Part shown: piece after piece, positions 1 through 64,000 of the stretch | Numbering within the stretch: position 1 is the stretch's first letter | Layout: each line of letters starts with the position of its first letter | Made by a program: the position numbers and the translations under genes | The notes under the pieces: generated by a model | Seen by the model: only the letters and a program-made list of their open reading frames with translations | Told to the model about the DNA's origin: nothing | Databases searched by the model: none | Assembly (NCBI GenBank): GCA_963281255.1 | Contig: OY725497.1 | Span: 4,022,968-4,086,967, forward strand | Reading direction: 5' to 3' | Length of the DNA: 64,000 bases | Source: Aphrocallistes beatrix | Lineage: Eukaryota > Porifera > Hexactinellida > Sceptrulophora > Aphrocallistidae

Positions 1-1090
1 CATCGATTACGGGATAAACGACACGAGCTTTTTGAGAGGCACGTTTACCTTACGAATTTATAAGGGGTCGATCGTGACGAAATGAGACAGCGTCAGGCAG
101 ACGATCCGATAACATCTTCCGCAATTAGCCAGCTCGAGGCGTCGGGGAGGATCGTTCACGGACAGTTCAAGAACCAGCTAGGCATGGTTCTTTCTGAGGG
201 CTTGCTGTGCAGAGGGAGGAAAAATGTCGTCCCACACAGCTTGAAACAGGAAGTAATAAACCGTATACATCGGGAGGGCATCCGGGAGTCGACAAAACTA
301 CTAGACTAGATTGAATCGATTTTACTGGAAACGAATGGATTCAGATATCGAACGGTTTTGCAGAGGTTGCCTTATATGCAGTACGAACAAGCCTAAAACT
401 CAACCCAGGGAGAAACTCGTACTGATTTGTGTGGCGAAGAGACCACGAGAGGTTGTCGCGTACGATGTGGCTACACCCCCATGGGCATCGATACACCACA
501 GATATTTTTTTGTTACTCGTCGATATTTTCCCGAAATACGTTGAGTTGTATCCCATGTCGGACCAGGAGTCGTCAACGATCTTAGGGTTATCGTTGACGG
601 TTGGATCCACCGACATGGACCGCCAGATTATATGATTAGTGCCCAGGGCCCCAACGTTGATGGGATCGAAGTTAGACGCAGGCTAGGGAAGTACGGTATA
701 GCTAAGGAGAGGAGTTCGCCTTACCACCCTGAGGGCGGTGGCCAGAGTGAGCGTGGCATTCAAGCTGTGAAGCTAATAATGCGCTGTCTGCTGCAGGAGA
801 AAGAAATCGAAATCTGAATTTGAATAGGTGCAAGATTTACGTCCCTGATCCTTTGCAACCTCTAATGACTGTGCTCCCCGTACCGCAATAAACCAGGGAT
901 CGGAACTGGAACCATCCAAGGCATCATCTGATGGAGACACATGCTATACTGATGCCTCCAACGAGCTCGCAGGCGAAAGTATATCTAATGAATTAAATGC
1001 TCGTAGATCAGACCGAGTAATAAAAGTCAGAAAAGCTTATTGAAGCACAGTGGTTGGATGAACTGACGGATGACGACGATTGAACGTTAG
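1..1090 (+). mobile_element. Decayed Ty3/gypsy-type retrotransposon, integrase region
   Basis: Fragments in three frames read like the integrase of a Ty3/gypsy element. The zinc-binding (H2C2) part lies at about 130-420 and includes FYWKRM followed by a CxxC pair (CRGCLIC). The catalytic core follows at about 440-610 (VDIFPKYVELYP), and the region around the last acidic residue of the DDE triad at about 715-790 (YHPEGGGQSERG). The frame changes near 310, 430-490 and 630, and the segment after 820 has no readable protein, so this is a dead copy. The upstream part lies outside the window. Family-level assignment is firm; subfamily is not attempted. Confidence 0.8.
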
Positions 1091-1392
1091 CTGATGGAAG
1101 GGGAAGTGATGTTACGATCTATTTAATCATTACATATTTAGTTAGCTTACCATAGTTACCATAGCATTTCTTACCTCCCAAGTAGAAGCCTGAGACAGAT
1201 AAATTTGTGTTTATTAGATTAGGCATATATGTACTTTATTCACTTGTTGTCTAGTTTCTAAACTAGTATTTCTTCCTTAATTGTACTTGCTATTAAAATA
1301 TATTATTCGAGTTGTAATCACTATTTAGGACGCGACAGAGTCTACTGCGAAATTTAATTAATTAATAGATATATTTTAAATTTTTCTCTCTA
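1091..1392. other. Spacer upstream of dihydropyrimidinase gene
   Basis: AT-rich sequence between the retroelement remnant and the next gene. I see no coding potential, repeat or RNA gene. It probably holds the promoter and 5' UTR of the downstream gene, but no convincing TATA box is placed at a useful distance. Confidence 0.4.
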
Positions 1393-4576
<3,184 letters not shown>

Positions 4577-6908
4577 TTGATCGAATAAGGAACTAAGTTT
4601 ATTATTTGCGTAACGTCCGATAGGTTATTTATTTATTCTCTTTTTTTACATTACATATATCTATCTATATACGTAATCAATACTCAATTGTCGTATGTGT
4701 ACTTGTGTTGCGTGTGTGTATGTTTATGCACTGAGTGACGATTTTAAAGTGATATTGGATACAATTAATATTGAATATAGTGATAATTTGATCTAAAACC
4801 CGTATCTCTGAAATCATCATCACAATGTCCAATATCTACTGGATCAAATTTCCAAAAATTCTCATACTTCAAAGTACCAAAGCATTATTATTAAATTGAA
4901 AATGCTTTCAGTTTACGTATGTGTGATATACACTATGACTATTGTAACTCAAACTAGCTATGTTAAAAGAAGGTGTGTTTCACTTTTAATAGAAACTGAT
5001 TTACAAACGCCATGCTGATGCATTTCAGCTGAAATTCTGATAGAAGACATTTCTTTCGTCATTCTAAGTACATACCCCTCAGAAAAATGAAAGAAGTAAT
5101 TTTTATTTTCAATTTCGACTTTAGTACAGTTTAATACGCATATGACAACTCAGTATGAAAAAATTTCTATTCAGTGATTGATGTATGTGATATATCTAAA
5201 GTAAAATGATTTCATTTATCTTCAAAGCAAAACATAAAATTTGCCATCTGGTTTCTAATTGGGTAGTTTGACTTCAAAGTTGCTGGCACGATAATTACCT
5301 GGGTCTGTCTCACCATATTGAGAAGTAGTTAAGGACACATTGTGAAAAGTAATTTCTTCAGCATCAGATCATTGGATTTCGAGAATTGGTTATATGTCAA
5401 TAAGCACTTGTTGATAATTATAATCTTTACTGGATCACTGTTTTAGGTGTTGAAGATTCAATTTTTCCGATGAACCTAATTGGATATTTATGTCCAATGA
5501 TTTATAACTAGGTCTGCCTTGTGTGAGAAAATGTAACTGGATACTACGGCAGATTTCATACTCTTCAAAGAATTTCTCAGTCAGCAAATTACCGAGATTA
5601 TCTTTGAGCAATTCAGTAATATATTCCATTTGATTAGAGTCAGGTCTAGAGATAATGTAAGCACATCTGGACTGATTCTAGCTAAAATTAAGAACTATTC
5701 TTCAACTCATTTAGCCATATGACTAATGTGTCTGCGAAACGATGACTAGCGCATTGACTTTTAAATTTCAATCCAATGGTGCTATATTTAATAGGAGTTT
5801 TATTCAGAAAAATACAATCCTCATTGATTCATCTTCTTTTCTTTATCGATTTGTTAGTCATATTTCCCCTATAATCTTAAAATAGTCCTCTATCCTTAAC
5901 ACTCATTATACATAGTTAGTAGAATTGAATGAAGTCATATTCTAATATTTGAGTGAGCCCTGAACTCCCAATTTACTCTGTAATTGTTGTGATCAGTTAG
6001 CGGATCTTCAATTTTCTAATTTTTTCTAATATTATAATAATTATATCTTTACTTAATGTTCGGACTTATTGTCGTTACAGATTCGGACTCAACTGTTGAA
6101 CTTGGAAACTTATCTAAATATATTTTATAGAATTCGCACATTATCACGACTGGATCGAAATGCATAAATATTTATGATCCAATCCCGATTATACTAGATA
6201 GTGCACACCATCTTCATCTGAAAGATCCCAATAATACTTGCTCTATTAGCGACATTATGAACTGGACATTAAATTGTAGATGGAATAAGTTCTGGTGTAA
6301 GCTCTTCGGATTATTCATTTTGTGCAATTGTGTTTACACTAGTAATGACTTCGTATATCCATTACAGCATTGAATATATCGATTCTGCATATCGTGCATC
6401 TTATTGGAATGAATATAAGCAATTAATAATTGTGTGCATATATCAATTACATTTGACTATTTGGATTCATAAATGCTACTAGTAACTTTTCAGAAATATG
6501 TCCGTTGCAATCACTACAACATACAGTGTACGTATATATGTGTTTGGTAGATAAGAACTTATAATCTTTACAGTTAACTCGTATATAACATGTTGTATTT
6601 ACCTCAATACATTGCAACCGACTCCACTTAATAGAGACACATCAGGTCTGTCATTTGGTCCCGGTGGAGTGCACTTATTAAGTAAAGTTTTGAATTGAAT
6701 TGCTATTGTAACATTTTAATTATCGTTTAATTACAAATATAAGAGAGCAAGAACTTATAAGCAAGAAATAATACAAAATAATACATGCGATACACAAAAC
6801 TTCTGCGAAATTGCTAGTTCTGCTCTTGAAGTATTAGCAATTGTTACTCTAACAAAGCATTCTATTTTAAAAGTATTTGAAACGCATTAATTAATCCCCA
6901 TTCCTGAA
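4577..6908. other. AT-rich spacer with part of a segmental duplication
   Basis: There is no convincing gene in this 2.3 kb. About 5567-5960 is recognisably similar to 14601-14900, and 6690-6900 to 15238-15450; both flank paralogous bZIP genes. A short stretch near 6621-6680 (ACTCCACTTAATAGAGACA and an inverted half GGTGGAGTGCACTTATTA) looks like a decayed copy of the CTCCGCTTAAT hairpin family seen at 13657 and 51550. A 64-codon minus-strand frame at 5435-5629 has no recognisable features. Confidence 0.5.
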
Positions 6909-7283
6909 TTACAACGTTTTGACTAAGTGGTTCGCCATTTGATCGAGAGAATTGCACTCTAATTGCAGCTGCAGTAGTTCTTCTTTCAGGAGCATTTTCT
7001 CATTTTCTAAACGCTGAATTTCGCTGTTCGTTGCTTCTCTTTTGACAGTGTCGTAGAGCTTTGCCCTTTCAATTCTCCGAATATTTTTAATTTCGTCCTT
7101 TTTCTCTTTTGGAATCTTCATCTTTTTCATTTCTCTGTTAAGGAGTTTGATATCTAAGTGAATGATATCTTCTAATGGAATAGGATATTCGCTATCAGTG
7201 GGAGTATTTTCCATTTTCGTTAGCTTGTTATTATTGTTGAATCTGTTGCTCTTGTACTTTTTTTGAATATGTTCAAAATGCAT
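6909..7283 (-). CDS. Small Maf-like bZIP protein, copy 1
   Basis: A single-exon protein of 124 residues. It has a basic region followed by a leucine zipper with leucines at exact 7-residue spacing over five heptads (LENEKMLL.., ending LVKTL). Upstream, LNREMKKMKIPKEKKDEI resembles the Maf extended homology region (LNRxLRGFTKEEV...), and the spacing from the Arg-Arg pair to LENEK matches Maf exactly. The invariant bZIP asparagine is replaced by alanine (RIERAKLYDTVKR), while the matching arginine is kept, so DNA specificity is probably altered. I chose ATG 7283 over the upstream ATG 7298 because copy 2 has ATA at that place and a TATA box sits about 30 bases above 7283. About 76% identical to copy 2, most strongly in the bZIP part. 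Function unknown beyond a likely transcription factor. Confidence 0.7.
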   Translation of the reverse strand: MHFEHIQKKYKSNRFNNNNKLTKMENTPTDSEYPIPLEDIIHLDIKLLNREMKKMKIPKEKKDEIKNIRRIERAKLYDTVKREATNSEIQRLENEKMLLKEELLQLQLECNSLDQMANHLVKTL

Positions 7284-7309
7284 TTTTCTTTCCTGCATCC
7301 GACTTCCAT

Positions 7310-7318
7310 GTTTATATA
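7310..7318 (-). promoter_or_regulatory. TATA box of bZIP copy 1
   Basis: On the minus strand the sequence reads TATATAAAC about 30 bases upstream of the MHFE start codon. The same motif at the same relative place precedes bZIP copy 2, although most flanking bases differ. This leaves only a few bases of 5' UTR. Confidence 0.55.
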
Positions 7319-7329
7319 CTCTATTAAAT

Positions 7330-8215
7330 CCAGAATTTTGATTACATACTTTAAACCCTCTGGCACAGAGATGTACCTTTGTTTTGAGTTAATTCAGATT
7401 AGTAATATTTTTCAAGTGTTATTTTTTATTTTTGAAATATGATTAATAGCTTTTATATTAGTGCTTTTTCTATAGTACGTAGGTCTAATTTCGGCAAATC
7501 TGCCTTGTTGCTGATTAGCAAATGGGTCCTATCTAGCAAATATAACATATACAAGAATGTTTGTCACCTTTTATCTCGCCGGCCCAAAAATATAGCTTTT
7601 TTTATGAATAGGATTTTTTAAAAACATTACTCCATAGATTGAGAGTAGTGATATAAATCTACATCTTACGGATACGATATATCTTTGAACCTCGAAACAA
7701 AATCAAGTTATGTATGATGACAACTTCCCTTTCAACACGGAGAAAGTGGTCAAATTCTGCAAAGATATGTTTCATGCAAATTCTGCTCACGTACTTCATT
7801 GGCAGGAGAGTATGAGTGACTGTGCCTAACAACCACAGTTATGTGAGAATCGACCTTGAAACTGAGTCTTGGATCATATTTACGGAATGATAAAGTAAAT
7901 AGACACTGTCTCTTTTCCAGTATTTCGAACTCGCTTGCCTCCATTACTTCTAATTAAACATCCTCCGAATTTTCTGGCTTGTATATTTGATGTCAAGGTT
8001 TTTACTTGAGTCATTTTTATAAATTTTTCTTAAAATTTTACAATTGGGAAACACATGCAACCACCTACTCGTAAAAAATGTAATTAATTAGTCATTTAAA
8101 TAATTAACTGCAATTGCTTTGTCAGAATATATTATTATAGCAATAAATTCTAGATGAGAATGGAGCTATACGTAAATGTATTGTTAACTGAAAAATTACG
8201 AACTACTATATATTC
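7330..8215. other. AT-rich spacer without a recognised gene
   Basis: I see no gene or repeat that I can support. A 64-codon minus-strand frame at 7750-7944 has no domain signature or paralogue in the window. Confidence 0.35.
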
Positions 8216-8223
8216 CTTTAAGG

Positions 8224-8410
8224 CAGAGTTTCTTAACGTTATGCCTCGATACCCCATGAGGTATCGAGATTCATTTTAGGGGGTATCCTATCAGCTGGTA
8301 AAACTAAAATGTACTTGATTATGTGAAATAATAATTACGCCTTATAATAATTTGTTTTGAATGATTAATTTTTTGGGGATATCGAGGTCTGAAAAGGTTG
8401 AGAAACACTG
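8224..8410. mobile_element. hAT-type MITE with perfect 8-bp target duplication
   Basis: The ends are CAGAGTTTCTTAAC and its inverted match GTTGAGAAACACTG, the terminal repeat style of the hAT superfamily. Both sides carry the duplication CTTTAAGG (8216-8223 and 8411-8418). No coding capacity, 187 bp, so non-autonomous. Confidence 0.85.
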
Positions 8411-8517
8411 CTTTAAGGTAATCATAATTTTATTTAAAGCCCCTCACATTTGGCATGGCGTGTGTTCTCACTTTTCAGGGGAAATATATGGGACATCAAA
8501 ATTACGAAGTGGCTATT

Positions 8518-8580
8518 CAGGGTTCTATCTAGGATGTTAAGTTTGGGGGGAAGCTTCCTCCCCCAGCAGATAGAACCCTG
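8518..8580. mobile_element. 63-bp palindromic element
   Basis: Perfect 13-base terminal inverted repeats (CAGGGTTCTATCT) enclose a second palindrome, GGGGGGAAGCTTCCTCCCCC. The direct repeat CTATT flanks it on both sides. The ends resemble hAT-type MITEs, but the 5-bp duplication does not fit that family. Confidence 0.6.
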
Positions 8581-8913
8581 CTATTACAGTACACCGTCGC
8601 TAATCCGAACACTCCATTCTTACAATCCGAATACCCTAAATATAATATTCTTATTCGCTTCTATGCATAGAATCAACGTTTATAATCATATTTTTAAAAG
8701 AGCAATAATAACAAAATATTATCTTTAAATATTCTAACGATACAAATTTTCCGCATCTGATACGTAAGTATTTATTATTAATCCAACTTTAGTATTCCCA
8801 GACCTCTTTGTGTTGCATCAGCTCAGTCGCGCAGTATTTAATCATTCAGTCATATTATTCCAAAAAGACTTAGACAAATTATTGATCATTTCAGAAGCAG
8901 TTGGCCACTATAT

Positions 8914-9061
8914 CAGCGCCGGCGCCACGGTTTTATAAGTGGTCCGGTTTTTACCTTACCAACCGGACCACTTTTGAAAAGTTGTCCGGTTTATCATGAC
9001 CAACCTGGGGCCACTTTTGAAAAGTGGTCCGGTTAAAACCGGACCAGTGGCGCCGGCCCTG
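8914..9061. mobile_element. MITE with GCCGGCGCCA terminal repeats
   Basis: 148 bp bounded by CAGCGCCGGCGCCAC and the inverted CAGGGCCGGCGCCAC. The interior repeats AAGTGGTCCGGTT in both orientations. TATAT flanks both ends, though the surrounding DNA is AT-rich and this may be chance. Confidence 0.65.
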
Positions 9062-9160
9062 TATATACATATAGTCGGCAAACTAAAAATGAAGCATTTT
9101 TGAGGTCTGTTAATAAGTTATCCCTTGAAAGCATTTGGGATTTTTCTATTTATAGTAGTA

Positions 9161-10553
9161 ATGTTGCAGTGCAAACGCGAGATTGGTGTACACGCGTGTA
9201 AACCCGGGTTTCCATTAAGTTTGATAATCTCGCGTTTACACCAGTGTAAACGCGAGTACCTATATAATTAAATATTGTGGTTGATTTATTACTCTAGAAT
9301 ACGATATGATGAATTGTTTATTGTTAAAACAGTATACTATATTAATTAATTAACAAATTTAATACGTATTAAAATTTTCTCTTTTAATTTGTTTGGATTT
9401 CGAGAGTCGGTAGTAATTAATTGCATTGTGTTAATTTTAAAGATTATATGTAGCATACCATGAATAAATAAGAAGAGTAATTGTAGAATTTGCAATCTGC
9501 ATCATACTGAAATAAGTCAGTTCGTAGCAATTGATCAAAATGTGACCTATATAGTTTTGGAGAGGCCCATCGGATCTCGGCTCTCCCTGTAGCCTCCAGC
9601 TCCAAGCTTGGGTGGCGTGCCCTCCAGGTACCCACACCTGGCTCCTATGGTACGGACATCATACATGTAGACATTTTATACTACTGTATAAGAATTATTT
9701 ACTGGGCAGATGAGGTAGGCTATGACGATAATAAATACAACAGAAGTAAATACAAAATTACAATGATCACTAACCTTCATTGAAGGTTAGAAAGTCCTTC
9801 CAACATCTTCAAATTATCATTTCACAACGATATATGTATGATACCTGTAACTGATGATCACCATCTTCAATAAGTTAGCAACGTATTTGCGAAACATAAT
9901 TATCTAGTAATATGCTTGTATATATTTATGTATATCTTGATGAGAGCAAAAGATCAAGAGAGTAGATGCAGTTTGTGGTTATTTGATTTTGATACCAACA
10001 AATAGCTATATCGAAATGTGGTAACTATGTAAATACTACAAAACAATGTTATATCACTTGACGTTCCAAAATAGTCAAGGTGTAACGTAGGAACTAACTA
10101 TATAGTGTATGTTCAAGTACAAAAAAATTAAAGAAATATTTTTGAAATATTACAAAATATTATATACACCGGTGTGAACGCGTTCACAGTGGGTAGCGTA
10201 TACACTGCAACAATCCCACAATAGTACCGAAGATAATTCTACGCAAATGTCCCTTTTCTATACACAAATATCTCAATGCATGTGTCTAAAATTCCCTAAG
10301 TAATAAAACTAGAAACCGAGATTATAATACTTATTGAAATCGAATTGCACACGAGAATAAATCAGATTAGAAGATGTAATTAGTATACGTCTCATCATAT
10401 CATATTTTAGAGTAATAAATCAACCACAATATTTAATTATATAGGTACTCGCGTTTACACTGGTGTAAACGCGAGATTATCAAACTTAATGGAAACCCGG
10501 GTTTACACCAGTGTACACGCGTGTACACCAATCTCGCGTTTGCACTGCAACAT
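9161..10553. mobile_element. Foldback/large non-autonomous DNA transposon
   Basis: Inverted repeats of about 155 bp lie at 9161-9313 and 10395-10553, beginning ATGTTGCAGTGCAAACGCG. They are nearly identical except for a 12-base indel. Each arm is built from shorter palindromic units such as CTCGCGTTTACACCAGTGT. The 1.08-kb interior has no plausible transposase. GTA flanks both ends as a possible 3-bp duplication. A related unit (CACCGGTGTGAACGCG) occurs inside at about 10170. The element lies just upstream of the amidinotransferase gene. Confidence 0.8.
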
Positions 10554-10775
10554 GTACATATTTTCAAGAATTTCCCAATGTGCTATTGATTAATTGATTT
10601 ATTCATGAGTGTTAACAATTGACTATATTGATGTATTCATATCTACTTCTGATGAGGTGACACATACAAACTTTCCATGTACATATTACCACAGTTCTCA
10701 TAACGGATCATTGAATTCGCTCATATAAATTGTGCTGTCTTCGTATATGATCACATCCTACCACAATTTTCATCA

Positions 10776-12736
10776 ATGCTATACATTCGTAGATTCTGCA
10801 CTGGATGTCTTGGGCCCTCGAAGATCAGCGAATTGGTCAGGACTGAATTCCTCCATCGGCTAGTCTCTAGCAGCGCGGTCGTAAATAATCAGCTCTCTGT
10901 TTCGAAGCGCTGCTTTAGTGGTGGACGCAGTGAGTATGAAGTCGAGGAAGCGACTGCTGAATGGTCAGCCCAGGCTCCGCCGTACAAACCCAATCCTCTC
11001 CACTTAGACGTCTCTCCTGAGAACTGCCCTGTCTCCAGCCACAACGAATGGGACCCTCTGAAGGAAGTGATTGTGGGGAGAGTAGAGGGGGCTTGTGTCC
11101 CAGAGTTCTCGATTGAAGTGAAGGCTAACACTTATGATAAAAATTGGCCTTTCTTTCAAAAATTTGGTGGGAAAGGCTTTCCTTCCGATTTCGTCAAGAA
11201 GGCCCAGGCAGAAGTAGAAGAATTCTGCAGAGTGAGTATTGAAATGAAGTGCTGTATATGTGAGGAAATTTCCACGCTTACTGGCTATTTCTTAGGTGCT
11301 GACTGGAGAAGGCGTGAAGGTGAGGAGGCCTGAGATAATCGACTTCAGTGAAGTCTTCAAGACTCCGGACTTTTCTACATCAGGTTTCTATGCAGCTATG
11401 CCTCGAGACTTCTTGCTAGTGTTGGGTAACGAACTGATTGAGTCTCCTATGGCCTGGCGGTCTAGGTACATGGAGCATAGAGCCTACCGCCCTCTCATCA
11501 AGGAGTATTTTCTCAAAGGTGCAGCTCTTATTCTTTCAGTATATATTCCTAGCCCTCCCTCAGCATTAGAATGGTAGTTTATAGCAATTTATTGTGTTTT
11601 TCCATTATCAAAACACGATGCTTTCATTCATTGAAAATCCTCGTTTTTTTACTTATAAAATTACCGTAAACTGGGGGGGCGACTTTGGCCCTAAGAGGTG
11701 ACTTTGTCCCACAATAGCAATTTTAATAAAATGTACTCGAACTAATGAATCAATGTAATCACATTGCTAATACGTATGTTGAATGAAACTCTCAATGTAT
11801 CTAAAGGTATTTAAACTGCAGTATTTCTAAGTTCGAGTATACTTTATTAAAATTGCTATTGTGGGACAAAGTCACTTCTTAGGGCCAAACTCGCCCCAGT
11901 TTACGGTATTCATTTTTCATTTGACCAAAAGGGGCGATGAGATTTGATCTCCCCGGGTCTATTTGGGTATACACGGTATGCTATTTTAGGTGCGAAATGG
12001 TGTGCTGGTCCCAAACCAATGTTGAGCTCAGAACTGTACGAGCAGAACTATCCATTCAAGAACACAAACTCGCATTCCAGGGGAAGTTTATCACGACGGA
12101 GTTTGAGCCAACTTTTGATGCAGCGGACTTCATGCGCTGCGGTAAAGATATTTTTGTTCAGAGGAGCCAGGTGACCAACTATTTCGGGATTGAATGGATG
12201 CGGAGACATATCGGCAGTGACTACCGTCTGCACATACTAACCTTCAAAGATCCTAATCCGATGCACATCGACGCGACCTTCTACCCGATTGCGCCAGGTA
12301 AAGTTCAATTTTGTCGTTGCTTTTTCCCGACAATAGACATGCAAACTTCGGACAGATGCAGCTCCCCGTACAGATGAATATTTTTAATGGATTCCTATTC
12401 TGTACAGGGATTATATTGGCGAATCCAGATAGGCCCTGTGGCCAGCTTGAGATGTTCACCAAGGCTGGATGGAAGGTGGTGCACCCTCCCAGACCTGTCA
12501 TCCCCGACTCGCACCCTCTCTGGCTCTCTACGAAGTGGCTGAGCATGAACGTCCTGATGCTCTCTCCCACTCGAGTCGTGGTCGAGACCGATGAGATACC
12601 GATCCAGAAGATGTTCGAAAGTTTGGGTATTGAGTGTGTCAAAGTTAAGATTCGTCATGCCAACTCGTTCGGTGGGGGATATCACTGCTGGACCACAGAC
12701 GTGCGGAGAGAAGGAACCTTGGAATCTTACTTCTAA
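10776..12736 (+). CDS. GATM: Glycine amidinotransferase, four exons, apparent frameshift
   Basis: Exons: 10776-11231, 11296-11518, 11990-12297, 12408-12736, with GT-AG junctions. The enzyme transfers the amidino group of arginine to glycine, the first step of creatine synthesis, in mitochondria. Family blocks are unmistakable: [51 protein letters not shown], and the catalytic cysteine in [13 protein letters not shown]. In exon 3 the frame reading [19 protein letters not shown] must change at about 12040-12060 to the frame reading [17 protein letters not shown]. Compared with the vertebrate protein this spot lacks 13 bases. This is either a real disabling deletion or an assembly error; the rest of the gene is intact. 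Intron 2 holds a MITE. Confidence 0.88.
11662..11908. mobile_element. Inverted-repeat MITE in GATM intron 2
   Basis: Arms of about 80 bp begin TACCGTAAACTGGGG and end with the inverted copy CCCCAGTTTACGGTA. TA dinucleotides at both ends suggest a Tc1/mariner-type duplication. The insertion explains why this intron is 471 bases while its neighbours are 64 and 110. Confidence 0.8.
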
Positions 12737-12955
12737 AATATACATCCGAACATACCTTAGCTACTACTGAATAGTTACCATCTAAAACCTTATTGCTTAA
12801 CTTCAATTTATTCTCGCTTATTTACTATAAATTGTATGGTCTTGTAACTAATTCCTCGATTAAATCAAGTTTTATTGTAGCTCCTATATGGAGATACCTT
12901 TATAGCATAGATGGGATAGTAAGACCGTTCGTTCGTTCGTTAGTTAGCAAGTATA
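12737..12955. other. Spacer after GATM
   Basis: AT-rich sequence with a short (GTTC)n run at about 12930-12942. No gene seen. Confidence 0.3.
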
Positions 12956-13583
12956 TACACTGCCGGTCAAAAAGAATTGCTCAAAATGTTTACCCAAATT
13001 CGATTGATTTTAACAATGATAGCTCGCCCCGCGTAACTTTCTCTGGACTGTTGAAGTGAATTTTTTTACCGAATATTCTGATAATACTTCGGTTCTTATC
13101 TGAGTAGCAGTCTTAAATCGATCCTTTTTGCCTTTTTTGACTAATAAGCTGTCTTACCTTTTGGTTGTGACACGAGGCCTACCCGGAATAGTGAGGTCTC
13201 TTACCGAGCAAGTCAGTCCATGTTTCCTTAGGATCTCACCTACGCTTTTTTGGCTACACTCAACCATTTTAGCTACCTCTCTCTGAGTATGGCCGTTTTC
13301 AGATACAATATCAGGTTTGCCAGATTTTCAAAGGAAATTCGGGGTTTCGAAGACATTGAAAATTCGATAAATACTGATAAATTGTAATAAAGAGTAGAAA
13401 AGTGAAAAAGACAAATTATTCAAATATAATGAATGAAATATCTGTATTACGGTATCACTTAGTAAAATTAACAAAGATGCATAAGATTTCGCAAGAAAGA
13501 AACTATCTAGTGAGTCGAAACAATTTGACGTTTACTATACCGTATATATTGCTTTTGAGCAATTCTTTTTGACCGGCACTGTA
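12956..13583 (-). mobile_element. Truncated Tc1/mariner transposon
   Basis: Terminal inverted repeats TACACTGCCGGTCAAAAAG flank 628 bp, with TA at both ends. On the minus strand at about 13147-13301 a frame reads as the helix-turn-helix N-terminus of a Tc1-like transposase (TQREVAKMVECSQKSV, then the GRPR hinge), followed by a stop. The catalytic DDE part is missing, so the copy is dead or non-autonomous. Confidence 0.85.
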
Positions 13584-13656
13584 TACTAAACAGTATAACT
13601 AAGCTAATTTACATTACTTTCAATTCATCTAGATAGATACAACAAATTTTGTATGT

Positions 13657-13716
13657 CAACTCCGCTTAATCGGGACAAAATATCCAGGACCAAAGTGTCC
13701 CGATTAAGCGGAGTTG
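13657..13716. repeat. 60-bp perfect hairpin, CTCCGCTTAAT family
   Basis: Two 21-base arms (CAACTCCGCTTAATCGGGACA and its exact reverse complement) enclose an 18-base loop. The same terminal motif bounds the larger element at 51550-51706, so this is probably a minimal or internally deleted MITE, perhaps pogo-like. Confidence 0.7.
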
Positions 13717-13912
13717 CTTATTTCCAATTTCAAGTTTTAGGACAGACCGATAGTGTAGCTCATTAAGTTTAATAATAAGTTAAAAGTTACAGTGAAGTAA
13801 AATAAAACAAGGGGTGACTAGAGGGATGGAAAAGTTAATATTTTTAAATAATGGATGTATGAACTAATATCAAAGGTGTGAATACATGATTAATTTATCT
13901 GTGATAATATAC

Positions 13913-13980
13913 ACAAGCGCGCTTCGCTTGCTTGCGCTGCGCGGCTGGCGGACACTTTGTGTCCGCCGGAGGCTCCCTTC
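13913..13980. repeat. GC-rich hairpin repeat, copy 1
   Basis: A conspicuous GC island in AT-rich DNA. It shares more than 30 bases with 50984-51030 (ACAAGCGCGCTTCGCTTGCT and onward) and continues into two small hairpins: GGCGGACACTTTGTGTCCGCC-like and GGAGGCTCCC..GGTAGCCT. Nature unknown; a dispersed repeat. Confidence 0.6.
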
Positions 13981-13999
13981 GGTAGCCTGGGGTCACATT

Positions 14000-15451
14000 G
14001 GTAAATTATAGGGGAGATAACATCTCTAAATACGCCTGTCCTACTATTATAATCGATATCGCACGAAAAATTACCAAATTTGTCAATTTTAAAATTTTTG
14101 ATGAGTAATGATGACGTCACAACAAAGTGATGAGTCATCATTTTTTGATGATAGTCGCATCATATGTGAGGTATGTTAGGATGCAGATTCTATTAAAATT
14201 TCAGCCTTCTATCTCCTATAATGGCTGAGTTATGCTCGAATAACTGTTGCTTAACTTTTAAAAATGTGACAATGACGTCATAATTCCATGATGAGTCGAC
14301 ATTTTGCTCTGAGCTCAGAACTTACTGGAGCCATAGCCAAAAGACTCCCACATGCCAAAAATCAGCTTTCTGTGTCCGGCAGTTTCTTCAATCAATTCGT
14401 TAGAGAGATATATATAGATATATATAAATATACATTAATCGAGTTTTAATAGTAAGGATACTACATCTATAATTAATTGGTGCAACATAATGGAATATAT
14501 ACGTACACCATATAAGGAATGTATGTTCCAAGTTTGGTAAAGATCGGTCAAGTAGATTTCCTAAGAATGTCTATTGACGTCGTACACCATCAATGCCAAT
14601 AAAGAAATTTCTCAGTCACCAAATCACTGAGATTATCTTTTAGCAATTCAGTAAAAATCATATCGTTTAGAATTAGGTCCAGGATTATGTTAAGCACTTC
14701 TGGATTGTTTTATATCTCTAATTAGAAAAATACAATCTTCATTGATTCATCTTCTTTTCTTCTTTTCTTTGCCGATTCGTTAGTCATATTTTTCTTCCGA
14801 GTCTCCAAGTTTAAAATAGTCCCCTATCTATCTTCGCACTCATTATACTTAGTAGAATTGAATGAAGTCATATTCTAATATTTGAGTGAGCCCTGGACTC
14901 GTTTCAATATTCTGAAAGGAGCAGTTTTCATACTAGAATATATTTATTTTTTAATGTACGTTTATTGGTGAGAACCCTCATCTCTCTAGTTTGATTAAAA
15001 AAGATTAATTATGGTCTTTATTCTAAACCTGTGAATGCTGCTGATCCTAAAGACTCTCAAATTCGAATCGCCAGTGGCCCAAAAATGAATTTAGTTGTGA
15101 CTAAATTTTCTAAATTATTAGTATACGTACGTTGTAAAAAACGCTGAAAAAGTCCAGTGATGATTGAGATAGTTCTACCGCCTACAATTGCGAGGGGAGA
15201 CATTAAGCGAGGTTTTTTTAAATCGCAGTGTTTTTATTAATTGTTTAATGTGAATGTTTTTGTATAAATGAATTACAAATTTACAAATGTAGAATAGCGA
15301 GCATTTTATAAACAAGAAATGATACATGCGATACACAAAACTCCTGCGAAATAGCTGGATCTGCTCTTTAAGTATTATCATTCTTTTCTTGTGCAGCATT
15401 TGAAGCATTCTGATTGTGGCACGCATTAATCCCCATTGATAAATCCCTGAA
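14000..15451. other. Spacer with second half of the segmental duplication
   Basis: There is no gene. About 14601-14900 matches 5567-5960 and about 15238-15450 matches 6690-6908, showing that the bZIP gene was duplicated with flanking DNA and not as a processed copy. Indels separate the two matching parts. Confidence 0.55.
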
Positions 15452-15826
15452 TTACAACGTTTTGATTAAGTAGTTTGCCATTTGATTGAGAGCATTGCAC
15501 TCTAAACGCAGCTGCAGCAATTCTTCTTTTAGAAGCATTTTCTCATTTTCTAAATACTGAATTTCGATGTTCGTTGCTTCTCTTTTGACAGTATCGTAAT
15601 GCTTAGCCCTTTCGATTCTCCGAATATTTTTAATTTCACTCTTTTTCTCTTTTGGAATCTTCATCTTTTTCATTTCTCTGTTAAGGATTTTGATATCCGA
15701 GTGAACAATGTCCTTTATCAGAATCGGATATTTGCTATTAGAGAAAGTATTTTCCATTTTCTTTCGCTTATTATTATCGTCGAATCTGTTCGCTCTTATA
15801 CCTTTTGGAACCTGTTCAAAATGCAT
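15452..15826 (-). CDS. Small Maf-like bZIP protein, copy 2
   Basis: A 124-codon intronless paralogue of the gene at 6909-7283. The Maf-like segment and zipper are almost unchanged (9 differences in the last 77 residues or so), whereas the first 47 residues differ at 21 positions. This pattern suggests that the bZIP part is under selection and that the gene is functional. It keeps the five-heptad leucine zipper and the alanine in place of the invariant asparagine (RIERAKHYDTVKR). The ATG at 15826 corresponds to the second methionine of copy 1. Confidence 0.7.
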   Translation of the reverse strand: MHFEQVPKGIRANRFDDNNKRKKMENTFSNSKYPILIKDIVHSDIKILNREMKKMKIPKEKKSEIKNIRRIERAKHYDTVKREATNIEIQYLENEKMLLKEELLQLRLECNALNQMANYLIKTL

Positions 15827-15852
15827 TTTTCTTTGCTGTATCCAACCTTCAT

Positions 15853-15861
15853 GTTTATATA
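15853..15861 (-). promoter_or_regulatory. TATA box of bZIP copy 2
   Basis: TATATAAAC on the minus strand, about 30 bases upstream of the start codon, conserved with copy 1. Confidence 0.55.
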
Positions 15862-15889
15862 CTCACAATTTAATCAAGAATTCTGAATA

Positions 15890-16570
15890 GTAGCCTGAGT
15901 TCTATGACGCAGAATTGTACTGTTCATTTAGATCCATAATATAATACTTTTCATATGTTGATTGAAATTATTTCTTTTAAAATTTGAAAGTGAAGTTGGA
16001 ATTAACCTGAGGAGGTAATCTTAATTTCTAGCATTTAATAGACCACTGTATTGTATCCCAAATGTCCATTGGTCTTGCATGGAAAATGGGTTGAAGAGTA
16101 TTTCCCTGTACGTAAACACATCGGCTTAGCTCTATGATAATTTCGGCTTGATTTACTAAAATTTTTAGGAAATAATGTGGGAATTTATGTTTCCTCTAGA
16201 GTGTTTGTTTGAATCCCTTTCAAGCTATAAAGTTAAGTGCAATCGCATTAAAAAATACTTCAGTGATGACCAAGAGTGGGAGCGCTGAATTTTCGCTCCC
16301 ACTCGCACCCTACATGGAACTATAGGAGTGAGGCCGGTTATGGTTAATAGTGATTAAACTCCCCAAATGATCCCGCCCTCGAGTACCAGACTCATTCGCA
16401 CCCTTAAAAATTAATAATATACGTATAGGATGATTATAGCAGTTTAAATACTGGAAAAATGACGTGATTTTCAAGATAATTGAATATACAAACAGGATTC
16501 GATCTTCATTGAAGTACACGCGAGCGAATATTTTGCGATCTTTGGACACTACTGCTGTTTTCATATACTG
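15890..16570. other. Spacer without recognised features
   Basis: AT-rich. Frames of about 100 codons in both strands at 16310-16778 overlap one another and a MITE, and I do not regard them as genes. Confidence 0.3.
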
Positions 16571-16575
16571 TACTA

Positions 16576-16838
16576 CAGGGGGGCGGGCGACGCACCCACT
16601 CAAAAGTGGTACGGCGGAAGATTTGGCAGATATCTTCCAGTACAGATTCAAAACTAGTCCGACTACGCCGAACCAAGTATATAAAATGGTACTTAATCGT
16701 CGACTATTTTGCATAGATGTATTAAATTACAATGAGTTGTTTCATTTAGAACAGATTAGTATGGTACAGCAAAGCTGAGCCTTTCTGAAAAGTGGTACGG
16801 CGCTCGCCGCACCTGCCGGACCGAGCATACCGCCCCTG
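16576..16838. mobile_element. CAGGGG-type MITE
   Basis: Bounded by CAGGGGGGCGGG and the inverted CCGCCCCTG. Inside, AAAAGTGGTACGGCG occurs near both ends, at about 16604 and 16787. No clear target duplication. It is similar in style to the other CAGGG elements in this window. Confidence 0.6.
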
Positions 16839-18255
16839 CAGTATATTATTATGTTAATTGTATACATCGGCAGTTATTGTGAACAGGTTTAACTAGAGTT
16901 CAGTCGTCCCTTGTATACAGTATTTTTATCAATTTAGAAATTACATTTAGATTTTTATGCTGTATTAGATATAGAATATGTTTTCTTTCTTCCTAGAATA
17001 TTATGTTGCATCACACTAACCGCTAATTTCGTAAGCTAGAAATTAATATTCTACAACAATTTTCAATTTAAAATATGGAAATGAGCCAAAGCAAAGATAA
17101 AAGTTTCATAAAATGTCAAATTGAAATAACTTTTTCATGACAATACTTTTGTGCAAATGTATATTTAGCGAGAATCTTTAGTGTTATTTTTAGTGTAACA
17201 CAATGCTTTCCCTCTCAGTGTATCAGTGTAGAAATTGAATACTCTTGAAGTATTCTCACTTCAATCTGGCTACTCCCTTTCAGCATATGTTTCGACTAGC
17301 TCAGAACAAACCACTATGACTTTAGAAATCAAATAAGTTCTTAGCTCCAAATTAGCTTGCGCAGTGTAGTTGGCACACTTCTTATTATTATCATAGGGAT
17401 ATTCCAAGAAATATTATTTTGTAACCATTGAATAATTCGATACTCACTAAACTCTAGTCTTATTCATTACATGTCAAATCGATGTGCATTGCTGAAAAAT
17501 ATTTTCCCGCCCAAAGAGAAACTACGTATTAAATTCTCGAACTGAGATTTTTCAGGATTTAAAAAATGGTATGTTCCATCTCTCCTTTATCTGTTTTGAT
17601 TATCCTTACTATTAAAACTCGATTAATATATATATACAAGTATATACGTATATACACGAAAATAATTGTTCAGGTTAGAAAGTATTTATACTGCTCCAAA
17701 AATTATGGCCACTCTAGTCTTGGTGCCAATGTTTGCAAGTTTTAATCCTAAAAAATTTGTGATCGAGGAATGTATAGTAAAATATGCACATGCCTGTGGT
17801 ACGGTCAAAATCCACGGCTGATTATGTGTATTATAGATTATCATGTAATTTAGAGTGGGTCAAAATTCCATAGCTAATATTTTATAATGTTATTTGGTGC
17901 GGGTCAAAATCCCATGGCTAATATTATGCAATGTTATTTGGTGCAAGTCAAAATCCATGAAACAGGACTCTTTGCAGGGTTGAATCTCTGTCGTTAAAAT
18001 AATTCAGTGGGGCTGTGATTCCAAGGTTAATGAATTTCAAATCGAACTTAAATATTATCCTTACGAGATCTCACGTGTCACCTCAATATATCAAATAAGC
18101 AAGCAAAAACGGTGGCCACCAATAAACCTGGGGTACAAAATTCCTATTAGAATAGAATTATATGAGATTTTTTCAACGACAAATTTCTTCGTTATCTGAA
18201 GGTTATGATAGTTGACTGGCATAGAGAGCCGTTGTCACTCAAGTATTTGTCGTAA
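16839..18255. other. AT-rich spacer with a degenerate tandem repeat
   Basis: There is no gene. At about 17803-17965 the motif GGTCAAAATCC recurs at 17803, 17858, 17902 and 17946, with a 44-base period for the last three copies. Confidence 0.5.
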
Positions 18256-18555
18256 ATGATACTTAAGCTGCATATCTATCACCAATTGTCAATTTATGAA
18301 CCTTCCTCCTCAAAGCATACAAATACATTTATAGACAGACACAGGGATTGTTTGCTTGGATTGCAGTGCTACTGGAAACAGTTCCCGATTCCCGACCAAC
18401 GTAAACTTTATCTTACCGGGCGTATACCAGTGTCTACAAACGCTAAGCTATACATTTCAATTGCTGACACCTCTCTACCTGGTTCTCCGTTTGACCTTTC
18501 TATTCAACCTGGAATTAAGATTGTAAAAATCTTGGGTGCCCAGGCGGCCCAGTAG
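18256..18555 (+). CDS. Hypothetical protein, doubtful
   Basis: A 99-codon ATG frame I do not recognise. Its end (LYISIADTSLPGSPFDLSI) resembles the closing strands of a filamin/TRIM-type immunoglobulin repeat (..PGSPF.v.V). A complete domain is not present and no flanking exon can be joined. It may be a leftover exon or chance. Confidence 0.2.
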   Translation: MILKLHIYHQLSIYEPSSSKHTNTFIDRHRDCLLGLQCYWKQFPIPDQRKLYLTGRIPVSTNAKLYISIADTSLPGSPFDLSIQPGIKIVKILGAQAAQ

Positions 18556-18835
18556 GTTGTGAAGTTCCAAAATCATCTAAACTTGAAGAGTGCAAAATAT
18601 TACCGATGTATGTCGGTTAATGACTACCGTAGCTCCGAATCATTACACATCTGAGTCAATGATCGTAATTGCTCGAGCCACACAAAATGCTCTAGGACAT
18701 GCAAAAAAATTTTTCGACTGGCAATTTTTCGACTGGCAATTTCTTGCGAACTGGTTACTGTCTCGCCGGGGTCGGCAACCTGGCACGCGGAGTTGAAAAT
18801 ATATTTGGGTCGACATACCGACATTTATGTATATT

Positions 18836-18941
18836 CAGGGGTCGGTAACCCTAGGGATGCGTGCCACTGGCACACAAGGTCATAAATATATTGACATTAT
18901 GGTAAACTGGCACACTTCACTCAAAAGGTTGCCGGCCTCTG
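18836..18941. mobile_element. hAT-type MITE fragment
   Basis: 106 bp between CAGGGGTCGGTAACC and the inverted GGTTGCCGGCCTCTG. A second piece of the same family (GGGGTCGGCAACCTGGCACG) lies just upstream at about 18767. No perfect target duplication remains. Confidence 0.65.
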
Positions 18942-19310
18942 GTCTATCGAATGCCCAAAGATGAGTGTAACTCAATAGCTGTACTTTGAGTTTCACTCAT
19001 TCAGTTGTTTAGATAAGCGTTTTCTGCGATGGAGTCGTGATCAATTCACAAGAATTTTCACCTTCTTGAAAATGTGCTGCCTACGCAGATGTCTTTTCTT
19101 TATAGCTGGTATTTAATCTATTAGTAGAATTATGAGAAAGATTACTTGAGCACCTAGCACGTGTATAATTCTATCTATTCTTCTCCATACAATCTTTAAA
19201 ACAATACTTATTCTCTATAAGCATTACATTTTATATATATTATCACGATAGTGGAGAATTTCAAATTTCCCTCTTTATCTATTTTGTCAGCAGTTTGTTC
19301 AATTGGTTAG

Positions 19311-22300
19311 ATGTCTCGCATTATTCTCTGTGGAGCGAGTTCAGTGGGAAAGACCACACTGGCGAGTGATTGGTGCTACAAGAATAAGAACAAGAAGCCC
19401 TACGTCCAGATAACAGAGGTTGCAAGAGATGTGATGAGGGAGCATAACATCAGTCGACATGACATGGTGGTGTCTCTGAGTTCTCCAGGCAAGGACCTCT
19501 ATTTCGAACTTCAAGGGATGATTATTGAAGAGCAAAACAAGCGAGAATTCGAGCTACAAAACCAACTCTTTATATCAGATCGCGGTCCTGACCCTTTCGT
19601 CTACTGCTACCTGGAAAACCAGGAGAAAGCGATGAACATGTCTGGTTCGAAAGCATTGATGGATTGCTTTGCACGTTACAGAGAGAGCTTAGTGGTGATT
19701 GTGTGTCCACTCGACAACCAAACAGATGATGGGTACAACTATGTTCTAAGGCGAGAGGATCAGTACAAGTTCACTGATGGGTTACACGAGGTTCTACGTC
19801 ATTTCAGCATTCCATACATGTATCTAGACGAGAAAGACCGCATGCAGCGTGTTGAGAAGCTCAAGAAGGCGGTGGAGGGGGAGATCCCCATTCCCATCAG
19901 CCAGTTCATGGAACAGGACAAGTTTTGTCTGTCCTTTTACTTGGACAGAGAGTCTGCCAAGAAACAAACACACCCACTGCCTTACCTACCCCTGCCCAAG
20001 GAAGGGAAGGAAGCAAGAGTGCGAACGTTTGACCTCAATCCGAGCGAGATCATCTTGACCTGTGATCCCATGGATCGGTTCGAGACCAATAGGATGGTAG
20101 AGCGGTATGGAGAGGACAATTTCGTCTTGATACAGTTTCATCAGAAACTGCCGACCTCCTTGATAAGAGATGTGCTGCAGAAAGGTGTACAGGTGAACGG
20201 CGCGATGTACCAGTTCTTAGGCTGTAGCTCTAGCGGACTGAAAAGTAGGAAGTGCTACCTCCTGAAGGGAGATGTCAAAGATGTTGAAGAGGTTCTCTTT
20301 CAATGCGGAGATTTCTCTAAAATTAAAATGGTATCGAAGCGACTGAAGCGAATCAGTATGCTGTTCTCAGTAGCCAAGGACTCGGATGTAGAAGTACCGG
20401 ATGAAAAAGTCCTCCTCATTGACGATATTGAAACGTCAGGAGGGAATTTCACGGACGGGTGTGGGTTCGTTGGGCTTGAGCTCGCGAAACAGATCGCCCT
20501 AGGAGCTAATGCGCATGTAGAATCTCCGCAAGATAGGATTCCATGCGTGTATCAAATCAGGTTTCAAGGGTGCAAGGGGATCGTGATCAAAGACCCTGAA
20601 GTGGGAACTGATACCATCCATGTTAGAAAATCTATGCGAAAGTTCGATTCTGGTGCACGGCCTTTCCCTAATGTGTGGGTGTGTGACCACTCTCGCCCCT
20701 ACTCCTACGGACATCTAAACAAGCAGTACATCATGTTGCTGTCTGGACTAGGGATAAAGGACGAAGTGTTCTTAAAAAAGCAAGACGACTTCCTCACTGC
20801 TCTGGAGAACATGTTAATCAATCCAGAGTTTGCTGTGGCAATGTTAAACTGGAGGAACCACCCCGATATTGCCCTCAAGATAAACTCCGCTGTCGATCTC
20901 CAACAAGAGGAAGTGCAGCATTGTCTCAGAAAGTTGAGATATAAATTCATCGAGAAAATGGAGAAATTGAGTATACCCATTCTTGATTCTCGTACGTTGT
21001 TTGGTGTTTGTGATCCTAGAGGTGTGATGGAGTATGGGGAATGTTTCATTCGCATCACTGTAAACGGTGTCCCACAAACCCTTGAACCGAATACGTCGGT
21101 AACAGTTGGAAAGAACCCATGTTACCTCCTCGGAGACATTCGTGTTCTCAGAGCCGTGGACCGTCCTGAGTTGAACCATCTAGTCGACTGCATTGTATTT
21201 CCAGTAAAGGGCAAGGCACCCCATTCTGCCGAGATAGCCGGGTCAGACATGGACGGGGACCAGTACTTGGTGTGTTGGGATCAAGAACTTGTCCCCCCTT
21301 CCATGGCTGAGCCCTATGACTACCCTTCCATTGAGGCTTTTCCCTCCGATAAAGTCACCCGAGACATGATGATCGATTATTTCTCCAGACAGAAGAACAT
21401 GATGGGGAGGATCAACAATTGCTTTCAGTATTGGGCCGATCTCAAGAATCCAGGATGTTTTGAGTGCGAGCAGCTTGGTGCTTGGTTTTCCCGAAGTGTG
21501 GACTCTTCAAAAACTGGGGATGTAGTGCGAATTCCCCGCAATCTCGTCCCCCCAAGAAATCCTAATCTTGAAAACATTCCGAAGAAAGTATGGAAGGTCA
21601 TGGAAGGAATAGCGAAAGAGCGCCAAAAGAAGCTAGCAGAGGACGCTACAGACGACGCGCAAGATAACAACCAGACTGCTTGTGCGATCAGCGAGGAATT
21701 CATCAAGACCCTTCTGGATAAAAAAGACCGCAGCATTGGGGAGTACAAGCTCTTTAAACTGGTTTATAAGTGGTGCCAGGTGCAAAATATGGCGGAAGTT
21801 GATAAGTTAGATAAGCTGTGTGAACTTTCTGATCACATTAACTTTGGTCTGTTCACTAATCTGGAGAGGAAGGAAGCCATTCAACTGGGAATTCCAGCTG
21901 AGAAAGTAATGAATGCTCTGAACAAGTCGAAACTCCTCAACAGAGAAATGCTCCGACCGTTCTATCTCAACACCCCAGCTTGTGGATGGAAGTTCTTCTT
22001 CAGAGCTTCAAGTTCTGAGTTCCAATGGCCTAACTTGTACCGTGCGATATTGGACTACCCAGAGTCCATGTTAGTCCTACAACTCCCAATGGAAATCAAG
22101 CTAGCGTTCCACTTCATCGGACCCTTTGAACATGGAGAATCTATCGTTCCCGCCGGCTCTCTCGTTTCTTATTTCTTTTCCCCTCTTTTTGGCTCCAAAC
22201 TGCGTTATGTAACAGAGACGGAGTACAATCTCAATCTCACAGAGCGAGTTATTCAGTTCTATCGAGATAACGACGAAATTAATACTTTCCTGTGGTTAAA

Positions 22301-25300
22301 AAGTCTGATATTTGACAAGGAAGATCCTGACCTGGAACACTACGACAGAGTAAGCATAGACTTGACGAGGTTTGAAAGAACTATAATTAGGATAAAGAGA
22401 CACCCCCTGATCCAGAAAATGCATTTCTACTCCGCAGAGGTGTTTGTCAAGTGTGAGCGCATAGAGGAGATCGCCTACCTCGATATTCATGAATCAGATC
22501 AGCCGGTTAATCTGACCACGACGGACCTAGCCGCTTCTGAAGATTTAGAAGAGCTCCCTAGCGACGAGGAAGACATGCAGGACGACGACATCCCGAGTAC
22601 AGACCCTATCATAATGCGAGCGCCCGACCCTGGTCTGAAAGATATTGCTGAGTTGGCTAGGAAAGGAGAGTATATACAATTCTGTAACATCCTCTCTGAT
22701 GCAAATAGTGACGTGCTCGAATTGATTCAATCATCCAAGCTTTCGGACCAAGTTCTCTCTCTTCTATCTAGTATTATTGTCAAGCATTCACACAAGAATC
22801 CAAAAGCGATAAGTGACTACCTCCGCAAGATTCTGGAATCGCCTCATATCGTATTTAAATCCCCGAAAGACTTCCTTACCCTCTACTCGAGCTTAAGCAA
22901 GCTACACCTGAATGACCTGATTCAGCAGCATATTATGAGGTCACTGGACTCTCTGGTCCTAGATAACATTGCTCAATATTATCAGTGCATCTTTGATTGG
23001 GAATTGTGGTGCTTCGTTCCATTTTCTGCCTCCCTTGAATTGTTACACAAACTTTACGTGTTACAGCTTGACTTGGAGCCTAAAAAGTTGCTAGAACGCG
23101 TCGATTCTTCTGATTCTATCAGTTTGACGATACCCGATACGATTCAGGATTTAGCTCAGTCGGTTGATAAGCAACCTCCTCCAATTGAGGAGAGCGAATT
23201 GAATAAGTACAAATGCCATTTCGCGCATCTGATGCTGTTACACTTGTTAGCGGAGGCTCCAGGTCCAGAAGAGTACAATAAAGTTGCAGACAGCGAGAAC
23301 AGTGTCTGCATGCTGAGAGTGAACAATTCAGAGAATGACAGCGGCAAAGAAACTCTCGTCAACGTAGTAGAGTTAGAAGACAGCAGCGACGAAGATGAGG
23401 AAGTGAAGAACCAAGAGCCAAAGCAAGATTCGAAGCAAACTGGTGGCGTGAAAAAGGAGAAGAAAAAGAGGAAAAAGAAGAAGAAAACGGGAGTAATCAA
23501 AATTTGTTTCTCCAAAATAAACAAAGTGACATGTCGTAGTTTCACTGTTGGCTCTTTCGTGAAAATCAGACTCTTACCCAAGCCTAGTTCTACTCACTCG
23601 AACGAGCCGATAGCCTTCGGATCTCTCTCCAGAGTGTCCACCAGTCCCGCCGCCATCACTGTGGACATTCGCGAGCCTGTGCCCAAGTGTATCTTGCGGT
23701 CAGCAGAGCTGCAGGTCGGATTCTGGTGCTTGACTCTAATCGGTAACGTCACGAGCTTCAAGAGATCAACCAAATCTCTGCGCTGTTTAATCAATTCAGA
23801 GATTACCCCCATCTTGATCTCCCAGGAGGCGTTCCCTCCCACCGTCCACAAAGAGCAGTTCAAGATAGAATTGAATACAGACGCGTCGGATGCCCCGCCT
23901 GAAAAAGAGGCGAAAGATCGTGGGCCTACACACAACCCTTATCCTCTGATGGACAACTGCAACGCTTGTAAATCCCGACCCCGATTTAATCCAAGCCAGG
24001 AGGACGCTATATACTCCGCTCTCCACCAACGCATCACCTTAATACACGGACCTCCAGGAACTGGAAAAACTCACGTTGCATCAGAAATTGTGCATCAAAT
24101 GTATCATTCGATTCAGCGTAATGGTGATGGAGACGTGAAGACGAAGATTCTGGTGGCAGCAGAGACTCATAACGCGGTGGACAATCTCACACGCAAACTC
24201 CTAGGCATGAATATGCTGATTGTACGTGTCGGGAAACTGAGTCAAATCTCTAAAGACATCCACGAGCACACGCTAGACCAGCAGGTCGAAATGAAGCGAG
24301 TGGAGTTAGGCAAGGATAAGAGGGGCGAGTTCCAATCTCCCAAATTGAAGAAGGAAATCCTACATTCTGCGGATATCATAGCCGCGACTTGCACTGGTGC
24401 TGGAGACGCAGACTTGAAAGAAATTAAATTTTCCTTCATCCTCATAGATGAGGCAACTCAAGCTCTTGAGCCAGTCTCCCTAATTTCAATCGTCAAATCG
24501 TGTCAGCAATTAGTCTTGATTGGGGATCCGAACCAATTGGCGCCAATCCTGCCTAGCAAACCTGAATTGCAAAACTATTATTCGAAAGAATCGCCATCTT
24601 TCGAAACTCTTCGGGTCACACTTTTCCACCGACTTCACAAAACAATGGATTCATTATTCCTTGACGAGCAGCACCGAATGCATCCCTACATCGCCTCCTT
24701 TCCCTCCAGGGTGTTCTACCAGGGAAGGCTAAAGAATGGTGTAACGAAAAATGAACGAAGAGCGCCTTCATTGAACTTCCTCTACCCTCACAAACCGGTG
24801 GTGTTCATTGATGTTGAATCGGATGAATGTCGCATCGGTTCTTCGATTAAGAATCCAAGGGAGGCTGACGTGATTGTACACGTGGTCAAGAAGCTCTTGG
24901 CTACGACAGAATTCTCCTGGAAGGATATTGGCATCCTGACCCCGTACACTGGACAGGTAAGGTGCATCAAGGACAAGTTAGAGTTTGTCGCTAAGGTGGA
25001 GGTGTGCTCCATTGATGGTTTCCAAGGGAAGGAGAAAGAGGTGATCGTCTTTAGCACAGTGAGAAGTAATGCGAATGGTGTTTTGGGATTTACGGATGAT
25101 CAGTATAGAATTAACGTATTGCTAACTCGAGCTAAGCGGATCCTTATAGGAGTTGGGAATTATGAAACTCTTTCATACTCTGAGATATGGAAAGATTGGT
25201 TCGGAAATTATGACATCTTATCAGAAGACAAGTTCTATGAACTCAGCGAAATCAAGGATGATTCGAGAGATGCACCACCTTATCGAGACAGAAGTAGGAA

Positions 25301-25520
25301 TGACGGTGCTCGCTCGAATAGGAATAATAATAACTATTACCCTTTCGAGAGACAGAGGGGAAGTGTACAAGTCGTGAACTCCAGACGTAAGCCTCTCACC
25401 GACTTTATAACCTTTCCCAAGAGACAACCTCCTAGAGGGAGAATCTACGAGAGGGATTCAAATCATAATGCCGAGATACAGAAAACCCCTTCTGGAGATA
25501 CAGAAAAACCCGTCTCATAA
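19311..25520 (+). CDS. P-loop kinase-like / RNA-dependent RNA polymerase / SF1 helicase fusion
   Basis: One uninterrupted frame of 2069 residues. Residues 1-195 form a NadR/AAA_28-like P-loop domain: Walker A GASSVGKTT (8-16) and ISDRGPDP (88-95). About 220-850 is a eukaryotic cellular RNA-dependent RNA polymerase (RDR/QDE-1 family): GKNPCYLLGDIRVL, HLVDCIVFPVKG and the catalytic triad Asp646, Asp648, Asp650 in GSDMDGDQY. A helical linker, two acidic patches and a Lys-rich stretch (1381-1393) follow. About 1560-1960 is a UPF1/ZNFX1/Hrr1-like superfamily-1 helicase: GPPGTGKT (1580-1587), DEATQ (1713), QHRM (1787), GFQGKE (1904) and Arg1940 of motif VI. The tail is rich in Arg and Asn. All motifs are intact, so synthesis and unwinding of RNA are expected. 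In other organisms these two activities are separate subunits of RNAi amplification complexes. An AG directly precedes the ATG (see findings). Confidence 0.92.
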   Translation: MSRIILCGASSVGKTTLASDWCYKNKNKKPYVQITEVARDVMREHNISRHDMVVSLSSPGKDLYFELQGMIIEEQNKREFELQNQLFISDRGPDPFVYCYLENQEKAMNMSGSKALMDCFARYRESLVVIVCPLDNQTDDGYNYVLRREDQYKFTDGLHEVLRHFSIPYMYLDEKDRMQRVEKLKKAVEGEIPIPISQFMEQDKFCLSFYLDRESAKKQTHPLPYLPLPKEGKEARVRTFDLNPSEIILTCDPMDRFETNRMVERYGEDNFVLIQFHQKLPTSLIRDVLQKGVQVNGAMYQFLGCSSSGLKSRKCYLLKGDVKDVEEVLFQCGDFSKIKMVSKRLKRISMLFSVAKDSDVEVPDEKVLLIDDIETSGGNFTDGCGFVGLELAKQIALGANAHVESPQDRIPCVYQIRFQGCKGIVIKDPEVGTDTIHVRKSMRKFDSGARPFPNVWVCDHSRPYSYGHLNKQYIMLLSGLGIKDEVFLKKQDDFLTALENMLINPEFAVAMLNWRNHPDIALKINSAVDLQQEEVQHCLRKLRYKFIEKMEKLSIPILDSRTLFGVCDPRGVMEYGECFIRITVNGVPQTLEPNTSVTVGKNPCYLLGDIRVLRAVDRPELNHLVDCIVFPVKGKAPHSAEIAGSDMDGDQYLVCWDQELVPPSMAEPYDYPSIEAFPSDKVTRDMMIDYFSRQKNMMGRINNCFQYWADLKNPGCFECEQLGAWFSRSVDSSKTGDVVRIPRNLVPPRNPNLENIPKKVWKVMEGIAKERQKKLAEDATDDAQDNNQTACAISEEFIKTLLDKKDRSIGEYKLFKLVYKWCQVQNMAEVDKLDKLCELSDHINFGLFTNLERKEAIQLGIPAEKVMNALNKSKLLNREMLRPFYLNTPACGWKFFFRASSSEFQWPNLYRAILDYPESMLVLQLPMEIKLAFHFIGPFEHGESIVPAGSLVSYFFSPLFGSKLRYVTETEYNLNLTERVIQFYRDNDEINTFLWLKSLIFDKEDPDLEHYDRVSIDLTRFERTIIRIKRHPLIQKMHFYSAEVFVKCERIEEIAYLDIHESDQPVNLTTTDLAASEDLEELPSDEEDMQDDDIPSTDPIIMRAPDPGLKDIAELARKGEYIQFCNILSDANSDVLELIQSSKLSDQVLSLLSSIIVKHSHKNPKAISDYLRKILESPHIVFKSPKDFLTLYSSLSKLHLNDLIQQHIMRSLDSLVLDNIAQYYQCIFDWELWCFVPFSASLELLHKLYVLQLDLEPKKLLERVDSSDSISLTIPDTIQDLAQSVDKQPPPIEESELNKYKCHFAHLMLLHLLAEAPGPEEYNKVADSENSVCMLRVNNSENDSGKETLVNVVELEDSSDEDEEVKNQEPKQDSKQTGGVKKEKKKRKKKKKTGVIKICFSKINKVTCRSFTVGSFVKIRLLPKPSSTHSNEPIAFGSLSRVSTSPAAITVDIREPVPKCILRSAELQVGFWCLTLIGNVTSFKRSTKSLRCLINSEITPILISQEAFPPTVHKEQFKIELNTDASDAPPEKEAKDRGPTHNPYPLMDNCNACKSRPRFNPSQEDAIYSALHQRITLIHGPPGTGKTHVASEIVHQMYHSIQRNGDGDVKTKILVAAETHNAVDNLTRKLLGMNMLIVRVGKLSQISKDIHEHTLDQQVEMKRVELGKDKRGEFQSPKLKKEILHSADIIAATCTGAGDADLKEIKFSFILIDEATQALEPVSLISIVKSCQQLVLIGDPNQLAPILPSKPELQNYYSKESPSFETLRVTLFHRLHKTMDSLFLDEQHRMHPYIASFPSRVFYQGRLKNGVTKNERRAPSLNFLYPHKPVVFIDVESDECRIGSSIKNPREADVIVHVVKKLLATTEFSWKDIGILTPYTGQVRCIKDKLEFVAKVEVCSIDGFQGKEKEVIVFSTVRSNANGVLGFTDDQYRINVLLTRAKRILIGVGNYETLSYSEIWKDWFGNYDILSEDKFYELSEIKDDSRDAPPYRDRSRNDGARSNRNNNNYYPFERQRGSVQVVNSRRKPLTDFITFPKRQPPRGRIYERDSNHNAEIQKTPSGDTEKPVS

Positions 25521-26006
25521 TTGTTGCTCAATTAGTTAGCTACTTTAAGTGTCGTATGCCACTACTAGGATCTTGTGAAGACGCTCTTATAAAGACTAAA
25601 TGCGTATTTAGTTTCAGACTTGAGTTTAGGAATGTTCAAGATTGGTTAGTATACACATTTGTGGCTTTCCTTACAGCTGTTATCATTTTGTACAATTACT
25701 TATTTCCTATTCTGTCATATTTCAGTAATATTGCAAAGTGCAAATATCTCTTGTAAGAAAATGGAGTCAAGTTTGAATGAATAAGTAAAACATTGATTGA
25801 CCAGATGTTCATTTTTGCAAAATACGAAGTGATTCTCTCTCATTCATTCATTCATTCAGTAACAATGGTAGTAACATTTATATAAATTTTGACATTTTGA
25901 TATTTTCTACGCGAATTGTCAATTCAAATGCGAGAACCTCATATCTATAATAAGAATTTCGCTGAGATATTCCACCAACCTAATTACCTTCTGTTTTACG
26001 TAGGAA
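25521..26006. other. Spacer between polymerase-helicase and channel genes
   Basis: Contains a short CATT repeat at about 25839-25857 and a 66-codon hydrophobic frame at 25556-25756 that I do not accept as a gene. A pyrimidine-rich AG at 26002-26003 just before the channel ATG may be a splice acceptor. Confidence 0.35.
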
Positions 26007-27422
26007 ATGCACTTTAGATTCACAACGTGGTGGGCATTACAGTTGATTTCTCTGCTCTGCCTATTCCGAAACTCTCAATCTGAAGTGAAGAGTATTCGGG
26101 TTACGAGGAAGACCAAGTTTGACTCTCAGGCTCAGAGCAACTGCAGCTTCAATGATGGAAACTGCGACCAGTGTCTAGGTCAACTAAATACACAGGGCAT
26201 TGGACTCTGCGGTTTTTGTCACATTTCAAACAGCAACTGCTCCGATGCCTCTCAGTGCCTCTGTCTTCCCGGAGGAGTGGAAGGGCCAAGTGCTTCTTCC
26301 TGTGACAGGGGGAACTGGTACTATGAGGCGTGTCCCGACGAACCCACTGACAAAACCGCAACCTACCGTGTCTCTGTCCGTCTGCTCAATGTCGCAGGTG
26401 TCAACTTCCAGTCTGGCACTTTCAGCGCTGACTTCCTGCTCTTCTTCGAGGGGAACCGCGTCGCGTACACGGAGAGAGAGTGCAACTCTGATGACGGCGT
26501 CTGCTTCAACATCCTCAACTCAGTCGGAGCGCCCATCGTTGCCAAGTACCACACCTACTTCCACGTGCAGGGGACCTTCTCTTTCGAAGTAGATCTATCA
26601 GAGTACCCTTTCGACAATCAGACCCTGCCTCTCCTAATCCAGGACTCCTACGACTCTGCAGCCAACCTCCAATGGAAGATTTCCGACAGCAAGCCGCACG
26701 CGAGTGGTATAGACTCCCACCTGGCCTTCTCTGGCTGGGCGTACGACGCCAACTCTTGGGAGGAGTCCCTCTCTCAGAGGTACAACCCCATCCTCCTGGA
26801 GAACTTCTCAACCTACGTCTTCAAGTTCCTGATAAAGCGTCCGCAGACGGTGGGCTTCATCAAAGGGTTGCTCCCGCCTCTCTTCATCGTGCTGGTGATC
26901 TGTGCTTCCTTCTCCCTCCCCGCCAAGGAGATGGGCAGTCGCATCTGGATAGGAGGCTCTCTGCTCATCTCAGTCGTTCTGTTCCACTCCACTCTGGCAG
27001 AGGAAACCCCGCGCAGAGGCCAGCTCACATTCGCAGACAGATTCATAATATCCGTCTACGTATTCATTTTCCTCTCTCTGGCGGTTAACATCATCGTCAT
27101 CCGCCTGTTCAGATCTGGGAAAGAGGGACTGGCTAACATAGTGCAGGGCCTTTCCGAACTGACCTCTTGGCCAGGTCTTTTCATTTACTTCTTCTGCCAT
27201 TTCTACCTGAGCTGGAATATCTTGCTGGTTCTGTTTTTAGTGACTGTCTCGAGTCTCCTGATTATTCTCTGTTTCCTCATCTATCCTTACACCCTCGCGT
27301 GCTCGAGTAGTCTCGTTGCCATGGTGATTCTGAAATGGGGAAAGAAACAGGTCGGGAAGGAGCGAGAGAAGGAAGGACTCCTCGAGGAGAATACGACCGC
27401 TCGAGATGAGAATGAATTATGA
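26007..27422 (+). CDS. PSI-domain pentameric ligand-gated ion channel lacking the Cys-loop
   Basis: A 471-residue intronless membrane receptor. A signal peptide (1-25) is followed by a cysteine-rich segment with ten cysteines (46-109); the first part has the PSI-domain pattern C..C..C...CGFC...C. The ligand-binding beta-sandwich spans about 118-278 and includes YPFDNQ (200-205). The positions of both Cys-loop cysteines are occupied by Phe and Leu. Membrane helices are about 281-304, 312-331 (channel-lining), 343-367 and 391-441 (long enough for two passes). The intracellular loop before the last helix is very short, as in prokaryotic channels such as GLIC. Assignment to the pentameric channel superfamily is firm; ligand and ion selectivity cannot be read. 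Confidence 0.82.
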   Translation: MHFRFTTWWALQLISLLCLFRNSQSEVKSIRVTRKTKFDSQAQSNCSFNDGNCDQCLGQLNTQGIGLCGFCHISNSNCSDASQCLCLPGGVEGPSASSCDRGNWYYEACPDEPTDKTATYRVSVRLLNVAGVNFQSGTFSADFLLFFEGNRVAYTERECNSDDGVCFNILNSVGAPIVAKYHTYFHVQGTFSFEVDLSEYPFDNQTLPLLIQDSYDSAANLQWKISDSKPHASGIDSHLAFSGWAYDANSWEESLSQRYNPILLENFSTYVFKFLIKRPQTVGFIKGLLPPLFIVLVICASFSLPAKEMGSRIWIGGSLLISVVLFHSTLAEETPRRGQLTFADRFIISVYVFIFLSLAVNIIVIRLFRSGKEGLANIVQGLSELTSWPGLFIYFFCHFYLSWNILLVLFLVTVSSLLIILCFLIYPYTLACSSSLVAMVILKWGKKQVGKEREKEGLLEENTTARDENEL

Positions 27423-27507
27423 TGTATACATTTCGACAGGTAAATCAAGTTGTATTAAGTTGCTAACTCTTATCAGATTTTTTCTTAGCTGTGTTACACA
27501 TTGTGAG

Positions 27508-27630
27508 TAATGGAATAATATACAGCTCAATAATTAAGTTACGCTCGCACATAACTACATATAAGACTCACATATGGAGTCTTATAGAGCTGAGCGTAAC
27601 TTAATTATTGAGCTGTATATTATTCCATTA
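27508..27630. repeat. Perfect 39-bp inverted repeat (hairpin)
   Basis: Arms at 27508-27546 and 27592-27630 are exact reverse complements beginning TAATGGAATAATATACAGCT. The 45-base centre contains a further AAGACTC/GAGTCTT stem. TA lies at both ends. It sits about 85 bases downstream of the channel stop codon, so it may fall in that 3' UTR. The rest of 27423-27854 holds nothing recognisable. Confidence 0.8.
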
Positions 27631-27854
27631 TTTATTGGAGAAAACCCTGGAATAATCCATGCATTATTTAAAACAGTTGATTAATTAAACTCTCAGAATA
27701 CCCATAAGTATGATATAACAAATGCCTTTTGGTTCGGGTTTAGTATTACTAATATGATCCCAGAGCTTGTTATAACGGAGTTGACTGTAGTTAAAGCTTA
27801 AAATCTTGTTTTATAAGAGTATTAACCATCCACTGTAATTAAAATAGCCGTACT

Positions 27855-28580
27855 ATGTTAAGGTCTTCGTTTCCTAACATCCCTCACAGCCTCTCCTCTC
27901 TCCTACTCACCCTATACCAGCTGCTGGTGCAGAGACCTATCCGCTATCTCCTTCTCCTCTACAAAAAATACGTTCTGCAATTCCAACCCGTTACCTATTA
28001 CAGTCCCCCTCCCTCGAAAGAATCTCTCTCCCTCCTCAGAAAGCTACCAAGGAAAACATTAGTGCTTGACCTCGACGAGACGCTAATACACTCACAGCAC
28101 ACCTGTCAAGTGCCTTATGACTTCTCTATCAACGTACAAATAGACGGAGTTCCCACTGAATTCTTTGTGTACAAGCGGCCACATCTGGATTTTTTCCTAA
28201 GCAAAGTGAGCGAGTGGTATCACGTTGTGCTATTCACTGCTAGTCTGGAGACATATGCAAACGCAATCGCGGATAACCTAGACGCTAAAAAGAGATACAT
28301 CAAGAAGAGATATTTCAGACAGAACTGTAGTATTGATTTCACAGGATTTACTAAAGATCTGAGAATCATAGAAAAAGATCTCTCTCGCATCTTCATCGTT
28401 GACAACTCTCCCACAGCCTATAAAGGCAATCCTGACAACGCGATTCCCATCAAGTCCTGGTACGCGGACACAAGGGACCAGTGTCTACTCCAATTGCTAC
28501 CAATTCTGGACGCGTTAAGATTTACAAAAGACGTGCGGTCAATCCTTCGGAGGAATATTCATTTGCATTCTCTCTGGTAG
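27855..28580 (+). CDS. CTDNEP1: CTD nuclear envelope phosphatase (Dullard)
   Basis: A 241-residue intronless gene (human CTDNEP1 is 244). This HAD-type serine phosphatase of the nuclear envelope/ER acts on lipin and so controls membrane lipid synthesis. An N-terminal hydrophobic segment (about 10-45) supplies the membrane anchor. The catalytic motif LVLDLDETLIHS places Asp72 and Asp74. The downstream family blocks YKRPHLDFFLSKVSEWY, NSPTAYKGNPDNAIPIKSW and LLPILDALRFTKDVRSILRRN are intact, and the C-terminus ends ..LW as in vertebrates. Confidence 0.95.
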   Translation: MLRSSFPNIPHSLSSLLLTLYQLLVQRPIRYLLLLYKKYVLQFQPVTYYSPPPSKESLSLLRKLPRKTLVLDLDETLIHSQHTCQVPYDFSINVQIDGVPTEFFVYKRPHLDFFLSKVSEWYHVVLFTASLETYANAIADNLDAKKRYIKKRYFRQNCSIDFTGFTKDLRIIEKDLSRIFIVDNSPTAYKGNPDNAIPIKSWYADTRDQCLLQLLPILDALRFTKDVRSILRRNIHLHSLW

Positions 28581-28916
28581 CAAGATCCTTGTAATTATTT
28601 TCGTTTAAATCCCGCTTCTTTCCAGCGCATTTCTAGTATCAATTCAAGTAATGGTTCTTTGTAAATTTGTGTCTTTTGCAATTTATTTTTTCTGTTATCA
28701 TAAAATATTATTTAAGATGAAATTATTTCTTAACATTACTTTAAGTCCAATGACTACTTATCTGTTCAGATGATGTTATACCACTACACTTGAAGAATCC
28801 TTCAAAATAGCATCACACGTAACACACAAGGTTGCTCATATATCTCCATTCAAATGTTCATGCATGTAGTTTGTATTAATATATAGAATTGTTATTGAAT
28901 TAGAAAATATTCACAT
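28581..28916. other. Spacer before first FAAH-like gene
   Basis: AT-rich; nothing recognised. Sequence similarity to the second FAAH-like gene begins only four bases before the ATG. Confidence 0.4.
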
Positions 28917-30821
28917 ATGTTCAGTTGGTTAGGATTTACATTCGGTGCAGTATTTGCTGCATTTGTGCTCCCTCTCGTGTATTCAGTGGTGAAGGCACTC
29001 TTAGGAGTAGGACCCTCTGGTAGAGTTCATTCAGCCCCTCCCATCCAGGAAGTGATTGATGCAGGAGGAGGAGAATACAATGCACTTGAGAATCACGCAC
29101 CTAAATTGACTGGGAAGCTCTTTGCATGGTTTTGTAATTTCTTGTGGACTCCATTCGGTGAAAAATGGGTACTGCAAAAGCTAATGAATGATAATCGTCT
29201 GTTTGCTGCTAGAGAGCGTTACTTACCGGAAGCAGCTACCTTCTACCCCACACCTCCATTTGTCCCTTTCCCTGAACAAACTGGAGGAGACAAGGAAGGG
29301 AGAGAGGAGAAGAGTAAGGAGGAGGAGATTGAGAGTTTGCTGCACTCTGATTCTCATGAAGAGTCAGGAGGAGGAGAGTTCGTGTTCCCCAGTGTGATGG
29401 AGTATCTGCGTGGTTACAGGTGTGGAAGTGTGACACCGGAAGCAGTGGCAGAGCGTATCATTGAGAGTATTGGTGCATCTGAGTCCCTGTCTCCTCCTCT
29501 CCGCGCCTTTGTCCAGTGGAACGAGTCTGAAATCCGTAAACAGGCTGCAGAGTCGACACGTCGCTATAAGGAGGAGGACAACATCCGTCCATTGGAAGGG
29601 GTGCCTGTTGGAATTAAAGAGAGCATCCCCACTAAGCCTTACGCTCTCCGAATTGGGACCTCTTTCATCCCGATTGGAGCCCAAAACTTCACAGAGCAAG
29701 ATGAATCTGAAGTAGTGCTGAAGCTCAGGAATGCTGGGGCCATTATAGTTGGCGTTAATAACTTGCACGAGTATGGGATTGGAGGGACTGGTGTGAATCC
29801 TAACGAGCTGCACGGAACACCTTGCAATCCGTATGGCCAGTACAGGTATCCCGGAGGCAGCAGCAGTGGGGCTGGAGTTGCCGTTGCTTCTGGTCTCATT
29901 CCCCTCGCGATAGGTACGGACGGAGGAGGCTCAATCCGCATACCTGCATCCCTCTGTGGTATCGTAGGACTCAAAGCTACTTTTGGGAGGATTTCAGACG
30001 CTAGGAGTGTCACTGGTGCTCCGACCGTCTCTCACGTCGGACCAATGTGCACCTCAGTAGCCGACACCGCTCTAGCTTACCTAATCCTAGCAGGTGCTGA
30101 TAAGACAGTTCCACCAAGCATACACCAGGGACTTGTCACCGTGGGAGACTATCTGGATGCTAGCCAACGTGTGAAAGGGTTGAAGGTGGGTGTATACCGC
30201 GCCTGGTTCGATCATTGTGACTCTGAAGTCCGTAAAGCTTGCGAACGCGCTCTCACCTATATCAGGGAAGCTGGCGCTGAAGTGGTGGACGTTCACATTC
30301 CTGAGCTGAACCAAATTCTCACAGGACATGTCCAAATTTTTCTCCCAGAGCTCAGGAGCGCATTTGGATATGATTTCTGTGAGCATTTCCAAGAAATAAA
30401 TCCACATACCAAGCTCTTACTATCGATTAGTCAAGGCGTGACAGGTTCTGACTACATAGTAGCAGCTAGGCAACGGACGAGGTCCATTATGATAATGAAG
30501 TATCTTTTCAAAAAGGTGGACATCTTAGTAACACCCGCCACTGCTTGCACAGCTCCAGGTCTGAATAAATCAATTCTAACTCACGGTGAGAGTGACATCC
30601 ATAACGTTTCTAAACTTATTCGCTACACCGTCCTGGGTAATATGACCGGGGTGCCAGGCATCGCTCTCCCTGTGGGGTATGACTCTAACAATCTCCCAAT
30701 CTCTCTCCAGTTGATGTCCAGCTGGTGGAGAGAAGACCTCCTCTTCTTACTAGCCAGCCAGATCGAGAAAAGAGTAGTGAAGCGGAAGCCTCAAATATTT
30801 TATGATATCTTAAGAACGTAG
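28917..30821 (+). CDS. Fatty-acid amide hydrolase-like amidase, copy 1
   Basis: A 634-residue intronless amidase-signature enzyme with an N-terminal transmembrane helix (about 4-30), as in FAAH. The Ser-Ser-Lys triad is visible: Lys234 in GVPVGIKES, Ser315 in PGGSSSGAG and the nucleophile Ser339 in GTDGGGSIRIPASLCG. GGSSSG and GGGSIRIP are closer to plant FAAH than to mammalian FAAH1. Expected role: membrane-bound hydrolysis of N-acylethanolamines or related fatty amides. Acidic residues 120-145 form a low-complexity insert. Nucleotide blocks 28913-29118, 29205-29606 and 30636-30810 are nearly identical to copy 2; the rest is diverged (see findings). Confidence 0.88.
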   Translation: MFSWLGFTFGAVFAAFVLPLVYSVVKALLGVGPSGRVHSAPPIQEVIDAGGGEYNALENHAPKLTGKLFAWFCNFLWTPFGEKWVLQKLMNDNRLFAARERYLPEAATFYPTPPFVPFPEQTGGDKEGREEKSKEEEIESLLHSDSHEESGGGEFVFPSVMEYLRGYRCGSVTPEAVAERIIESIGASESLSPPLRAFVQWNESEIRKQAAESTRRYKEEDNIRPLEGVPVGIKESIPTKPYALRIGTSFIPIGAQNFTEQDESEVVLKLRNAGAIIVGVNNLHEYGIGGTGVNPNELHGTPCNPYGQYRYPGGSSSGAGVAVASGLIPLAIGTDGGGSIRIPASLCGIVGLKATFGRISDARSVTGAPTVSHVGPMCTSVADTALAYLILAGADKTVPPSIHQGLVTVGDYLDASQRVKGLKVGVYRAWFDHCDSEVRKACERALTYIREAGAEVVDVHIPELNQILTGHVQIFLPELRSAFGYDFCEHFQEINPHTKLLLSISQGVTGSDYIVAARQRTRSIMIMKYLFKKVDILVTPATACTAPGLNKSILTHGESDIHNVSKLIRYTVLGNMTGVPGIALPVGYDSNNLPISLQLMSSWWREDLLFLLASQIEKRVVKRKPQIFYDILRT

Positions 30822-31089
30822 GGTATTGACTCTTGTTGCTTCAAAATTATATTCAACTATTAGCCCTGCTGAGATTATGTATGTCTGTATATGTTATAGT
30901 AGTTATCTTTGTTTGCTAGGTCCATGTATGACGACCTCACAAAGAACCGCAAAGCGAAATGCTCATCTTTTAATATTACTTTTGTTGTGTTTAATATAAC
31001 TAGACTATAATTTTATGGAAAACAATTATTTCTGTTCTTTGAAGCTGTCGGGTTAGCAATTACGTACATACTAGTATGTACGTTGTAAT

Positions 31090-31250
31090 CTTGCATATTA
31101 AAACGCTAGGATTTTTTTATTTTATTTTTGTTTGTCCGAATTGATTGAAGAATTGGCAAGTCGTATAGAGATGAAAATTGGTATGTAGGTGGCAAATGAT
31201 GAGTCTACGATTAATTTCTAAGATCTAAGTGAAATTTTTACATCTCAACA
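31090..31250 (+). repeat. Dispersed TTTGTCCGAATTGATT repeat, copy A
   Basis: Contains TTTGTCCGAATTGATTGAAG followed by AATTGGCAAGTC. Recognisable relatives lie at 38402-38563 (inverted, in TUBGCP3 intron 2), 51800-51960 (inverted) and 55161-55197 (same strand, in intron 1 of the RanBP2-like gene). Class unknown (SINE- or MITE-like). Confidence 0.6.
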
Positions 31251-31568
31251 AAAAATGGAAAAGAATTTTCACACCTTTTCTATACAATATATAAGGCTTA
31301 TCCATAGCATTCTATATACTAAGGCAATGGCACTCACCAAAAAATTAGTACCATGGATTGGTTAAATACTTCAAAACCAATAATTTTGATATTGTAGATA
31401 CGTATTTCAATTTTCCATCAATTTAGGCATTCACCCCCCTGACAAACTAACTATTATTTCAGAACAATTGAAATGAGATATATTATTTGGTTTTTAATGC
31501 ACATAGTCGAATTATTTAATACTTAATACATACAAAATATCAAAAGAATAGTTAATCACACACAATAT

Positions 31569-31770
31569 TGAGACTTGAGGGACAGACTTGACTTAGCTTG
31601 AGAGACAGACTTGACTTAGCTTAAGGGACAGACTTGACTTGACTTGACATGACTTGACTTGACTTGACTTGACATGACTTGACTTGACATGACATGACAT
31701 GACATGACATGACATGACATGACTTGACATGACATGACATGACATGACTTGACTTGACTTGACTTGACTC
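31569..31770. repeat. GACTT/GACAT pentamer microsatellite
   Basis: An array of five-base units GACTT and GACAT. It is preceded by about three longer units containing ACAGACTTGACTTAGCTT. The mix of two unit types in blocks suggests replication slippage. Confidence 0.9.
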
Positions 31771-32045
31771 GGGACTTTCAATAGAATATAGTCACACATT
31801 CCGGACTTCTACAGTCTGTGAAGTTGACTAAATAAACAAAGAATATATTAAATTAGTTCTTGAATTTAGCCAGTTTACTATTCTCTTGTTTCAATACTAG
31901 TGCATTATATATAGGTCTTAACTTTATTAGAAGTGTATACAATGTTTTAGTTCCATATTAGCACATGCCAAATGAATAATATTAGTACGGGAAGAGCCAG
32001 AATAAATGTTTTAAATTTCTGCTGAGGGTGCAGATACATCGTCGT

Positions 32046-32199
32046 CATAGGTGTAACTCCAGGGGTGGCAGGGGTAGCGTGCCACCACAGACCTAAATGT
32101 TATGTTGACTTGGGGTGGCATGCCACATTAGTTTGATATATGTTTACAAATCTCGCCACCCCAGCTAACCATGAAAAAATCAAAATAGTTACGCCTATG
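32046..32199. mobile_element. hAT-type MITE with perfect 8-bp target duplication
   Basis: Terminal repeats CATAGGTGTAACT and the inverted AGTTACGCCTATG enclose 154 bp. ATCGTCGT is duplicated exactly on both sides (32038-32045 and 32200-32207). Confidence 0.88.
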
Positions 32200-32376
32200 A
32201 TCGTCGTTAAACGACTATTCTTCCCTACCCAATTCACATTGAACATTTCCTAAACATCATTAACGAATTTCAAGAACTCAACAGTTTAGTTCTGGTCTAC
32301 ACTGTTCTTATCCATCATATAAGCTAACAGTCCGGCTAAAGTTGACTAATAGAAAATCTTCTTAAGGGCCAAAATT

Positions 32377-32435
32377 ACATTTCGCCTTTCCAACCTGACA
32401 ACCAGCAGGCTTGTTAGGTTGGAAAGGCGAAATGT
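32377..32435. repeat. 59-bp near-perfect hairpin
   Basis: 25-base arms start ACATTTCGCCTTTCCAACCT; they pair with one G-U and enclose a 9-base loop (CCAGCAGGC). Size and shape resemble a short MITE or a small-RNA precursor. Confidence 0.75.
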
Positions 32436-32820
32436 CCCGATGTTAATTTGGAGCACGTTTAGTTAAATTGCACTTGTCCGAATTTAAAAAAAGGTATTTA
32501 TGCCCACGTTTTTGTAGTAACGAGGATTGCATTTACTAAATTTGGGGAAGGCAACACTTTTTCTTGGTCTTTTAAATTCAGTCAATTGTTTCTACCCAAC
32601 TTGAGTATGTATATATGCATGATTCTAGAATAATGAACTACATTACTTTATGTATCTATTGTAAACAAAAGTAAACAAATAATTTATCATATCGATCTGA
32701 AAATATGATATTCGAAATCTACACTCCTAAAAACCCCATGTCAACCGTTGGAAGCTAGTCTCTAGCATAATTTTCAAAATTCGTCAAATGGTGTTAAAAA
32801 AATACACACAACCTTTTTTA

Positions 32821-32993
32821 TTGCTTATATTATATAATAATTATATAATTATTATATAATAATTATATAATTATTATATAATTATTATATAATAATTATA
32901 TAATAATTATATAATAATTATATAATAATTATATAATAATTGTATAATAATTATATAATAATTATATAATAATTATATAATTATTATATTATT
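32821..32993. repeat. ATAATTAT satellite tract
   Basis: About 170 bases of repeated TATAATAATTA/TAATTATTATA units, self-complementary throughout and so able to form cruciforms. It lies about 60 bases upstream of the second FAAH-like start codon. Confidence 0.9.
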
Positions 32994-33052
32994 TTTTTGT
33001 TTACTATATTCCAAATAGCTATTCAGGGCAACATAAAAACCTTAGGCTACAT

Positions 33053-34951
33053 ATGTTCAGTTGGTTAGGATTTGCTTTCGGTGCAGTATTTGCTGCATTT
33101 GTGCTCCCTCTCGTGTATTCAGTGGTGAAGGCACTCTTAGGAGTAGGACCCTCTGGTAGAGTTCATTCAGCCCCTCCCATCCAGGAAGTGATTGATGCAG
33201 GAGGAGGAGAATACAATGCAATTGAGAATCACGCACCTAAATTGACTGGGAAGCACTTCGTATGGTTTGGGAGATTTATGTGGACTCCATTCGGTCAGAA
33301 ATGGTTACTTAGTAAAATTATGAAAAAGAACCGGGTTTTGGCTGCTAGAGAGCGTTACATGCCGGAAGCAGCTACCTTCTACCCCACACCTCCATTTGTC
33401 CCTTTCCCTGAACAAACTGGAGGAGACAAGGAAGGGAGAGAGGAGAAGAGTAAGGAGGAGGAGATTGAGAGTTTGCTGCACTCTGATTCTCATGAAGAGT
33501 CAGGAGGAGGAGAGTTCGTGTTCCCCAGTGTGATGGAGTATCTGCGTGGTTACAGGTGTGGAAGTGTGACACCGGAAGCAGTGGCAGAGCGTATCATTGA
33601 GAGTATTGGTGCATCTGAGTCCCTGTCTCCTCCTCTCCGCGCCTTTGTCCAGTGGAACGAGTCTGAAATCCGTAAACAGGCTGCAGAGTCGACACGTCGC
33701 TATAAGGAGGAGGACAACATCCGTCCATTGGAAGGGGTGCCTATTGCTGTGAAGGAACATTTCCTTACCAACCCATATGAACTTCGAATCGGTTGCAATT
33801 TTATCCCTACATGTGCACATAGTTTGGATGGTAGCGATGAGAGTGAATCAGTGTCGATGATGAGGAGAGCAGGCGCTATCATAGTGGGAGTAGCTAACAT
33901 ACATGATAATGGGATAGGAGGTACTGGCTCCAACCCTAACCAACTCCATCTAACAGCTCGCAACCCATATGATCTGCACAGGTACCCCGGGGGGAGCAGT
34001 AGCGGGTCTGGGTCTGCAGTTGCTTCTGGACTTGTACCTCTCGCACTCGGAACTGATGGAGGTGGATCTGTCCGAATTCCAGCCTCCCTCTGCGGGATTG
34101 TTGCGCTGAAGCCTACTTTTGGGAGAATTTCAGAGGCGAGAATGGTACCGGCAGCATTCACAGTGGCGTACCCGGGTCCGATGTGTACGTCCGTAGCAGA
34201 CACGGCGCTCTCCTACCTCCTGTTAGCAGGAGTGGATAGGAACGATCCTTTCACTGTGAGCCAGGGTCCTGTAACATTGGGGTGTTATCTGAATGCCAGC
34301 CAAAGTGTGAAAGGGTTGAAAGTAGGTGTGTATCGTGCTTGGTTTAATCATTGTGATCCAGAGGTGTTGAAGGTGTGCGAGGAGGCCCTCACCTGGACAA
34401 AGGAGGCGGGAGCAGATATTGTCGATATACACATTCCGGAAATGAATGAACTACTTTCAGCACACGTTTCAACCTTTTTAACGGAAATTTTGAGTGTGTA
34501 TCAATATGATCTCCCCAAGCGTTTTGGAGAATTGTACGGTGAAACGCTTTTAAGTTTAGCTGTCGCTAGCCAGGTGTCAGGTGCTGATTACACTATGTCT
34601 GGGAGACAGAGAACAAGAGCAATTAAGACATTGGAACACGTGTTTAAGCAGGTTGACATCATCATCACCCCAACCACCGCCTGCACTGCCCATCCTATAA
34701 AGCCTCAAGCTGTGAAATATGGAGAGAGTGACATCAACACAACTGCCAAACTAATTCGATTCAACGTCCTTGGTAATATGACCGGGGTGCCAGGCATCGC
34801 TCTCCCTGTGGGGTATGACTCTAACAATCTCCCAATCTCTCTCCAGCTGATGTCTAGCTGGTGGAGAGAAGACCTCCTCTTCTTACTAGCCAGCCAGATC
34901 GAGAAAAGAGTAGTGAAGCGGAAGCCTCAAATATTTTATGATATCTTATAA
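33053..34951 (+). CDS. Fatty-acid amide hydrolase-like amidase, copy 2
   Basis: A 632-residue tandem paralogue of the gene at 28917. It has the same membrane anchor and an intact amidase triad (lysine in PIAVKEH, serine in PGGSSSGSG, nucleophile in GTDGGGSVRIPASLCG). The diverged central part (residues about 231-573) keeps conserved lengths and motifs, so both copies are probably active, perhaps with different substrates. The coding blocks at residues 1-67, 97-230 and 574-632 match copy 1 almost base for base. It ends two codons earlier than copy 1 (IFYDIL then stop). An AG lies 7 bases before the ATG. Confidence 0.88.
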   Translation: MFSWLGFAFGAVFAAFVLPLVYSVVKALLGVGPSGRVHSAPPIQEVIDAGGGEYNAIENHAPKLTGKHFVWFGRFMWTPFGQKWLLSKIMKKNRVLAARERYMPEAATFYPTPPFVPFPEQTGGDKEGREEKSKEEEIESLLHSDSHEESGGGEFVFPSVMEYLRGYRCGSVTPEAVAERIIESIGASESLSPPLRAFVQWNESEIRKQAAESTRRYKEEDNIRPLEGVPIAVKEHFLTNPYELRIGCNFIPTCAHSLDGSDESESVSMMRRAGAIIVGVANIHDNGIGGTGSNPNQLHLTARNPYDLHRYPGGSSSGSGSAVASGLVPLALGTDGGGSVRIPASLCGIVALKPTFGRISEARMVPAAFTVAYPGPMCTSVADTALSYLLLAGVDRNDPFTVSQGPVTLGCYLNASQSVKGLKVGVYRAWFNHCDPEVLKVCEEALTWTKEAGADIVDIHIPEMNELLSAHVSTFLTEILSVYQYDLPKRFGELYGETLLSLAVASQVSGADYTMSGRQRTRAIKTLEHVFKQVDIIITPTTACTAHPIKPQAVKYGESDINTTAKLIRFNVLGNMTGVPGIALPVGYDSNNLPISLQLMSSWWREDLLFLLASQIEKRVVKRKPQIFYDIL

Positions 34952-35472
34952 ATAATTGCGTTTTTTAGTTTTGTTAGAATGTCGAATTTGTATATACTAA
35001 TTTGCATATATTTATAGCGGTAGGCTGATGCAGACTTGATATGTAGTTCTGTATACGTATATATTTCCAAATCAAGTTTTTTGTATAATCCCTTCAGATA
35101 TTAGTTCGTATAAAGAGCTCTGATATATCCTATGTCTCCTAGTTTTTTGGGATAGGGAACTTGGCGGGGATAACATTTTTAAAGTTTTATCGCACTTATT
35201 TTCTTGCTAATAAAATAGCCCAATGTAACCTAGTCGTATACACTTATTTTACTTTAGTTAGTGCTGGCTCGCATTAATTATTAAATTCAAGGATATCTAG
35301 TCATAAAATTTTCATCCATTGCAAATAAAAATAATTGGATACTTTTTGATGTATACTGATAAACAAATTTTACAATCATTGTACTGAATTAGTGTGAATA
35401 CCTATTGCTATTTAGCGGATTATCTGTCTTTAGACCTCTGGGCTATACACACATTTGCAACGCAATTCTAGA
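34952..35472. other. Spacer before TMEM144
   Basis: AT-rich; nothing recognised except a TCTAG acceptor-like site one base before the TMEM144 start. Confidence 0.35.
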
Positions 35473-36570
35473 ATGGATTTAGACGCCTTGTATTATGTTA
35501 GTCAAGCCTCTCAAAATGGCACAGGCTGGGAAGTGTCCTTAATCAACTATGCACTAACTGCATTGTCAGTGGTTTTCTACAGCTCTTCTAACATACCAAT
35601 CAAGAGGTATGACTGTGGAGATGGAGTGTTTTTCGTTTGGTTAACTTCTGTCTCCATATTTATTTGTGGTTTTATTTGTCATTGCATTCGAAGCTTTCCG
35701 ACATTTCACCTTGAACCCGCTATAGGCGGCGTATTGATGTTCATTGGTCAAGTTTTGAATGTGACCATCATCCAATTGTTCGGATTGGGGATATCAACAC
35801 TTGTTTACAGCATTGTTGTCGTTATTGTAGGATGGGTTTTGTCGGTTGTTGGATTCTTAGGAATGGAGAAACCTTTTTTCTATGAAGCTTATCTGAACTA
35901 CATCGGGTTGGCATTTTGCATAGTGAGTATTGTAGCATTCTCGCTTATTAAAGTAAACACAAGCAAACACAAAATACCCCAAACAAATACACCAGCAGAA
36001 ATCATCGAGCGAAAATTAACAAAAAGATTATTAAGATTATTTCCTATATTGCGCCAGAATGCAAATATTCTCAGTATCTTAATTCTCAAGGCGTTAGGCT
36101 TATTGTTAGCAATTGCGATAGGACTGTGTTATGGCACTCAATTCGTTCCAACTTACATACTTCTAGCTCGCAGCAACGCAGACCCCAGTTTATCCAGCAA
36201 CCCGCTCGACTACATATTCCCTCAGTGCTTGGGGGTGTTGGTAGGAGGCACACTCATTCTAGCTGTATACTGCGCAGTAAAGAAGAATAATCCCTACGTC
36301 AATCAGAGATTAGTCCTCCCTGGATTCCTGAGTGGAGCTCTGCTAGGGGGAGGAACTGTGGTTTGGGGATATTCCAGTTTCAAACTTAACCCCGCGATCT
36401 CTTACCCTCTGGTATCAGTGGGATCACCAGCTCTCAGCACTTTATATGGAATTTGCTTGTTTAGGGAGATTAGGGGAAAGAGAAATTATATTATTTTGGC
36501 TGCAGGCTTATTCCTGATGACAGTTGGGGTAACATCTGTAGGATTCTCCAGAATACCTCTAAATTTTTAA
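35473..36570 (+). CDS. TMEM144: TMEM144 family transporter-like membrane protein
   Basis: An intronless 365-residue multi-pass protein with about ten hydrophobic helices, of the drug/metabolite (sugar-type) transporter fold. Family marks are the N-terminal SSNIPIKRYDCGDGVFF (compare FGSNFVPLKKFDTGDGMFF in vertebrates), the GQVLNVTIIQLFGLG helix and the late GALLGGGTVVWGYSSF segment. The first in-frame ATG at 35473 is taken as the start; the frame open upstream begins at a TTG. Substrate unknown; TMEM144 proteins are putative carbohydrate carriers. Confidence 0.88.
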   Translation: MDLDALYYVSQASQNGTGWEVSLINYALTALSVVFYSSSNIPIKRYDCGDGVFFVWLTSVSIFICGFICHCIRSFPTFHLEPAIGGVLMFIGQVLNVTIIQLFGLGISTLVYSIVVVIVGWVLSVVGFLGMEKPFFYEAYLNYIGLAFCIVSIVAFSLIKVNTSKHKIPQTNTPAEIIERKLTKRLLRLFPILRQNANILSILILKALGLLLAIAIGLCYGTQFVPTYILLARSNADPSLSSNPLDYIFPQCLGVLVGGTLILAVYCAVKKNNPYVNQRLVLPGFLSGALLGGGTVVWGYSSFKLNPAISYPLVSVGSPALSTLYGICLFREIRGKRNYIILAAGLFLMTVGVTSVGFSRIPLNF

Positions 36571-37242
36571 TTTATATTTTACATTTGATCTGTATAGTTA
36601 ACCTAGGGGCGTTTATATTATTTTTTGTGAAATTTCATTTTTTGTGTAAGATATTTTATTTGTGTATGCTTCAAGTGGGAATGAGTTGTTACATCGAGTG
36701 GGTGCCACGAAGGATTTGAGTTAAAGTACAACTTTTTAGTGACCCTAAGTGACCCGCCTCAGGCAGATTATACCCGCATTTGGAGGTCGAAACCCGCTGA
36801 CCCGCATTCGGGCTGAAATCTGCTTTTCTCGCAAATCCATGAATCTGATAGCCATAATTAAGCTGATTAATTTCACTTTATTCACTCAAATTATTTAATA
36901 GACCTATGTCTTTATGGTCTGTCATTTGGAAACAAGGACCATTCAATTTGCTTTTAAATAATCTGAGTTCAGGAAATACTGTTTCTCATAATGATTTTTT
37001 CTTGTCTATTTTTTGTCCATTTTCCGATTTTTATGTAAAAGTTTTAAAATATGCCTGTATTCATAAGTTGATGATAACTCGTAGACCATAAAATATATAA
37101 TATCTACGCTATCCGATCTAAAGTTCAGTCAAATACGTACACGCCAGTCTGCGAAACGCAGGCCTATTAATTAATCTAACGATTATTTATGTGAAAGTTC
37201 CAAATACAATTTGGTACACATAGATTGGTAGTATGTGCTGAT
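36571..37242. other. Spacer before TUBGCP3
   Basis: Contains two short direct copies of GACCCGC at about 36751-36815 and otherwise AT-rich DNA. No gene is supported. Confidence 0.35.
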
Positions 37243-40200
37243 ATGGCGCGAGTGCCAGAAGAGTATTCATTTAGATCTCAGCAGTCGGATGTGGAGATCA
37301 GCGATCTCAGTGGAGAAGCAAGGATATTCCAATTGCTAAGGTGTCTCTGCCAGAACTCCTGCCCCCCTCTGCCCCCTAAGCCGTCCCAATCCGAGCTCCA
37401 GCAGCACAAGAACTTGAACGAATTCATATTCAACCACAGTCTTGAGCAGCTCAAGTTAGGTTCCCGTCTCCCCGGCTCTATGGATGATGAGGAGGGCGTG
37501 GTGAGGCGAGTACACAAGAACCTGCTGAAACAGAAGAGGGACTCCTCCACTGCTCTCTTCTCTGAGAGAGTTGCTAAGCTAGCGAGGATCGTGAGGGATC
37601 CTGAGAAGAGGTGTGCAATGCTGTCTTTCCTCTTGAGGCTGATGACTGACGCCACAACTTATCAGAACTCGACTCTCATATCAGGTACAAGCACCTTCCC
37701 AAAGACACGGGCATTCTGAATTTAGAATTGTAAGATTGAAACATTTTCATTTTCAGACATGTCTGTTCTCTCCCTCAACAAGATCATTCCCTCTGATCTC
37801 AACCTCACCGGCGCTACCAGCGGGATATCTCTTGGATTCGACGCGTCCCAGTTTTCCACACAGCAGCACCTCAGCACTCAAACTGCGTCAATGCGCTACG
37901 GTGCGGAGAGTGAAACCCCTCGATCCAGACCGCGCTCCTCTAACATCACCTCGCACCCTGCGGTCTCCTCTCACCGCGCAGACAAGACGCTGGACGCGAT
38001 CTCTTGGTACGGAGTGGCCTTCTCTCACATGTGTGATGGGAATATCTGGGGGGTCTGTGAACAGGACCTGGTCCGCGACCTCATCTTCATATTCCAGGGC
38101 GCGGCCGGTACTCACATCCAATGGGACAAAGGTCGACATTGTTTTTATTTCCCAAAAGAATCCAGGATCCCAATCCCTGTCTATGGAATGTGTATGAGAA
38201 TGACGGAATTAGGAAAATTGTATAGGAAGGTACGGAATACTTCATTAGTGTTTTGTTACACCAATATAAATATTATTTTATAATTTTAAAATGATATTAA
38301 CTACTCAGCGCAATCAAGCTTATTATACAATTATTAATTTATATATCTTATCTTATATAATATGTATATACAAAAATGTGATAATTTGTTGATTTTTTGT
38401 TAAGGTGTGAAAATTTCGCTTAGATATTTAAACTTGTCGTTAGGCTCGCCATTTGACACCTACATGCCAATTTTCATATTCTTGCCAGACTTGCCAGTTC
38501 CTTAACCAATACGCACAAACAAAAAATAACTAATCCTAGCATTTTAATATACAAGTCCTTGTGTAGGTGCATTCTTTCGTGAAAGAGAGTGGCCATCAAA
38601 AAGCTCGAAAACCCGAGTTTTTGGTCCAGGCGTTTAAGACCGCAATACAAGACCACTTGTTCGAGTATTACCGCTTCATATCAGTGTTAGACGAAAAGCT
38701 ACATAGAGAAGTGTCAAACCCAGAGGAGGGTCCGCTCCTGTCCCTCCGGAGACTCATGGTCTGGACTTACGAGCCTCTTCACTGCTTCCAAATGCTCTCA
38801 CACATCTTAGACCAGTGCGAGAGTGAGCAACTCCCATTCATTTTGACTTGTTACACATTTTCAATATATTGCATTTAGATCTGAGTGGGTGCCAGCTGAT
38901 GAATAAAATCTACGAATTCTCTCTTACTGGCCATCCTGATCACGGGGTGCTGTTGAAGAGCATTCTAGAAAAGCTGTTCTCTCCTTTCAAATCCATTCTG
39001 GATAAGTGGTTATATGAGGGCGAGCTGCCTTCCAAACAGACTCACTCACAGTTCTTCATCAGAGAGAGTGCCAAGCCTAAAGTTGATGAGATGTGGAATT
39101 CTAAATATTTGATTTTGAATGAACAGATCCCTACTTTCATTTCGGGTGAACTAGCATCCAAGGTTTGTCTTGTGGAATATACGTAATAACATTTTATTTT
39201 GATAGTGACTCTCCTTGAAATATTAGGCCTCTTCAATAGGTGGTGGTAATAGGGAAAACTGTGAACTTTCTGAAAGAGAAGTGCCATGAGCTCAAATTGG
39301 ATGAGATATTCCATTATGCAGATGTCCTCAAGAGAGCTGAGGATGAGACTTTTGATTCCTTGATTGACGGTCGTATGGAGACTCGGATAAGGCAGGCCTA
39401 TGGAAACACTTGTCGACACCTGTTGAACGTGTTAAAGGAAAAGTTCTTCTTTTACGACCACCTCAAAGCAATGCGTCGTTACCTCCTTCTGGGACAGGGC
39501 GATTTCATCAGGATGCTAATGGATCTACTTTGTGACGATCTGGAGAAAGACGGGAAGCAGATATTGCGCCACAACCTGATCGCACTCATGTATGACGCCG
39601 TACGTGCCACCAACGCACGATTTGAAGAAGATTACATACTGGACCGTCTGGACATCAAGCTGTTAAAGCCCACTGAGGGGGAGAAGGTGTGGGACGTTTT
39701 CTCTCTCTACTATCACTTCAAGAAGGACGAACCTCTCAGTTATATTTTCGAGGAAAAGGTAAGATTTTCTAGATAGAGCAGTGGTTCCCTAATTTCGATG
39801 TTACCCTCATGTTCTAGCTTGGAACTACTGGAGTAATTATCTACAAGGCGATTCAAACTATCAACTAACTAATGCTGTGCCGTAGGTAATGCTGATGTAT
39901 CTGAGGATATTCAATTTCATCTGGCGAGCGCATCGCACGGAATATCTCCTCACAAAGGCTTGGAAGGATCTACAGGCGACGTACCAAATATGGGCCAAGG
40001 CGCTAAGAATCGATGAGTTATACCACATGAGCCACATCATCGTGGGAGCCATGATCCACTACACACGCCAGATGCACTACTACCTCTCGTTCGAGGTGCT
40101 CTCCTGCAGCTGGGACGAACTGCTGACGCAACTCAAGAAGGCCACAGACCTGGATCAGATCCGAGAAGCGCACACCGCCTGCCTCTCTACCATCCTGGCC

Positions 40201-40611
40201 AGCTGTTTCATGAAGCTGCAGACGATGAGTGAATCGGAGAGTGGGATATGCCAGGATCTGTCCACCCGGCACCGCGGGATCTCGGACTCTGTCGTGAAGT
40301 TGGTGGCCAAGTTGAATATGCTATACGGTTTCTGTAAGGAGGAGGAGGAGCGCCGAAGGAGGCTCGCGTCAAAAAGAGGAGGCGTGAACTGGAAATCCAA
40401 TCTTGACGAGGACGCTGATTTACGGGATGAGTTTAATAGAAAAGTGGAGGCTCAGATTGCACCCGATCTGCGGCTAATTTCCAACTCACTGATGCGAATT
40501 TTACACGAGTTTGTGAAGAAATTGAAAGATCATCGAGATTCAAACTTTCGACTTTTAGGTACCAGGCTAGATTTTAACAACTATTTTCACAAATTTAACC
40601 CAGATGCCTAA
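37243..40611 (+). CDS. TUBGCP3: Gamma-tubulin complex component 3, six exons
   Basis: Exons: 37243-37684, 37757-38229, 38567-38822, 38879-39162, 39240-39758, 39886-40611. The reading frame is consistent and encodes 899 residues (human GCP3 is 907). It builds the gamma-tubulin small and ring complexes that nucleate microtubules. GCP3 rather than GCP2 is indicated by EYYRFISVLDEKL, LSLRRLMVWTYEP, AMRRYLLLGQGDFIRMLMDLL, NARFEEDYILDRLDIKLL and MHYYLSFEVLSCSWDELL. The N-terminal helical domain (KRDSSTALFSERVAKL) also matches GCP3. Start: first in-frame ATG, MARVPEEY. Intron 2 (337 bases) is enlarged by a dispersed repeat; the other introns are 56-127 bases. Confidence 0.95.
38402..38563 (-). repeat. 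Dispersed TTTGTCCGAATTGATT repeat, copy B
   Basis: Inverted relative of 31090-31250, occupying the 3' half of TUBGCP3 intron 2 up to the acceptor. It shares CACCTACATGCCAATTTTCA and CTTGCCAGTTCCTTAACCAA-like segments with the other copies. Confidence 0.6.
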
Positions 40612-41083
40612 ACTCGTATCAGGACTAGTAGATATCTATCAGCATTGTGTTTTATGATATAAGACTATTACTCCTCGATGAATTTTTTACTACATTCTGA
40701 TTAACTTTATGCGCAATAAGAGTCCGCTCATATTCCAATTTGAATAGCACTTCTCCCTCTCTAGCACATACCTGTTGCCAATGCCTCCTGACTTCCGCCA
40801 TGATATTAAATAGTATTCTGATTTGTTTATATAAACATTGGCTGTATTATTATCCATCTGCTTAATTAATGTGTCACCGACTTTGAGGGGAACCATGGTC
40901 TTGGATGGGAGAATTTCTCTCTAACTCCTTAGCTACGTACTTGCAGGGCTGTGGGAGCAGGTGCGGCACCACTATTGGGATTCCACTATCCGGGAGGTGA
41001 GGTGCAGTGTAACCCAAGACTGCCACTTTGCCGCACCAATAAACATTCGCCTCCTACAACTGTGTTTGTTGTTATCTGTTAGA
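40612..41083. other. Spacer before UBA3
   Basis: Nothing recognised apart from the pyrimidine-rich TGTTAG acceptor-like site ending one base before the UBA3 ATG. Confidence 0.35.
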
Positions 41084-42415
41084 ATGGATCCAGAACCAGT
41101 TATCTCTAATCGCTGGGAGGACATCAACAGTCTACTCATAGCCAGCAGTCCTCTGGCGCACCCCGACTTCGAAGCGAGTCCAGAAACTCTCTCCTTTCTC
41201 AGGGAGACCTGCAAGATCCTGGTGATAGGTGCTGGGGGGCTGGGCTGTGAGCTCCTCAAGGATCTCGCCCTCCTCGGCATCAAGAACATTCACGTCATAG
41301 ACATGGACATCATCGACGAGTCCAACCTCAATCGGCAGTTCCTCTTCCGTCCTAAAGACGTGTCTCGACCTAAGGCGCTAGTGGCAGCCGAGTTTATCAA
41401 CCGAAGAGTTCCTGGTGCCAACGTGACCGGCTACTACAAGAAGATTCAGGACTTCGACATTTCTTTCTACACTTCTTTCCACATCATCGTGTGCGGACTG
41501 GATTCCATCGTAGCTCGTAGATGGATGAACAGTCTGGTGGTCGGTATTCTCAAGTACAGCGATGAAGGAGTGCTAGACCAGAGCAGTCTTATCCCTATCG
41601 TGGACGGAGGGACTGAGGGGTTCAAAGGGAATGCGAAGGTGATAATCCCAGGGATAACCGCCTGTCTGGAATGCACGCTTGACCTGTACCCGCCCCAGGT
41701 CACATACCCCCTCTGCACCATAGCTACGAACCCGAGACTTCCAGAGCACTGCATCGAATATGTGAAACTCTTCACTTGGAAGAAAGAGGGACCATTTGGT
41801 GAGAATGTAGCGATAGATGGAGATAACCCTGAGCACATTCAGTGGCTGTGTCAGAAAGCGCAAGAGCGAGCGAATGAGTATCGCATTGAAGGTGTCAACT
41901 ACCGACTGACACAAGGTGTCATCAAGCACATCATCCCAGCAGTAGCCTCTACTAACGCAGTTATTGCGGCTTCTTGCGCTACTGAGGTGTTCAAAATCGC
42001 GACGAGTTGTTCCCCCTACATGAACAACTACATGGTACTCAATGACACAGATGGCATCTACTCATTCACCTACTCCCCGGAGAAGAAGGATAACTGTATC
42101 GTGTGCTCGGGTAGGAAGGAGAACCTTAGTTTTCCTGAGACGGCGAAGTTAAAGGAAGTGGTGGAATACCTCTGCGACGATCCCAAGTACTCCCTCAAGA
42201 GTCCCGGCCTCACCACCATCATAAACGGGCAGGATAAGACCCTCTACATGAAGACGAAGGCATTGGAGGAGCTCACCAAATCAAACCTGGACCGCACCCT
42301 GAAGGAACTCGGACTGGTGGACGGACATGACATCTACGTAGGGGACCCCAACCTCTCCAGGACGGCCGTCTTTACCATTAATTTCATCTCGGAGATGGAC
42401 ACCAATAGCAGCTAG
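41084..42415 (+). CDS. UBA3: NEDD8-activating enzyme E1 catalytic subunit
   Basis: An intronless 443-residue protein (human UBA3 is 463). With NAE1 it adenylates NEDD8 and forms a thioester before passing it to the E2. Visible are the nucleotide-binding [17 protein letters not shown], the NRQFLFR block, the zinc-binding CLEC..CIVCSG cysteines, the catalytic Cys211 in [16 protein letters not shown], and the C-terminal ubiquitin-like fold ending in [19 protein letters not shown] 41084 was chosen because the open frame upstream lacks similarity to the family; an AG lies one base before it. Confidence 0.95.
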
Positions 42416-42515
42416 AAGAATTTGTTCCGTTGACTCACGTTTGTTCATATGCATAGGTTCCGAATTCGAGTAGTATTATTAGCTGTGTATGTATATACTC
42501 CGCACTAGAGATTTT

Positions 42516-42521
42516 AATAAA
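42516..42521 (+). terminator. Poly(A) signal of UBA3
   Basis: AATAAA about 100 bases after the stop codon, followed by a GT-rich stretch (TTTTGTGTTGATGTT), as expected for cleavage and polyadenylation just before the next gene at 42588. Confidence 0.55.
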
Positions 42522-42587
42522 GATTTTGTGTTGATGTTAATAGTAATTTATTTATAGATACCATCTAATTAGCTTGTAAAGCAAATA

Positions 42588-43385
42588 ATGGCAAGTTCGG
42601 CGGTCAAAATAGCTCGAGAATGGGTGGGAAAAGTAGCGATAGTGACAGGTGCATCTGCTGGGATCGGTCTCGATCTGATTCGAGCACTGGCTTCCAGTGG
42701 CATCAAGACGATAGGCTGTGCCAGGAATATCTCCAAGATCGAAGTGGCTGCATCGAATACGAAAGGAAATGTGAGTGGAGAGATCTCGGCTTTCAAGTGT
42801 GACGTGAGCAAGGAGGAGGAAGTGAAGTCCATGTTCGAAATGGCTGGGAGGAAGTACGGTGGTGTGGACATCCTGGTGAATAACGCAGGTCTGGCATATG
42901 ATGCTCCTCTTCTTTCTGGTTCAACAGAGGAATGGAAGGCCATGCTGGAAGTGAATGTGCTCGGTCTCTCTATGTGCACCAGGGAGTTCTTCCAGAAACA
43001 CCAGCAAAGGAAAGCTGGTGGCGGTTATATCATCAACATTTCCAGCATACTAGGACATATTGTGCCGAGTTATTCCTTAGGTCACTTCTATTCCGCTTCG
43101 AAATTCGCTGTGACCACACTTACTGAGGGAACAAGACATGAGCTGAGAGACATCAAATCGAGCATCAAAATCAGCCAAGTTTCTCCTGGATACGTTTTTA
43201 CGGAATTTCGTGGTAGGCTGTACAAAGACATGGCAAAGGGTGAGGAGCTATATAAAGAATCCTTGAAGAACCAGACTTGTGTGGAAGCAAAAGATATCAC
43301 CGATTCGATTTTGTACCTCCTGAGCACTCCGCCCAATGTTTGTATTCATGACATGATCGTCCGCCCTCTGCAGCAGACCTTGTAG
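42588..43385 (+). CDS. DHRS11-like short-chain dehydrogenase, copy 1
   Basis: A 265-residue NADP-type SDR with TGASAGIG (20-27), NNAG (98-101), the catalytic Ser-Tyr-Lys (Ser153, Tyr168, Lys172) and SPGYVFTEF. VNVLGLSMCTREFFQ and TALTEG-type segments and the overall length fit DHRS11, a keto-steroid/carbonyl reductase. No introns. The first 423 bases of coding sequence are almost identical to copy 2, then identity falls sharply. It starts only about 70 bases after the UBA3 poly(A) signal. Confidence 0.9.
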   Translation: MASSAVKIAREWVGKVAIVTGASAGIGLDLIRALASSGIKTIGCARNISKIEVAASNTKGNVSGEISAFKCDVSKEEEVKSMFEMAGRKYGGVDILVNNAGLAYDAPLLSGSTEEWKAMLEVNVLGLSMCTREFFQKHQQRKAGGGYIINISSILGHIVPSYSLGHFYSASKFAVTTLTEGTRHELRDIKSSIKISQVSPGYVFTEFRGRLYKDMAKGEELYKESLKNQTCVEAKDITDSILYLLSTPPNVCIHDMIVRPLQQTL

Positions 43386-44154
43386 GCCTTAGAGTATTCA
43401 CTTATCAACTTTTTATAGTTTCGAAATGGTTAGGTTTTTATTTTACTTACACTACGTACAAGTACTACGATTGCCAATACTTTGAAGAAGTGGAAACTTT
43501 AGACGTGTTTCCAAACTATTCATATCCAGTAGAACTGCTGTCTCCCTGCATCTACTGCGAATAAGAAATTGTTGATTAAAAATATATGATCTAGTGCAGG
43601 GGCGCCGAACTTTTCGAAATCTAAGGACAATTTCGGGGTTCCAGGGGGGGCTCAGCCCTAAATTTTGTATTGTGTCTATGGGCCATCTTCGAATCCAGGG
43701 GGGGGGCTCGAGCCCCCCCAGCCCCCCGGGTTCGGCGCCTATGATCTAGTGTGTATTAACTACGTATGTAGACAGTCAATACTCGCAAAGTTAAGATGTC
43801 TAGGTCAGGGAAACCGAAGGATTCTAGCGCATGAGTGCTATTAGGCAATACCATTCCCACGCAGAATTCTACAGCATCAACCCACTAGTTTAATTGCAAC
43901 AATCGTGAAGTACCAAGTGTGTAAAAATAACTGTCTACTGGTTACTTTAATTCTTGGTTTGGATTGATTCAATTTGAATTTCAAATTAAACGCATCCAAA
44001 ACAAATAAGTATGAGTTACTCATAGAACTAAAGTAACAAATCCCTCAACCAATAAATTAATAGTTATTTAATAAATCTCCAGTTCCAATGCCGAACAAAT
44101 CTTTTCTACCTAAAATAAATATCATTTTTCGTCTGTTCTCTAGAAAACTGAATA
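43386..44154. other. Spacer between the two dehydrogenase genes
   Basis: Holds one hAT MITE (43597-43743). Otherwise unremarkable. The last 14 bases before the second gene follow a strong TTCTCTAG acceptor-like site. Confidence 0.4.
43597..43743. mobile_element. hAT-type MITE with perfect 8-bp target duplication
   Basis: Ends CAGGGGCGCCGAAC and the inverted GTTCGGCGCCTATG, 147 bp. ATCTAGTG is present on both sides (43589-43596, 43744-43751). The interior is G/C-homopolymer rich. Confidence 0.85.
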
Positions 44155-44952
44155 ATGGCAAGTTCGGCGGTCAAAATAGCTCGAGAATGGGTGGGAAAAG
44201 TAGCGATAGTGACAGGTGCATCTGCTGGGATCGGTCTCGATCTGATTCGAGCACTGGCTTCCAGTGGCATCAAGACGATAGGCTGTGCCAGGAATATCTC
44301 CAAGATCGAAGTGGCTGCATCGAATACGAAAGGAAATGTGAGTGGAGAGATCTCGGCTTTCAAGTGTGACGTGAGCAAGGAGGAGGAAGTGAAGTCCATG
44401 TTCGAAATGGCTGGGAGGAAGTACGGTGGTGTGGACATCCTGGTGAATAACGCAGGTCTGGCATATGATGCTCCTCTTCTCTCTGGTTCAACAGAGGAAT
44501 GGAAGGCCATGCTGGAAGTGAATGTGCTAGGTCTTTCTATGTGCACCAGGGAGTTCTTCCAGAAACACCAGCAAAGGCAAGCGGAGATAGGGTATATAAT
44601 CAATATATCAAGTATTGTAGGTCATATTGTATCACGCTCTCCCTCCTCTCACTTTTATTCTGCATCAAAGTTTGCAGTAACTTCACTTACCGAAGGTACA
44701 AGACATGAATTGAGAGATATTAAATCAAACATTAAAATCAGTCAAGTCTCTCCTGGACTCGTAAATACTGAATTTCAAGGAAGAAAAACCAAAGACATGC
44801 TTAAAGCTGCTGAGTATTATCGGGAGGGTTTGGAAAGGAACAGCTGTATTGAAGCAGGAGCTATTTCCGATTCAATTGTGTATCTTCTGAGCACTCCTCC
44901 TCATGTCTGCGTCCACGAATTAATTATCCGTCCTCTGCAGCAATCTTTCTAG
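44155..44952 (+). CDS. DHRS11-like short-chain dehydrogenase, copy 2
   Basis: A 265-residue tandem paralogue with the same cofactor and catalytic motifs (TGASAGIG, NNAG, YSASK). Codons 1-141 match copy 1 with only a few silent changes. Codons 142-265 are diverged in both sequence and codon choice but keep all SDR features, so the enzyme should be active. Identity starts at the AATAATGG of the start codon and does not extend upstream. Confidence 0.9.
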   Translation: MASSAVKIAREWVGKVAIVTGASAGIGLDLIRALASSGIKTIGCARNISKIEVAASNTKGNVSGEISAFKCDVSKEEEVKSMFEMAGRKYGGVDILVNNAGLAYDAPLLSGSTEEWKAMLEVNVLGLSMCTREFFQKHQQRQAEIGYIINISSIVGHIVSRSPSSHFYSASKFAVTSLTEGTRHELRDIKSNIKISQVSPGLVNTEFQGRKTKDMLKAAEYYREGLERNSCIEAGAISDSIVYLLSTPPHVCVHELIIRPLQQSF

Positions 44953-45500
44953 TTAGAGATCACTCCCCAACTTTATAACTGCAATACCAAAAATACAGCG
45001 ATAAATCAATTTTGAAATCCATATCTTAGCTTTGTCAGTATTCCATATTATCTAATGATTGTAGTCATTTATGTTCTATAATGGATAGGTTAAAGATAGA
45101 ACTTATAATCTTGCAAATATCACTCAAGCTCAGAAAAAAATCTTGAACATAAACTAAAAAAATTTAAAAATTTGAACAATGTTATTTGTATAGGAAAATG
45201 GAACTTTCAGTTGACTGTAAAAATGAAATTAAGCCTCTGATTGATACAAAAATTGAAATACAGTATCTTTGCGCCGCATACTTCGAAAATAATTCATAAT
45301 AACGATTATCAATTTTTTGGGGATACAATAATATTCGATCCTTTTAAAAGGTGATCAAAAAATTTTTACTAAGATGTTCTATTACAAGCAGCTTGAGACT
45401 GATTGTAGTATACTTAGATCCTATAGAAGTAATGGATAAATACAGATATAAATTCTATCTATGTATGTAAAATCTAAAAAGAATTGGATCATCATTTTCT
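44953..45500. other. Spacer without recognised features
   Basis: AT-rich convergent spacer between the second dehydrogenase (plus) and the amidinotransferase-like gene (minus). I see no gene or repeat. Confidence 0.4.
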
Positions 45501-46337
45501 TCAGATAGTCATAAAGCAGCACTTGCAGGCACCTCCAGCCAGTATAAACTGAGACATTTCGCATTCAATCGTTTCGAATCCATGTTTGTCCAGCTGATCA
45601 CGCAACCTTTCGCTATATTTATTCCCTATCAGGACAGGGCGCTTAGGAGCAGGTCTCGCGACACATAGCGAATTGCAGCTAAAATCCATGGCTTCCTCGC
45701 TGGTCATTTCGATTATTTCATTTTCAGCGAAATTTTTGTATATTTCTTCCAAATCTTCCTTTTTGAATGCATCTGGATTTAGTAGCAGCTTGTTATCGGT
45801 CAGGGGGCAGAAGGAAGTGTCGAGATGGTAGAAGTGAGGCTTGACAAGTTGGAGTGGCTTCACTGTGATGGACGGGTCAATCTCTTTTACCTTTTTTCTT
45901 AGTTCAGGGATTACCTTACTCTCCGTCCTAAAGCCGTATCCTACCCAGAGAATTCTGTTGGAATGTGTGTAGAGTGCATCTCCTTCGCCCTCGAAATAGC
46001 CTTCTACTTCCCTTACATCATAACCATGGTCTCTAAAGTATGCTCCCATGACTTTACTTTCTGGGCGTCGGGGCTCTGCTTTGAAATTGGCCAGCAGGAT
46101 AACGTTTGATACTTTTAACCCAGCGTTAGCTGTAAACACCAGATCTACCAACCCTTCTGCTGGAGGAGCTATCGATATTTCGCAATTTTGCTTCTGAACT
46201 TGCATTTTGAGATTATTCCATTGAATTAGACTCTTTGCCTTATTTACGGGTTGCTTCATTGTCATATGGGGATTGAGCATCTGGTGGATAACGTTGAAAT
46301 ACGTTGGCGTTGACATCAATAATTTTAGTCTTTTCAT
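45501..46337 (-). CDS. Amidinotransferase/dimethylargininase-superfamily enzyme
   Basis: A 278-residue intronless protein of the guanidino-group-modifying superfamily. Segments NPHMTMKQPVN, QWNNL, LVDLVFTANAGL, FEGEGDAL (Glu116/118), GYGFRTES and FYHLDTSFCPL (His171) match the family, and the C-terminal GGACKCC places the catalytic cysteine (Cys271, or 273/274). This pattern fits bacterial-type arginine deiminase-like (ctlX/DDAH-related) proteins better than the classical vertebrate DDAH. Likely reaction: hydrolysis of a guanidine compound. On the minus strand a CCGCAG lies two bases before the ATG. Confidence 0.8.
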   Translation of the reverse strand: MKRLKLLMSTPTYFNVIHQMLNPHMTMKQPVNKAKSLIQWNNLKMQVQKQNCEISIAPPAEGLVDLVFTANAGLKVSNVILLANFKAEPRRPESKVMGAYFRDHGYDVREVEGYFEGEGDALYTHSNRILWVGYGFRTESKVIPELRKKVKEIDPSITVKPLQLVKPHFYHLDTSFCPLTDNKLLLNPDAFKKEDLEEIYKNFAENEIIEMTSEEAMDFSCNSLCVARPAPKRPVLIGNKYSERLRDQLDKHGFETIECEMSQFILAGGACKCCFMTI

Positions 46338-47061
46338 AACTGCGGCGGGAGTCCTGAGGGAAGTTCACTTTATTATTTCTAACTCGTATTTATAGTATGC
46401 TCACCAATTGAACCGAGCATGTGATGCCATTAATTTGCATATCGCACTAAAGGAAGTGTGCATTGTTGTGACTTGACAACTTAAGAATTATAAAAAACAC
46501 TCAACTATTCTAAGTCATTCCAATGACTGATCCTTCAAAATATTCTCTCCCAATGAGAGAGATATCGCAAACGGCACAAAAAATTGATGATTGCGAGTAA
46601 TCGATCATTGAGAAATAGGAGGAAGCTCTCATGAATATTCTTAAGGTCCGAGTTATGCGGCGTGATGTTTAGACCAATATTGATCTAGGCCGCGAAAATT
46701 CTAAACTCCTATATCATAATATTAAATGCATAGGCTAGGCGCATGAAATAGTCAGAGAGGGATGTTATACGTATATATATCCAAGAAAAGTTGGATGAAC
46801 CCCTGACCCATTGCTTCCACACTCTAGGACTAGTGTTTCTCTGTGATTTTTTTTAAATTTAAAAATTAATAATTTATGAATGGTTGAATAAATTCAGAAA
46901 AAACTTGAGTTATTATGTTTAAATTTGTAGAATGAAATGGCCACAATTTGAACACTATTCATATCTATTTTTTGGATATTCTAATTTGTATATAATACAA
47001 ATATGTAATAATAAATAAATTTTACACCATACATACAGACATCTAGTGACTGATAGTTTAA
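46338..47061. other. Spacer without recognised features
   Basis: AT-rich sequence between two minus-strand genes. No gene, repeat or RNA is evident. Confidence 0.35.
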
Positions 47062-48063
47062 TTAATTTAAGTAGTCTTTCTTTCTCAATAAGGGTCGTAT
47101 GTTGTCGTAATTGAATCGATATATTTGTTTTTTCCTGGATTTGAATTTAGAGTAGAACTTGAGAAAGCTGAAGAAGGGGACAGGTAGTATAATCAGGAAG
47201 ATGAAGACCAACTCAGCTACTTGTATTACCTTGAAAAGGACTGCTAAATGGATGTATTGCTCGATATAGATGAGCAGAGAAATTATATTTAAAGTTAGTA
47301 CCGCAAAGAAAACAATTGCGACGAGAACCCTGGTGAAAAGTACGTATCTCTTGTATAATCGTACTTGTGATCTGTAGAAATATGCGTCCCAGTGGTAGTT
47401 CATGATATCCCGTATATTCGTTCTTAACGCGTAAGAGAGATAGCAGGAATTAATCCATATTGCAACCCAATTTATCCATAAAAAAAGCAACAGGAAGATT
47501 GTAAAGATTTGTATGAACTTGTTAAATAGTGGAATGCTGGAAACGAGCACGAATACCTGTAGCAGAATCCATGCTATGTGTTTGTATATTACATTATTTG
47601 AAGGGTGGACAAGATAACGAACTGCGAGGTACTTGGTTAGAAGAGAAAACAGACTGACATAAATGATCAAGTTTATGTAAAGACTTATTTCTATTACAGT
47701 TTCTATGCTATCCGTCAAAGAGTACACAAGCACATGTGCAGTGCAATTTGAATGCTTACTAAAGTGCTTTAGGCTCGATGCCATAATGTCACTGATGATC
47801 AGGGCACTCGCCACTAGTTCACAGAAACAAATGCAAAACATGATGCATGATTTAGATAGATGCGTGCGGAGATTATACATTTCTCTGTAAATGATACGAC
47901 TGTCTATCTCGGTTTTATTTCGGAACTGCTCCATTTGTTTGCGCGTTTTCCTTGCTATCCCTATTATCCTCAGTAACCAGCCACTGGAAAGGACAAAAAT
48001 TAGAATTATCACGATGGAACCCAACAGACTTCCAATGTAAAACACAAACTCCATGAAAAACAT
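47062..48063 (-). CDS. Orphan multi-pass (about seven-helix) membrane protein
   Basis: An intronless 333-residue protein with about seven hydrophobic segments (approximate residues 6-30, 76-95, 120-145, 160-180, 185-210, 245-272, 277-300) and a basic C-terminal tail (KFKSRKKQ...). I do not recognise the family. DRY, NPxxY and other rhodopsin-type GPCR motifs are absent, and no transporter signature is visible. The first ATG (48063) is taken as the start; the next, MEF, is three codons in. It could be a lineage-specific receptor of the divergent 7TM kind. Confidence 0.6.
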   Translation of the reverse strand: MFFMEFVFYIGSLLGSIVIILIFVLSSGWLLRIIGIARKTRKQMEQFRNKTEIDSRIIYREMYNLRTHLSKSCIMFCICFCELVASALIISDIMASSLKHFSKHSNCTAHVLVYSLTDSIETVIEISLYINLIIYVSLFSLLTKYLAVRYLVHPSNNVIYKHIAWILLQVFVLVSSIPLFNKFIQIFTIFLLLFLWINWVAIWINSCYLSYALRTNIRDIMNYHWDAYFYRSQVRLYKRYVLFTRVLVAIVFFAVLTLNIISLLIYIEQYIHLAVLFKVIQVAELVFIFLIILPVPFFSFLKFYSKFKSRKKQIYRFNYDNIRPLLRKKDYLN

Positions 48064-48826
48064 TTTGTCTATCAATCTGATTTATTTATTTTAATAAAAA
48101 GCTTGGTAGTTTCTGACATTTATAGCTTTCCTTCGAATTAATATGAACTGAAATTAGAATGGGGGGAGGTATCATATCATTAATCGACTGTGAAATCCCA
48201 ATTTAAATTCCCTCAGGATTAATGTGCTGATTCGACTTGTACAATAGAATTGGAAGAGATTGTGCAATTTATTCTTGACTAAACTTGTAAGATAATATTC
48301 CCCCTATGTATCCCCATTTTCTTTCAATTTATTCTACACTAGTAACTACAACATGTTGACACTCATCAGCAATACTTTGGTAAATTTCGGATATTTTAAG
48401 AAGCGGAGTATTACGTTTACGCTTCACAGTTTCCTGTGATAGCATAAAACTTCCCAAAATCATTCTTTATAATGTTACATCATTAATTAGCCAATGCTTA
48501 CTTCGTACAGCAGTTGTATATGGTTATAATTCAATATTATTCTTAAAAGCCTCTCGAGTTTTGAAATTTGGTTACTTATTAGAGAGTAGAACATTTTATT
48601 ATTTTTAGGCATCAAAAATTGCTAAATTTATTTTCTGTACATAGATAAGATGCGAATAAAACATAATAATATCGTACCATGATTAGAATAAACTAAGGCA
48701 ATGGTACTGTTGCTGTTTTTGTGGCTATTAATTATAATTGGACTAAAACATAATTTAGTCTATCATTATTTGGGAATCTTTTCGATTAGATTTTAAAATT
48801 GATAAATCAGTGAACAGATAGACTGA
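48064..48826. other. Spacer between divergent genes
   Basis: AT-rich region upstream of both the minus-strand membrane protein and the plus-strand espin-like gene, so it should contain both promoters. No specific element can be supported. Confidence 0.35.
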
Positions 48827-50832
48827 ATGGATATCTTGAAGAAAGTGAGTATCATCCGCAAGGAGTCCACCCTTACACCTACCACCCCTCTCCCCCAGCC
48901 CATTCCTCTGTCAGAATTTCCCCGCCTAGCTAACAATAAATTCCCCATCCATGCCACTGCCTATTCTGGAAACCTTGCAGTCCTGCAGCATATCTTGGCG
49001 GAAGAGAACTTCGCAGAGAAGTACCCTCCTTTCGATCCACACGGTGCTTCCCCCATACACCTGGCGACGAGAGGGAACTGCATCTCCACCCTGCATTGGC
49101 TGTTGGCTCAGAAGGAGTTCGAGCATTTGAATGGGAAACCTTGGCTGTCCGCCCTGGCTACAGGCAACGGTGGGGACACGAGTGCGCATGTGGCCGCGGT
49201 GAAAGGGCACTTAGACTGTCTCCGTCTCCTGTGGGAGAGCACTGACGAGAAGCTGCAGTTGATGATTCCTGATTCTAACGGCTTCTCTCCCCTCCATCTG
49301 GCTGCTTCCAAAGGACACGACAAGGTAGCTCTAGTTCACGGTATCTGACACCTATGACCACCTGCTCATGACTAATTAAAATTCAAGGTGATCAGTTGGC
49401 TGTTGAAACAGCTTAGACCGGACGCATCTGATTTTTTCAAATCGGGCACGGTTACACCCTCGCACGTGGCGGCTATCAAAGGCCACCTGGCAGTGCTGAC
49501 TGCTATCTCGAAGAACTTCAAGCAGCATTCCAACTTGAGAGATCAGAGTGGATGCACTCCCGTCTACTTCGCAGCGCAGGAGGGGTTCTATGACTGCGTC
49601 AAGTACCTCGTGGAGGAGACTAAGGCGGACCCCACTGTTGCCTCTTCAGACGGAATGACTGCCTTGCATGCAGCAGCACAGGGAGGCCACGTCGAGGTGG
49701 GGATGCCACTCTTCATTTGGTTCTACTCTGAGTGGGTCGATGTAATAACTCAAAATTATTTGATTGACATTTTGATTAGGTTTTGCGATTCTTAACGAAA
49801 AAGTGCGGCCAAGAAGCCCTCAGTACTCCTAGTTATAATGGTTCTACGGTGTTACATTTCGCATCTTGTGGAGGACACGACTCCACCGTAGCGTACATCC
49901 TGGTAGCTGACAAGTCTGGGAAGTTGCTACATTCCAGGGATGAAGAGTCGGGAACTCCCGCCCACGACGCGGCGGAGAATGGACATCTCGAGGTGTTCAA
50001 GCTGTTAGTAACCGCAGGTGCTGATATTATGGTGCTTGATAAATCAAAAGCATCTCCGTTCCAGCTCGCTATAAGGTAACTTTATGCATCATTATTCAGA
50101 GGTGGGGCACACTTGAGAATTAGTTTTCTAGCTCCTTCAATAGAATTCTGCCAAACTACCGTTTTGTTTTAGTTGAGTAGAACGGAGTGTCAAACCCAGC
50201 TAAGAGTGGTAGAACAGAATTCTGACAATCATTCCGTGTTCCCCCTCTCTACTTTATTTTCATTATTACTACGTTTAAATTATCCCAAATTTATAATTCT
50301 CAGTAAACCTAAAAATCCATGTTATGAATTCGCTGCTCAAGAAAAGCAGCGACTGGAGGCTCTGCAGTATCCAGATCACGTGGAGGCTGCTGTGGAGGTT
50401 CAGAACAGCTCCGTACTAACGCAAGGCAACCAGATCGACCTAACTAGCCGTATCCAGAGGAAATCTGCCGGGGATTACTACGAAGCTATTGTGAAGAAAG
50501 AAAAGAAGGATAGCGTACGAGATAAGCGGAAGTCTGCTCGTGTGACTATCATTGCTAATACGGAACTCGTGTCAGAGAAAACAGAGTTTGTCCCGAAACC
50601 TGTCCGCATTCGACCCCTCTCTGTCCCCACCGAAGTGGGAGAAAAAAGGGACGAGCTGGTAGAGATGCGCGACAAGATTCGCAGTAGAAAACTCGACATT
50701 ACCTCTCCGAACTTTCAGCCAGAGGCAGAGAGGCACGGGATGGAAGGAGCAGGTAAGGAGTTGATGGATGTGCTCGCTGCCAGATCCAAGAAGTCTGAAG
50801 TGGTGGAGACAGAGACTGTACCACCGCAGTGA
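48827..50832 (+). CDS. Espin-like ankyrin-repeat protein, four exons
   Basis: Exons: 48827-49324, 49388-49696, 49780-50075, 50304-50832, all GT-AG, giving 543 residues. About eight or nine ankyrin repeats cover residues 35-365. The sequences DGMTALHAAAQGGH, SGCTPVYFAAQEGF and SGTPAHDAAENGHLEVFKLLV match the espin/ESPNL repeats closely. Exon 4 adds a charged region with KSAGDYYEAI, similar to the espin TGDYY segment. No WH2 or clear actin-bundling C-terminus is visible, so the protein is shorter than espin. Expected role: actin protrusions such as microvilli or stereocilia-like structures. Confidence 0.75.
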
Positions 50833-50983
50833 TAGATTAATGCAAATGTGGCAACCCTAACACTTATAACAATATTTATATTATTCCAAAGGCATTTATC
50901 TTTTCAAATATATTTTTGTATTTTAGGAACTACTACGATAGTATTAAATTATGGTAATTCACAAGCTAGGTACGTATATTAAT

Positions 50984-51030
50984 ACAAGCGCGCTTCGCTT
51001 GCTTGCGCTGCGCGGCTTGCGGACACTGCG
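50984..51030. repeat. GC-rich hairpin repeat, copy 2
   Basis: Shares ACAAGCGCGCTTCGCTTGCT and the following GCGCTGCGCGGC with 13913-13945; similarity ends shortly after GCGGACACT. Confidence 0.6.
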
Positions 51031-51549
51031 GGTGCCTGTGGGTATCAAAGAAACGGTTGATTGTTTTCTTCTAACTCTCTACTAAAAATGTCATTTATCT
51101 ACGGTGAATCATGAATTCAGAACTGGAAAAGAAAAATTAGGTCCATGATAAAAAGAATTCGTATGACAGTGCTACAAATAAGACTCTGGGAAGATAACTT
51201 GAAAAGCAGTGGACCCTGATTCACGATTTTCGCTGCGTGCCAGGACACATTTTTTTTTCTCAAAACTCACCATACAAAACATATTTCTAAGTCATAGAAT
51301 CGAAAAATCTTTTAAAATCATTGAAAATATTCGAATTACAATATCTAAAGACCATAATAACTAAGATTGTTTGAGTTTAAGAAATTTTATACCTAATAAA
51401 GCTTGGGACAGAACTTACAAGCCACCCTGTACACAAAATAGCTGTATTCAATCATTTCTATGAAATAGAATCGTGTGAATCGCATCCTAAAAGCCTGATA
51501 GTTAATTGGTTGTCACAAGAACCAATGAATTTCGATCACAAATACTGTT

Positions 51550-51706
51550 GACTCCGCTTAATACGGACACTGGTTAATCGGACCACTTTTGGCAGGACCG
51601 GAATATTTGCCACACATAAAAGGTATACCAAATATTTTCGGTTAATAGGATCCGCTTAATCGTGCCTAAATGTCCTCTGACCGATATGGCCCTATTAAGC
51701 GGAGTC
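51550..51706. mobile_element. MITE with GACTCCGCTTAAT ends
   Basis: About 157 bp bounded by GACTCCGCTTAATACGG and the inverted CCTATTAAGCGGAGTC. Same family as the 60-bp hairpin at 13657. The ends resemble pogo/Tigger-type elements; superfamily is tentative. Confidence 0.65.
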
Positions 51707-51799
51707 GATTGTAGTCCTTTTGATTGTATGCATTGTAAATGTAAGTCACTACTGTTTAGATCCCAATGTATTTGCATTATAGAATAATCGAATTTGATT

Positions 51800-51960
51800 G
51801 GTTAGCACAATTTGTCACCTATTTCGGCGAGGTGTGAAGATTTTGCTTTGATCTTCGAACTCCCTTGTAGACTTATTATTATTTAACCGTGTGCTAAATT
51901 TCACAATTCTAGCACGTCCCAGTTCCTTAATCAACTGTACAAACAAACAAACAAAAACCG
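51800..51960 (-). repeat. Dispersed TTTGTCCGAATTGATT repeat, copy C
   Basis: A diverged inverted copy: GAGGTGTGAAGATTTTGCTT near one end and CCAGTTCCTTAATCAACTGT followed by an ACAAACAAACAAAC tract at the other. Confidence 0.45.
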
Positions 51961-52526
51961 AGTTTAATGTATAAGATATGTAGCCTCCTATCTAACCACT
52001 TATTCGTCAGCTTTCAATTATATGAAATTGTGTTTAGCACCAATTGAAAATTCGTGCGTATTTCATGTCGTCTTTTCTATATCTGCAAAAGTTCACTGAA
52101 CTGCACTTTCTAATTAATGATCCTGCTTCTTCTAAAATTAGTTTCTACTTTGAAGTAGTATTACTCAACTTCTCTATGATCCAACGAAGCTCTTAATCCT
52201 GATCACATATTGAAACTAGTACTTTTACATAATCTGGCAACTTTCTACAGTTTCTGAATAAAATTTGATCTTGCAGTTTCTTACTCGACAATTAATTAAA
52301 CTAATGATTGTATACACTAACTAATAATTCCCAACGTAAATCCAACAGGTTTCTCAAATGCATTTATGGAAGTTTCATTTACGTTCGTAACCTTAGCTGC
52401 ATGCATTAAAGCTTTGTACGTACGTAACCGAGTAGGCTGAGATCATTGAATTTTCACTGTTAAATAGTGGAAAGTTAACCTCTAAGAAGTTTAATTCAAA
52501 TAATTCTTTGATTCATCGGATTTATA

Positions 52527-54251
52527 ATGTTTCTCCTGAGAGCCAGGAACCAGCTAAACGAGAAGAAGCACCGAGTTCTCAAGTACACATGCTTGTACAT
52601 TGCCTCTGTCGAGCTCTTCATGGATATCGGTCCCGATCAGTCGGCCATGAAGAAGACCATAGAGAGGACGGTAGGAAATCTGGACTTGAAGACTGTGAGC
52701 GGCGATTCAGTGAATCTTTTAATCAATAATAATGGGATAGTAATCCAAGATTCCCGCACTGAGACTCTAATAATGGCGCATGCCCTCAAGCGAATCTGTT
52801 TCACCACCTCTTTCCCGAAGAAGAAGATCTACGTGTTCGTATCGCGTCTCCCTCAAGAAGAGAGGATATTCGCACATTTCTTTCTGATGCACGACAAGAG
52901 CTCAGGTCAGAAGATAACTCAGGAGCTCGCAAAGGCATTCACGCACGCATATAAAGAGAAGAAGACCCGATCCATCCAGCGAGATCACCGCAGGAGCATG
53001 CGTGCTCAGCCTCAACCTCTCAACTCAGGAGCTCAGCGACCCATGCCACCCGTGCCACCCGTGGCATCCGCACCTCCAAAGAAGAATAAAGCCAAATCGC
53101 CTCCTTTCACAGGATTCGATCCTCCTCCTCCTGCTTATGCGGATCAAATCGTTCAAAATGAGCAATTCTTAGAAGCTTTTGATGTTGAGAGTCCGGTTCA
53201 CCTCCCTAGCGCCCCTCCCCTGTCTGCTGGGGTACCTCCCTACAACCCTCCACTCCCTACTCTCTACCCCTTCTCCCAGCAGCCCGCCCTCAACAACGGG
53301 CACTATCCTCCTGTGGCCAATCAGCAGCTGTTACAACCGGAACCTCAGTCTATTAATTCAGTCCCTGCCCAATGGGCACAAGACCCATTCTCTCCCTTCC
53401 ACGCGTCCGCACAGCCTCCCAACTCTGTACTAGGAGACGGACTCCCTTCGTATAACTCGGCTACAGTAGAACTCCAGGAGGGACGGAGAACTAATGACGG
53501 ACTGCTGATCAACCTCGACTCCCCCGAACATATCCAGAAGCCAGCCACCAATTTGTACAGGTCTCTATCCACCTCTAACATGCTGGACGACACGAGGAGC
53601 TTCACCCCTCCACCTCCTCCTTTCCAGGAACTTGATATGATCCCACAGCTGCCCTTTAATCAGCCCCAGCCCCCGCTCTTGGAACCTAATCGTGTCAGAG
53701 TCGCGGAAAGGGATGTTCCCGCAAGACCGATGTCTGGATTGTACCCCGCCCTCTCCTACGGGATGGAGGAGAGGACTCATCAGGAACCGATTTTTGAGAG
53801 AAATGCAAATAACATAGAAGAGGACTATCAACTGGAGAAATACGAGCTGGCTAATGAGCATTGGTTCCAGCCCGGCCTCCCACGAGACATCATCATCGAG
53901 ATCCTCTTGAGTCAGAAGGAGGGCAATTTTTTCATTCGAGAATCTGCTTCCCAGACAGGAAAACTCGTCCTCTCAGTCAGGAGCAGTACCGATGTCTCGC
54001 ACTACCTCATCGTAAAGACTAAGAAGGGATATCATTTAGAAAACGATAAACTTTTTTTCCCCTCTCTCTCTTTTCTGGTTATGCACCACTCCATCAACAA
54101 AGGTCTGCTGCCTTGCACACTGAGCTTATCCGACACTAACCCTTCCTATCTGCGAGCTGACCACCTGGAGAGTTCCGATTCTGAGGCTGAAGGGGAGGAT
54201 CCCATCTACACCCAATACGCCGTCACTAATTCCATGAAGATACATCAGTGA
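52527..54251 (+). CDS. Shc-like adaptor with PTB and SH2 domains
   Basis: A 574-residue intronless adaptor. A PTB domain covers about 1-150 (KYTCLYIASVELFMD..., CFTTSFPKKKIYVFVSRLPQEERIFAHFFLM). A long proline-rich linker rich in PPP and YxxP-type sites follows (about 165-440). The SH2 domain is C-terminal, about 445-540: HWFQPGLPRDIIIEILL, then FFIRES with the phosphotyrosine-binding Arg471, then HYLIVKTKKGYHLEN. The PTB-linker-SH2 order is that of Shc, which links receptor tyrosine kinases to Ras/MAPK signalling. The linker lacks an obvious YYN Grb2 site, so downstream coupling may differ. Confidence 0.8.
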   Translation: MFLLRARNQLNEKKHRVLKYTCLYIASVELFMDIGPDQSAMKKTIERTVGNLDLKTVSGDSVNLLINNNGIVIQDSRTETLIMAHALKRICFTTSFPKKKIYVFVSRLPQEERIFAHFFLMHDKSSGQKITQELAKAFTHAYKEKKTRSIQRDHRRSMRAQPQPLNSGAQRPMPPVPPVASAPPKKNKAKSPPFTGFDPPPPAYADQIVQNEQFLEAFDVESPVHLPSAPPLSAGVPPYNPPLPTLYPFSQQPALNNGHYPPVANQQLLQPEPQSINSVPAQWAQDPFSPFHASAQPPNSVLGDGLPSYNSATVELQEGRRTNDGLLINLDSPEHIQKPATNLYRSLSTSNMLDDTRSFTPPPPPFQELDMIPQLPFNQPQPPLLEPNRVRVAERDVPARPMSGLYPALSYGMEERTHQEPIFERNANNIEEDYQLEKYELANEHWFQPGLPRDIIIEILLSQKEGNFFIRESASQTGKLVLSVRSSTDVSHYLIVKTKKGYHLENDKLFFPSLSFLVMHHSINKGLLPCTLSLSDTNPSYLRADHLESSDSEAEGEDPIYTQYAVTNSMKIHQ

Positions 54252-54691
54252 ACCAGCTGCTGCCACTGGTATAACTTTCTTAGCGACGTGATTCCCTTTC
54301 ATCTACGCTACGTATTTGAAACCTTACCCCAGGCTTGTATTAATCTATCTGACTACTTTGTGCACGTATTTTGACTATAAATGGCTCTCTACTGCTGAGT
54401 TAATTGAGGATTTTATGATTGTGTTATTCATCTAATATTTCAATTTACTCGCCAGAATTTGAGTGTTGGTTGTAACATTCAAAATTATTTCAATGAAGTG
54501 TTAATGGTACTATTAGAAAACTTGGTTGAACCGGATGTACGTATATTCAATTCTAGTATTGGGCTGTATTTGGGACCGGAAACTTTTTGTTTGGGACGTA
54601 TTAGCCATGTCAATAATTCTGCTACTGTAACCATATTTTTATTGCCACCTGCTCTCAGATAAAACACGAATTGTTTATTTAAATATTTGAT
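54252..54691. other. Spacer before RanBP2-like gene
   Basis: Nothing recognised. A pyrimidine-rich CTCTCAG at about 54653-54659 may be a splice or trans-splice acceptor for the next gene. A 67-codon frame here lacks an ATG and is rejected. Confidence 0.35.
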
Positions 54692-57600
54692 ATGTTGAAG
54701 GGTGCATACCGCATACTATCTCTCACAATATTCATACAATTTTATCAATCGCCTCAAGCTGTTAGTGGAACTACACACAGCATGGACCGGGGCCGCATAG
54801 ACCAGCACGTGTCTCGAGTGCTGAATACTATTCAGACAGCAGAAGAGCGAGTTCAGAAATCCTACACAGTAGCACACATGTATTCCAAGGTGGGAGAGTA
54901 CGACAAAGCTCTGCAGTACATTGATACATACCTCACGAGCTACCATAGCGACGCTCCCGCCTTCTATCTCAGAGGGTTTATCCTGGAGAAGAAGGGCAGA
55001 ATTCAGGACGCAATATCTGCTTATTCTGAGTCCCTCAAGCTGAAACCCAAGCAGAAAGAGCTCATTGCAAAGGTAATCTTTTTAAATTTATACGGAAGGA
55101 GCTAGGACAGTATTATACTAACTAAACTTTATGTAATATTAATATTTAGAATATTTGATTTATATTTGTCCGAATTGATTGGAGAACTGGCAAGTCACAA
55201 CATTTTAAAAAATACAATTTTTCCTTGCTAAAGTTCTGGTAGCTGAAATGGGTTTGTGATCTTAGATTTGTGATCTTCTCTCCACCCTGGACAAGTCCCC
55301 TGAGGCCGTGCTCGCTCACTGGCTAGAGCAAGGCAGACAGGTGGGGGTGACTGTTCCAACCATCCAGTCTCTCTTCGAGAAGTTGGCTATAACGAGAGGA
55401 GATGTCATAACTCTTGAAAGGTTCTACTTGGACCTGCTAAAGAAAAATCCTGCAGACCTCGCCACCTGCAAGAAACTGATCAATCTGAAGCTGGTGAGCA
55501 AGGACATCAAGTTTGCTAAGATGCTGGTTGATGAGACGAACAACAAATTCTCTCATGGAGCGGTTCGGCCTCTCGAAAACTTAGACTGGGTCCAGGTTTG
55601 CTACGCTGTCTACTACAGAGCCTACACTGTTAGGTAGCTCACTACATTGTCCTATATAGCGCATACTGTGCATGTGTGAGACCACTCAATTCTTTTCTTA
55701 GCGTCCAGGGCACTGCTACTCCGGAAGAAGAAGGAGTGAATCCGCTCTTGGAGCAGATAGTCCTCCTGTACGGAATGCTCGACTTCCTCAGCTATTCTTT
55801 CCTGATCAGCATCTCTGCTCCCGACGTCAAAGAGTCCAAGGATACCTTGCGTCGCCTGGACTCCCACCTCAGCACCCTCCTCACTGCTGTCGATAAGATG
55901 CACATCCATCCGAGTCAGAAGGTCCAATTCCAGATGCGCTGCTACGAATTCTTCGCGAGTTTCTGTCAGTTCTGCTCCTACCTCATCCTCAAGCTGGCGC
56001 ACGAGCGCGTGTACGAGCTAGAGAACATGCTCCAGCTCGCGGCGGTCTGCTTCTCCATATCCTTCTCAATCGCGCCTCCGTCCCTACAGCGGGAGGCCCC
56101 CACCTCTGAGCGGCTGCTGCACGTGGCCAACAAGAGGATGTGCGTGGTGGGGTATCTGCTCGCTGCTCTGATCAAGCAGAACAGTCAGGATTGGATGCAA
56201 AGATACGTGAAACCCAAACTCAGTGCTGAGGGGGTTTACAGCGTGATAGATGTGAGTGTGTGCTGCTGTTACATCCATTCTAACTTCTCAAGTATTATGC
56301 AGTGTTTATGTAGGTGTTGGAGCTTGAACCTCAGGACCTACGTCAAGCTCAGATAGGTCCCAGCTGTCTCCGCCTATTTCTTCCTCTGATAAACGTGGCC
56401 GACATATCCTGCACTCCCCCCTCCCGCACCCACCTCATGCGCTACCACGAGTCCTACTTCCGGGACTGCTACTACCACCTCCCCTCTCTCATCTGGCTCT
56501 GTCTCTCCGAGGTGACAGCTTACGACGCGCCTCCTTCTTTCCCTCGCTTGTTTGCATTCTCAAATAATCGGTTCGATTCCTTCATCGAAGAGAGTGAGAA
56601 TCTGACTCGCACAGACTTCCCCAGCTGTTCACGCATGGACATAGAGGCCTTCCTCTACCTGTCTGTCTTCGAGACGAAATACATTGATTCTGCAGAGAAC
56701 AACTTTCGCGTTTTGCTTCCCCTTAGCATGCACAGCCTGCCCATTCCAGAAACCAGGTGTAGCTTCTGGACTTCTCTCCTCACGCTCGACGAAGCTGCGT
56801 CCAACCGCAAACTCCTGATTAAGGAGGCATCCAAGCACAAGACGTGTGTGGAGAAGGGACTGGTTCCGATCCGCTGTCTCAAAAGGATGGAGCTGCCCAT
56901 CATCGTCCTGTTCAAGATTGCAGAGGCGTTTGAGCACAGACTGCTGCTCTGCACCGCGGACAGCTTCGGGTATTCGGAGGAGAGACACAGGTGGCTGATG
57001 GCTAGGAACGAACTGTACTGGAGCGAGACTCTGCGCGGGTTGGACATGAGCGAGGCAGGGGTGAGTTCCATCCGACCGGACGCGTCCCTCTCTGAAAGCC
57101 TCGCCGTGAAGCTCCTCTCGCTGCCCGCGCTCCGCGGCGCGAGGGAGGGGATGGGGGAGGAGAAGAGCCGGGAAATCAGAGCCCGCGCTGAGATGGCGCT
57201 AGCCGACCTGGCTCTCTGCAAGAATCACATCCTCAAAGCGGTCAGCCTCTACGAGAAGGTGGAACTGCCGCAAGCTGCTTGGAACCACGCCCAGCTGCTG
57301 AAGCACGTGGCCCTCTCAGGGGACCCCGGGATCCTGAGCGTGACCCAAGCCAGACCCACGACCTCCCACGACCTCTTGCTCCGGTCCCAGAAGATCCTCT
57401 CCGACTGGACGGAGAAGGATGAGGTCAGGAAAGCAGGGCTTTTGGAGAAGTTTCAATCTGAGCTCACCAGCCTGGATCAATCTATTCACGAGCACCTGTA
57501 CGAACTTGAAGATAGTATCCCCGCACCGCTCCGAAGCAGAGACTCTCCTCGTAAATCTCTCAATAGAGATCTGAACGGAGACTCCCCCACTCCCCCTCTC

Positions 57601-60600
57601 CCCTTTCCCTCCCACCCAACTGGTCCACAGTCCACATCTTCTCCGAAGACGCAGGCAGTAGTGAATGGAGATCCTCTCTCAGACCCGACTCTAAGTACGG
57701 AGGAGAAGATGCAACAGATGCAGCTGCAGAGAGAACGGATGCTGCTAGCGCTCAAGCAGAGGGAAGACATGATCTCCAACCTCACGAAGAAGAATGTAGA
57801 GCTGAAGGGCATCGTGCAGAACCTGCAGTTCTATTTCACCGACCAGAAGCTGCTGTTCAAGAACCCCAGAGACCCTGAACAGGCCACCCTACGTCCGGAG
57901 GACCTCGACAACCTGCCTACCCCGCAGCTACCCACTGTCCACAACCTGAGCGGGAGGAACCTATCTCTCTCTAACAGCAGTCCGCAGTATCCGTTCAACA
58001 ACTCCGCTTCTTCCAACAAAAGCCACACCCCTGTCAACTCCACACAACGCTCCATTCTCGAGGCTAGCCACGAGGAGGACTACATCGAGTCATTTTCCTC
58101 GCCACAGCTGCTCGCCAATCAGTCCAACGCAAAGAATCTGAGTTCGTATCTTGATGACTCATTTGAGCAACACAGACCCATCATCTCCTTAAAAGGAAAA
58201 GCACAGCCGCAAATGTCGGAGCAGGAAACAGCCAGTCCCTTCGCGAACTTGCAACTTAGTGGAGGAACGGGTAAACCCGGGCCCTTCCAAATTAATTTCC
58301 AGCCGCCACATTCAGAAGTGGCACCTAGTGTCTCAAATCAACCTCCCATGTATGATTTCAGTGCGAATGTGCACCCTCCATTCGCTCCCAAACAGTTCTC
58401 ATTCAAAGGTCTGAATCAAATTCCAACTGGACAACCGGATGTTCGCACCGAGACAGAAGGGAACACTTCAAGAGAGGATTACGTCTGCACTGCTGAATTC
58501 CAGCCCCTCGTGCAGCTGCCCCTTGTGAGGCTGGAGACGGGAGAAGAATCGGAGGAGGTGCTCTTCTGCAAGAGAGCTAAGCTCTTCAGGTTCAAGGAGG
58601 GAGGATGGGTAGAGAAGGGGGTCGGGGAGATGAAGGTGCTGAGACGCGGAGATGAGCAGAGGTGTCGCTTACTAATGCGTCGTGACAAGGTGATGAAACT
58701 CTGCTGCAACCACTTGATCCTCCCTAGCCTAGAGCTGAAGTCCCAGGCCTCGTCCGATAGGACGGTCACATGGGCCACCCATGCTGACTTCTCAGAAGTC
58801 GGAGAGCCAGAAGCCCTCACACTCGCGATTAGATTCAAGACAGCGGAGATAAAAGAGGAATTCATCGCAGCGGTTGAGACTTGTAAACAAATTCTAAAAG
58901 AATCGACGGTAAAAGCTATAACAGACAAGACTCAAGCTTCACCTCACACCTCTACACGCAAGCCTGAATCCACTCCCCCTCGAGGCCCACTGGTGGCTAC
59001 TGCTCCGCCCATTCTGGGATTCGGTTCCCCTCATCCTCCTCACCTCGACAGGCAAACGACAAACACGTCTGACTCGGATGGAGATACGGACATTCTTTCT
59101 GCTTCCTCCGACAACGGACATATGGTGTCGACGGGACCATTGAAGATAACCGAAGATAATATATATAGAGAGCAGACTCTGTTCAAAGAGCAAGCCATGC
59201 TGACTGTAAACGAGAATAAACAGATTCAGAATATCGGGAGTATTGTGATCACGGTGCTGGAAAATTCTGACACAGCTCAATACCGTGTTGTCATACAGAA
59301 GGAGAACTCCAATGAAATCTTTAGTGAGCATCAGATTTCAGCTACTTTTGACCTGCAACCGTATGTAGGCAAAAAAATGGACAAATCTTGGTTTTGGACA
59401 GACGAAATAAAGGAGAAGAAGTCTAAATATATTGTGCGTTTCTTCACGTCTGCCATTTCAGAAAAATTTAGCCAAGTTGTTCAAAAATGCATTGAAAGGA
59501 TCAATTCATTTCTCTCGGATATGTTTAATAACAAGCAAAAACCAAGTTCATTATTTGGAGTGGAAGCCATGCCAAACTTTACTTTCGGGAATCAGCCTCG
59601 GTTTCCAAAGGTCTCTGCCTCCAGCGGGGGTAGTTCTTTCGAACAAAGTATTCCATCTCCAACTATTCCTGGAAAATCCAATCGAACAATCGAAGAGAAA
59701 GCAAATGAATCGAATACCTCTCAGACTGAGACGAGTTATGAAGCAGAACCTTACTACGAGCCAGTCATAGTACTTCCTGAGCTGACAAACCTGAGGACAG
59801 GAGAGGAGGAGGAGGAAGTGATGTTTTGTGAACGAGCTAAGATATATCGCTTCGCGAATCAAGAATGGAAGGAACGAGGTCTTGGGGAGCTGAAAATATT
59901 AAGTAACCCGAATACAGGGAAATATCGAATTATTGTGCGCCGTGATGTCGTGAAGAAACTTTGTTGCAATCATTACATTACCAGCGACATGAAACTTAAA
60001 ACAAACCCAACTAGCGACAAGATTTGGGTCTGGAACACGCTTGCTGATTTTTCAGACGGGAGGCCACAAGCCGAACAGCTGGCTGCTCGGTTCAAAACTT
60101 TGGCCATTGTTAACCAGTTCCGAATTACGTTTGAAAAATGTCAATCCTATTTGAACGGAGAACCAAAGCCTAAAACTGAACCAGAAAATGTAAGTAGACC
60201 CAATGAGCGAGGAAAAGATAACGATTCGAAGCAGTCCGAAGCTTCTAACTCTGAAACTGAAGACGTGGTTATAGTATCCGTCACTCATCCGACAGAAGAT
60301 CAAGTTCGAAGAGCCCGTGAGTTTTTACTGCCTGACGGTTTCTATATGTTTGAAGAAAAGCCTCCTTGCTTCGGATGCTGTGGCTGTAGAGAAGATTTCC
60401 GTATTGAATACCAGAGCGAAATAACAGCTGATAATACTGACACTTCTCACCCTCTTGACACCCAGACTCCCTCCTCACATAGGCAAACTCAGTCCAAATC
60501 TGGAGCTATATTCGGGGGTAATTTAGGAAATTTGTCTTTCTCTTCTCTCCTCTCAACTCCATCGTCAGGATTCCAGGGAAATTCTGGCAATAGTTCATTC

Positions 60601-62232
60601 TCGAAGTACGCTAAGCCATTGTTTGGTTCGGGTCAAGGAGGAGAGGCTGATACTTCTGATTACGAGCCTGACAACCAGTATAAACCAGTGGTAGAACTAA
60701 CCGAGTTGGAAGAAATAAAAACAGGTGAAGAAGAGGAAGAAATCTTATTCATAAAGAGGGGCAAACTTTACAGATACGAGAATTCTCAATGGAAGGAAAG
60801 AGGAGTTGGAGAAATGAAGATACTGCACAACGCAGAGATGGGGAAGTACAGAGTGCTGATGCGCAGAGATCAAGTCAAGAAAATTTGTTGCAATCATTTT
60901 ATCACCTGTGAAATGAAATTGCGGTTACTCCATAACAATGACAAAACTCATGTTTGGCAAACTCTAGCAGATTACTCGGAAGAAACGCCGCATAATGAAA
61001 AACTGGCGATTCGTTTCAAGACGATTGAAATGGCTGAAGATTTTAGAAATTGTTTCGAAAAATGTCAGGAAGAGCTAATGAATCAAACTCTGAAACCGAT
61101 AAACCTTAATTCTGCCGAAGAGAAAATAGGAGAACTGAGTTCTAAAATACCTTTAGTATCCTCTGAAGAAAAGAACGAAAATAGAGATTCAGATGACGTC
61201 ATAGTTATCCCGCCTCTGGGCTCCGAAGATGTTGATCAGGGGACTGAAGTGGAGAAAGATGTCAAAGATGAGGGGAAGGAATCGGATGAGGTCACACTCG
61301 TCTCTCCGACTGATCCTACGGATAATAAACAGAGCTCTGGAGAGAGGAAGGATATCAAGGAAGAGGCAAGAGAATCAGATGATGATATCGTTTTCGTTTC
61401 TTCTGCTGAGCCAACTCCGGAGCAGATTGCCAAAGCAGAAGAGTTTATGTTACCCAGACACTTCTATCTCTACGAGAACAAAGCTCCATGTCCTGGATGT
61501 CCAGGTTGTGATGAAGAATTTGAAATTGTCTACGCGAATGAGAGAGCAGGTGTTGACAGCCCCACTGATGGTAGTAATAGCCACGTTATTAAAGAAATAA
61601 GGGATGCCAGTGAAGATGGCGAGAGTAAGGGCAGAGGCCCTCTTAAAGGGTCATTTTTTGGTTCAAAGATGGAAGGAGGTGATTCGTTCACCGATCTGGC
61701 GAAATCTGATGGCGCTCAGGGGTTCAAGAGTGGAGCTGGTAATCCATTCAAAACATTCGCTAAGCCTCTATTCGCAGAAAGCGACGAAGAACACTCACGA
61801 GAGTTTGAGTCTGATTCTAGTTTTAAGCCGATTGCCCAGTTACCTGAACTTCAAGACTTGGAAACAGGAGAGGAGAAAGAAGAGGTTCTTGCGTCTCATC
61901 TGTGTACGCTCTTAAGATATGTAGATAGTGAATGGAAGGAGAGAGGGAAGGGAGAAATCAAGATACTCTATAACCCAGATACTGAGAAGTTTCGAGTAGT
62001 GATGCGTCGTGATGTAATCAAGAAGGTCTGCTGTAACCACTACATAACCACTGGAATGAAAATTGCCCACCATCAAGGTAACGAGAAGCGTTTGGCATGG
62101 CGCACCAACGCTGATTTCTCTGAAGAGCCTCATAGAGCAGAAACCTTCGTGGCCGCATTTCGGAAACTTGAGGGAGCTAAAGATTTCTTTGAGACTTTTA
62201 GTAATTGCATCACGAAACAAAACACCACTTGA
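54692..62232 (+). CDS. RanBP2-like nucleoporin with RanBD repeats, four exons
   Basis: Exons: 54692-55072, 55266-55633, 55702-56251, 56314-62232, 2405 residues. The N-terminal 800 or so residues are helical and start with TPR-like repeats (YDKALQYIDTYL, GRIQDAISAYSESLKLKPKQKE). A coiled coil lies at about 900-955. Ran-binding domains lie at about 1159-1292, 1582-1714, 1889-2022 and 2271-2400 (each with TGEE..EEVLF, WKERG.GE.KIL, MRRD...KLCCNH, ADFSE). A fifth, degenerate one is at about 1383-1498. Two segments at about 1750-1802 and 2120-2173 (DIVFVSSAEPTPEQ..., LP..FY) resemble the IR motifs of vertebrate RanBP2 that bind UBC9. The zinc-finger array and cyclophilin domain are absent. Expected at cytoplasmic filaments of the nuclear pore, binding RanGTP. 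The exon 2 end is chosen on phase and on the TTCTTTTCTTAG acceptor; a longer intron (55596-55710) is less likely. Confidence 0.88.
55161..55197 (+). repeat. Dispersed TTTGTCCGAATTGATT repeat, fragment D
   Basis: TTTGTCCGAATTGATTGGAG followed by AACTGGCAAGTC, within intron 1 of the RanBP2-like gene. Confidence 0.55.
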
Positions 62233-62684
62233 TCCCACCCTGTCGATTTAACTAGTGTCTTAACAGATTTATATGTTTAGTTTATCTCGTTTTAATTCTT
62301 ATTCTTGAAGACTAGAATCAATTCCTGATCTGATTGAATCAAGCTCATCTTGTCTCCCCTTTAACACAACTGTTTCAGATATTACTTGTGTCTTGTTCTC
62401 ACAGGCTCATTAGTAACAACTCGTTTGAATTATTGCGTTTATTTCTGAATTTTGACCTACGTGCATACTTATATAATACTTCTTTAGTTATTGTCTCCTA
62501 CTTACAATTTACACACGTTTCTTATTTCTCTATTCTGTTCTTGATAACTTTTCGAAATGGAAATTCATTTTAGGCCACTGTTAATAGTTTTTCAGCTCCA
62601 AAAAAAGCTAGCTACAGCTTTATAGAGGGAACCGAAATTAATTAACATGACCATATATTTATTTTAGTAATTCAAAGGAGTTGA
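62233..62684. other. 3' flank of RanBP2-like gene
   Basis: AT-rich; nothing recognised. Small frames here are not supported. Confidence 0.35.
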
Positions 62685-63228
62685 CTGAATAAGGCCGAAT
62701 TGTCAAACTGGAATAAGGCCGAATTGTCAATCCGGAATAAGGCCGAATTATATTCATGACTGGAATAAGGCCGAATTATATTCATGACTGGAATAAGGCC
62801 GAATTATATTCAAGACTGGAATAAGGCCGAATTTTCACAACTGGATGAGTCGAGTGATATGTGCGTAATACTGAAATAAATAAGTGACAAAAAAGTTGAA
62901 TATACATTTTGCTTAAAAACACCTCACCAGGCGAATTTTCAAAATATTCCATGTCAAAAACCCTTAAAATCTCCCTGTTTCCCAACAAACCAAGTGATGC
63001 TCCCAATCGACCCTCCATTCTTTAGTTCACAAATTTAAAACCATTCTTCCCTAGATCCAAAATGAAAATTCGACCTTATTCCAGTTTTGAAAATTCGGCC
63101 TTATTCCAGTGTTGAATATTCGGCCTTATTCTAGTCATGAATTTAATTCGGCCTTATTCCGGATTGACAATTCGACTTTATTCCAGTCATGAATATTATT
63201 CGTCCTTATTCCATTCGGTTTTATTCAG
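62685..63228. mobile_element. Foldback element with inverted arrays of GGAATAAGGCCGAATT
   Basis: The left arm (62685-62850) has six tandem units of about 22-30 bases, each containing AATAAGGCCGAATT. The right arm (63068-63228) has seven units of the same motif in opposite orientation (AATTCGGCCTTATTCC). Both arms end CTGAATAA. The 220-base centre has no credible gene. The architecture is that of foldback/Tu-like or MITE elements with subterminal repeats. Confidence 0.8.
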
Positions 63229-63731
63229 CTTTCCCATTCAAAGGTCCCAACATCTGAATTATTTGGGCCCAGTCATTCTAAAATCTCATGTATTTCGCTA
63301 CTAATTATTTAGATAAACAAATTAATGTTATTATTTCGGAAATTATTGACTCCAATTCTGATTCGAATTGTCTTGTCTAGTCGCGTACTAAAGATAAGAA
63401 ATACGAACTACTTTATTCAACTTCTGAAATTGATTCAGTGACTATTCGTCGTAGGAGTCAGCTATTCAAATTTCAAGAGCTGTTTTATAGCACAAACCTC
63501 TTTGATAAGATACCATATAAACTAGCAATCTCTTCTTTCAAATCTGAGATATTCATTCGTGCACTCATTAATATTATCCTGATTTACTAATAATCACCCA
63601 TTTTAGCCTTTTATTTCCTTCTCGTACTGTGTTCATTCTAACTATTCGGCACCAGGTTTGTGGCGAGTTTATAAATAGTAATTTAATAATTCTCGAATTG
63701 CTATTACTCGTTTTTGCGTTTTAGTTTGGAT
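63229..63731. other. 5' flank of dynein gene
   Basis: AT-rich. It ends in a strong acceptor-like sequence (CGTTTTTGCGTTTTAG, AG at 63723-63724) eight bases before the dynein start codon. Confidence 0.4.
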
Positions 63732-64000
63732 ATGGCACAGGGCGGAGATTCTGGCTCCGACCAGCGTCTCAGCTTCGTAATGCAGTACGTTATGAAGTCA
63801 TTGAAGATTAAGTCTGACAAGTGGGAGAAGATGAAAAGCATCGAAGATAACGAAGTGTTGTTGAACGATTTCCTCGAAAGGGGAGATGCAATCTTCCTCG
63901 TTTTCTTCGTCAACACTACAGGGCAGCTATTGCCCATGGCCCAGTTCCCCAACTCCTGCAAGAACAAGATCATCTACTTCATCAAGCACAAGAGAGAAGC
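63732..64000 (+). CDS. Axonemal dynein heavy chain, outer-arm beta type, 5' end
   Basis: The first 89 codons of a gene cut by the window edge. The N-terminus reads SDQRLSFVMQYVMKSLKIK, DKWEKMKSIEDNEVLLNDFLE and ends IIYFIKHKRE. This pattern (xxRLxFI..YV.KSLK.K.DKW...EDN...DFLE, then YFIKK.RE) is typical of the start of outer-arm beta heavy chains (sea urchin beta chain; DNAH9/DNAH17 in vertebrates). It implies motile cilia. The ATG is the first in frame after an acceptor-like AG. Confidence 0.8.
   Translation, partial: MAQGGDSGSDQRLSFVMQYVMKSLKIKSDKWEKMKSIEDNEVLLNDFLERGDAIFLVFFVNTTGQLLPMAQFPNSCKNKIIYFIKHKRE

Follow-up and report, generated by a model that had tools for sequence, protein, structure and literature searches.

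A kinase-like domain, a cellular RNA-dependent RNA polymerase and an SF1 helicase joined in one reading frame of a sponge

The window considered here, a stretch of 64,000 nucleotides from the genome of the glass sponge Aphrocallistes beatrix, carries on its forward strand an open reading frame (19311..25520) that starts with an ATG, contains no internal stops and encodes a protein of 2069 aa. This protein is made up of a NadR-like P-loop kinase domain, a cellular RNA-dependent RNA polymerase (RdRP), a helical linker and an SF1B helicase of the UPF1/IGHMBP2 group, with the following features.

19311..25520, + strand: kinase–RdRP–SF1 helicase gene, 2069 aa, single frame with stop codon included; three paralogues of like plan in the same genome
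19311..19925, + strand: P-loop kinase domain (Pfam AAA_28), residues 1-205, predicted fold nearest to NadR ribosylnicotinamide kinase
19332..19355, + strand: Walker A motif of the kinase-like domain, GASSVGKT, residues 8-15 (alignment)
20061..22490, + strand: cellular RdRP region, residues 251-1060, Pfam core 251-753 (Pfam, 2.8e-110; PDB sequence match)
21246..21260, + strand: RdRP catalytic loop DMDGD, residues 646-650 (alignment)
22623..23180, + strand: helical linker, residues about 1105-1290 (AlphaFold model of residues 1051-1570)
23181..23801, + strand: helicase stalk and 1B beta-barrel, residues about 1291-1497
23340..23453, + strand: acidic, then lysine-rich stretch in the 1B region, residues 1344-1381 (sequence; pLDDT <50)
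23955..25220, + strand: SF1B (UPF1/IGHMBP2-type) helicase core, residues 1549-1970 (Pfam, PDB sequences)
24048..24071, + strand: helicase motif I, GPPGTGKT, residues 1580-1587
24447..24461, + strand: helicase motif II, DEATQ, residues 1713-1717
24669..24680, + strand: helicase motif QHRM, residues 1787-1790
25119..25136, + strand: helicase motif VI, LLTRAK, residues 1937-1942
25221..25517, + strand: Arg/Asn-rich, weakly conserved tail, residues 1971-2069 (alignment)

The domains follow one another on a single chain in the order AAA_28, RdRP and SF1 helicase. Among the 25 of 34 Pfam matches listed are AAA_28 at residues 3-177 (4e-12), RdRP at 251-753 (2.8e-110) and an AAA_11/AAA_12 helicase inside 1558-1951 (7.5e-53 for AAA_12), and a search of PDB sequences relates residues 285-767 to the RNA-dependent RNA polymerases 7w82 (6.3e-52) and RDR2, and residues 1554-1967 to UPF1 (7.5e-61). 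Given the length of the frame and three family matches at such E-values, a chance occurrence is far excluded. The original prediction, made from the letters of the window, that a polymerase and an SF1 helicase share one chain is borne out by the single frame and by both sets of matches; the motifs that it quoted are all present (D646/D648/D650, GPPGTGKT, DEATQ, QHRM, GFQGKE and NVLLTRAK), and the catalytic residues, in the polymerase (three aspartates) as well as the helicase, are intact as it had stated.

The RdRP match to PF05183 scores 370 bits against a cut-off of 23.8 and covers positions 8-555 of the 582 in the profile. The DxDGD loop of cellular RdRPs reads DMDGD here, and RNA-templated RNA synthesis by the protein is predicted. 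The helicase has the features of the UPF1-like SF1B group, namely an AAA_11 and AAA_12 core with its catalytic motifs, preceded by a stalk and a 1B barrel. UPF1 and IGHMBP2 share these parts, but are found without a polymerase or kinase, and the zinc-binding (CH) domain of UPF1 is absent among the 25 of 34 Pfam matches listed for the sponge protein. The IGHMBP2 of this genome is a separate gene (L024, with SMUBP-2 1B, R3H and AN1 domains). Residues 1559-1956 also match MkoA, a prokaryotic anti-phage helicase model in PADLOC (1.5e-81), the match being limited to the helicase and including no RdRP.

The likeness of the N-terminal domain to NadR ribosylnicotinamide kinase consists of a P-loop kinase fold, which is predicted here, and the Walker A motif; by sequence nothing significant was found in the PDB (best Rab7 at E 0.13, and a NadR profile match at E 0.34). 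In the model of residues 1051-1570 the pLDDT is mostly >90 over about 1105-1255, and no convincing match of the helical linker to known folds was found. The original prediction was silent on the kinase-fold N-terminus, the helical linker, the helicase stalk and 1B barrel, and the three paralogues.

The gene runs without an intron over 6.2 kb, while the neighbouring gamma-tubulin complex gene is spread over two frames, a feature that could point to an assembly join of two genes, a contaminant or a decaying copy. All of these can be regarded as effectively ruled out. Four genes in the genome have the same plan, the other three lying in single open frames elsewhere (one in C1, two in C13), so the join between domains that the original prediction had flagged as a danger is rejected. 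The downstream genes are of animal type (PTB+SH2, RanBP1-repeat and E2-binding ThiF) and the protein falls into a clade with the sponge Oopsacas with support of 100 in both polymerase and helicase trees, which together make an animal host likely. An NG86 comparison of the four paralogues gave dN of 0.20-0.51 per module, far below dS (1.5-3.3, with 8 of 30 dS estimates failing, probably through saturation), which argues against decay; in one paralogue (L016), however, RdRP aspartate 648 is missing and DEAT is changed to DDAT, although its frame is still full. A viral origin was also considered and rejected: viral contigs were scanned with a nine-sequence alignment of the family (A1), and of the 69 pattern matches obtained, relatives were encoded at two loci, both of which match helicase residues only (1550-1951 and 1559-1944), and no RdRP relative was found in these contigs.

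The polymerase–SF1 helicase fusion is real and is not unique to this genome. It is present in at least 117 proteins, of which six belong to the genome itself or are near-copies; the number includes the window protein and its three paralogues (P0002 resembles L015 at 99.95% and P0014 resembles L016 at 99.1%). The carriers include sponges, an anemone, a coral, bivalves, a rotifer and diatoms, and a fusion confined to this one sponge is not supported. All three parts were detected by phmmer in 82 of the 365 proteins examined, a count that takes in P0001 and near-copies of the genome's own paralogues, and 36 more have RdRP and helicase without a kinase match. The kinase-like part is found in sponges, anemone, bivalves and rotifer, with a weaker match in the diatom Amphora (23 bits, phmmer); AAA_28 was not found in the diatom Seminavis (P0112). 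P0001 is identical to the 2069-aa protein and is probably its own record, not an independent confirmation. The protein searches used the best 120 of 154, 157 and 807 matches, from a database that seems to contain unspliced gene calls, so that intronless copies are perhaps over-represented and records with RdRP only are perhaps pieces of fusions.

Active-site columns are readable in 108 of the 117 proteins: the three RdRP aspartates are kept in 102, the helicase K/D/E/R set in 103, and both active sites in 100, which fits the earlier judgement that the protein is unlikely to be a relic. RdRP residues are missing in P0018, P0028, P0031 and P0032, and these damaged sites, together with that of L016, indicate that polymerase activity does not fully account for all of the copies.

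Separate polymerase and helicase trees, as advocated by the original prediction, were built for 48 fused rows (helicase >330 aa, RdRP >650 aa). They have 24 of 45 splits in common, whereas 1000 shuffles of the labels never gave more than 2, so the two parts share a history; the tip distances correlate at r 0.93 (shuffled maximum 0.28). A single ancient joining fits best. An AU test does not reject one clade of fused helicases (p 0.555), but does not prove it either: its design omitted, as long branches, 9 of the genome's 11 SF1 rows, and the six helicase-only records P0239-P0243 and P0295 were counted as fused (presumed gene fragments), a choice made post hoc with the tree already known. In the free helicase tree (96 rows, with stand-alone records above P0248 sampled at one in five plus named ones, and without 12 of the genome's 23 non-fused SF1 sequences) the fused helicases cluster with one another across phyla, but the Stylophora and P0113 rows fall outside the fused clade, against a strictly single fusion. 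The RdRP tree was made with 96 of 200 rows after clustering at 65% identity; on it the label has to change 11 times for AAA_28 plus helicase and 11 times for helicase alone, and some of these changes probably reflect broken gene records. Local capture of a cellular helicase was rejected, as the best clearly identified non-fused match is IGHMBP2 (L024) and the fused helicases group across phyla.

In total, nine RdRP genes, each in a single frame and built to one of two one-chain designs, are present in the 100-Mb genome, five of them combining a Dicer-type SF2 helicase, an RdRP and a putative nucleotidyltransferase. Three of its ORFs (1510-1538 aa) match RNase III twice each, and its 24 matches to the Piwi domain include 11 that are near-complete.

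The protein belongs to an old family of one-chain enzymes, which we consider would probably (at about 0.6) act as self-contained synthesisers of double-stranded RNA, the helicase aiding the polymerase and the product serving Dicer and Argonaute. The helicase would grip single-stranded RNA and, powered by ATP, would remove structure and proteins or feed the template to the polymerase, which would copy it into double-stranded RNA; this unwind-and-copy mechanism is one that we infer. The product could then be passed to the Dicer and Argonaute proteins encoded in the same genome, for defence against viruses or mobile elements. The kinase-like domain might, with low confidence, bind a nucleotide or nucleoside and so switch the enzyme on, or act on its product. 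This reading is supported by the three modules in frame, the conserved active sites, the congruent trees, the clade of fused helicases that the AU test does not reject, dN below dS, the RNase III and Piwi genes, and the precedent of the RDRC in fission yeast.

Several known systems invite comparison. Dictyostelium-type RdRPs have a Dicer-like SF2 helicase at the N-terminus; they too place helicase and RdRP on one chain, but use a different helicase superfamily at the opposite end from that of the sponge protein, and a Dictyostelium-like plan recurs in the five genes of the second design in this genome, which have a nucleotidyltransferase-like region in addition. In fission yeast the helicase partner is Hrr1, which we take to be of SF1 type. 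The RDRC of that yeast comprises Rdp1, the RNA helicase Hrr1 and Cid12, and its polymerase and helicase jointly make double-stranded RNA for Dicer, but as separate chains, with a poly(A) polymerase subunit and without a kinase-like part (PMC2965749). A nucleotidyltransferase of the RDRC type is absent among the 25 of 34 Pfam matches listed for the 2069-aa protein, where RdRP and helicase are present; the putative one resides in the other gene type.

The Branchiostoma lanceolatum RdRP BL02069 carries AAA_12 (Pinzon et al. 2019, PMC6396948, Fig 1 legend), so the combination of RdRP with AAA_12 was already in print, which also goes against a fusion unique to this sponge. As described, BL02069 combines a eukaryotic RdRP domain, its catalytic residues intact, with AAA_12, half of the SF1 helicase of the sponge protein; the passages on it name no kinase-like part, and the word helicase is absent from the main text (PMC6396948). 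A bdelloid paper counts many RdRPs and does not use the word helicase (PMC7943196). The kinase–RdRP–SF1 helicase plan was not found described in the literature searched, which was largely passages with little coverage of subscription journals. Wide prior description in animals, which the original prediction had named as a refutation of it, was not found in this literature, though the fusion itself occurs in many animals.

Two other readings place the weight differently. The fusion may be a tether only, with the parts serving different steps, ATP hydrolysis uncoupled from RNA synthesis, and the single chain fixing stoichiometry in the manner of a recruited complex; in fission yeast Rdp1 and Hrr1 are distinct chains of a complex (PMC2965749), and here the polymerase is set apart from the helicase core by the helical linker and an insert of low model confidence. 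This is a genuine possibility, though the helicase–polymerase joining persists across animals and diatoms, which speaks against it. Alternatively, the helicase could be the main engine of an RNA-sensing or surveillance factor that remodels RNPs, the RdRP marking or tailing targets with no part in RNAi. Its closeness to UPF1/IGHMBP2, the best PADLOC match of the helicase part to an anti-phage model and the damaged RdRP sites in whole-frame paralogues are in keeping with this, as are results from other animals: the Branchiostoma authors (Pinzon et al. 2019, PMC6396948), one of whose RdRPs carries AAA_12, wrote that possibly no active RdRP is expressed and speculated about a function outside RNAi, a later lancelet paper cites that work as showing no RNAi role, and secondary siRNAs are reported to be undetectable in Nematostella, which has four RdRPs. 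These studies speak against an RNAi role of RdRPs in those animals. We nevertheless think a surveillance factor rather unlikely, with the catalytic aspartates so widely kept and the UPF1 zinc-binding domain absent from the Pfam matches listed.

Animal RdRPs are widespread, yet their role in RNAi outside nematodes is thinly evidenced. One lineage of animal RdRPs that shares its chain with an SF1 helicase and a kinase-like domain offers a concrete hypothesis of double-stranded RNA synthesis by one chain, perhaps gated by a nucleotide, that is addressable with one recombinant protein, and a small genome with nine RdRP genes is a handy setting. That the family is an old, largely overlooked eukaryotic RNA-defence machine, its synthesis of double-stranded RNA gated by a nucleotide or metabolite that the NadR-like domain binds, is a speculation that we would call improbable as it stands. 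If it were true, sponges would be animals with RdRP-based amplification of RNAi that evolved separately from the nematode kind, those copies whose polymerase sites are damaged would act as regulators, and the sponge enzyme would work beside a second one-chain machine of Dicer-like helicase, RdRP and nucleotidyltransferase. The five genes of this second type received no mention in the original prediction.

The window protein is encoded by one uninterrupted frame of 2069 codons with no internal stop (19311-25520, forward strand), and the polymerase and helicase catalytic residues named in the original prediction are confirmed in it. Pfam (25 of 34 matches listed) places three domains along the chain:

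Residues 3-177, AAA_28, kinase-like
Residues 251-753, eukaryotic RNA-dependent RNA polymerase (RdRP)
Inside residues 1558-1951, AAA_11/AAA_12 SF1 helicase

A PDB sequence search matched residues 285-767 to cellular RdRPs (7w82, RDR2) and residues 1554-1967 to UPF1. The top NCBIfam model is the IGHMBP2 family (265 bits, under the cut-off of 348.9), and the top PADLOC model, MkoA, covers the helicase part only. Judged from sequence, the kinase-RdRP-SF1 fusion is real and old, with a predicted function.

A homology search with this protein gave 154 proteins (best 120 listed), and domains were surveyed in 365, comprising 356 listed database proteins and nine from the sponge's own genome. All three domains occur together in 82 of the 365 and RdRP plus helicase with no kinase match in 36, counts which take in the window protein itself (P0001) and near-copies of its paralogues L015 and L016. 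Among the listed proteins, RdRP and helicase are joined in sponges and bivalves (Oopsacas, Dysidea, Mercenaria, Mya), in Actinostola, Stylophora, Adineta steineri, Amphora and Seminavis, and in Attheya, where the helicase is cut. The ascomycete Microdochium record (P0169) stops within the helicase (AAA_11 1233-1320), and the Macrostomum, Dreissena and Rotaria records have an RdRP without helicase. With P0001 set aside there are 117 fused proteins, 108 with readable active-site columns; the RdRP DDD is intact in 102 of these, the helicase set in 103 and both in 100. RdRP residues are missing from the near-copies P0014 and L016, P0018 (Oopsacas), P0028, P0031 and P0032, and the helicase set is incomplete in P0014, L016, P0018, P0071 and P0077. 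The Walker A lysine column is kept in 77/81 fused proteins with an AAA_28 match.

For 48 fused proteins, the RdRP tree and the helicase tree agree in 24 of 45 splits (at most 2 in 1000 shuffles), with a tip-distance r of 0.93 (shuffled maximum 0.28). Constraining all fused helicases to one clade was not rejected (AU p 0.555, with 9 of 11 own-genome SF1 rows dropped as long branches and six helicase-only records, chosen after seeing the tree, counted as fused). The plainest reading is a single joining of polymerase and helicase followed by co-inheritance; transfer between kingdoms is conceivable. In the broader RdRP and helicase trees alike the window gene clusters with the glass sponge Oopsacas minuta (support 100), which makes a hexactinellid host most likely.

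The own-genome assembly (100.5 Mb, 28 contigs) holds nine RdRP loci, every one a long single frame, and four follow the window plan: the window gene, L015 (62% identical to the window protein), L014 and L016. L014 no longer has the kinase Walker A pattern (it reads GANSADKA there) and keeps its polymerase and helicase motifs; L016 has damaged RdRP (DLAGD) and helicase (GYPGSGKT/DDAT) motifs and an intact kinase motif.

G000:C13:3364700-3374600, ORF 3026-9067, minus strand, L016, full-length paralogue

In this genome, among the 29 candidates scored out of 47, AAA_28 was found in window-type genes only, and in three of those four. Between paralogues, dN is 0.20-0.51 per module and 0.19 for the RdRP core, against a dS of roughly 1.5-3.3 (8 of the 30 dS estimates failed). 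Elsewhere, twelve AAA_12 (SF1 helicase) matches lie within 60 kb at G000:C1:11255663-11313868, all on the minus strand; their frames span 379-1465 aa and one is interrupted by stops. This cluster is a local helicase expansion.

Cellular RdRPs make dsRNA from ssRNA, and UPF1-group helicases move along ssRNA driven by ATP. In fission yeast RDRC the polymerase and an RNA helicase are subunits of one complex (PMC2965749). In the one-chain enzyme the helicase would most likely clear the template and feed it to the polymerase. Three own-genome ORFs of 1510-1538 aa carry paired RNase III matches, the Dicer pattern, and the genome also has 24 Piwi-domain matches (11 near-complete); an RNAi toolkit is therefore present in part. 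Four Piwi-domain genes stand in tandem over ~15 kb at G000:C13:444877-459986. An RNAi reading of the enzyme is weakened by earlier work, since the Branchiostoma authors question whether any RdRP there is active or serves RNAi (PMC6396948; the RNAi doubt is cited likewise in PMC12373286) and secondary siRNAs are given as absent in Nematostella (PMC12768352). The polymerase-helicase pairing was visible earlier, because a figure legend of Pinzon 2019 gives one amphioxus RdRP an AAA_12 domain (PMC6396948). In the text available from the literature searched, no description of the kinase-RdRP-SF1 plan was found; what appears new is this plan as a variant, an RdRP with AAA_12 being already known from amphioxus. 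The sponge Amphimedon encodes no RdRP according to a 2018 paper (PMC6211395), whereas the sponges Oopsacas and Dysidea do have one in our homology search.

The remaining five RdRP genes (2576-2636 aa) are of a second one-chain design, all with a DECH helicase motif and RdRP:

L053:61-7809, SF2 helicase-RdRP gene, single frame
L054:125-7891, SF2 helicase-RdRP gene, single frame
L055:67-7827, SF2 helicase-RdRP gene, single frame
L011:1040-8947, minus strand, SF2 helicase-RdRP gene, single frame
L012:865-8592, minus strand, SF2 helicase-RdRP gene, single frame

Pfam matched an SF2 helicase in all four searched (L009/L053, L011, L054, L055), and the PDB neighbours of L011 are Dicer, LGP2 and MDA5. 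The C-terminal part has GS-x10-DLD and then a conserved VDI/IDI Asp in 5/5. A nucleotidyltransferase domain here is only putative, because the MTPAP-like_central matches (1.1e-5 in L054 and L055, 5.5e-4 to 7.6e-4 in L011 and L053) are all under the Pfam cut-off and the top solved nucleotidyltransferase match, a TUTase, has E 0.69. The five genes would bring the three kinds of RDRC activity together in one chain (nucleotidyltransferase putative), with another helicase type, SF2 DECH (Dicer/RIG-I-like).

Downstream of the RdRP gene in the window are animal-like ORFs: one with PTB+SH2, one with five RanBP1 repeats and a WH1 match, a ThiF ORF that has an E2-binding domain, TMEM144 and amidases. 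On the upstream side nothing was recognised beyond an M24 peptidase frame and a weak bZIP match. The amidase genes are in tandem (28899-30821 and 32981-34951; two blocks, 300 and 228 nt long, are 90-93% identical), with a GACTT/GACAT pentamer array (31611-31788) and an AT-rich palindromic array (32828-32996) between them. Short-chain dehydrogenases are likewise in tandem (42573-43385 and 44152-44952; 98% identity over 300 nt). Upstream of the RdRP gene, a 1.1-1.5-kb block occurs in two diverged copies (5801-7321 and 14719-15864; 85-96%, piecewise) spaced about 8.5-8.9 kb apart, and a frame in the copy at 5801-7321 gives a weak bZIP_Maf match just below cut-off.
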